Shown here piece after piece: positions 1 through 43,406 of a DNA stretch of 43,406 nucleotides. Location: positions 1 to 43,406 of the forward strand of contig JAUWPI010000003.1 of assembly GCA_030611665.1 (NCBI GenBank), read 5' to 3'. The notes beneath the pieces were generated by a model. It saw only the letters and a program-made list of their open reading frames with translations, was not told the DNA's origin and did no database searches. A program made the position numbers and the translations under genes. Origin of the DNA: Candidatus Heimdallarchaeota archaeon (GTDB lineage: Archaea > Asgardarchaeota > Heimdallarchaeia > Heimdallarchaeales > Heimdallarchaeaceae). Within the stretch, counting starts at the first letter, position 1. Every line of letters starts with the position of its first letter.

Positions 1-440
1 TTATAAGGAGAAACAAAAGCCACTCCTTGTTTCAGAGATATACTACGTGCATAAGTTTCGGTTTGAACGCAATCATATCCATGAAATTCTAGATTAGCCC
101 CATAATTTCTGAGAGAAGTAATTTTGGCTTCTGAAGCATTAAAAGGCAGATAGATTGTTCCATCAATATCAAGTTTATCAGTAATATAGGCAAAAGCTGC
201 CCCATGGTTCCCAGAAGACGAAGTTATAACTCCTCTTTCTCTATCTTCTATCGTGAGAGAGAGTATCTTGTTTATGGCTCCACGGATTTTAAATGAACCA
301 GTGAGTTGTAAATTTTCTAACTTTAGATAGGTCTTATTCTTGCCTTCTTTACTTAGGAATTGAGAATATTCTAATGGTGTTTTCCTAATATAACTGCGGA
401 TCCTTCTTTCAGCTTCTTTTGCCTCCTTTATGAAATCCAT
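1..440 (-). CDS. Threonine dehydratase / serine-threonine racemase-like PLP enzyme (partial, C-terminus beyond window)
   Basis: Manual minus-strand translation from ATG at 440: MDFIKEAKEAERRIRSYIRKTPLEYSQFLS...LKLENLQLTGSFKIRGAINKI...SSSGNHGAAFAY. SFKIRGA (PLP lysine) and SSGNHG motifs are typical of the fold-type II threonine dehydratase family. Confidence 0.85.
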   Translation of the reverse strand, partial: MDFIKEAKEAERRIRSYIRKTPLEYSQFLSKEGKNKTYLKLENLQLTGSFKIRGAINKILSLTIEDRERGVITSSSGNHGAAFAYITDKLDIDGTIYLPFNASEAKITSLRNYGANLEFHGYDCVQTETYARSISLKQGVAFVSPY

Positions 441-546
441 AACCTCACCATCATTTGATTGGTTTACTGTTTTACAAATATTAAATTCTTTAGTATGAAA
501 AAGTTTAGCAGATAAAATTAAGAAGTCTATTTTTCTAAAATCAATA

Positions 547-1383
547 ATGATAACTAAATCCAAAGACAAGAGTAAGACAAAAATAATTTTACTCGGAACA
601 GGAACACCTAATACTGAACCTAGTCGATCTGGAGCTGCAATTGCGATTGTCGTCAACGATGTTCCATATCTTATTGATTTTGGACCTGGAGTTATCCGCA
701 GAGCAACTGCAGCAGGAATATCAGTTAAAGAATTGGAGATAGCTTTTCTTACTCACCTACATTCAGATCACACTGCTGGTTATCCTGATCTTATCCTTAC
801 ACCTTGGGTTTTAGGAAGAGACAAACCATTGAGTGTTTTTGGTCCTCCAGGTATTGAAATGATGACTGAAAACATACTTGAAGCTTATCAAGAAGACATA
901 AATGAAAGGATTAGTGGATTAGAACCAATAAATCAAGTTGGTTATAAAGTTGAAGTAAAGGAGATAGAACCGGGAATATTTTATCAAGATGATAATATCA
1001 AAGTTGAGGCTTTTAATGTCAAACATGGTTCATGGAAGGCAGTTGGATACAAATTCTATACACCGGATAGAACGATTGTAATTTCAGGTGATACAGCTCC
1101 TTTTGAGGATATGATAAATGCTTACAAGAATTGTGATGTTTTGATTCATGAAGTTTATTCTGTAGAAGGTCTTAAAAAACGACCAAAGGAGTGGCAAAAA
1201 TATCATGTAAATGTTCATACCTCTTCGCATGAACTTGCAGAGATAGCTTCAATTGTAAAGCCCAAATTGCTTATTCTGTATCATCAACTTCTTTGGGGAG
1301 TAAAAGAAAAAGAGCTTCTAACTGAGATAAAGAAAGGTTATAATGGGAAGGTTGTTTCAGGAAAGGATTTAGAAAATTATTAG
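547..1383 (+). CDS. MBL-fold metallo-hydrolase (RNase Z-like)
   Basis: THLHSDHTAGYPDL (HxHxDH motif), ISGDTAP and LYHQL late motifs; N-terminal LLGTGTPNTEPSRSG. Confidence 0.85.
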   Translation: MITKSKDKSKTKIILLGTGTPNTEPSRSGAAIAIVVNDVPYLIDFGPGVIRRATAAGISVKELEIAFLTHLHSDHTAGYPDLILTPWVLGRDKPLSVFGPPGIEMMTENILEAYQEDINERISGLEPINQVGYKVEVKEIEPGIFYQDDNIKVEAFNVKHGSWKAVGYKFYTPDRTIVISGDTAPFEDMINAYKNCDVLIHEVYSVEGLKKRPKEWQKYHVNVHTSSHELAEIASIVKPKLLILYHQLLWGVKEKELLTEIKKGYNGKVVSGKDLENY

Positions 1384-1392
1384 TGAATTAAT

Positions 1393-2307
1393 ATGAAATA
1401 CGCGAAAGATCTAACTGAGCTAATTGGGAATACACCTTTGCTTAGACTCAAACAATTATTCCCAGATTTTGATGTTTTTGGAAAATGTGAGTTCATGAAT
1501 CCCCTAAGCATTAAAGATCGTCCCGTCCTTCAAATAATAGAAGATGCTGAAAAAGAAGGCAAGTTAAAGCGTGGCGACGTAGTAATAGAATGTACAAGTG
1601 GGAACACTGGTATGGCGGTTGCATTTATATCTGCAATAAAGGGTTATGAAGCTGTTTTAGTTATGTCAGAGATTCAAAGTTTAGAAAGAAGACAGATACT
1701 CAAAGCTCTTGGAGCAGAATTAATACTAACACCAGCAGAACTAGGAACAGAAGGAGCAAGACAAAAACTGAAAGAGATTTTACAAAAGAACCCCGATTAT
1801 TTCTATATTGGTCAGCATGTGAATCCATCTAACCCACAAGCCCATTATTCAACTACTGGTCCGGAGATTTGGGCAGATACTGAGGGAAAAATCGATGTCC
1901 TTATCGCAGGTTTAGGAACAGGTGGGACAATTTGTGGTGCGGGGAAGTTCTTGAAGGAGAAAAAGTCAAGTATTAAACTGATAGCAATTGAACCATTTGA
2001 ATCTCCTTACATCTCGAAAGGGATTTTCCATCCTCATAAGCTGATGGGGACAGCACCAGGATTTGTTCCAAAAACATTGAACAAAGAGATTATTGATGAA
2101 ATTATTCTTATCAAGGAAACTGAAGCTTTTGCTATGTGTCGTCGAATAGCAAAAAAAGAGGGTCTAATGGTTGGTATATCTTCTGGTGCAACATGTAAAG
2201 CTGTAGAAGAGATAACCAAAAGGAAGGAGAACATAGACAAGGTCATTGTGGTAATTTTGGCTGATACAGGACAAAGATATCTCAGTGTAAAAGAATTATT
2301 TGAATAA
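1393..2307 (+). CDS. Cysteine synthase family PLP-dependent enzyme
   Basis: ELIGNTPLLRL, SIKDRP (PLP lysine), CTSGNTGMAVA, GLGTGGTICGAGKFLKEK motifs. Confidence 0.88.
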   Translation: MKYAKDLTELIGNTPLLRLKQLFPDFDVFGKCEFMNPLSIKDRPVLQIIEDAEKEGKLKRGDVVIECTSGNTGMAVAFISAIKGYEAVLVMSEIQSLERRQILKALGAELILTPAELGTEGARQKLKEILQKNPDYFYIGQHVNPSNPQAHYSTTGPEIWADTEGKIDVLIAGLGTGGTICGAGKFLKEKKSSIKLIAIEPFESPYISKGIFHPHKLMGTAPGFVPKTLNKEIIDEIILIKETEAFAMCRRIAKKEGLMVGISSGATCKAVEEITKRKENIDKVIVVILADTGQRYLSVKELFE

Positions 2308-2314
2308 GGAAAAA

Positions 2315-2392
2315 TGGTGGGGTGGGGCGGATTCGAACCGCCGACTTCCTCCACGTCAAGGAGGTATCATAACCGAGCTAGATCACCACCCC
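2315..2392 (-). tRNA. tRNA-Val (anticodon GAC), CCA encoded
   Basis: Reverse complement folds as GGGGTGG acceptor, D-arm, CCTCC-TTGACGT-GGAGG anticodon arm, GGCGG-TTCGAAT-CCGCC T-arm, CCACCCC acceptor, followed by ACCA. Confidence 0.93.
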
Positions 2393-2754
2393 TTATGGTA
2401 ATGTTTTCGCTCGTTCTTTTCAGTCTTACTTTCTTTAAATATTTTTTGTTAGCCATCTACTTCAGACAATTAGCTAAAATTTCACCCCTTTTTAGTAGAT
2501 TAATCAAAAGCAAATGTTTCTAGCATAAAGTGATTTTGTTTTTAAAATAATCAGTCAATCTTTTAGTTTCATAGAGTTAAGGTTTGAAACAATAATATTA
2601 TGCAGGGATTCAAAATAATTTAATTTCATTCGTCTACAAAATTTATTCCAATGATTGTATTGATTCATCTAAACCGAGACAACATTTATAAAAACTTCAA
2701 CGAGAGTTAAACAACGAATAGATAATCTGTTCATACACACTCGAGTGATTTACT

Positions 2755-5367
2755 ATGGATAAAAGTGTCGCACTTTCACTTAAAATTATCGGAGTTATCC
2801 TATTATTTTCAGCAGCATTTGTACCGTTATATAATATTGCATTTGGTTCCTCAACTATTGAACCAGAACCAATAATTGCATCGTCTAGCTACAGCATTGC
2901 AGGTGGAGCAAATGATATTTTCTACAAGGACGGTATGATTTATATTGCTGATGCGAATGCAGGTATGCTCATTTTTAACGCGTCCAACCCCACTTCCCCT
3001 AATCTGGCTGGGACTTATACTACTGCAGGAGACAGCAAAGGAGTATATGTTGAAGATGGGTACGCATATGTAACAGACACAATTACCGGATTATTGATTG
3101 TTAATGTTACAATCGCATCAAGTCCAACATTGGTAGGATATTACAATCTCACCGGAGAAGGTAATGAAGTATACGTAAAAGCCGGACATGCATACGTAAC
3201 TGACGCTGATATAGGGTTAACAATTTTAAATGTAACAGACGTAACAAATCCAACATTTGAAGGAAGTTACGAAACAACAGGTATAGCACAAGATGTTTTT
3301 GTTGATGAGGATTATGCGTTTATTCTGGATGAGACAAGTGGTCTAGTAATATTGAATGTAGCAGATGTAACAAATCCAACATTTGAAGGAAGTTACAATA
3401 CAAATGGTGTTGCGAATGATTTTGTTATACAAGGAGGATTTGCTTTCATTGTAGGCGAAAGCTTTGGTTTAACAATACTGAACGTAACAGATGTAACTGA
3501 CCCAGCTTTTTTGGGTGATTATGATTTAGCTGGAGATGGAGAAGGTATATTTGTTGAAAATGGATTTGCATATGTTACTGATGCGGAGACAGGATTACAG
3601 ATTATTGCTGTAGAAGATCCAACAAGCCCTGAACTGGAAGCATCATATGATATAGAAGGAGTACCCAATAGCATTTACATTTTTAATGAGTATGCTTACA
3701 TTGTAGATGACAGTATGGGTTTGCTAATATTCCATGTAAGACCAAGGATAAACAACAACACTGAAGGAAATCTTGTTCAAGTTATGGGTTTCAGTATCAA
3801 CTATAGAACCATCACTTATAATTCTACAGGATATTCTGCAGATGCTCAACTTCTAAGGGGAGAAGTTCCCGCCAGTGTTGTAATTCTATCTGCGATTATT
3901 TGGTTCTTACTAGTATTTGCATTATTATTTACAGTCTTAGGACAAGTTTTTCAAAGTGGAGGCTTTAAGAGAAGAGGTTTAACTGCAGACATTGTTGCAG
4001 TAGTATTATTACTTAGTGGATTGATTGCAGCGATAATTGCGATGAACCTATCGCTGTATATAGCTGCAGATACTTACGTAGCAATAGTTGACGGTCAAAC
4101 AGCATTATCAGTTGAACCAATAACATTTAATCCGAATGACAGTTCTCCATCTTTCTTTAATATTGAGTTAAATGGAGTTATAGGTCCTGGTTTCTATCTA
4201 TTTACAATCGGAATAATAGTGCTTGTAACAGGAATATTTCTGCCTGTTAATTGGCAAAAACCAATTAGTTCTGAAAAAGTAAGAAAAATGGGAGAAACAG
4301 GCATAATCAAATGGATAAAGAATGTTGCTAATTTGCGTTTAACAACATATGTTACACGTCGTCTATTGACTCTTATTCCGCTATTCATTGCAGTATGTGT
4401 TCTGACGTTTGTGATGGTAAGCGGTCTAGGTGACCCAGTAGCTTTATTGTTACTTGGTAAACAAAGAACTACAGAACAAGATCGAATAAATCTAACGCGA
4501 AAATTAGGACTAGATCAACCAATCTACGTCCAGTTCATTATGTGGTTCTATAATCTCTTACATGGAGACATGGGAACCAGTTTTCAATCAGGTCAAGCAA
4601 TAAATAATATGATTGGTGGGTTAATCTGGGAAACACTAAAATTACAATTATTAGCATTTGTATTATCGTTGCTTGTTTCCATTCCATTAGGAGTTTTAGC
4701 AGCAAAGAACCATAACACATGGATTGACTCAATGTCAAGTTCACTTGCATTATTAGGACAATCAATGCCCATATTTGTCTTTGGGTTAATTCTAATCTAC
4801 ATCTTTAGTGGATATGGATTAGGATGGTTCCCAGCAGCAAAAGCTCACAGAATACCCACACCAACACCAGTATTTAGTGGTACGAATTGGGACTTATTCT
4901 GGGGTGGAGAATGGGCAACGTGGTGGGGAAATGTAACTTTGAGACTAGGTGACTCTCTCATACACATGGTCCTCCCAACAGTTACATTGCTGTTCAACTT
5001 CATGGCAATATATACAAGATTAGTAAGATCAACTATGTTAGAAGTATTAAAGCAAGACTATATTTTAGCAGCAAGAGCTAATGGTATATCTGAGAGAATC
5101 ATTACATGGAAACATGCCTTCAGAAACACATTGGTTCCGGTCGTTACCTATGTAGGGTTGTTCCTGGCTACAGCATTAGCTGGAGCTCCAATTACAGAAA
5201 CACTCTTCACATGGCCAGGACTAGGATTCAAATATGTATCAGCTATCGGTCTTCTCGATTTCCCGATGATACTAGGCACGGTGGCGATATTGACGATACT
5301 AATTCTATTAGGGAATTTAATTACTGATATAGTCTACGTGGCAGTAGATCCAAGAATCGAATTGTAG
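2755..5367 (+). CDS. Dpp/Opp-type ABC transporter permease (DppB-like) with N-terminal LVIVD-repeat beta-propeller domain
   Basis: N-terminal TM, seven repeats of the type GLxILNVTDVTNPTFEGSY (LVIVD family), further TMs, then the classical BPD permease domain (RRLLTLIPLFIAVCVLTFVMV...EALxG loop-like AARANGISERIITWKHAFRNTLVPVVTYVG). Confidence 0.9.
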   Translation: MDKSVALSLKIIGVILLFSAAFVPLYNIAFGSSTIEPEPIIASSSYSIAGGANDIFYKDGMIYIADANAGMLIFNASNPTSPNLAGTYTTAGDSKGVYVEDGYAYVTDTITGLLIVNVTIASSPTLVGYYNLTGEGNEVYVKAGHAYVTDADIGLTILNVTDVTNPTFEGSYETTGIAQDVFVDEDYAFILDETSGLVILNVADVTNPTFEGSYNTNGVANDFVIQGGFAFIVGESFGLTILNVTDVTDPAFLGDYDLAGDGEGIFVENGFAYVTDAETGLQIIAVEDPTSPELEASYDIEGVPNSIYIFNEYAYIVDDSMGLLIFHVRPRINNNTEGNLVQVMGFSINYRTITYNSTGYSADAQLLRGEVPASVVILSAIIWFLLVFALLFTVLGQVFQSGGFKRRGLTADIVAVVLLLSGLIAAIIAMNLSLYIAADTYVAIVDGQTALSVEPITFNPNDSSPSFFNIELNGVIGPGFYLFTIGIIVLVTGIFLPVNWQKPISSEKVRKMGETGIIKWIKNVANLRLTTYVTRRLLTLIPLFIAVCVLTFVMVSGLGDPVALLLLGKQRTTEQDRINLTRKLGLDQPIYVQFIMWFYNLLHGDMGTSFQSGQAINNMIGGLIWETLKLQLLAFVLSLLVSIPLGVLAAKNHNTWIDSMSSSLALLGQSMPIFVFGLILIYIFSGYGLGWFPAAKAHRIPTPTPVFSGTNWDLFWGGEWATWWGNVTLRLGDSLIHMVLPTVTLLFNFMAIYTRLVRSTMLEVLKQDYILAARANGISERIITWKHAFRNTLVPVVTYVGLFLATALAGAPITETLFTWPGLGFKYVSAIGLLDFPMILGTVAILTILILLGNLITDIVYVAVDPRIEL
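3241..3492 (+). repeat. Near-identical 126-bp-period repeat within LVIVD propeller coding region
   Basis: gtaacaaatccaacatttgaaggaagttac occurs at 3241 and again at 3367 (126 bp = 42 codons apart). Confidence 0.75.
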
Positions 5368-5386
5368 AAAGTTAGGTGGTCAAAAA

Positions 5387-6484
5387 ATGCAAAAAGTAGA
5401 AACAAAAAAACAAAAGTTTGGAGAAACTTTGGATAATTATATGAGAGAAAAAAGACTACCAAGTTCTATGATTTGGGCTGGTTTTATTGCCTGTGTATCT
5501 ATTGCCATCGCCGACTTCTTTAAGAAACTCAAAAAGTTGGTTAAAGGAAAAGATACAGTTATCATAGCTAAAGACGGAACATTGAGAGAGAGAAGTCCAT
5601 CTCAATGGTCACTAGTTTGGAGAAGATATAGGAAAAATCGAATTGCAACACTATCAGCTGTTTTAGTGGTTGGTGTAATCTTATTAGCTATTTTCTACCC
5701 ACTCTTAATGCCATATAGTCCAATAGGAACATCACCATTGTTTGATGCGTGGAATGGAGGAGGATCTCTTTCAAATCCCAATCTTAAGTACCCGGGTGGA
5801 ACAGATATTCTAGGAAGAGATGAATTCTCAAGATTATTGGCAGGTAGTGAAGTATCTCTAACAGTAGGTTTGTTTTCAAGTGTCCTATCAGTAGTCATAG
5901 GAGTTACCTTGGGAGCATTAGCAGGATACTATAGAGGATGGACAGAAGAAATTATCATGAGAATTACAGATATGTTCCTTGCTCTACCCTTTTTAGTTAT
6001 AGCAATCCTTGCCGTAGCTTTCATCCGAAGAGGAAGATTAGTATTCCTTCGCCAAATACCACAATCAATTGTTATTATTCTTGTACTGGGAATATTTGGT
6101 TGGGCGGGGTTAACAAGACTTGTAAATGCAAATACGAAGCAAATCTATAATCTAGATTATGTAAATGCTGCAAGAGTACTTGGGGCAAGTAACCGAAGAA
6201 TAATAATGGTCCACATTCTACCAAATATCTTAGCACCAATAATTGTAATTGCAACACTAAACATTGCAGGGGGAATCTTGGCAGAGGCAGGATTAACATT
6301 TCTTGGTTTAGGAAGTCCGACTACAATATCGTGGGGACAAATGGTAAATGATGCACAAACAGTGTTGAAAACGAATCCAGAATTAGCATTACTACCAGGT
6401 TTTGCGATATTCTTTGTAGTATTAGCGTTCAACTTACTAGGAGACGCGTTAAGGGACGCATTGGACCCAAGATTGAGAGAGTAG
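5387..6484 (+). CDS. Dpp/Opp-type ABC transporter permease (DppC-like)
   Basis: PGGTDILGRDEFSRLLAGSEVSLTVG and ARVLGASNRRIIMVHILPNILAPIIV motifs. Confidence 0.93.
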   Translation: MQKVETKKQKFGETLDNYMREKRLPSSMIWAGFIACVSIAIADFFKKLKKLVKGKDTVIIAKDGTLRERSPSQWSLVWRRYRKNRIATLSAVLVVGVILLAIFYPLLMPYSPIGTSPLFDAWNGGGSLSNPNLKYPGGTDILGRDEFSRLLAGSEVSLTVGLFSSVLSVVIGVTLGALAGYYRGWTEEIIMRITDMFLALPFLVIAILAVAFIRRGRLVFLRQIPQSIVIILVLGIFGWAGLTRLVNANTKQIYNLDYVNAARVLGASNRRIIMVHILPNILAPIIVIATLNIAGGILAEAGLTFLGLGSPTTISWGQMVNDAQTVLKTNPELALLPGFAIFFVVLAFNLLGDALRDALDPRLRE

Positions 6485-7525
6485 ATGAAAATGGTAAAGC
6501 CAATACTAGACGCACAGGATATTTACACTTATTTTTATACCGAATCTGGAGTGGTAGAAGCACTAGATGGGGTATCTTTTGATGTTTATCATGGAGAACC
6601 TGTAGGAATTGTAGGAGAATCAGGCTGTGGAAAGACAGTAACAGCGAAATCAACTCTAAGAATTCTTGACAAAAACGGTAAGACAGTAGCAGGTAAAATT
6701 CTCTACAAGGGAGTAGATCTGCTAGAATTGCCAGATTTGCAAATGAGAAAAATCAGGGGAAAGGAAATAGCAATGATATTCCAAGACCCAATGACAAGTC
6801 TAAATCCAATATTCAAAATAGATGACCAAATGACAGAGGTAATAGCGCTACATAGAAACTGTAGTAAAAAGGAAGCATTGGAATATGCAATAGAAGCATT
6901 GGAACAAGTAGGAATAGCAGACGCAGCATCAAGAGTGAAAGATTACCCGCATCAATTTAGCGGAGGTCAACGGCAGAGGGTACTAATTGCGAGAGCTCTA
7001 GCACTCCAACCAAGCCTTCTAATAGCCGACGAACCAACAACAGCCTTAGATGTCACTATACAGGCTCAAATCCTCGAACTCATCAAGGAAATGCAAAAGA
7101 AGCATGGTCTCGCTATGATGCTTATCACTCACAACCTCGGTGTTGTCGCTGAAACTACCAAACGTGTCCACATCTTCTACGGTGGCCGTGTCGTCGAGTC
7201 CGGTCCTACTGAAGACATCTTCATTGACCCTAAACATCCTTACACTCGTGCTCTTTTCGACTCTATACCCAGTCTCGAAAAAGATAAACATCGTTTAACC
7301 ACCATTCCTGGACTCGTTCCAAGACTAATCAATCCTCCCAAGGGTTGTCGTTTTCATCCTCGTTGCAAGTTCGCTACTGAAATCTGTATGCGTGAACGTC
7401 CTCCTGACATTATTATCGACAAGCAAAAAGCTCGTCGTGTTCAATGTCACCACTTTGATGAGTTAGATTTACATGTTGATGAAACGACTATGCAAGAAAG
7501 AACACATGTTAAAGAGGAGGCCTAA
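6485..7525 (+). CDS. Dipeptide/oligopeptide ABC transporter ATPase (DppD-like)
   Basis: Walker A GESGCGKT, signature FSGGQRQRV, Walker B LLIADEPTTALD, C-terminal oligo_HPY region GCRFHPRCKFA...C. Confidence 0.95.
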   Translation: MKMVKPILDAQDIYTYFYTESGVVEALDGVSFDVYHGEPVGIVGESGCGKTVTAKSTLRILDKNGKTVAGKILYKGVDLLELPDLQMRKIRGKEIAMIFQDPMTSLNPIFKIDDQMTEVIALHRNCSKKEALEYAIEALEQVGIADAASRVKDYPHQFSGGQRQRVLIARALALQPSLLIADEPTTALDVTIQAQILELIKEMQKKHGLAMMLITHNLGVVAETTKRVHIFYGGRVVESGPTEDIFIDPKHPYTRALFDSIPSLEKDKHRLTTIPGLVPRLINPPKGCRFHPRCKFATEICMRERPPDIIIDKQKARRVQCHHFDELDLHVDETTMQERTHVKEEA

Positions 7526-7530
7526 TTAAA

Positions 7531-8571
7531 ATGGTAAGCACTTTTGAAGAATATGAAGCAATAGATATGTTTTCTGAATGGAATCCTAAAACCCAACCGA
7601 TTATTAATCTCATCGATTTGAAGAAATGGTTCCCCATTAGCGAGCAATCCATTCTCTTTTCCAGAGTTGTTGCTCAAATTAAAGCTGTCGATGGAGTTAA
7701 CCTATTCTTGAACAAAGGAGAGACTCTTGGGCTTGTAGGTGAATCTGGTTGTGGAAAAAGCACTACAGCTAGAGTTACTGTTAAACTTGAAGAACCCACA
7801 GAAGGATCTATTTACTTCAAAGGGATAGATATTTTCCAACCTATGACAAGAGAAGAAGAATTAGCAATTAAACGCCAATTACAAATGGTTTTCCAAGATC
7901 CTTATTCCAGCTTGAATCCAAGAAGAATGGTTCTTGATCTTATTAAGGAACCTTTTGACATTCATTTTCCTGATATGACATATGAGGAAAAAGAAACAAG
8001 AGTTCTAGAAATTCTAGCGAAAGTAGGATTAGAAGATTACCATGCTTTGCGTTATCCTCACGAATTTAGTGGAGGACAAAGGCAGAGAATTGGTATTGCA
8101 AGAGCCCTAGCAATACATCCTGAGGTAATTTTACTGGATGAACCAGTTTCCGCGCTAGACGTCTCTGTACAGGCTCAGATACTTAACCTTCTCCATGATT
8201 TGCAGATAGAATTTAATCTTACTTACATGTTTATTGCACATGATTTGAGTGTTATTAAACACGTTTCTGATCGTGTTGCTGTCATGTATCTTGGTAAAAT
8301 CATGGAAATGTCACCGACAGGTGAATTGTTCAGAAAAACTGCTCATCCATATTCTGTATCACTTCTATCAGCCATTCCAAGACCCGACCCACGTATAAAA
8401 ATGGATAGAATCATCTTAGAAGGAGATGTTCCCAGTCCAGTTAATCCTCCACCAGGATGTCCATTCCACCCAAGATGTTACAAAGTTCAAGAAATATGCT
8501 CTAAGGTATCACCACCTTTGGATGAATTGGAACCAGGTCACTTTGTGGCATGCCACTTTCCAGAAATATAA
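7531..8571 (+). CDS. Dipeptide/oligopeptide ABC transporter ATPase (DppF/OppF-like)
   Basis: GESGCGKST, FSGGQRQRIGIARALA, VILLDEPVSALDVSVQAQ, GCPFHPRCYKVQEIC. Confidence 0.95.
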   Translation: MVSTFEEYEAIDMFSEWNPKTQPIINLIDLKKWFPISEQSILFSRVVAQIKAVDGVNLFLNKGETLGLVGESGCGKSTTARVTVKLEEPTEGSIYFKGIDIFQPMTREEELAIKRQLQMVFQDPYSSLNPRRMVLDLIKEPFDIHFPDMTYEEKETRVLEILAKVGLEDYHALRYPHEFSGGQRQRIGIARALAIHPEVILLDEPVSALDVSVQAQILNLLHDLQIEFNLTYMFIAHDLSVIKHVSDRVAVMYLGKIMEMSPTGELFRKTAHPYSVSLLSAIPRPDPRIKMDRIILEGDVPSPVNPPPGCPFHPRCYKVQEICSKVSPPLDELEPGHFVACHFPEI

Positions 8572-8669
8572 TTTTCTCCCTTTTTCTTTCTTTTTATTCT
8601 TATTTTACAAACTTCTTAGCTAGTACCATAAGATAAATTATATATCTCCTATACTTCAGTAAACAAATC

Positions 8670-9254
8670 ATGTTAGCAAATCAATACTTTAAGAAACGGA
8701 CCTATGGCTTCAGGAGTTTTTTCCATGATGCATTTAAAATAATGAAAAACTCCTCTCAAATTCGAAAAATAATGAGGTCTGGAAGAATAAGTGAACAATT
8801 CAGAGAGAGGATTATGCTAGCCGTTACTGCTGTCAACGATTGTATATATTGTGAATGGTCACATACTAAAGCTGCGTTGAGTTCTGGATGTACCGAAGAC
8901 GAAGTCGTTGAAATTATGGAACATGACTTTGGTTCATGTGATCCAGAAGAAGTTGTTGCCCTTGCATTTGCGCAACATTATGCTGAAACAGAAGGGATAC
9001 CTACAGATGAAGCTTGGGATAAATTAGTCGAGCAATACAGTAATCAAAAGGCAAATGACATCATGTTGCTTATCAAAATGATTACTGTAGGTAATTTGTT
9101 GGGTAACACAATCGAAGCATTTGGAAGTAGATTCAAGGGAAAACCTCCAGAAAATGGATCGTTGTTATTTGAATTGTTTATCTATATGTTTGGTTGGCCA
9201 TTCATCCTAATTCTGAATAGAAAAATAAAGAAAAAAGCAAAAAGAATTGATTGA
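8670..9254 (+). CDS. Carboxymuconolactone decarboxylase / AhpD-like protein
   Basis: RERIMLAVTAVNDCIYCEWSHTKAALSSGCTEDEV: CxxC-x3-H AhpD-type motif. Confidence 0.82.
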   Translation: MLANQYFKKRTYGFRSFFHDAFKIMKNSSQIRKIMRSGRISEQFRERIMLAVTAVNDCIYCEWSHTKAALSSGCTEDEVVEIMEHDFGSCDPEEVVALAFAQHYAETEGIPTDEAWDKLVEQYSNQKANDIMLLIKMITVGNLLGNTIEAFGSRFKGKPPENGSLLFELFIYMFGWPFILILNRKIKKKAKRID

Positions 9255-9255
9255 G

Positions 9256-10290
9256 TTAGTAGCCTTCTTCAATATTTACCTCATTTAGAAACGCTCTTTC
9301 TCCTCTAGCAAATCTACTTATGTTTTCTATTTGTTCATCCCATCGTGTCAAAACACTGAATGGTGATGCAGCTCTATGAGGAGAGAGAACAACATTATCT
9401 AACTCATGAAAAGGATAGGTAGAAGGATGCTTTTCACCTTTTTCATTAGGCTCTGGTCTGTAATTATACCAGACATCAATAGCTGCACCCAAAATTTTCT
9501 TTTCTTTTAGCACATGATAAAATGCTTCTTCATTTATCACTTCTCCCCTTGCCATATTTACTATTAATCCTTCTCTACCTAACAGTTCTAACTCTTGTTT
9601 TCCTATCATTCCTTCTGTTTTTGCTGTAAGCGGAACAGCTACAATAAGTGTATCAATTGCTTTCAGAAACAAAGGAAACTCTTCAGGTTTGTATTGTTTA
9701 ACAAGTGTTGGGAGAGAAGAAACTTGTTTTTTCCAATCTCTTCTTAAAACAGAAAACTCTACATCAAAACCGGATAATATTCTATGTACCTTCCTATTAA
9801 CTGCACCATAACCTAGAAAACCTATTTTTCTTCCTTGCAAAGGTACAGAAACTGCTTCAGTATCTCCTTTTCTCCAACGTCCTTCTTTCATCCAATTATG
9901 ATGTAAAACAACTTTGTTTGTTAAAGCTAGTAAGAGAGCAACAGCATGTTGTGCTGTATTATTAGCATTGCCATGACCATTAACTAAAGTTATAGATTGC
10001 TCTTTAGTAATTTCTTGAAACAGAGAGATTAGGTGTTGCACACCTGCGCCAGGATTGATAAATAGCTTAACCTTCTTTGCCGTTTGAAGCAATTCTTTGG
10101 TTGGCCTCCAACCCATAATTATGTCTGCATCTGGAGCTAATTTCAAAAAAGTCTCTTCCTCCGTATCAGAAGGGAAAATCAAATTAACTAGGGGGTGGTC
10201 TTTCAAACCTAGAGTAAGATACTGTTTTAGTTCCTCATTTGGCTGCCAAATACAAAGAACATTAACATCCTTTTCTGCTTGCATAGTCAA
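9256..10290 (-). CDS. D-isomer-specific 2-hydroxyacid dehydrogenase family protein
   Basis: GRKIGFLGYGAVNRKVHRIL (NAD binding), LIVNMARGEVINEEAFYHVLKEKKILGAAIDVW, VVLSPHRA. Confidence 0.9.
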   Translation of the reverse strand: MTMQAEKDVNVLCIWQPNEELKQYLTLGLKDHPLVNLIFPSDTEEETFLKLAPDADIIMGWRPTKELLQTAKKVKLFINPGAGVQHLISLFQEITKEQSITLVNGHGNANNTAQHAVALLLALTNKVVLHHNWMKEGRWRKGDTEAVSVPLQGRKIGFLGYGAVNRKVHRILSGFDVEFSVLRRDWKKQVSSLPTLVKQYKPEEFPLFLKAIDTLIVAVPLTAKTEGMIGKQELELLGREGLIVNMARGEVINEEAFYHVLKEKKILGAAIDVWYNYRPEPNEKGEKHPSTYPFHELDNVVLSPHRAASPFSVLTRWDEQIENISRFARGERAFLNEVNIEEGY

Positions 10291-10593
10291 ATTTAGAATA
10301 AAGTCAAAGAATAAAAACTTTTACAACAAATAACAGAAGAATAAACTAATTGATTAGAGAAGAGAGTTGAAGGAACTTTCTAGCAAATTAGGTGACAAGA
10401 GCAATCATTTTTTCTACGAGTATTGCTTTTGAGGTGTGAGTACTTGTCGGTGAATAGAGAAGATTTGGTGCAAATGCTTGATAATGGTGTTTTATTATTT
10501 TTGTCCCAAATCTTGCTAATCTGTCTTCACATGTGTAAGGAACAGTTTATTAAAATAAGTTTAAATATAAAAAAGCGTTTACTTTTAGATAGA

Positions 10594-11742
10594 ATGGAGG
10601 TACAGTATAAGAAAAAAATTGTATGGTTAATTACAATATTACTTTTTGCATCTATATTGATAAACAGTAGTAAGGAAACGTACAGTGGAGTCAAACAAGT
10701 AGGAGTAAATACAATAGATAATGATTTCAGTTTCTATTCTGTTTCTCCTGAAAATAATTCGGTTTATGATGAAAACGTCACTTTGAGTTATTATTTATCA
10801 GAATTATCTGCATCCTTAACATTTTACTTAAATGATTCAGTAATCTCTGACATTCAAAATAATACGATCTTACCACTTACCAGAAGAGGAAGGTATAACC
10901 TAACTGGAGTAGCCTCCTTTAACAGTTCTGAAATCATTGAAACAGTTATCTTTAGTTTTTACCCAATTGTAAATGCAGACTTTTCATACGATTCAATTTT
11001 TCTAAATAATTGGGATAGTCATACTGGTGCATCTAATCATCCAACCCCATGTTATAAACACGATGATCCAGTTTTATTACAATTCAAAATAAATGAAATA
11101 AATGATACTTTCACAATAAATGCAAGCTATGAAGCATATGTTGAACCTTCATATACAACTTATGATCTAGGACCAACAAATATAACTTGGATAGACACTA
11201 GTACTCTTAGTATCCTTATAAATCCATTAAGTGAAAATTTCACTGTACATAGGGTCAGATTAGATATCGATTCCACTCTGCCAAATGGTACAAATACTAT
11301 ACTATTCTATTTCTACAGAGCAATTAGTCCTCCAACAGTTAGGCCAGATATTTATGCGAATTTTGTAGGTGGAACTCATTCAGGTCAAGTTCAAGGAAAC
11401 TTTGAGGTATGGCGGTCAATATCCAATTTAACTAGTATTTTTGTTTACCTGGACGGAGAGGAAATATTATCTTATGAAGAAAATAATATAGGTGATTTTA
11501 CTGGTTTGTTAGCTATTTCAATAGATACAACTAAATATTCCAATGGAGTTCATGAATTAAAAATAATTGTAACAGACTTCTTCAATTTAACTTCACTGAA
11601 TATTTATTCCTTGACTTTCAATAATGAAATCACTCCTACAAACGGAACCCCAACAGATACGTCCTTTTCTATCAGTTACTTACTTAGTATCGTGATGTTA
11701 ACTGTTGTATTAACCTCATTTAAGAGAAAAAAAACTAGTTAA
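10594..11742 (+). CDS. Secreted / surface protein with C-terminal TM anchor, unknown function
   Basis: ORF track starts at 10423. ATG at 10594 (MEVQYKKKIVWLITILLFASILINS signal/TM) is preferred, with an AT-rich TATA-like tttaaatataaaa about 27 nt upstream. C-term YLLSIVMLTVVLTSFKRKKTS. Confidence 0.7.
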   Translation: MEVQYKKKIVWLITILLFASILINSSKETYSGVKQVGVNTIDNDFSFYSVSPENNSVYDENVTLSYYLSELSASLTFYLNDSVISDIQNNTILPLTRRGRYNLTGVASFNSSEIIETVIFSFYPIVNADFSYDSIFLNNWDSHTGASNHPTPCYKHDDPVLLQFKINEINDTFTINASYEAYVEPSYTTYDLGPTNITWIDTSTLSILINPLSENFTVHRVRLDIDSTLPNGTNTILFYFYRAISPPTVRPDIYANFVGGTHSGQVQGNFEVWRSISNLTSIFVYLDGEEILSYEENNIGDFTGLLAISIDTTKYSNGVHELKIIVTDFFNLTSLNIYSLTFNNEITPTNGTPTDTSFSISYLLSIVMLTVVLTSFKRKKTS

Positions 11743-11913
11743 TAAAAGCAGAATATTACTAGCTTTATTACTTTTTTATTTCATGTTTGTTGAAGAAGAA
11801 TGTTCTTGATTCTCTTTCCCTCTTTGGTAAGATTGAGTAAGCTTTCATTCTTCTATAGATACTGCACATTTTTGTAAAACATTTGAGCCAATGTAAATTC
11901 ACTGATGTTTTTC

Positions 11914-12567
11914 TTACAAGATTCGTTTCACTATATCTTCTTTAATTTCTGAGAAACTATCGAAAACTTGAAGCCTATTATCTCCTTCTAATTTTTTAGC
12001 CAAGTCTTCATTATTCTTGGCATAAATGATATCAGCTAGTTCAGCTGCTGGTAAGATGTCTGATAATCCATCTCCAATGTATATTATTTTGTATCCTTCA
12101 TTCTTCAGTTTCAAGACATGAGAATATTTGCAATTTGCACAACCATGATCACATGCAGAAGTATTGAAGCTGAGCTTCAATCTGTTATCTACTAAATTTA
12201 CATCATTTGCCAAAATATCTAAGCTTTCTGCTTCTATTTCGTGATTTTCTAGAATTCTATTTATGTACTTCTGAAAGCCATCAGAAAGGATAAAGAACTT
12301 AATATTTTTTTGCAACACCCAGCTATAAAAGTCATAGAATGAAGGATCAATTTTCATCGTATCAACAATAGTGAATATTTCTTTCCAAGTTGTATATTCT
12401 ATCATCCCCCATTGTTTAATGAGAGCTTCTCGAGTTCCAATTGAACCATCTATAACAAACTTATCAACAGCTTGCCAGTCTTCTTTTGTAAGATTAGAAA
12501 GCAGAGCTTTACCTGTATCCATCAAGGTGATTGTTCCATCAAAGTCACAACATATTGCAATAGGCAT
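11914..12567 (-). CDS. HAD superfamily phosphatase (MtnX-like)
   Basis: ATG at 12567: MPIAICCDFDGTITLMDTG (motif I), FFILSDGFQKYI (motif II), IIYIGDGLSDILPA (motif IV); Cys cluster CDHGCANC. The longer ORF start at 12627 is less likely. Confidence 0.82.
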   Translation of the reverse strand: MPIAICCDFDGTITLMDTGKALLSNLTKEDWQAVDKFVIDGSIGTREALIKQWGMIEYTTWKEIFTIVDTMKIDPSFYDFYSWVLQKNIKFFILSDGFQKYINRILENHEIEAESLDILANDVNLVDNRLKLSFNTSACDHGCANCKYSHVLKLKNEGYKIIYIGDGLSDILPAAELADIIYAKNNEDLAKKLEGDNRLQVFDSFSEIKEDIVKRIL

Positions 12568-12726
12568 TAAGTTGATGAATCCTATACAAAAGAAAAGGTT
12601 TGCTGCTAATAATTTACTTACAAACATATTAAAATGTTAATAGGATAAAATAATTGCACAGAATCATATATTTGGCTAGTTATATATATGTCAAAGATAA
12701 TGAAACATCTGAAAGAGGTGTAACCT

Positions 12727-14094
12727 ATCGATTCACTTGATAAACTACTCAAGATTGCAGAACAGCAAGGAACCTCTTATTCAGATATACGTTTTGGAAG
12801 AATTGAGGAAAAAACAATACATGCTATTGATGGTGAGATCGTCAATGAAATAAATTGTATTAGCTCTGGATATGGCATTCGGATGCTGTCTGAAGGAATT
12901 GTTACTTTTACTTCCACTCCTGATTTGAAATACGCTGAAGAACATATTAAGAAAGCAGTTAAAACTGCAAATCTTGTATCTAAATGGAAGAAAGGAATTT
13001 CTTCGTTAACTGAGGTACCTATCTCAGACTCCACTGTAACAAGAAAAGCAAAAATCAACTGGAAAGATCTTGATAAAAGTGAATTCAAGGAACAGATAAG
13101 AACATTTCAAAAGCATATTGAAGAGAAATTAAAAGTAAAAGCTTTAATTGAAACTGATATAGTATTCCTAAATTGGTCAGAGCGTTTTGTAAGTAGTGAG
13201 GAATCAAAGGTTTATCAAGAATATCCTTACGCAATATTGACCTTAACTGGTCGAGTTAAGCACAATAATACACAGGTAAAATACTATAAAAATTATGGTG
13301 GTTTAGGGGGAGTAGATGTATTACCTTTTGACAAACTAGATGAAACTGATAGTTTTGTTGAAGTAATCAATAACCTTCCTTCCGCTAGATCAATATATCA
13401 AGGAACTTCTAAAGCAGTATTAAGTGAAGATATGGCTTGGACATGCTTACACGAAGTACTAGGACACTCACTAGAGGCAGATAATGTTCTTTCAGGTCGT
13501 TCTTTTTCAGCGGGTATGCTAGGTATGAAAATCGCACCGTCTGTTGTAAGTGTCATAGATGACCCCTATATTGAAACAGTAGGTTATTATGAATATGATT
13601 CTGAAGGGATTAAAGGGCGGGGAACCTTACTGGTAGATGAAGGTATATTAGCAGATTTTCTACATAGCCGAGCAACAGCTGCTGCTATGGATAGTGAACC
13701 TTCTTCAAATTATCGTGCTTTTAGTTTTGAATTTTTACCTCAGGTTCGAATGAGTAACTTCTTCTTTGAGCCAAAGGATCATTCTGAGGAGGAATTATTT
13801 GAAAATGTCAGAAATGGCATCTACATAGGTGAAGGATTAGCGGGATCAGCTGAACCTCAAACTGGTGAATATAATTTCGATGCTCAATATGGAAGAAAAA
13901 TAGAAAATGGAGAGCTTACAGATTACATCCTTCAATTTCAAATTAGTGGTCGTATGATTGAAACTCTATCAAAAATAGAATGTATTGGAGATAGACTCCT
14001 TGCACAACCAGGTAGTTGTGTCAAGAATAATCAAAGAATTTTTGTTGGCTCTGTTTGCCCTAAAATAGCTGTTTCTGAGATGAGAGTGAGTTAG
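12727..14094 (+). CDS. tldD: TldD-like metalloprotease; start uncertain (no in-frame canonical start upstream of homologous N-terminus)
   Basis: CLHEVLGHSLEADNVLSG zinc motif, GRGTLLVDEGILADFLHSR. The reading frame continues upstream of the ORF-track ATG at 12883 as IDSLDKLLKIAEQQGTSYSDIRFGRIEEKTIHAIDGEIVNEINCISSGYGIR, resembling the TldD N-terminus. Confidence 0.85.
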   Translation: MDSLDKLLKIAEQQGTSYSDIRFGRIEEKTIHAIDGEIVNEINCISSGYGIRMLSEGIVTFTSTPDLKYAEEHIKKAVKTANLVSKWKKGISSLTEVPISDSTVTRKAKINWKDLDKSEFKEQIRTFQKHIEEKLKVKALIETDIVFLNWSERFVSSEESKVYQEYPYAILTLTGRVKHNNTQVKYYKNYGGLGGVDVLPFDKLDETDSFVEVINNLPSARSIYQGTSKAVLSEDMAWTCLHEVLGHSLEADNVLSGRSFSAGMLGMKIAPSVVSVIDDPYIETVGYYEYDSEGIKGRGTLLVDEGILADFLHSRATAAAMDSEPSSNYRAFSFEFLPQVRMSNFFFEPKDHSEEELFENVRNGIYIGEGLAGSAEPQTGEYNFDAQYGRKIENGELTDYILQFQISGRMIETLSKIECIGDRLLAQPGSCVKNNQRIFVGSVCPKIAVSEMRVS

Positions 14095-15447
14095 ATGTAC
14101 ACAGATGAAGAGTTAAAAGACACAGCAGTTAGGGTGCTTCAAAAACTTGAAAAGAAGTACAATTTTGAATGTGCTGAAGTTTATATTCAATCTCTTGCGC
14201 ATATGATGGGTGGAACAGAATACAGAACTCCTAAAGTTTTTCAATCAACTCACCGAGCAGGTTGCGCACTGAGATATTTTAAGAACAATGAGTTGTTTTT
14301 TGCTTGTTTTCCATTACCAACAGTACTCACAGAAATTGACAATTTACTTGATGTTACAACTTACCCTATCTTATCTAAAAAGTTTGATTTTCCTGAAATC
14401 AGCCTTGGTTCCTCAAGAATTGAGAATATCTACGATAGAAGAATTGCTTCTATGAATGAGGAAGAAATGTTCAATTTATCTTATTCTCTCAATCAAGCAG
14501 ATGAGAGCTTCAAGGAGATAATTCTAGATGGTTCTCTAATGCTATCGCTAGAAAGAAAAGCTATAGCAAACTCTTCGCAAGCTGTAGCATTTGAAAAAAG
14601 CACTTGGTTTGATATTAATGTCAGAGCTTTATATCGAGGTTTCAATATGATTTCAAGTTCTGAGAAGCATCTTACAAGTAGACAGATACCAGCGTCAATT
14701 AACAGCATTATTGATGATCTAATCTCTGAGACAATACAAAAAACTGTCCATGCTGATAAGATTGAAAATATTGAAATTCCACTAGTATTCTCTCCAATGG
14801 CATTCTCTCAGATACTTTCCTTTTCTTTTGTTCCTCTTTTAAGTACAAATTCAAGTAAAAAATTATCTTTAGAGTTATCACCGAATTTTAATTTAAAGGA
14901 TGATGGTACTGTTCCAGGTCTACCAAACTCAACAGCTTTTGATGATGAAGGGGTTAATCAAGCTAAAACAATTGTAATAAAGGATGGTATATTTGAACAA
15001 CCTCTCAATAGTTCTCAGTTTCTTGGTTCAGATGAAGAAAGATCTGGGAATTCTTTCAGGGTGAAAATGTTTGAATACTTTCCAAGAAATTATCAAGCTT
15101 ATCCATCCATTTTTCCTTCTAATCTTTTAATAGGTGAAGGTAAGACTTCATCAAATAATATAATTGAAGAAATATCTGAAGGGATATTTGTTAATTCCAC
15201 CCAAGGATATATGACTGCAGACTATCATTCTGGAACTTTTAAAGTTTCAGCAAATGATACTTATAGGATTTCCAAAGGAGAAATTGTTGGTTCACTAGAT
15301 ACATTTGATATTATTGGTAATATGTTTGAACTTTTATCAAAAGACCCGCTATTTTCAAAAGACAGAAGAGTTGTTCGTCCTAGTAATACTCCTTATAGTA
15401 TCGTGTCACCTTTTGTTGCTACTGATGAACTAACTATCTTCCTTTAG
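14095..15447 (+). CDS. TldE/PmbA-like protein
   Basis: Follows tldD immediately; SxxAVAFEKSTWFDINVRALYRG, PLVFSPMAFSQILSF, TQGYMTADYHSGTFKVSANDTYRISKGEIVG typical of the PmbA C-terminal region. Confidence 0.85.
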   Translation: MYTDEELKDTAVRVLQKLEKKYNFECAEVYIQSLAHMMGGTEYRTPKVFQSTHRAGCALRYFKNNELFFACFPLPTVLTEIDNLLDVTTYPILSKKFDFPEISLGSSRIENIYDRRIASMNEEEMFNLSYSLNQADESFKEIILDGSLMLSLERKAIANSSQAVAFEKSTWFDINVRALYRGFNMISSSEKHLTSRQIPASINSIIDDLISETIQKTVHADKIENIEIPLVFSPMAFSQILSFSFVPLLSTNSSKKLSLELSPNFNLKDDGTVPGLPNSTAFDDEGVNQAKTIVIKDGIFEQPLNSSQFLGSDEERSGNSFRVKMFEYFPRNYQAYPSIFPSNLLIGEGKTSSNNIIEEISEGIFVNSTQGYMTADYHSGTFKVSANDTYRISKGEIVGSLDTFDIIGNMFELLSKDPLFSKDRRVVRPSNTPYSIVSPFVATDELTIFL

Positions 15448-15547
15448 TCATTAAGTCACACATCTCTCTTTCTAGGAAAAACAAGTTCGAAAAAGTTTAA
15501 AAATACAAATGTTTTCCCAACTTTGAATACAACGTCCCCATTTAACG

Positions 15548-17071
15548 GTGATTTCATTGGTAAAAAAAAGAACTTCCTCAGCTATAGCAATATTAGTATT
15601 AATGTTTAGTATGAGTATTATAACCCTATCTCAAAGCAAGATTGAACAAACTTCACCTCTACCCAGTTTCGATGCAGTATTGAGACCTATATTTGCTGGA
15701 GGAGATGATAACACAACAGTAGTAGTTGCAAGAAATGACGCAGTTTTTAACGGATCTATAATAAAAGCTGAAGCACCTCTTTACTCTAATATGACTACAA
15801 ATGTAACTATCTGGTACAAATTTAATGGTGGAGATAATGAGTCAGCACCTTTGTTATTTGGTGATGAGGGTACAAACATTCCTAACGGTTTAAGCTGGGA
15901 AGATTCAACTTTGATGACATATGATAACGAATCCTCAGTTGAAATTGGCCTTGGTATTTATGCTTATTATAATTACACATTTAACTTGAACTCCTCATTT
16001 ATATCGTTCTACGCTAGATATGGTGAATATGAAGATAATTTCAAAATACCTAATATTATCACAACTGGTGTTTGGTTAGAATCCTATTTTGTTCAAGAAG
16101 AATACACCCAATATGAGGATATTGAATTAGATATAATCTTACACGATTACAATATCACACAATACGGGTTAATGTATAGAGAAGTAGAACCAACACATAG
16201 TCTCCCATTTGAGAATGTGACATACTCTCTATCTGCTGAAGATGTTCAAACAAATGTAACAGCGGCAATTGCTCACTCTTTTGAAGTAGGAACTCAAATA
16301 GAGATTAGATCATTTATAGTTCAATATGACAATATTACTTTAGAAAACAGAATTCTACAAGAAAACAAAGTTCGTTTGATTACTCTTGTCGATGGCAATC
16401 CTGAATTAAATGTTGAAACAGAACTCTTCACCAATTCGAGAGATGTAAGTATTAATTGGTATGCTGAAGCTATTAACTCAAATATTACAGCTGTTGAAGT
16501 TGATTGGGATGATGGTACCGGTGTTGAATCGATTTCTAATGTATCAATATTCAAAATTACACACGAATATGCCAGTAGTGGAGAATACAATATTTTTGTA
16601 ACTGCTTATGCAGGGCTTGGAGCTACAACTGAGAACATTACTATTCTTATAGAAACTATAGCACCAACTGGGACGATTTTTCTACTTGATGAAGAAGGAA
16701 ATTCAATTTCACCAAATGAAACAGATACCATTGATATGATTGTTGAGAAAAAAGCACTTCAATTCAATGTTACAGGTATTGACAACATTGGTGGAAGCGG
16801 TGTAGAAAAACTAGTTATTATGACTGATGAAGGTAATATAATTGAAAGTCCAGTGGACACAGTTTTAACTATACCTTTCCTCGAATATGGTTTCCATGTC
16901 ATAACCTTCAAAGTAGTAGATTTTGCCGGTAATGAGTATTCCTTCGTCGTTTATGTAAAATTAATTGAAAAAGAATTACCAACTTATGCTGGTGTTCCAT
17001 TTCCATTTGGGTTAATAACTGCTGTAGGACTTATTGCCATAACGCTGATTTATCTTAAAAAAAGAAGATAA
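15548..17071 (+). CDS. Surface protein with PKD-like domain and C-terminal TM anchor
   Basis: GTG start; signal peptide; VEVDWDDGTGVESISNVSIFKITHEYASSGEYNIFVTAY (PKD-like WDDGTG...H.Y...G.Y); C-term FPFGLITAVGLIAITLIYLKKRR. Confidence 0.72.
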   Translation: MISLVKKRTSSAIAILVLMFSMSIITLSQSKIEQTSPLPSFDAVLRPIFAGGDDNTTVVVARNDAVFNGSIIKAEAPLYSNMTTNVTIWYKFNGGDNESAPLLFGDEGTNIPNGLSWEDSTLMTYDNESSVEIGLGIYAYYNYTFNLNSSFISFYARYGEYEDNFKIPNIITTGVWLESYFVQEEYTQYEDIELDIILHDYNITQYGLMYREVEPTHSLPFENVTYSLSAEDVQTNVTAAIAHSFEVGTQIEIRSFIVQYDNITLENRILQENKVRLITLVDGNPELNVETELFTNSRDVSINWYAEAINSNITAVEVDWDDGTGVESISNVSIFKITHEYASSGEYNIFVTAYAGLGATTENITILIETIAPTGTIFLLDEEGNSISPNETDTIDMIVEKKALQFNVTGIDNIGGSGVEKLVIMTDEGNIIESPVDTVLTIPFLEYGFHVITFKVVDFAGNEYSFVVYVKLIEKELPTYAGVPFPFGLITAVGLIAITLIYLKKRR

Positions 17072-17129
17072 TCTCTTCTCTTTTTCTTTTGTAAAACCTT
17101 TTTAGTATCCATTAACTATATCTATTAAC

Positions 17130-17690
17130 ATGTTTAGTGATTCTGCTCCTGACCAGATAATGAGTGAGGAGGAAATTGTAAAGTATTTACTTGACTCATT
17201 AGAAGATGAGAGAAAGGATTTTAGCATTTTTGCAATCAGACAACTTAAACATTATCATTCAGCGAAGATAGTAGAAAAATTACTAAGGATTGTAGAAGAG
17301 GAAAGAGATACAGATAAGAAGGTTGCAGCTCTTGGTTCTCTGAAGAAACGAAAACCCAATCTTTACACTAAAGATGTAGTCCTTAAACAAATATTATCTC
17401 CTGAGGAAGAAATACGTACAGAAGCAGCTAATGTACTCATAGAATATGATGAGAGTATAATACCTGATTTAGAATCAATTTATGGCAATAATCTTCAAAA
17501 TTATGCTGTAGATAAGATCGTCTGGTTGTTGGGTAAGGTAGGAACTCCTGATACATTGCCAATCCTGCTTAAGTATAGAGAAACATTACAAGAAGAAAAC
17601 CGACCAACTCTAGATGATGCAGTTGAGAATATTAAAAGAAAGTACACTAAAATGATGTTCAAAGAAATAGAAAAAAAGGAAAATGAATAA
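17130..17690 (+). CDS. HEAT-repeat-like protein
   Basis: Helical repeats: LLDSLEDERKDFSIFAIRQLKHY..., KVAALGSLKKRKP, EIRTEAANVLIEYDES, YAVDKIVWLLGKVGTPDTLPILLKY. Confidence 0.65.
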   Translation: MFSDSAPDQIMSEEEIVKYLLDSLEDERKDFSIFAIRQLKHYHSAKIVEKLLRIVEEERDTDKKVAALGSLKKRKPNLYTKDVVLKQILSPEEEIRTEAANVLIEYDESIIPDLESIYGNNLQNYAVDKIVWLLGKVGTPDTLPILLKYRETLQEENRPTLDDAVENIKRKYTKMMFKEIEKKENE

Positions 17691-18077
17691 CTATTCTTTC
17701 CATGCTATTGCTGAAATTTCTACATCAACATCTAAAGGTAATCTAGCAACTTCAATAGCTGCTCTAGCGGGAGGTTTTTCACCAAAAAATGATCCATAAA
17801 CTTCATTCATTTGTTTAAATTCATCCATATTTTTGAGATAGACCCTACATCTTACTAAATCATCCATTGAATAACCTGCTTCCTCTACTATAGCTTTCAG
17901 ATTTTCCATAACTTGTTTCGTAGCGTTTTGTATATCCCCTCTAATTATATCTCCTGTGGAAGGATTCGCAGGAATCTGACCAGCTATAAATAAGAAATCA
18001 CCAGCTTGAATTGCTTGTGAATATGGACCAACAGGAGAAGGTGCATTTTCTGTTAAAATTACTTTTTTCGATGACAT
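17691..18077 (-). CDS. RidA/YjgF/YER057c/UK114 family enamine/imine deaminase
   Basis: [24 protein letters not shown]...[32 protein letters not shown]...[24 protein letters not shown]. Confidence 0.95.
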
Positions 18078-18118
18078 ATCTTAAAGTTAGTCTGCGATAT
18101 AATAAACATTATCCTAAA

Positions 18119-18994
18119 TCAATGATCGGTAAGATTTTGAATAATAAAATAGATTAAACCCACTGCAAAATTAAGAACAATTCTATCTTTTCTAGAATAT
18201 TTTGCTTCAACTATATCGACATATATAACCTTAGGGAGGATGATTTTAATGACATCCATCATCAATTGAGGAGTAAGCCCAAAAGGTTCTGCTGTTGCTA
18301 GAGTTGGCACAAAGGTTTGATCTAAAGAATCTAGGTCAATAGAAAGGTATATTCTGTCAAACTTTTTGACAAAATTCTGTAAAACTTTTAATGATTTTTC
18401 CTTCTCAGAGAATAATTTGGAGGTTGGAATAAATTCTACATAATTATTCCTTAATCTCTCATGTTCTTGTGATGTTTGTGTGAATGCGTGCCCCCCGATT
18501 AGGAGCATCTGATCTCCATCTAGTTTCATGTTTTTCTTAAGATTAGCAAATACTGTACCATGTGAATAAAATACCTTTGGAGGGTATTCATCATTAAGAT
18601 CTGCATGCGCATCTAACCAAATAACAGCTGTCTTATCATCCCAAGGAGCAGCGGCAAGCATATCATAGGTTATGCTGTGATCCCCTCCTATAGCTATTAG
18701 TTTGTTGTTATTATTCGATACTTTTTTCCAGAGCTGATTTACAATATCTATTTCTTTCATAGAATCAATATCTCCAATATCATAAAAACTAGTTTTACTT
18801 TTGGAAATATCAAATTCAGAAGAAATTCCACTAAACTCAAGTGATTGTTCTCGAATTTCTTTTGGAGCTTTTCGAGAACCTCCAGGAGTAGTCTTTGCTT
18901 TCTCTACAGGAATTCCTACTAATATAATTGAATCCTTCTCATTAAAGTTAGAGAAATCTTTTACTGGATAAAAACCAACAAATGTTCTAGTCAT
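18119..18994 (-). CDS. Arginase/agmatinase family (ureohydrolase) protein
   Basis: AIGGDHSITYDM, WLDAHADLND, YLSIDLDSLDQTFVP metal-binding motifs. Confidence 0.88.
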   Translation of the reverse strand: MTRTFVGFYPVKDFSNFNEKDSIILVGIPVEKAKTTPGGSRKAPKEIREQSLEFSGISSEFDISKSKTSFYDIGDIDSMKEIDIVNQLWKKVSNNNNKLIAIGGDHSITYDMLAAAPWDDKTAVIWLDAHADLNDEYPPKVFYSHGTVFANLKKNMKLDGDQMLLIGGHAFTQTSQEHERLRNNYVEFIPTSKLFSEKEKSLKVLQNFVKKFDRIYLSIDLDSLDQTFVPTLATAEPFGLTPQLMMDVIKIILPKVIYVDIVEAKYSRKDRIVLNFAVGLIYFIIQNLTDH

Positions 18995-19043
18995 ATTCTG
19001 TCTTTCCTATGTTTAAAATATTACAAAGAGTACATTGCTATAA

Positions 19044-21548
19044 CTATTTCTCACGAAGATAATAGTCTGGCGATGCTACGAATCTTTTATCTTCGTCAAC
19101 ATCTCCTTCTTCAATATCTGATGCTATTTCATCCATTATTTCCTTATCACTAATATCTGCGAGAATCTTTTGTTTCTCAACAGTGATAACCCGACCCAGG
19201 TCTATAGTTCTAGGCTTGAATTTAGTCATAGTTTCTTCAATTTCCTCAATTTTAGTTATCTTTCCTATGAGATTCATAAAGGTCATAACCATATCGGGAC
19301 GAAGTGCTAATTGTGGAGCGATACTCAAGAGTTTTCCAATTGAAATCGCCAAATTATAAACGAAATTACTGTCCTTTTCTAACAACTTCGCAGGATTGGA
19401 ATTAACGAATGATGCTATAAGAAGCAAATCTATTGAAGTCCATAAGTTTAGTACAGGTTTCTCTTTGAGTTCTAAATTATGGATAACTCCAAGCTCAGTA
19501 CCTTTTACATTCTCAACAACCTTTCCTCGTATGTTAAAAACATCAGCTATGGAGAATTGTTGTGCTCCATAATCTAATAAAATGTGTTCACTTACAATTT
19601 TTAGATTCCCAACAGAGTACAAATCATATTTTGAGCTTTCTACAGTATCTGGTAAGATACCAGTGTTTTTCTCTATTAAGATTTTCTTCAGAAATTCAGG
19701 ATTCTCGATTTCTTTTGCAGACATACCAAATTCTTTAGATAGTTCTTTAATGACAATTTTCTTTTTATCTGCTGATAAAATTTCTGTCTCATTAATTGAA
19801 TCAGTTGCAAAGAGAAAATCATGAATAAAATCGAAAAGATCATCAGATAAGTTTAGTCTTTTAGATACTAGAAAATAACCTTTGCTTGGATGATAAATTA
19901 CTGATTTAGCTGTTCCAACAATCTGATTGAATACGTTCTTGATTTCTATGTCTTGTTTTTCTGTAAGTAAGCTAGTGAAATTATTGCTCTCAGTAGGATT
20001 ATAATATGGTAATAAAGAACCACTCAATTGAATATTTTCGTTTTTAATTCTAATTTCACGTTGAGTTTTTGAGATAGATTCAAGTGGAACAAAGAGATAA
20101 TTTATTGGTTGCAGCATAACTTTCTTTATTTCTCCTGCTAATTCCACATTTTTCCTGTTACAATACTCAATAATTGTCTCAGGTATGAGGAAACTGAATG
20201 GAACATGAGGAAGAGTATTTACTAATTCATTCAAGATATACTCTTTTTTATCTTCTTCAGTTTCTATACCTTCTGTTTCCTCTGTAGATAAAAAGTTATC
20301 ATAAATTCTCCTTGCCATTGAAAGAGAAATCTCTTGTTGTTGTAGAATTAGTATTCCATACTTTTCAGCTAGTTTAGCAGGGCCCATTAAGAAACCAACT
20401 AAATCATTTTGTTCATCAATTACAGGTTTCCCAGTAAACTTCCATAGTGTTCTTAATTCGGATAATACCATATAGTCCAAATCTTTGGTTTCAGTACTGG
20501 AAGCTATAGAAACTTTATTTTTCAATTGCTGAAAACTAACAACTTCACTATAACGTTGAATCTTAGTTTCTATATCAATAGCTAGATCCTTGAAATAGGG
20601 CGTAACGATTTCTTGAAAACGCAGATGTTCTCCATAGATCTGATCCATTGCGTCTATATCACGTGTATAGTCATTGATATCATCATCAAGTAGTTCTTCA
20701 TAGATATCAAACTGTTTCATGTTATGATCCATAATTTCTTTCTGTTTTTTAGTAAGTTTTTCTTTATTAATTTCATAGAAAAGAGCGAATCTTTCTTTCT
20801 CTTGTAAGATCTCCATTTTCCATTTAAGGGTATCTTGAGCTGCTTTACGAAGAATCGGTCTGTTACGAAGAACTCTGTCGTTAATTTCGAAAATTATCCC
20901 TTTCAATTCAGGTTTATCTGTTTCTAATCTTCTTAAACGGTTAATATTTTCGCTAAGTTCATTGTTAAAGAGCAGGAAATTGTTATGAGTATTTTTGAAC
21001 AGATGATCTTTAGAAACAGAAAAGAGGAGCTCAGATAATTTGTAGAAATGCTGGAATATCTTGTGTTGTTTAGCCTCTACTTCATTTTTACTTGTCATAT
21101 ATTCTTGATCATCTAATTTTCCAGAAACATAATCTTGTTCTAAATTCATTTCCTCTTCGAAGGTTTTAGTAGCCGCTTTGATGGCCATGTGCATAACATA
21201 ACGTACTTTTAATTCTTCGATTTCAAGAATTGGCATATTCTTTAGCTCCATCATTGGTAGTTCTAGGGTTCTTTGAGGTACCGATGGAATGGAAGTGTCA
21301 ACTACCACTTGGTCAATCTGTTGAATATCTGATTCTAGTTCGGGAAGAGCTTTCTTAGTTTCTGCAATTTTTTGTGTTTCTTCTTTAGATTTCAATGCAG
21401 TTGGAAGACTAGTGAGGATTTCTTGATATTTGTTCTTTAGAGTTTGATAGGTTCTCCTATCGATAGACCCTCGAATATAGCGAAGATCTAAATCTCTTAT
21501 GAATCGGAGAATTCTACGTTTCTTAACTGTGGATTCTTCAGCAGACAT
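19044..21548 (-). CDS. Large conserved-looking helical protein of unknown function, SHOCT-like segments near N-terminus
   Basis: Single 834-aa ORF; IRDLDLRYIRGSIDRRTYQTLKNKYQEIL and LEQDYVSGKLDDQEYMTSKNEVE resemble SHOCT-type 'xLDxxYxxGxIxxxxYxxxK' motifs; rest unrecognised. Confidence 0.8.
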   Translation of the reverse strand: MSAEESTVKKRRILRFIRDLDLRYIRGSIDRRTYQTLKNKYQEILTSLPTALKSKEETQKIAETKKALPELESDIQQIDQVVVDTSIPSVPQRTLELPMMELKNMPILEIEELKVRYVMHMAIKAATKTFEEEMNLEQDYVSGKLDDQEYMTSKNEVEAKQHKIFQHFYKLSELLFSVSKDHLFKNTHNNFLLFNNELSENINRLRRLETDKPELKGIIFEINDRVLRNRPILRKAAQDTLKWKMEILQEKERFALFYEINKEKLTKKQKEIMDHNMKQFDIYEELLDDDINDYTRDIDAMDQIYGEHLRFQEIVTPYFKDLAIDIETKIQRYSEVVSFQQLKNKVSIASSTETKDLDYMVLSELRTLWKFTGKPVIDEQNDLVGFLMGPAKLAEKYGILILQQQEISLSMARRIYDNFLSTEETEGIETEEDKKEYILNELVNTLPHVPFSFLIPETIIEYCNRKNVELAGEIKKVMLQPINYLFVPLESISKTQREIRIKNENIQLSGSLLPYYNPTESNNFTSLLTEKQDIEIKNVFNQIVGTAKSVIYHPSKGYFLVSKRLNLSDDLFDFIHDFLFATDSINETEILSADKKKIVIKELSKEFGMSAKEIENPEFLKKILIEKNTGILPDTVESSKYDLYSVGNLKIVSEHILLDYGAQQFSIADVFNIRGKVVENVKGTELGVIHNLELKEKPVLNLWTSIDLLLIASFVNSNPAKLLEKDSNFVYNLAISIGKLLSIAPQLALRPDMVMTFMNLIGKITKIEEIEETMTKFKPRTIDLGRVITVEKQKILADISDKEIMDEIASDIEEGDVDEDKRFVASPDYYLREK

Positions 21549-21732
21549 TATTAATAATGTAAAGTGACCACACCTAAAAATATGTTCCTAAACATCCGAA
21601 AAAACACCTCCTATTTTTTTGGCTGAATTTCTAAATAGTTAATGAAGCATTAGCATGAGTTCATCGACTAAACACCTTAGAAAGAATAAGAATTAGAAAC
21701 TTATGTAAATTCTTTTAAGTTCCACATTTTCT

Positions 21733-22431
21733 TTGTGTTTGTTATCAATGGAAACTGTATCTGTAATTCTATTAGTGTTATTAATTTTCTTTTCTTTATT
21801 GCATCTACTAGGTGAATTCCTTGTTGATAATGGAAAAGAGAAATTCATGATTATTAGATATCTTACAAAACCCTTTCTCATGCCATTACTTCTATTATTC
21901 TATGTTATTGGAAACGTTAATATCAATTGGTTAATCAGTAGTGCTATAATTGGTGGATTTGTAGGTGACATCTTCTTGATGCTACCTGATCCTGAGAAAA
22001 CTCGTAAATGGTTAAGAATAGGTCTAGTCTCCTTCCTTGTAGGACATATTTTATACATAGCTGCTTTTATCTATATAGCAGGAAATTTTGCTCATTTTGT
22101 CTGGTGGAGTGTTTTACTTGTGATACCTTTTGTAATTGCAGCAGTTATAGTCCATCCACGTTTGACTAAACATACTGGCAAAATGACAATAGCTGTAACT
22201 ATATACATTATTGTAATTGGGTTAATGGGAATAAGCACAACTTTCCTTTTCGGTTATGGAACAATCGGGGGAATACTACTTCTGTACATAGGAGCATGGA
22301 TGTTTGCAGTTTCAGATACAATAAATGGATATGTAAAATTTGTTAGCGTGTTTAAGTATGAAAGAGTTATTACAATGTTTACATATATAACAGGTCAACT
22401 AATGATTGTGCTAGGTGTTATATTTCTATAG
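21733..22431 (+). CDS. YhhN/TMEM86-like membrane protein (lysoplasmalogenase family)
   Basis: KPFLMPLLLLFYV, SAIIGGFVGDIFLMLP, LVGHILYIAAFI, GAWMFAVSDTINGY motifs in a multi-TM context. Confidence 0.78.
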   Translation: MCLLSMETVSVILLVLLIFFSLLHLLGEFLVDNGKEKFMIIRYLTKPFLMPLLLLFYVIGNVNINWLISSAIIGGFVGDIFLMLPDPEKTRKWLRIGLVSFLVGHILYIAAFIYIAGNFAHFVWWSVLLVIPFVIAAVIVHPRLTKHTGKMTIAVTIYIIVIGLMGISTTFLFGYGTIGGILLLYIGAWMFAVSDTINGYVKFVSVFKYERVITMFTYITGQLMIVLGVIFL

Positions 22432-22812
22432 ATCAACATTATCTTTGCTTCTTTCACATGTATAACAAGCGTTGAACATCAGTTATCAGATTGTTTTTAC
22501 CTAGGGTAGAATCCCCACTTGGTGACCGATATATCTCAGTCTACAACTATTTTCATTAGAATCTTCAGACATACAAAAAAAAGAAAGAATATTGATTTAA
22601 CTTTTTGTTGCAAATGTACGTAATTCAATCTTTAAACAAAATAATGTCTAGAAGTGATTCTTTTCTTTTGTAATATCCTTCTTTTGTTCTAACTAAATAT
22701 TCTTCTAATAGTCATTTAGATTATTTTTAATTATTTTAACTATATCTTTTCCCAACTAATATTGAGTAAGATTTAAGCACTAAGAAAACTAATTTTACTT
22801 TGATGAATTATT

Positions 22813-23418
22813 ATGCCTGATTTAGCAACACATTTTGGATTATCTCTACTAATTAATATGGCTATCTTTGGAAGAAAAGAAAAAAAACAGTGGTTATGGA
22901 TTATTCTTTTATCCCCTCTGTCTGTTTATCACGATATAGATATCTTGTTTAAGCATAGAGTTATCTTACATTCTTTTTTGATTCAAGCTTTAGTTGTTGT
23001 AGCTGTTTATCTCCTAACAAAAAGAAATCTTTTCTTCACTGGAGTTGTAGCTGTTTATGTTTTTAGTCATATATTGATGGACATGAGCCAGTTTTATGTT
23101 GCTTGTTTTTGGCCATTATCTAATGGTGTCTTTTCTTTCCATTTTGATATATTTGTAAATATGTCTGACACTTTTATGATCGATTCTGATATTTCTGGTA
23201 ATTTTGAGAACAATTTCCCCAGCACAGGACTTGAACAGTGGGGAACTCTACTCTCCACTTTAGGGTTGTTGATATCTTTTTGCGCTGTTCTTGTATGGAT
23301 TATTCACTATTACAGATTGTCAAAAGATCATAAGAAAGAAATAGTCACGAAATCTGGTAGTAAATTAGTTAAGGAAAAACGGAGAGAAAAAAGTAGAAGG
23401 AGAGAAAAAAATGGTTAA
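22813..23418 (+). CDS. YdjM-like membrane-bound putative metal-dependent hydrolase
   Basis: MPDLATHFGLSLL, SVYHDIDILFKHRVILHSFLIQ, VFSHILMDMSQF pattern of His/Asp in TM segments. Confidence 0.65.
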   Translation: MPDLATHFGLSLLINMAIFGRKEKKQWLWIILLSPLSVYHDIDILFKHRVILHSFLIQALVVVAVYLLTKRNLFFTGVVAVYVFSHILMDMSQFYVACFWPLSNGVFSFHFDIFVNMSDTFMIDSDISGNFENNFPSTGLEQWGTLLSTLGLLISFCAVLVWIIHYYRLSKDHKKEIVTKSGSKLVKEKRREKSRRREKNG

Positions 23419-24076
23419 ATCCAAAAAGAAAATCCTGATAGGAATAATTATCATTCAATTGCTTCTTTTTTCAAATATAATCCAAGCAAACGGTGATATA
23501 ACTGTTATTGCTTCAAGAGTATCTAAGATTAGTGAGATAAAGGTAGATGATAACCCTAGATATTTGAAGCCCAATCATACCCTCTTCAGTTTTGATGCTG
23601 AAGCAGAAATTCTAAACAGAGATGATGAAAATCAAACAGTATCAGAGTTAGGAGATTTTGATCCCAAAGTCCGTATTTATGCTTCACTTGTTAATAAATC
23701 AATAGAACTGATCCAAAAAGTATCTTACTCTACTGCATGGACCGATTTCACTTATTCCCCAGGTATAACCACAGAATATGAACCAGTTAGGTTATATATT
23801 AATCAATCGGGATTATCTCACCTTCCAGATGGCAACTATACTCTAGATAGACCCATTAATACAGCGTCTAAATATGGGGCAGGTGAACCGGCAGAAGTTT
23901 TACTCACATTTTTCCAAATGATCTCTGGTATCATAAATATTACCTATACTAACTTTACAGTACTAACACTTCCAGAAGAAACATCCGCATTCTCAATTCA
24001 ATTAACAATTATCTTCTTAATTTCAATTGCAATTCTTGTTGTAAGGAGGAAAAGAACAAAAATATATTGCAAATAA
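23411..24076 (+). CDS. Secreted / membrane-anchored protein, unknown function (paralog of 40354..41037)
   Basis: Signal peptide, Asn-rich ectodomain with LPDGNYTL, C-term TM IQLTIIFLISIAILVVRRKR. Confidence 0.65.
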   Translation: MVKSKKKILIGIIIIQLLLFSNIIQANGDITVIASRVSKISEIKVDDNPRYLKPNHTLFSFDAEAEILNRDDENQTVSELGDFDPKVRIYASLVNKSIELIQKVSYSTAWTDFTYSPGITTEYEPVRLYINQSGLSHLPDGNYTLDRPINTASKYGAGEPAEVLLTFFQMISGIINITYTNFTVLTLPEETSAFSIQLTIIFLISIAILVVRRKRTKIYCK

Positions 24077-24489
24077 TTACTTGTATGATTTCCTCCCTTT
24101 TTTCTTATCCTTTCAACTATCTGAATGATTCCCCAAATAAACAAAGTCACCCCAGCAAAGAAGATAATAATCGCAAGAATTATCACTACTATTCCAAGAG
24201 GAAGCTTATCTCCTGTAAGACCAATACCAAAACCTACTTCTGCCCAATCTCCTCCAAAAGAAAGGAAAAGTAACCAAGAAGTATAAGCTAAAGGCATCAT
24301 CCATATCATCTGAGCAGAAATACCCAAGACAATTGGTACATACAGCCATATCGAACTCAAAAATAGTAGTAATTTGGCAATTACTTCTTTTACATTTATC
24401 TTGAATCTTTCCCTCACTTTAGTCCTCCCTACTTCTTTTTCTACGTCTATATCTTCTTCATCTGTGTTCAACTCATGGCTATCGCTCAT
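23998..24489 (-). CDS. Membrane protein resembling N-terminal half of the ICMT-like protein at 29404..30267 (catalytic half absent)
   Basis: IWLYVPIVLGISAQMIWMMPLAYTSWLLFLSFGGD...GVTLFIWGIIQIVERIRKKGG aligns with IWIYSPIIASILIPMAYMLPLAFSSWSMFAFFGNP...GLTLFIWGVITLVKVKKKKEG. Start overlaps upstream stop (ATGA). Confidence 0.72.
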   Translation of the reverse strand: MSDSHELNTDEEDIDVEKEVGRTKVRERFKINVKEVIAKLLLFLSSIWLYVPIVLGISAQMIWMMPLAYTSWLLFLSFGGDWAEVGFGIGLTGDKLPLGIVVIILAIIIFFAGVTLFIWGIIQIVERIRKKGGNHTSNYLQYIFVLFLLTTRIAIEIKKIIVN

Positions 24490-26192
24490 ATGATTTTTCC
24501 TCTTTTTAGTTGTCTATTAACATAATAATAAACTCCCCCGTAAAAAGGAATGGCTAAAAGAAACATAAAGTACCAATAATTGCTCTTATCCTTACTTGTG
24601 GGGTCTTCAGGGGATATAGTAGGTGGATATTCTGGGGGTTCAGATAAGGGATAAAGATCTGAAGCAAAAGCAAAACCTGCAATATCGTAACGGATGGTTC
24701 CGTTCCAATTCGACCAATAATTTCCCTCTTGCGTCGCTTCCTCGTGCCAGGTATTATTCTCTCCTGCATCATATCCTTGAGATGTGCTACCGATTTTGTT
24801 TCTCACAAAGGTATTATGATGAACCAGATTGTTTGATGAGGTGTCATCAATCATAACTCCATAACCAGTATTCTCAAGTAGATTGTTATATGTTATCAAG
24901 CAATTACTTGAATTGACTAAGCTAAGACCATTATTATTATTGTCTGAAAGTGTATTATTCACTAATATACTGTTTGTACTCTCACTCACAAGTATACCTT
25001 GTTTCGTACTATTTTTGCAGTAATTATTTTCTAATGTAATGGTATCAGACTCATAAACACCTATCCCATTTTGATTATCAATACAAGTATTATTACTAAT
25101 TATTAAATCAGCACTTCTGGAAATATAAAGCCCTCCCCATTCATTATTAACAAAATAGTTGCTTGCTATTGTGGCACTGTCAACAGAAGAAATGTATCCA
25201 GCATCATAATTATCAAACAAATAATTATTCTTAAAAAGCAGATTAGGACAGAAAGATAGCCATAAAGTGTAATAACTTTGACTGAAACTACAATCTGAAA
25301 CTGTTAAATTACCACAGTGTCTTGCATAAAGGAGAAACTTAGCATCACTAAGATTTTGATTTCTTATGGTTGCATTAGCACAAAAAGAGAGTAAGATCTG
25401 TCCATAAGCTTCATCTGATAAATCTAGATTACTCTGATTACCAAAGAACCCTATTAATTTACTCTTTATCAAGTTGTTCTGAACGTTATATAGTTTGTAA
25501 TTATTCCAATCTGTGCATTCTAAACCACCATTTGTAAAAGAGTTATTGATGATATTGCTAAATGTAGAAGATTGTATTTCTAGTCCAACCATCCCTCCAT
25601 CTATTATAGTATTATTTGCTATTGTTGAGTAAGGAGAATAATGAAATAGCATCCCAACACCATAAAAATCTGTATCAATACACGTATTATTTGTTACATA
25701 AGCAAAATCACAACTTGTTATCCAAATACATCCACCATAATTATTTCTAATTTCGTTGAAAGTTACGGTGCAATTATCAGCTGAATTTATTTGTATGCCC
25801 CAATATCTTCCGTTAATAGTATTATTAGTGATGATTGCTGTGTTTGCGTCCACATGACTGATATAAATGCCACCATCAGTAAATGTGCAATTGCGAATAA
25901 GGAAGTGTTTTGTTGTTTGAATTATGTTAATATTTTGACTAGAACCTGACAAAGTATAATTCTCAATAACATATGGATCAGTAATATTTCCTGAACCTGG
26001 GAAACCATAAGTGATAAAATCTTCATCTGAATCTATCTCAAAATAGGGAGGAGCTGCTAATTCTATGGGAGAATAAGCTTCATCATTCATTGAGTTAGTG
26101 TGTGAGATGTTCAATGAAGAAATAATTATTATCAGGAGATAAGGAGCAAGAATCTTTTTCTTCAATTTCAGGTGGTAAGTGTTTTGCTTCAT
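24486..26192 (-). CDS. Right-handed parallel beta-helix (NosD-like) surface protein with C-terminal TM
   Basis: Repeated 'xxITNNTINGxxxGIQIxxxDNCTVTFNEI' repeats; GNYWSNWNGT; C-term TM YWYFMFLLAIPFYGGVYYYVNRQLKRGK. Start at 26192 preferred (AGAGGATTGAAATG). Confidence 0.85.
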   Translation of the reverse strand: MKQNTYHLKLKKKILAPYLLIIIISSLNISHTNSMNDEAYSPIELAAPPYFEIDSDEDFITYGFPGSGNITDPYVIENYTLSGSSQNINIIQTTKHFLIRNCTFTDGGIYISHVDANTAIITNNTINGRYWGIQINSADNCTVTFNEIRNNYGGCIWITSCDFAYVTNNTCIDTDFYGVGMLFHYSPYSTIANNTIIDGGMVGLEIQSSTFSNIINNSFTNGGLECTDWNNYKLYNVQNNLIKSKLIGFFGNQSNLDLSDEAYGQILLSFCANATIRNQNLSDAKFLLYARHCGNLTVSDCSFSQSYYTLWLSFCPNLLFKNNYLFDNYDAGYISSVDSATIASNYFVNNEWGGLYISRSADLIISNNTCIDNQNGIGVYESDTITLENNYCKNSTKQGILVSESTNSILVNNTLSDNNNNGLSLVNSSNCLITYNNLLENTGYGVMIDDTSSNNLVHHNTFVRNKIGSTSQGYDAGENNTWHEEATQEGNYWSNWNGTIRYDIAGFAFASDLYPLSEPPEYPPTISPEDPTSKDKSNYWYFMFLLAIPFYGGVYYYVNRQLKRGKII

Positions 26193-26420
26193 TTCAATCC
26201 TCTCAAAGCATCTTTTCTTGTACTTCAACCTATTTCATTTAACACATCTTAATTCTTTTTCACAAGTATTAGATCCGGATTAGTTTTTTCAGTCTGCTCA
26301 ATTTGCTTAAACATTCTTCTTTATTTATATATAAAAATCTATCTTGTTTGAGCGCTATAAAAGAATAGAAACATCATTGTGGATAGCTAACCAGAACAAC
26401 GCACATCAAACTATGATCGT

Positions 26421-27020
26421 TCACCTAGATAATGATACTAACCCAAGTACAATCCCATACTCGGCATTTTTTTCGTAATCAGCTTGATCTTTTCCTTCTT
26501 CTCTTATAACATCAAACGAACTTATAGATTTATGAAGTAGTTCTGTAGCTTTCTCTAAGTCTTGATTATTGAATAATATCAATTTACTAAACGGAAGTGT
26601 TTCTTTTTCCATTTGTTCTTTTATCTCTTCGTTAGACATAGTTGAAACATCTATAATCTGTTTACTTATTGCAAAGGCTGTTAGATAAAGTTGAAATAGT
26701 ATAGCGTCACGCATTTTTCCAGGAGAATCTCTCAATCCTCTCCTCAGCTCTCTCTCTTCTTTTTCATAAAATTTTTTGTTTATGGTATATGTTTTTTCTA
26801 TTAAATTTGTTCCAGCAACAACATTTGTCTTTGAAATTATCAATTCTCTTTCCTCTAAATGTTTCAAATGGTAGTAAATGTTCGTTTTTTTCAAATTCAG
26901 TTTTTTTGCAATTGCTTTTGCAGTGATACCATCACTTCTCATAATGTCGAACCATATTGCTATCTTTATTGGGTCATTCACGAGATCAAGAATATCAATT
27001 GAAACTCTAGATTTGCTCAT
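26421..27020 (-). CDS. ArsR-like winged-helix transcriptional regulator
   Basis: VNDPIKIAIWFDIMRSDGITAKAIAKKLNLKKTNIYYHLKHLEERELI; start at 27020 (MSKSRVS) preferred by alignment with paralog 30482..31090. Confidence 0.82.
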   Translation of the reverse strand: MSKSRVSIDILDLVNDPIKIAIWFDIMRSDGITAKAIAKKLNLKKTNIYYHLKHLEERELIISKTNVVAGTNLIEKTYTINKKFYEKEERELRRGLRDSPGKMRDAILFQLYLTAFAISKQIIDVSTMSNEEIKEQMEKETLPFSKLILFNNQDLEKATELLHKSISSFDVIREEGKDQADYEKNAEYGIVLGLVSLSR

Positions 27021-27311
27021 ATTTCTCAAATTAAAATAGATAGAAGAATTATAAATGTTCTGAATTTGATAGAAGTAGTATGTAGATTTAACAGGAAAGA
27101 GCAATTACCTTTCGACACATAGAGCGAAGATTCTCTTTCCGTTTCTTAATCTATTCTAATGTTAAGTATCGCTCTATCTGTGTAGAGAGACATTTATATA
27201 TTATGAATCGTAGAAAATAAACAATTTACACAATTTAAGAAGTAAATAATTGTCAAATCTAAACCAAAATACAACAATTTCAGACTTCTAGACTGTTAAA
27301 GGGTGAAATAG

Positions 27312-29393
27312 GTGAAAACAAGAAAATCCATGATCATAGTAATCGTTTTGTTAATCAGTGTGAATTCCTTTACACCAAATTTGAGTTTTGCTAAAAATAG
27401 TAACGGCAAACAAGTTCCAGAGACAAATTATGTTGACCAAGAACCAATTATCATTCTTAACGATGACAATTTTACAGATTATGGCTTTCCTGGTTCTGGA
27501 ACTCTTGTTAATCCATATAGAATTGAGGATCTGATTATTACTTCAAATGGTGAATACTCAATTTCAGTTCAAAATACAACAAGCTATTTCATAATTAGGA
27601 ATTGCTTTCTCAACTCAACAACTAACGGTATAAAACTAAAGGACATTGCATATGGAACTGCAGTGATAGAAGATAATCATTTTTCTAACTTTGTACTAGG
27701 GATAGGACTATACATAGAGAACTCTTCTTCTTGTGAAATCATTAACAATTCCTTTTCAAACACACGAACTGGTGTCATGACCGGACTAGGTTCTAATGAG
27801 TGTCTTGTCCGGAATAATTCCTTTGAGTATATTTTAGATGGGTGCTTTTTGATGCAAGAATCAAATGACTGCGAGATTAGCTCAAATGAGTGCTTCTCTT
27901 CGAGAAATTTCTTACATGCATACCATTGTAACAATTTAACAGTGGTTAACAATTACTGTAACGACGTGCAATCATTCGTATATGTGGGTTACTCCGAATT
28001 ATGTAATATTTCCAATAATATCTGTTATAATGTTGCTGAATCTGCTATAATTATTTCTAAAGTCGACATTTGCAATATTTCTTCAAATATTTGTAATACA
28101 AGCTTAGTTGGTTTCAGGGTAATATCTTCATCAAAAGTAGAAATAAACTCTAACATAATAGACGGAGGAATCTATGGTTTAGGAATTTATAAGTCCAGAG
28201 AATGTTATATCAAAAATAACAATTTCACAAAATGTGGTATTTCTATTGAAGAAATGGAAAAAGAAGATATTCATACTTGGATACTAGAAAATAATCATGT
28301 TAATGGAAAGACTCTCGGTTTCTACAAGCATAAAGGGGCAGGTTTTATAATAGAAGGTGATTATGGTCAACTTATTCTACTTAGTTGTTCCAAAGTAATT
28401 GTAAGGAATATCGAGATCGAAGAAACCAGCATGGGAATTGGTGTTTTTTATTGTTTTGATACAATAATCGAAAACTGTACGATTAATAATACGTTTAACA
28501 ATTTTGTTCTTTATGGATGCATTTCTTGTAACCTCACATCAAGTTACAGTTTTAATTCCACATATGGCATACTAATCGATAATTCAGAAAATTGCTTTAT
28601 TATCAATACTGAGTGTTATGAGAATGATTATGGGATTAGGGTTAGACAATCTGAATATTGTAGTATTAATAAGAATAGCATATATGAAAATACCTTCTAT
28701 GGAATTGAAATCCATTACTCAAATTACTGTAATATTACTGAAAATCAATGTTATCAAAATACAAAGAGCATTTATCTTCACAATGCTTTTACCATCATTA
28801 TCGAAAACAATGAAATATCAGCAAATCATCCAAATCTTGATTATAGTAAGAATTCTGCAGGGATTTATTCAACAATAGCTATGGAGGTTACAATCACACA
28901 GAATTCTTTTACTTATAATAACATAGGGGTGTTTCTTTCACTTGGACGTTATTTTACAATTTCTGATAATGAGTTCAAATATAATGAATATGGTATTGAC
29001 GGTTTTCACGTCTTAAACAGTGAAATCAAATACAATTTGTTCGAAGAAAGCGAATTTTATGCACTTACTTTAGGTTATTCTTCAACCGAAAATACTATTC
29101 ATCATAATGCTTTCATTAACAATAATAACGGGAAGATACAGGCTCTAGATAATGGTTCCAATAATACTTGGTATGAAGTAGAGACAGAAGAAGGTAATTA
29201 TTGGAGTGATTATCAAGGAACAGGGAATTACAGTATAGATGGTGAAGCTAATTCTTATGATCTTTATCCACTTGCAGAATCACCTATCTCTTCTCCACCA
29301 AACAACAATATTTACTATGCGTTTTTCTCACTGTTAGTACTAATTCCGATAACAGTATTACTAATCAAGAAATATAGAATTAAAAAAAATTAA
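27312..29393 (+). CDS. Right-handed parallel beta-helix (NosD-like) surface protein with C-terminal TM
   Basis: DDNFTDYGFPGSGTLVNPYRIEDLIIT, many 'SxxCxIxxNxCxxN' repeats, SNNTWYEVETEEGNYWSDYQGTG, C-term TM YAFFSLLVLIPITVLLIKKYRIKKN. Confidence 0.87.
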   Translation: MKTRKSMIIVIVLLISVNSFTPNLSFAKNSNGKQVPETNYVDQEPIIILNDDNFTDYGFPGSGTLVNPYRIEDLIITSNGEYSISVQNTTSYFIIRNCFLNSTTNGIKLKDIAYGTAVIEDNHFSNFVLGIGLYIENSSSCEIINNSFSNTRTGVMTGLGSNECLVRNNSFEYILDGCFLMQESNDCEISSNECFSSRNFLHAYHCNNLTVVNNYCNDVQSFVYVGYSELCNISNNICYNVAESAIIISKVDICNISSNICNTSLVGFRVISSSKVEINSNIIDGGIYGLGIYKSRECYIKNNNFTKCGISIEEMEKEDIHTWILENNHVNGKTLGFYKHKGAGFIIEGDYGQLILLSCSKVIVRNIEIEETSMGIGVFYCFDTIIENCTINNTFNNFVLYGCISCNLTSSYSFNSTYGILIDNSENCFIINTECYENDYGIRVRQSEYCSINKNSIYENTFYGIEIHYSNYCNITENQCYQNTKSIYLHNAFTIIIENNEISANHPNLDYSKNSAGIYSTIAMEVTITQNSFTYNNIGVFLSLGRYFTISDNEFKYNEYGIDGFHVLNSEIKYNLFEESEFYALTLGYSSTENTIHHNAFINNNNGKIQALDNGSNNTWYEVETEEGNYWSDYQGTGNYSIDGEANSYDLYPLAESPISSPPNNNIYYAFFSLLVLIPITVLLIKKYRIKKN

Positions 29394-29403
29394 GGTTTTC
29401 GCG

Positions 29404-30267
29404 ATGAAAGATAAACTTAAGGTTGTTTTATCAAAAATTGTTACTACCATACTAGTGCTTCCAACCATTATCTGGATCTATTCTCCCATAATAGCAAGCA
29501 TTCTTATTCCTATGGCTTATATGCTTCCCTTAGCCTTCTCTTCTTGGAGCATGTTTGCTTTTTTTGGTAACCCAAGCTGGTTAGCAGGATATTTTAGATT
29601 CCCCGAGTTTATTTCCTTAATGATCTTCGAGGTTCTTACATTTGTTCTTGGACTGACTCTGTTCATTTGGGGGGTAATTACTTTAGTTAAAGTTAAGAAA
29701 AAAAAAGAAGGATTAGCTACAAGTGGCCCATATAAATATGTAAGACATCCTCAGCACTTAGGGATTATACTCATGGCATTTGTAAACGCGCTTTATATTC
29801 CTTGGACGACAGATCGTGGCATTAAAATTGGTGATATTCTCTCATGGTCTATTTTTGCCATCATATTATTCTCTGTTTCTGAATATGAGGATTGGACTTT
29901 GAACAAACAATTTGGAAAAGAATATCTGCTGTATAGATCCAAGACAGGAAGCTTCTTCCCTAAATTGACTAAGAAACAAATCGATGAGAAAAACATAAAA
30001 GAACCCAATTATAAGATTCGTATTCCTATTGCTGTATTTTCATATGCTTTGTTTGTTACATTGCTATATCTCCTTGTAGAGCTGCTGTCTCTTCCATCGA
30101 TAAGATGGACATATTGGCCAGTAGATTATATTAGCCCAAAATATTGGCCTATGGTTTTCTTGTTTCTATCTCTTTTCCTCAGCCTTGGTTTTGCACTAGT
30201 ACGTAGAAAATATTCTTCTAAAAAAGAGTTGGATGAACAAAATATAGCGACTAAAGAGAGTATTTGA
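29404..30267 (+). CDS. Membrane protein with isoprenylcysteine carboxyl methyltransferase (ICMT)/PEMT-like domain
   Basis: GLATSGPYKYVRHPQHLGIILMAF ... EYEDWTLNKQFGKEYLLYRSKTGSFFP motifs, multiple TMs. Confidence 0.8.
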   Translation: MKDKLKVVLSKIVTTILVLPTIIWIYSPIIASILIPMAYMLPLAFSSWSMFAFFGNPSWLAGYFRFPEFISLMIFEVLTFVLGLTLFIWGVITLVKVKKKKEGLATSGPYKYVRHPQHLGIILMAFVNALYIPWTTDRGIKIGDILSWSIFAIILFSVSEYEDWTLNKQFGKEYLLYRSKTGSFFPKLTKKQIDEKNIKEPNYKIRIPIAVFSYALFVTLLYLLVELLSLPSIRWTYWPVDYISPKYWPMVFLFLSLFLSLGFALVRRKYSSKKELDEQNIATKESI

Positions 30268-30481
30268 ATTTAATCAAAAGATCTTGTGTTTGACTCAGAA
30301 ATATCAGTTCAATCAGTGTCATTATAAGGAATAGTACTAATAGTACCTCTTGATTTTTGAAAATATATTAACGTTCTAAATATTTTGAATAAGTTTATAA
30401 CTATAAGCGATGATAGTATACCAACAAGTTACTGATTTATTACAGAGATTAGAGGAGTTTCATAGAATGAAGGGTGGTAAA

Positions 30482-31090
30482 ATGAGTGAAAAGAGTATTT
30501 CTATAAAGATGCTTGATATGGTTAGCGATCCCATCAAGATAGAAATTTGGGATGAAATCATGCGGGGAGTCAATTTGACCGCAAAAGAATTAACTAAAAA
30601 GCTTAATCTAAAAAAGACAAATATTTACTATCATCTCAACCAATTAGAAGAGAGCAAGTTAATTGTTTCTGAGAACCATATCCTTCCAGGAAAGAATCTC
30701 TTACAAAAAACGTATAAAATCAATGAAGAAATTTACAGTCCGAAAGAATTTAAGGTTAGAAAGGAGCTAGTGGAGAATCTTGATAGAATGAGAGAAGCTG
30801 CTCTCTTTCAGCATTACTTAGTTGTGATGCATCTAAATAGGAAAATTTTACAGATATCAGAAATGACCAATGAAGAAGTTAAGGAGTCAATAAAACAAGA
30901 TAAACACAGTCTTGCTAAAATTCTTTATATCAGAGATAAGGATTTAGCTCTTGTTAGAGAGACATTAAATGGGTTGGTTGACGCAATCATTGAATCGCAG
31001 AGAAAAGATACATCTCCAACAGAAATCTGGGAAGACATAACACATGCAATGATATATGGACTATTACCAACGGAGAAGGATGTAAAATGA
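30482..31090 (+). CDS. ArsR-like winged-helix transcriptional regulator (paralog of 26421..27020)
   Basis: VSDPIKIEIWDEIMRGVNLTAKELTKKLNLKKTNIYYHLNQLEESKLI; internal ATG at 30482 preceded by GGGTGG. Confidence 0.82.
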   Translation: MSEKSISIKMLDMVSDPIKIEIWDEIMRGVNLTAKELTKKLNLKKTNIYYHLNQLEESKLIVSENHILPGKNLLQKTYKINEEIYSPKEFKVRKELVENLDRMREAALFQHYLVVMHLNRKILQISEMTNEEVKESIKQDKHSLAKILYIRDKDLALVRETLNGLVDAIIESQRKDTSPTEIWEDITHAMIYGLLPTEKDVK

Positions 31091-31096
31091 TGTAAA

Positions 31097-31822
31097 ATGA
31101 TGGAAGATTCTGTTCTAACCAAAACTAAAAGATTTATTAGAAAAAACAACTTAGTCTTTCGTGCTACTGTATTAGTTATTCTTATCGTTGTAACAGTTTA
31201 TAGTTTTTTTCTAGAGGATAGTTTACTTCGAGTTATTTCCATCTTAGCCATTTGTACAACGGTTGCTTCCTTTCTCTCTCACTATGTTTTCAATTACTTT
31301 TATGGTGAAGGTTACAAACTTGCTTATGTTATAAATGAGATCCTTTACCTGTTTGTTGGTATACCAATCATGATTATTGCTATAGGGTATCTTCCACTTA
31401 GTATCTACACGCTCTTTTTTGCTACTGAGGATGCTAGTTGGATTGTTCCCATTTTGATAGCTATCATGGTCACCGCACAGGTTTTTTCCTTTGTCTACAC
31501 TCTAAGACATAGAGGGAAGGAAAAAGGGAGAACTATTATTCAGAATATCAAATATCTATTTGATTTTAAGACCAGAGCAGAAGAACAACGAAAGCACCTA
31601 GAACAAGCAGAGCAGATTGAAGAGTTTTACACAAGGATGGGTTCAGTGAATTTAAACGTTGAAGAAATGATGGAGGATAGTAAAGTAGTTTTTAGAGAAG
31701 ATGAGTTAAAGGGTAACCGAGGGATAAAACTAGAAAAACGAGTTTGTTGGAATTGTAAAACAGTTAATGAAGGAGATTCAATAATCTGTGAAAAGTGTGG
31801 ATGCAAACTTGAAAAAGGGTAA
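31097..31822 (+). CDS. Multi-TM protein with C-terminal zinc ribbon
   Basis: About four TM helices, then LFDFKTRAEEQRK..., C-term CWNCKTVNEGDSIICEKCGCKL. Confidence 0.75.
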   Translation: MMEDSVLTKTKRFIRKNNLVFRATVLVILIVVTVYSFFLEDSLLRVISILAICTTVASFLSHYVFNYFYGEGYKLAYVINEILYLFVGIPIMIIAIGYLPLSIYTLFFATEDASWIVPILIAIMVTAQVFSFVYTLRHRGKEKGRTIIQNIKYLFDFKTRAEEQRKHLEQAEQIEEFYTRMGSVNLNVEEMMEDSKVVFREDELKGNRGIKLEKRVCWNCKTVNEGDSIICEKCGCKLEKG

Positions 31823-31932
31823 TCTTGCTTGATTAGGAGAACTAGTTTTACTATTTCTAATTTAATAGAAAGGAAATAGATTTGCTTAGAAATGGCTTCT
31901 TAAAATTCAATATCACTTAACATAAAATCAAA

Positions 31933-32130
31933 ATGGGCTCAGTTTTCATCCTTTTGTTGCTGATTCTTTTGTTAATCCTAAATCCTTCAATCGCGGGTAG
32001 ATTTATTCATTACTTGAATTCTATTTCTAAAACCTATAATAGTTTACAAAGAAAAAAAGGTTCATACCTAAATGAAAGAGAAAATTATTTTTCATTTATT
32101 CTAGATGTTTTATCCTCCTCTTTCTCATGA
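31933..32130 (+). CDS. Small single-TM protein, possibly TatA-like
   Basis: MGSVFILLLLILLLILNPSIAGRFIHYLNSISKTYNSLQRKKGS: short N-terminal TM followed by amphipathic segment. Overlaps 3' end of the opposite-strand gene. Confidence 0.35.
   Translation: MGSVFILLLLILLLILNPSIAGRFIHYLNSISKTYNSLQRKKGSYLNERENYFSFILDVLSSSFS
32041..32105. repeat. ~65-bp 3'-flank repeat, copy 1
   Basis: agtttacaaagaaaaaaaggttcatacctaaatgaaagagaaaattatttttcatttattctagatg; compare copies near 40252 and 41059. Confidence 0.7.
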
Positions 32131-33763
32131 ATATAACAGCTACTACTATGATCCCTCCATATATTGGAAGAAAATACAATCCGAAGAGATATGTCCAATT
32201 ATCCCATTGTAAGGGGTTACTTCCATGTTCCACTTCATATCCATCTTTTCGTCCATCTTTATCTGTGTCAGATGTGAAAATAGATGTATGATAGGTTTTG
32301 AGTTCTTCATAATTAGTTAAACCATCATTGTCTTCATCTTCATTAGCATCATTAACTAATGGATTCAAGCCTATTTGCACTTCTAAACCATCTAGTAAAC
32401 CATCATTGTCAGAATCTGAATTTGTTCTATTTGTTTGATAAAAATTTTCAGTGATATCATCAAGATAATCGCTATCGCTATCAATATTCCCTGTTCGGAA
32501 AATAGAACCTCTGTAACAATGCCAAGGAAAAGCACCGGAAGAATCAATATTTGGAAATGAATAACAAAACAACACATTGTCAGCGCCAATCAGTATCTCA
32601 AGAATACCGTCATCATTTAAATCGGCAACACAGGGATTGGTTGTGATTCTATTTTTTAAAATGAAATTTCCTGTTTCTATACCTTCATGATTAATGATGT
32701 GAAAAACCATATTTGAAGGAACTAAGATTTCTAGATACGTGTCGTTATCTAAATCAGCAAGAACGGGAGACTTAATCTTATTTCCTGAAGTGAAAATCCA
32801 TTCAATTTCACTAGTATAATTCAAACAATACAATCCTGTGCTTTCGGACCCTATCAATATTTCAGGAAAACCATCATTGTCTATATCTGCTGCAACAGGT
32901 GATGAAATTGTAGAATTAGCATTAAAATGCCATTTTTCTAGACCATTATTGTTCAAACAATAAAGATAATTATCAAGAGTTATAAAAAGTATCTCCAGTT
33001 TCTCATCATTATCTACATCTACTGCAATAGGATTAATAATTGAAGTTGTATGATTTGCTAAGAATCGCCATTCCTCTTTGCCTTGATGATCCAAACAGTA
33101 TAAGGTAGAGTTGTAAGTGCCCATAAGAATTTCCAGCGTTCCATCACTATCCAAATCTGTCACGCAAGGAGAATAGATTGTATCGCTATTTATTTCATAT
33201 ATCCATTTTTCTATACCTAAATAACTTATGCAATAAATTTTTGTAACATAGGAACTAGAAGTTGCACTAATAGATACTACAATGATATCAAGTTCTCCGT
33301 CATCATCAACATCAGCTATGCAAGGAATGCCAAGAGTTATTGGAACTTCTTTCTGCCATTGAGTTTTCCCCTTTTCATTTAAACAATATAGGTTATATCC
33401 ATCTGCTATTAGTATCTCTATTTTACCATCGTTATCTAAATCTGCTAAACTTGGAGAATTTACAATTTGTCCTTCTGTTGCAAATGACCAAATCTGTTCT
33501 CCTGAAGCATCCAAACAATATAAGTTTCTATCTAGTGAACCAATTAATACTTCTAGCATACCATTCCCATCTAAATCTGCTATACAAGGGGATGAAAAGA
33601 GAAAAGTATGATCTGCTTCAAATTTCCATTCCAAACGACTATCAAGGGAATATACTGAATGAATGTCAATAAATTTAAATCTAGTATCCTTTGGACTAGC
33701 TAAACAAAGAAAAATAATAATCACTATTGTGGAGGACTTTTTCCTTCTCTGCATTTTATTCAC
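32096..33763 (-). CDS. FG-GAP/PQQ-like 8-repeat beta-propeller surface protein with TSP3/EF-hand-like Ca-binding tail and C-terminal TM (propeller A)
   Basis: Eight 'SPCIADLDxDGxLEILIGSxDxxLYCLDxxGxExWxF' repeats; DSDSDYLDD...NSDSDNDGLLDGLEVQIGLNPL...DEDNDGLTNYEELKTY...DTDKDGRKDGYEVEHGSNPL; TM tail. Confidence 0.88.
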   Translation of the reverse strand: MNKMQRRKKSSTIVIIIFLCLASPKDTRFKFIDIHSVYSLDSRLEWKFEADHTFLFSSPCIADLDGNGMLEVLIGSLDRNLYCLDASGEQIWSFATEGQIVNSPSLADLDNDGKIEILIADGYNLYCLNEKGKTQWQKEVPITLGIPCIADVDDDGELDIIVVSISATSSSYVTKIYCISYLGIEKWIYEINSDTIYSPCVTDLDSDGTLEILMGTYNSTLYCLDHQGKEEWRFLANHTTSIINPIAVDVDNDEKLEILFITLDNYLYCLNNNGLEKWHFNANSTISSPVAADIDNDGFPEILIGSESTGLYCLNYTSEIEWIFTSGNKIKSPVLADLDNDTYLEILVPSNMVFHIINHEGIETGNFILKNRITTNPCVADLNDDGILEILIGADNVLFCYSFPNIDSSGAFPWHCYRGSIFRTGNIDSDSDYLDDITENFYQTNRTNSDSDNDGLLDGLEVQIGLNPLVNDANEDEDNDGLTNYEELKTYHTSIFTSDTDKDGRKDGYEVEHGSNPLQWDNWTYLFGLYFLPIYGGIIVVAVIFMRKRRIKHLE

Positions 33764-35444
33764 TCAATTTTTTAAGTTTTTTCCCCCTCAATTTTATTAT
33801 AAGAATAGGCACAGCAATTGCTCCCCCATACAGAGGTAGCAAATACAACCCAAAGAGATAGGTCCAATTATCCCATCGTAAAGGGTCACTCCCATGCTCT
33901 ATCTCCCAGCCATCTTTTCGACCATCTTTGTCTGTGTCAGAGGTGAAAATAGATGTGTGGTAGGTTTTGAGTTCTTCATAATTAGTTAAACCATCATTAT
34001 CTTCATCTTCATCCGCATCATTAACTAATGGATTCAAGCCTATTTGCACTTCTAACCCATCTAGTAAACCATCATTGTCAGAATCTGAATTTGTTCTATT
34101 TGTTTGATAGAATTCCTCTGTAACGTCATCTATATAATCGCTATCGCTGTCAATGTTTCCTGTATTAAAATTTGATCCTCCTTCACGATGCCAGGGGGAA
34201 GCACCTGAAGAAACAACATCAGTAATCGAGATACAATAGAAAGAGCTTGGTACACAACTGATCACTATATCAAGAATCCCATCAGCATCTAAATCAGCAA
34301 TACAAGGAGAAGAGGGGTACTTACAGTCTAAATCATATCGCCATTCTTCTCCTCCTAGATGACTAACACAGTATAGCACGCCATCTTTAGCACCAACCAT
34401 TATTTCCAGAGTTCCATCACCGTCCAAATCAGCAACAGCAGAATTCAATGGTTGCTCTTGTAACAAAAACTTCCACACCTCTCCTCCTGTGTAATTCAAA
34501 CAATTGAGAGCATTGTCATCAGAACTAAATATTATTTCCAAAAACCCATTGTTATCAACATCAGCAATTATTGGTAGATACGAATAATCTCCTGGGGTGT
34601 ATCGCCATTCTTCTCCTCCTGTGTGATTCAAGCAATACGTATAATTATCATGAGATGTGAACAAGATCTCCAATGTTCCATCATTATCTAAATCAGCTAC
34701 TGAAGGGGGTGCTACAACTCTCTCATTTGTAACGAAATTCCACTCTTCTTCTCCTAGATGATTCAAACAGTGAAGTTTCTGATCATGAGAACTAAAAAGT
34801 AGTTCTAATGTATTATCACCATCTAAATCCGCTACAGCTGGTGAATACCAAATTGCACCGCTGTGAGTATAAACCCATTTTACTTCACCCAGACTATTTA
34901 AACAATAAATACTGGATCTAGTTCTTTCGTTTCCAGTAAATGCGCTTACTATAATATCGAACTCACCATCATTGTCGATATCAGCAATGCAAGGTGCACC
35001 CATTATCTTCCCAATTTTATAATGCCATTTCTCTTTTCCTTCATTGTCCAAACAATAAAGAGTTGTGTAAGTACATATTAAAATATCAGCTTTTCCATCT
35101 CCGTCCAAATCAGCGACGCTTGGAGCACCATTAACAAAGTGCTCTGTATCAAATGTCCATATTACTTCGCCTGAATAATCCAAACAATATACTCTACCAT
35201 CAGAACTACCTGAACCAAATATTATTTCCAGCATACCATCTCCGTCAAGATCAGCTACACTGGGAGGTTCTCCAAATGCGTCATCTTCTTTGTTTGAATC
35301 AAATTTCCATTCTAAAAGTCCATCAAAGGAAAAGGTTGAATGAATGACTACGATTTTAAACCTAGTATTCCCTGAACTAGCTAGACAAAGAAAAATAATA
35401 ATCACTATTGTCATGAACTTCTTGCTTTTCTGCATTTTATTCAC
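33756..35444 (-). CDS. FG-GAP/PQQ-like 8-repeat beta-propeller surface protein with Ca-binding tail and C-terminal TM (propeller B)
   Basis: Same architecture as propeller A; start (GTG or ATG) overlaps or abuts the upstream gene's stop. Confidence 0.88.
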   Translation of the reverse strand: MNKMQKSKKFMTIVIIIFLCLASSGNTRFKIVVIHSTFSFDGLLEWKFDSNKEDDAFGEPPSVADLDGDGMLEIIFGSGSSDGRVYCLDYSGEVIWTFDTEHFVNGAPSVADLDGDGKADILICTYTTLYCLDNEGKEKWHYKIGKIMGAPCIADIDNDGEFDIIVSAFTGNERTRSSIYCLNSLGEVKWVYTHSGAIWYSPAVADLDGDNTLELLFSSHDQKLHCLNHLGEEEWNFVTNERVVAPPSVADLDNDGTLEILFTSHDNYTYCLNHTGGEEWRYTPGDYSYLPIIADVDNNGFLEIIFSSDDNALNCLNYTGGEVWKFLLQEQPLNSAVADLDGDGTLEIMVGAKDGVLYCVSHLGGEEWRYDLDCKYPSSPCIADLDADGILDIVISCVPSSFYCISITDVVSSGASPWHREGGSNFNTGNIDSDSDYIDDVTEEFYQTNRTNSDSDNDGLLDGLEVQIGLNPLVNDADEDEDNDGLTNYEELKTYHTSIFTSDTDKDGRKDGWEIEHGSDPLRWDNWTYLFGLYLLPLYGGAIAVPILIIKLRGKKLKKLSE

Positions 35445-37134
35445 TCAATTTTTTAAGTTTTTTACCTCTCAGTTTTCTCAAGAATATAATTACTACAGCG
35501 ATAATTCCTCCATACAGTGGTAGGAAATACAATCCGAAGAGATATGTCCAATTGTCCCAACGTAAAGGGTCACTGCCATGCTCTATCTCCCAGCCATCTT
35601 TTCGACCATCCTTGTCAGTGTCAGAAGTGAAAATGGATGTGTGATAGATTTTGAGCTCTTCATAATTAGTTAAACCATCGTTGTCTTCATCTTCATCAGC
35701 ATCATTAACTAAAGGATTCAGACCTATCTGCACCTCTAGGCCATCAATTAAGTCATCACCATCTGAATCTTTGTTAGAGGAGTTGGTAGAATAAAACATC
35801 TCTGTAACATCATCTAGATAATCCCCATCACTATCGATATTTCCAGTACTAAAGATGGATCCCCTATGGCGATACCAAGGTAGTGCTCCAAAGGATTGTG
35901 TTGTTGAAGAGGTAAAGCAATATAAAAAGGAATCAGCACCAAATATTATTTCCAGAGAGCCATCATTTTCTAAATCAGCAACACAGGGAGCAGCCCTACA
36001 TTCACCTTCCACGCTAGATTGCCATTCAACAGTTCCCAAATGATTGATGCAATACAAAACACCTGTATCTGTTACTCCCACTATTTCAAGAGTACCATCA
36101 CCATCAATATCAACTATGCTTTGATCTTCCAGAAAACCATTAAGAGATATACTCCATTCTTCGAATCCTTGATGGTCGAGACAATACAATCTACCATCAT
36201 CAGAACAAAAAATTGCTTCCAAAGTTTCGTCATCATCTAAGTCAGCTAAAGAGATAAAAGATGTATGATTTCCAATAAAACAACTCCATTCTTCACCACC
36301 CGTCGAATTTAAACAATAAATATGCGTATAAACAAACGTATCATAGGATGTAAAAAGAATCTCTAGCTGTCCATCATTATCTATATCAGCTATTGAAGGA
36401 GATTTATTTGCTGTCTCATTTGTGACAAAACGCCACTTTTCTTCTCCAGTGTGATCTAAACAGTAAAAATTGTTACTAATTGAACCAAAAAGAATCTCCA
36501 GATATCCATCATCATCTAAATCAGCTACACTAGCGGAATGAAAAACTTCATCGTTAAGTTTTTTACTCCATTTTACTTCTCCTAAATTGTCTAAGCAGTA
36601 AACATAGAAATCACGAGAGGGAGAACGCAATCGTCCTATGGTTAAAATATCCAGAATCCCATCCCCATCTATATCTGCAATGCAAGGAGTAGTAGCAAAT
36701 GTTATCTGCTCAAATCGCCATAGTTCTCTGCCTTTGTAATCTAAACAGTAAAGAAAATGCATATCTGCAAATAATATCTCCATTCTTCCATCATCATCTA
36801 TATCTGCTGCACTAGGATTTGTTGTTATCTGATACTCAGTTTCGTAAATCCACTGTACTTTACCATCAGAATCTAGAACATATAATTGATTTACATTTAC
36901 TTGATGTTCACCAGAACAGGCTATTATCTCAAAAATACCATTTCCGTCCAAATCTGCGATTAAAGGGGAAAGAGGACCAAAATAGTCCTCCTCTGATAAG
37001 AAACTCCATTCTAAAAGACCATCAAGGGAAGAAACCACATTTCTCTCCAATTGAAGAGGATATAGTTTACAATAACTATTGAAATAAAAACATAAAACGA
37101 GTGTGAGTACTAGAACCTTCTTCTTTAGTTTCAC
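35437..37134 (-). CDS. FG-GAP/PQQ-like 8-repeat beta-propeller surface protein with Ca-binding tail and C-terminal TM (propeller C)
   Basis: Same architecture; 4-nt ATGA overlap with upstream wHTH gene 37131..37622. Confidence 0.88.
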   Translation of the reverse strand: MKLKKKVLVLTLVLCFYFNSYCKLYPLQLERNVVSSLDGLLEWSFLSEEDYFGPLSPLIADLDGNGIFEIIACSGEHQVNVNQLYVLDSDGKVQWIYETEYQITTNPSAADIDDDGRMEILFADMHFLYCLDYKGRELWRFEQITFATTPCIADIDGDGILDILTIGRLRSPSRDFYVYCLDNLGEVKWSKKLNDEVFHSASVADLDDDGYLEILFGSISNNFYCLDHTGEEKWRFVTNETANKSPSIADIDNDGQLEILFTSYDTFVYTHIYCLNSTGGEEWSCFIGNHTSFISLADLDDDETLEAIFCSDDGRLYCLDHQGFEEWSISLNGFLEDQSIVDIDGDGTLEIVGVTDTGVLYCINHLGTVEWQSSVEGECRAAPCVADLENDGSLEIIFGADSFLYCFTSSTTQSFGALPWYRHRGSIFSTGNIDSDGDYLDDVTEMFYSTNSSNKDSDGDDLIDGLEVQIGLNPLVNDADEDEDNDGLTNYEELKIYHTSIFTSDTDKDGRKDGWEIEHGSDPLRWDNWTYLFGLYFLPLYGGIIAVVIIFLRKLRGKKLKKLSE

Positions 37135-37622
37135 GTTTTATCACTTGTATTCTTATACATATCAAGTTTTTCCTTTTCCTTTCTATATTGTATGAAGCTA
37201 ATTATACCATGCGCTGTTAAGCCAATTATTCCATTAATTGCAGCAGCAATAGGATCAAAGAAAATTAAAACTAATGTTAGAATTGCCATGACAAGAAGAA
37301 AACTCACCTTAAAGACATTATTTGTTACCAGAGTTCCCTTGAACAATCTTGCTTTTACAGTAGTTGAAACATTGAACGATTGTGTGGATTCACCTAATTC
37401 AGACAAAACGTATCTATTTGACGATAATTTTGTAACTAACCCTGCATCCTCTAGTCTAATTAAGTGCCTATTAACTGTATTAGAACTTCTCATCTTAGTT
37501 GCTCTTAATGCCTCTCTTATTCCTACAGTTTCAGGATATTGGTTTTTTATAAAAAGAAAAATCTTTAGAGTTTTAGGATCCTCTAAAGTTTCTTGTGATT
37601 CTGAAATTGTGCCTTCTTTCAT
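37131..37622 (-). CDS. Membrane-anchored winged-HTH transcriptional regulator
   Basis: PKTLKIFLFIKNQYPETVGIREALRATKMRSSNTVNRHLIRLEDAGLVTKLSSNRYVLS (wHTH), then two TM segments VFKVSFLLVMAILTLVLIFF and AAAINGIIGLTAHGIISFI. Confidence 0.78.
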   Translation of the reverse strand: MKEGTISESQETLEDPKTLKIFLFIKNQYPETVGIREALRATKMRSSNTVNRHLIRLEDAGLVTKLSSNRYVLSELGESTQSFNVSTTVKARLFKGTLVTNNVFKVSFLLVMAILTLVLIFFDPIAAAINGIIGLTAHGIISFIQYRKEKEKLDMYKNTSDKT

Positions 37623-37634
37623 AACATCACTTTT

Positions 37635-38369
37635 TCATGTTGTACTGAACATTGTTTCCAATAATTGGTTAATTGCATTAGTATAATGTGGGAATATGTC
37701 GGGTAAAATGGCCATGAAGTCTCGTTCCTCAAATTTTTTGTCTCTCTTTGTACCTGATCCAGTGCTATCTGAATAATACTCTGTAAATCTCCAATATTCT
37801 ATAAAAACAACATTGTCAAACGACCTGAATCGAAAATTAGACCCATCTTGGTAAGTATGCATGATTTCAAACATAATTTTACCAGTTGTAAAGTGTTCTT
37901 CTATTAGTTCATCGTAATTTTCCGTAACATCTACAATTTCTTGAGCTGTAGAGATATCCTTAGCAATAGCTGTTGAAAGGGGTGTGAAATGTTCAGGGTT
38001 TGTGGTATAATCTCCTATACCTCCATCAGGATTGTCGTGTGCAGTTATTCTCCACTCCCATTCGTCAGTTTCAAGGTTTAACCATGACGCTATAAAGCCA
38101 ACTGAATAATTAAAATATGGAAGTTGTGTTGCACTCCATGGTTGAGTAACTTCAGCAACAAATGTTAAAAAACTATAGAAGTAATCAGACCTTTCTGAAA
38201 TTTGTTCAGAAAGCATCAGTGGAGTATCGAAATTCCAATCAAAAGGAGGATATGGAAGAGTTTGTTTAGTACCAGTTATACCGAAGTAAATTCCTGAATT
38301 CATTGATGTTAATAAAACGGCAAACACAATTCCTAAAATTATGCTCTTTTTTGTGTCTGTGAATTTCAT
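37635..38369 (-). CDS. Secreted protein of unknown function, first gene of propeller operon
   Basis: N-terminal signal/TM KKSIILGIVFAVLLTSMNSGIYFGI; 12 nt upstream of the wHTH gene. Confidence 0.72.
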   Translation of the reverse strand: MKFTDTKKSIILGIVFAVLLTSMNSGIYFGITGTKQTLPYPPFDWNFDTPLMLSEQISERSDYFYSFLTFVAEVTQPWSATQLPYFNYSVGFIASWLNLETDEWEWRITAHDNPDGGIGDYTTNPEHFTPLSTAIAKDISTAQEIVDVTENYDELIEEHFTTGKIMFEIMHTYQDGSNFRFRSFDNVVFIEYWRFTEYYSDSTGSGTKRDKKFEERDFMAILPDIFPHYTNAINQLLETMFSTT

Positions 38370-38415
38370 TGTTAATCATGAAAACAATATCTTGAACCTA
38401 AATAAACTCCCTCAC

Positions 38416-38431
38416 GGAACACTAGTGTTCC
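38416..38431. promoter_or_regulatory. Perfect 16-bp palindrome (candidate operator) upstream of the propeller operon
   Basis: GGAACACTAGTGTTCC equals its own reverse complement; lies between start codon at 38369 and a TATA-like stretch at about 38476-38490. Confidence 0.55.
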
Positions 38432-38568
38432 ATAATGAAACATTTGCAACTTGTTTATCTCATGTAAATATTGAAATTAATATAAATATATAGAGAAAAA
38501 GGTTTACTAATACAGAAGCTGTAAAATTTATTTGATACCGATGATAGGATGAAATAAAACATTCTTCA

Positions 38569-40179
38569 TTACTTTTTCTTTCTATCTTGTTTTTTTAAAG
38601 GGCTACCTAAATCCTCCAATCTTTCTTTGAAATCAAATTTATCATAATCAACTCTTCTTTCCTTTTCTTGAGTTTCTATACGAGATGCTATTGTGTCTAG
38701 TTTATCAAAATTAGTTCGCTTTCTTTGTGTTCTCTCTTTCTCTTTCCTCATTTCTTCCTCTCTTGCATCAAAATCAAGTCTATATTTCAGGTATCCTTTA
38801 AGATTCATGTTCAATTTTTCTAGCTTTCTGTTTATGACAACAAAAATTGCTATTATCTCTAATGTTATGATAATTAAGGCGTTCAGCAATCTATAGAAAC
38901 TGTCATCCATCGGAATAAATTGACGTAATATTATAGTAAAAATATACGATACAACAATTATTATTCCCGGAAAAAACAGAAATAGATAGCTCAGATCACT
39001 TACAAGAGAAGTAATCGCATAACCCATTCCAAATATGACAAGGACCACATATTTGATTATGAGATAAGTTGCAATTATCGCAATTATGATCCACGAAACG
39101 ATAATTAGTGAATCATTGCTAGAAACAAAGGCATAAACAACAAATGTAACAAGAAAAATTGTTACAACCAAATCCTGTAAAGCTTTTTCTCTTTTAATTG
39201 ATAAAATTCTTCTTACTGAAGTTTTGTGTTCCTCATTTGAACTTGCAATTCCTGAAAGCTTACTAGTTACAGCTGTTTTACGGCTGAATAAGTTGACTTG
39301 ACAGTGGATACAATGTTCTAAGAACATATCAGTTCTTTCACCACAAACAGGACAATTAATCAAATTAAATGTCTCTTCTAGTTCTTGCTGCTCTTTTTGG
39401 TTCCCTACCTTTTCCACGTGTTTAGTTTTCTGCTGAAGAAGAGAAATAAAAGTTCTGGCTTGAATATGCTCCTTTGTAGTGGGAATTTCAGTTCTTGATC
39501 TTCTATCTTTAATTAGGAACGCTACTTTAGCTGCATAGGGTAAAAGAGGCTTAGTTAAAACATACTTTCTAATTCTTGAGATATCAATTATTAGTTTTAT
39601 CCCCACAACAATTATCAATCCTGATTCAACGAAACCATTGAATGTGACCAAGAAAGCAAAAAATGCTTCATCCCCAGCAGAACTTGATATCGCGCTGATA
39701 ATTGATACTATGATGGAAAAAAAAGCATAAATTGCATAAAACGCGCTCCCTATTTTCAAAGAGAAGATTTTATCGATTTTCTTAAAAAGTTTGTTTAACA
39801 AATAAAAACCAAAAATCCTCCCTAAGATAACTACGTACCCAGTCAATCCTGCAAAGAATGGCCAACCAAGAACTGCCATATCTACAAGTACTGCTCCTGA
39901 AAACGCTGCCATCCACAAAGCAGTTTGTTTTCCTGTCTTTGTAATATGATCAACAAAATAGATGTCGGTAATAGCATGTATTCCGTATGCTATAGGCAGT
40001 AAACTAATTGCAGATAATGTAAAAAGGATGTATCCGATTAGTTGATAATATTCTGCATTATGAAAATATAAATTGTACGCGATATTAAAAAAACCGACAA
40101 TAATAAATAAAATGCACCCTGAAAAAATAATGATAGAATGAATTCTTATAGGTTGTTCTGCCTTTTCTTGACTTCTCAT
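38569..40179 (-). CDS. Multi-TM protein with central zinc ribbon, two TM modules
   Basis: CPVCGERTDMFLEHCIHCQVNLF between TM modules; start at 40179 (MRSQEKAEQ) preferred over 40260. Confidence 0.75.
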   Translation of the reverse strand: MRSQEKAEQPIRIHSIIIFSGCILFIIVGFFNIAYNLYFHNAEYYQLIGYILFTLSAISLLPIAYGIHAITDIYFVDHITKTGKQTALWMAAFSGAVLVDMAVLGWPFFAGLTGYVVILGRIFGFYLLNKLFKKIDKIFSLKIGSAFYAIYAFFSIIVSIISAISSSAGDEAFFAFLVTFNGFVESGLIIVVGIKLIIDISRIRKYVLTKPLLPYAAKVAFLIKDRRSRTEIPTTKEHIQARTFISLLQQKTKHVEKVGNQKEQQELEETFNLINCPVCGERTDMFLEHCIHCQVNLFSRKTAVTSKLSGIASSNEEHKTSVRRILSIKREKALQDLVVTIFLVTFVVYAFVSSNDSLIIVSWIIIAIIATYLIIKYVVLVIFGMGYAITSLVSDLSYLFLFFPGIIIVVSYIFTIILRQFIPMDDSFYRLLNALIIITLEIIAIFVVINRKLEKLNMNLKGYLKYRLDFDAREEEMRKEKERTQRKRTNFDKLDTIASRIETQEKERRVDYDKFDFKERLEDLGSPLKKQDRKKK

Positions 40180-40251
40180 TAACAGACATCCTGTTTGTCG
40201 TGTTCTTATATGGATGATAAATATATTATCTACTGATACCACACTTATAAT

Positions 40252-40315
40252 AGTATACAAAGAAAAAAAGTTCTCAAAGATCGTAAGGAAAATTATTTTT
40301 AGATTATTTTTTTTG
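40252..40315. repeat. ~65-bp 3'-flank repeat, orphan copy 2
   Basis: agtatacaaagaaaaaaagttctcaaagatcgtaaggaaaattatttttagatt; matches 41059 and 32041 copies but is not followed by a propeller gene. Confidence 0.6.
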
Positions 40316-40353
40316 TGATTAGATTTAATAATGAATAATACTTAGTTTTCTAG

Positions 40354-41037
40354 ATGAGAAAACTGTACAAATATCTTCAATCTGTCTGTTTCATCATCTT
40401 AGTTATTTTCCATTCTCCCTTGTTTTATCCTTACGCAGCTATTTCTGAATATACAATATATACTCGTATGACAGAAATAGTTGTTCCACCAGCAATAGAT
40501 TATAGGGAGAACTACCCTAATACAACTTTTTTTGAGTTCGAATATAGTTTTGAGATTATCAACCCCTCAGGTAAAACGTTGTATATAATAAGCCATACCA
40601 CTTGTCTTGTTTTTATATCTGGCAATCTATCTTTTGAGAATGAGCATTATATTGGTCATGTATGCGGACCAAGTATATGTGGAAATATGTTCACCAACCA
40701 CACTATTAACCCTGGAATCACTGAAGGAACGCTAATAATTAACCTAGAAGTGAATGATACTTTAGAAGCTCTTCCTAATGGTAACTACACAATTTGGAAT
40801 ATTCTTGATGACTCTGAAGAAAGACATAATTACCATAATTTTACATCTGAAATCGCTGTAAATGGTTCAAATATCAAAATAACTCATAATGGAGCTAATG
40901 AAACATTTACTTTTCCTGAAGAACCTACTCCAACACCAACCCAAGCCTACTTCTTTGTAGCATCTCTAATGTTTGGGATATTGGTCTTTACCATTATTAG
41001 AAAACAATATAGATCACATTGTTCTAAAAGAGCATAG
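40354..41037 (+). CDS. Secreted / membrane-anchored protein, unknown function (paralog of 23411..24076)
   Basis: Signal peptide, N-glycosylation-like NxT/S-rich ectodomain with LPNGNYTI, PTPTPTQ linker, C-term TM FFVASLMFGILVFTIIRKQYR. Confidence 0.68.
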   Translation: MRKLYKYLQSVCFIILVIFHSPLFYPYAAISEYTIYTRMTEIVVPPAIDYRENYPNTTFFEFEYSFEIINPSGKTLYIISHTTCLVFISGNLSFENEHYIGHVCGPSICGNMFTNHTINPGITEGTLIINLEVNDTLEALPNGNYTIWNILDDSEERHNYHNFTSEIAVNGSNIKITHNGANETFTFPEEPTPTPTQAYFFVASLMFGILVFTIIRKQYRSHCSKRA

Positions 41038-41058
41038 ACATTTCTAATAACTGTTGTT

Positions 41059-41123
41059 AGTATACAAAGAAAAAAGGTTCACACATGAATGGAAAAGAAA
41101 TTATTTTTCAATGGTTTTAGATG
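41059..41123. repeat. ~65-bp 3'-flank repeat, copy 3
   Basis: agtatacaaagaaaaaaggttcacacatgaatggaaaagaaattatttttcaatggttttagatg, overlapping the 3' end of propeller D. Confidence 0.7.
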
Positions 41124-42777
41124 CTTTTATCAGCCTTTTTCTTATGAGGATAATAACTGCTACTATGATCCCTACATATATTGGAAGAAAATACAACCCA
41201 AAGAGATAAGTCCAATTATCCCATTGTAAAGGGTCACTATCATGTTCAACTTCCCAACCATCTTTTCTCCCGTCTTTATCTGTATCTGCAGTAAAAATAG
41301 ATGTATGATAAATTTTGAGCTCTTCATAATTAGTCAAGCCATCGTTATCCTCATCCTCATCTGCATCATTAACTAATGGATTCAATCCTATTTGCACCTC
41401 AAGTCCATCTAGGAATCCATCGTTGTCTGTGTCTGGATTAGTTATGTTTGTTCCATAGAATTCCTCTGTTACATCATCGAGATAATCGCTATCTCTATCG
41501 ATATTCCCCGTTCGGAAAATAGAACCTCTATTACAATACCAAGGAAATGCACCTGAGGAATCAATACTCGGAAATGAATAACAAAGCAAATCATTTTCAG
41601 CACCAATCAGTATCTCAAGAACACCATCATCATTCAAATCTGCAACACATGGAGAGTTTGAGATTCGATTTTTTAAAATGAAATTTCCTGCTTCTATATC
41701 CTCATGATTAATGATGTAAAAAACCATATCATTTGAAGGAACCAAGATTTCTAGATATTTGTCGTTATCTAAATCAGCAAGAACGGGAGACATCATCTTA
41801 TTTCCTGAAGTGAAAACCCATTCAATTTCACCAGTATAATTCAAACAAAACAAACCTGTGCTTTCGGAGCCAAATAATATTTCAAAATAATCATCATTGT
41901 CTATATCAGCTACAACAGGTGATGAGGGAGTAGAATTAGCATTAAAATGCCATTTTTCTAAACCATTATTATCCAAACAATAAAGATAATTATCAAGAGT
42001 TACAAAAAGTATCTCTAGTTTCTCATCTTTGTCCACATCCACTGCAATAGGATTCTTAATTGAACCGGTTTCGTTTGCTAAGAATCGCCATTCTTCGTTG
42101 CCTTGATGATCCAAACAGTATAAAGTAGAGTTGTAAGTGCCCATAAGAATTTCAAGAGTCCCATCACCATCCAAATCTGTCACACAAGGAGAAAAGATTG
42201 TATTGCCATTAATTTCATATCTCCATTTTTCGTTACCTAAGTAATTTAGACAGTAAATTGTTGTGAGATAGGAACCTGTAAAAGTTGCACTTATCGATAC
42301 TACAATTATATCAAGTTCTCCATCATTATCAACATCAGCAATACAAGGAATACTAAGAACTATTGAAATTTCCTTTTGCCATTGTATTTTCCCTTTCTCA
42401 TTCAAACAGTATAGATTATACCCATCTGCTATTAGTATCTCTATTTTACCATCACTATCCAAATCTGCTATACTTGGAGAATTAACGATTTGTCCTTCTG
42501 TTGAAAATGACCATATATGGTTTCCTGAATCATCCAAGCAATATAAATTTCTATCAAGTGATCCAATTAATACTTCTAACAAACCATCGCCATCTAGATC
42601 TGCTACACAAGGGGAAGAAAAGAGAAAAGCATGATCTGCTTCAAATTCCCATTCCAAATTACCATCAAGAGAATATACTGAACGAATGCCCACCATTTTG
42701 AACATGGTATTTTCTGAACTAGCTAAGCAAAGACCAATAATTATCAGAAATGTCATGAACTTCTTCTTACTCTGCAT
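41101..42777 (-). CDS. FG-GAP/PQQ-like 8-repeat beta-propeller surface protein with Ca-binding tail and C-terminal TM (propeller D)
   Basis: Near-identical to propeller A through most of its propeller; same architecture. Confidence 0.88.
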   Translation of the reverse strand: MQSKKKFMTFLIIIGLCLASSENTMFKMVGIRSVYSLDGNLEWEFEADHAFLFSSPCVADLDGDGLLEVLIGSLDRNLYCLDDSGNHIWSFSTEGQIVNSPSIADLDSDGKIEILIADGYNLYCLNEKGKIQWQKEISIVLSIPCIADVDNDGELDIIVVSISATFTGSYLTTIYCLNYLGNEKWRYEINGNTIFSPCVTDLDGDGTLEILMGTYNSTLYCLDHQGNEEWRFLANETGSIKNPIAVDVDKDEKLEILFVTLDNYLYCLDNNGLEKWHFNANSTPSSPVVADIDNDDYFEILFGSESTGLFCLNYTGEIEWVFTSGNKMMSPVLADLDNDKYLEILVPSNDMVFYIINHEDIEAGNFILKNRISNSPCVADLNDDGVLEILIGAENDLLCYSFPSIDSSGAFPWYCNRGSIFRTGNIDRDSDYLDDVTEEFYGTNITNPDTDNDGFLDGLEVQIGLNPLVNDADEDEDNDGLTNYEELKIYHTSIFTADTDKDGRKDGWEVEHDSDPLQWDNWTYLFGLYFLPIYVGIIVAVIILIRKRLIKASKTIEK

Positions 42778-42787
42778 TTTGCTACCT

Positions 42788-43406
42788 TCACTTTTCTATT
42801 ATTTTCAACTGCTTATTTTTTCTTTTTAAGCAAATAACAATTATAGTGATAATCCCTCCATAAACTGGTAATAGATATAATCCGAAGAGGTATGCCCAAT
42901 TATCCCATAGTAAAGGATTACTTCCATGCTCTATCTCCCACCCATCTTTTCTCCCGTCTTTATCTGTATCCGAAGTGAAAATGGAAGTATGATAGGTTTT
43001 AAGTTCTTCATAATTGGTTAAGCCATCGTTATCTTCATCTTCATCAGCATCATTAATCAAAGGATTCAATCCTATTTGCACCTCAAGTCCATCTAGGAAC
43101 CCATCGTTGTCTGTATCTGGATTAGTTATGTTTGTTCCATAGAATTCCTCTGTTACATCGTCTATATAATCACTGTCGCTGTCAATATTGCCGGTGTTAA
43201 AATTTGATCCTCTCTCACGGTGCCAGGGGGAAGCACCAGAGGAAACAACCCCAGTAATCGAGAAACAGTAGAAAGAACTTGGATATCCACTAATTAGTAC
43301 TTCAAGAATACCATCATCATTTATATCAGCTACACATGGAGAAGAACGGAAACTATAGTCAGAATCATATTGCCATTCCACCGCTCCTAAATGACTAATA
43401 CAGTAT
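42788..43406 (-). CDS. FG-GAP/PQQ-like beta-propeller surface protein (propeller E), 5' part beyond window
   Basis: The ORF track starts at an internal GTG (43381), but the frame stays open to the window edge as YCISHLGAVEWQYDSD, i.e. mid-propeller. Ca-binding tail and TM present. Confidence 0.85.
   Translation of the reverse strand, partial: YCISHLGAVEWQYDSDYSFRSSPCVADINDDGILEVLISGYPSSFYCFSITGVVSSGASPWHRERGSNFNTGNIDSDSDYIDDVTEEFYGTNITNPDTDNDGFLDGLEVQIGLNPLINDADEDEDNDGLTNYEELKTYHTSIFTSDTDKDGRKDGWEIEHGSNPLLWDNWAYLFGLYLLPVYGGIITIIVICLKRKNKQLKIIEK

Follow-up and report, generated by a model that had tools for sequence, protein, structure and literature searches.

The pilE gene of Neisseria and the vlsE gene of Borrelia belong to the cassette systems of antigenic variation, in which gene conversion acts among related surface-protein genes. 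Gene conversion is also established in polyploid Haloferax (PMC11276520), and in methanogens it homogenizes one domain of mtrA-1 and mtrA-2, paralogues of the same operon (PMC4632066). Long-lasting concerted evolution has been described for 26 genes in prokaryotes (PMC6053082). Paralogue gene conversion is already known in archaea, and the five genes described here, A to E of Candidatus Heimdallarchaeota archaeon, are a new and well-resolved case. Asgard archaea are the closest known relatives of eukaryotes; a literature search of limited coverage returned no report of gene conversion in their surface proteins, and nothing on point for Asgard gene conversion or for Asgard archaea together with FG-GAP domains.

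As in mtrA-1/mtrA-2, one domain of archaeal paralogues has been homogenized while the other stays distinct (PMC4632066). However, in mtrA it is the catalytic domain that is homogenized and the membrane part that differs, whereas here a stalk tract is homogenized and the outer head differs; the mtrA pattern also recurs over many species, as against two species here, plus similar patterns in related families. The locus shares with the genes under concerted evolution (PMC6053082) that conversion makes paralogues within a genome closer than orthologues, but only short gene tracts are affected, and these lie in surface proteins. In contrast to pilE and to the antigenic-variation cassette system of vlsE (PMC9604149), the part that moves within the genome is the conserved rather than the variable one, and the complete copies look expressible. 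Silent-cassette antigenic variation was considered and rejected: A to D are complete open frames, and no partial donor copies were found in the contig.

Architecture of the locus

The window, the whole stretch of 43,406 nucleotides that was analysed, spans contig C179 from end to end; the metagenome-assembled genome to which it belongs measures 2.74 Mb in 195 contigs. Genes A to E share the minus strand and are transcribed in the orders E-D and C-B-A. Gene A (32096-33763, with the ATG at 33754 as its likely start) and gene D (41101-42777) carry one type of head, here called a-type; gene B (33756-35444) and gene E (42788-43406) carry a second, b-type head, and gene C (35437-37134) a third. The contig end cuts E, of which the last blades, the TSP3 segment and the anchor are visible. 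The complete proteins have approximately 555-565 residues.

The proteins have a common layout. An N-terminal hydrophobic signal is followed by an eight-bladed propeller of the FG-GAP/PQQ type and a TSP3 calcium segment; a membrane helix comes next, and the chain ends in a short basic tail. The TSP3 (bacterial) profile PF18884 scored above the cut-off in all five genes in a Pfam profile search. The propeller, built of eight blade repeats bearing D-x-D-x-D-G-like loops, is supported by Pfam, by PDB matches and by a predicted structure: the model of A, whose open reading frame and Pfam matches give the same layout, is confident for the propeller (approximately residues 41-400, pLDDT blocks of 71-94) and unsure for the tail. 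Among known structures it is best matched by PQQ-type propellers, both natural and designed. The family resembles the eight-bladed examples among them (PDB entry 3hxj from Methanococcus maripaludis and the designed Cake proteins) in fold and in repeat sequence, but adds the TSP3 and membrane parts, which lie outside all of these matches. Judging by these domains, A-E are most likely surface receptors or adhesins.

Directly upstream of C, and overlapping its start, lies a gene (37131-37622, minus strand) for a protein with a LexA-like DNA-binding domain (a weak Pfam match, below the cut-off) and a hydrophobic stretch; from its position, it is possibly a regulator of C-B-A. Elsewhere the window holds two look-alike gene pairs, one of winged-helix regulators (26421-27104 and 30410-31090) and one of beta-helix proteins (24486-26228 and 27312-29393); the region may thus tend towards duplication.

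The nearest named relative with A-E-type genes is Candidatus Heimdallarchaeota archaeon 7H_bin4 (genome G014), which served as the second species. Its locus L041 (contig C121) carries gene b (Lb, 7311-8993) followed by gene a (La, 9012-10688), a two-gene unit as in B-A and E-D, and the tails of Lb and La are distinct from each other. Among 21 genomes of the genus, G014 alone was found to have A-E-type genes, and a search of contigs for relatives returned only L041 and one distant relative.

Mosaic structure of propellers and tails

The two parts of the proteins pair the genes differently: the propellers join A with D and B with E, whereas the calcium segment joins A with B and D with E. In a sliding codon alignment, A and B are 50-67% identical at the nucleotide level in the propeller and 97% identical (92% at third positions) at columns 461-500. 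D and E climb from approximately 50-63% in the last blades to 90-92% in the tail, and A and D drop from 83-93% in the propeller to 78-85% at columns 461-500. The highest identity of B and C, 92%, falls at columns 501-540, just downstream of the A-B peak, and both proteins contain the terminal LRGKKLKKLSE.

The preliminary description of this DNA, made from the letters alone, had the coordinates and the gene order right, including the repetition of B-A as E-D; every peptide that it quoted is found in the translations, and the calcium segment common to neighbours and the tail common to B and C are both borne out by the profile above. Its wording was too strong in two places. The propellers of A and D, termed near-identical, are related but share only approximately 84% of their amino acids (46 changes in 291 core positions), and the match of the last blades of B and E is present but amounts to approximately 75-85% of nucleotides.

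The A-B and D-E tail tracts reached a global P of 0.0005, the permutation floor, in a GENECONV-type test, also with third positions alone, and a 3SEQ-type permutation identified both D and B as mosaics, again at its floor (p=2e-5). At silent sites, too, the local similarity of A-B and D-E is well above that in the rest of the gene. The dS of A-B is 0.32 in the tract versus 1.84 in the propeller, and that of D-La is 1.90 in the tract versus 0.05 in the propeller core. Tail tracts of this length are too short for a simple run test on four-fold sites to have enough power.

Separate trees for propeller and tail, which had been proposed as a check with one common tree as the refuting outcome, gave conflicting partitions. 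The propeller tree fully supports (D,La),A and B,Lb, with 100/98 support for D+La over A, and the AU test rejects A+B (p=1e-10); for the last blades it rejects D+E (p=1e-76). The tail tract rejects three other groupings, A+D+La at p=0.001-0.002, D+La at p=0.009 to 3e-5 and B+E+Lb at p=0.002 to 0.0002. At the C-terminus the A+D+La grouping is back, with p=0.03 against both A+B and D+E. Support inside the tail-tract trees is low because the tract is short, and the conflict between tract and flanks is clearer for D than for B. Since the discordant tracts are short and have native sequence on both sides, the trees support the local gene conversion of the tail that had been postulated.

Comparison with L041 sets the limits of the tracts. 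D is a-type up to approximately column 467, E-like at approximately 469-510 and mostly a-type again from approximately 530; by codon, it is native to approximately 427, E-like at approximately 436-464 and native thereafter. Ahead of the core tract, third positions of D match La and E in a ratio of 37/2; within the tract the ratio is 0/16 and beyond it 29/11 (p=2e-5). This core lies at 41386-41472 (minus strand; columns 479-507), with an outer limit at approximately 41266, and matches its counterpart in E at 43070-43156 (minus strand). With L041 as the outgroup, the sequences clearly indicate that D received the tract from an E-type donor, in the direction E to D.

B is b-type to approximately column 473, matches A through approximately column 536 and is then b- or C-like. 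Its sites match Lb and A in ratios of 376/97 before and 2/20 inside the tract (p=2e-5; 7e-4 for third positions). The converted tract (33951-34106, minus strand; columns 485-536) has an a-type donor, probably A, where the matching stretch lies at 32282-32437 (minus strand). In the tract tree A lies nearer to La and does not group with B alone, which makes A less certain as the donor.

Exchange of the D propeller with a second species

The propeller core of D (41501-42468, minus strand), approximately 970 bp, was recently exchanged between species, with the lineage of 7H_bin4. This event was unexpected, and the preliminary description had no means of seeing it. It is approximately 98% identical to La (L041:9012-10688), compared with 78-90% for other genes. 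One of 101 four-fold sites differs between D and La in this core, against a background of 690/2350 (29%), summed over the four-fold sites of 18 other window genes compared with G014 (P=2e-14). In the same region B-Lb differ at 32/85 and A-La at 19/85 four-fold sites. The identical sites of D and La include a run of 89, which is beyond chance (p=1e-4). The sequence of D flanking the core diverges from La at the background level, and its N-terminus is only approximately 75% identical. The core itself differs from La at approximately 17-20 sites and hence is no literal copy, which disfavours mis-binning or mis-joining.

Origin of the gene pairs and mechanism of exchange

The block duplication that the preliminary description inferred from the repeated order stands only in part. 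The order B-A is indeed repeated as E-D, but the pairs do not come out as mutual closest relatives, as pairs from a recent within-genome block duplication would be: D groups with La and not with A, and the E|D junction goes with Lb|La, which it resembles at 72-85% versus 45-72% for B|A. The introgressed head of D may bias the outcome of this pair-kinship test. We give even odds to E-D being the counterpart of the b-a pair of the other species, through an older duplication or a transfer, and not a duplicate of B-A made here. The grouping of D with La in both propeller and C-terminus, the nearer junction and the protein identity of E to Lb (85%, versus 78% for B-Lb) all speak for such a counterpart, whereas the divergent N-terminus of D speaks against it, and the divergence of A from La, which is about that of the species background, blurs the order of events. 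Synteny with G014 gives no date for the duplication, because the genes on either side of A and D have homologues there that lie beside other neighbours.

In contig C15 of G014, a fragment (L086:2916-3278) that resembles window positions 31494-31857 adjoins the homologue of 40354-41037, and there occupies the place where D sits in the window; it is possibly the scar of a rearrangement.

A 35 bp stretch across the stop codon and the next start is identical at the C|B junction (35429-35463, minus strand) and the B|A junction (33748-33782, minus strand), and differs from the E|D junction. Because of this identity and the common LRGKKLKKLSE end, we suggest that C, B and A are linked by an older junction-spanning exchange or by unequal crossover.

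Homologous recombination requires sequence identity. Taken as a whole, the locus is very probably the product of identity-limited ectopic gene conversion in the tails, together with exchange of heads between species, in a set of membrane-anchored surface proteins. On this reading, genes A-E trade DNA through homologous recombination. The events inside the genome are ectopic (non-allelic) conversions: D took up a tract of approximately 90-200 bp from the tail of E, and B took up an a-type tract of approximately 150 bp, whose donor was probably A. The older exchange probably joins C, B and A across their junctions. Between species, approximately 970 bp of the D propeller was swapped with a relative like 7H_bin4. 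Purifying selection would keep the tail similar enough to recombine with any neighbour, whereas a- and b-type propellers (approximately 55% nucleotide identity) would be too diverged and could recombine only with their own type, across species too. Both the recombination machinery and this identity rule are inferred; the rule accounts for both kinds of exchange, and a benefit from a uniform anchor is therefore not needed. If the pattern holds across strains, head and tail are separate evolutionary units, whole-protein trees mislead, and whether species exchange surface heads can be put to a direct test.

A different emphasis, on conversion being favoured because it keeps the anchor uniform or the tail recombinable while heads diversify, appears unlikely. 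Homogenized TSP3-membrane or C-terminal segments do recur under different heads in two related genomes, and one head has been exchanged between species. A pair of paralogous TSP3 surface proteins (C1:618074-621259, L111, and C1:633561-636752, L112) is encoded in G022, a genome of the same family that consists of one contig. Their beta-helix-like heads share 74-82% identity, their TSP3 and membrane segment reaches 86-100% (mostly 96-100%), and the sequence right behind it falls to 60-76%. Four-fold sites give 23/69 versus 5/84 (p=1.5e-5, for segments picked after inspection), and a run test is weaker (p=0.019). In G007, adjacent TSP3 genes (C48:12287-26472; L115, L116) are 73-94% identical in nucleotides in their C-terminal parts and 39-74% in their heads. 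These cases suggest that a homogenized TSP3 tail under diverged heads is a recurrent pattern. However, identity-limited conversion yields the same pattern without any benefit, and propeller dN/dS of only 0.15-0.3 lends no support to positive selection on the propellers. Somewhat more doubtful still is the idea that the TSP3-TM segment is a homology platform, kept recombinable by conversion, from which interchangeable heads are shuffled among neighbours and species.

An assembly chimera, in which the conserved tail led to wrong joins between short reads from look-alike genes or strains, is improbable on indirect arguments. The mosaic does rest on one metagenome-assembled contig out of 195, and that contig breaks off within E, a common outcome at repeats. 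Yet the longest exact matches (53 bp for A-B and 44 bp for D-E) are below usual read lengths, the tracts contain differences and are followed by native sequence, the core of D differs from La as described above, and the comparable patterns in G022, itself a single contig, and in G007 speak against an artefact in the window. That selection alone kept the tail similar or made it converge, with no exchange of DNA, can be dismissed, since the tail is indeed more constrained (dN/dS 0.03-0.17 versus the propeller values above) but constraint on amino acids does not yield the switches seen at third positions and in dS.

Related sequence was also observed in G000. A further copy of the family (contig C35, L010:1-384) is truncated by a contig end where its TSP3 segment begins. 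In contig C184 (L009:592-2298), the tail is identical in protein sequence to that in G007 (dN 0, dS 0.25), whereas the propeller is far more diverged (dS of approximately 1).
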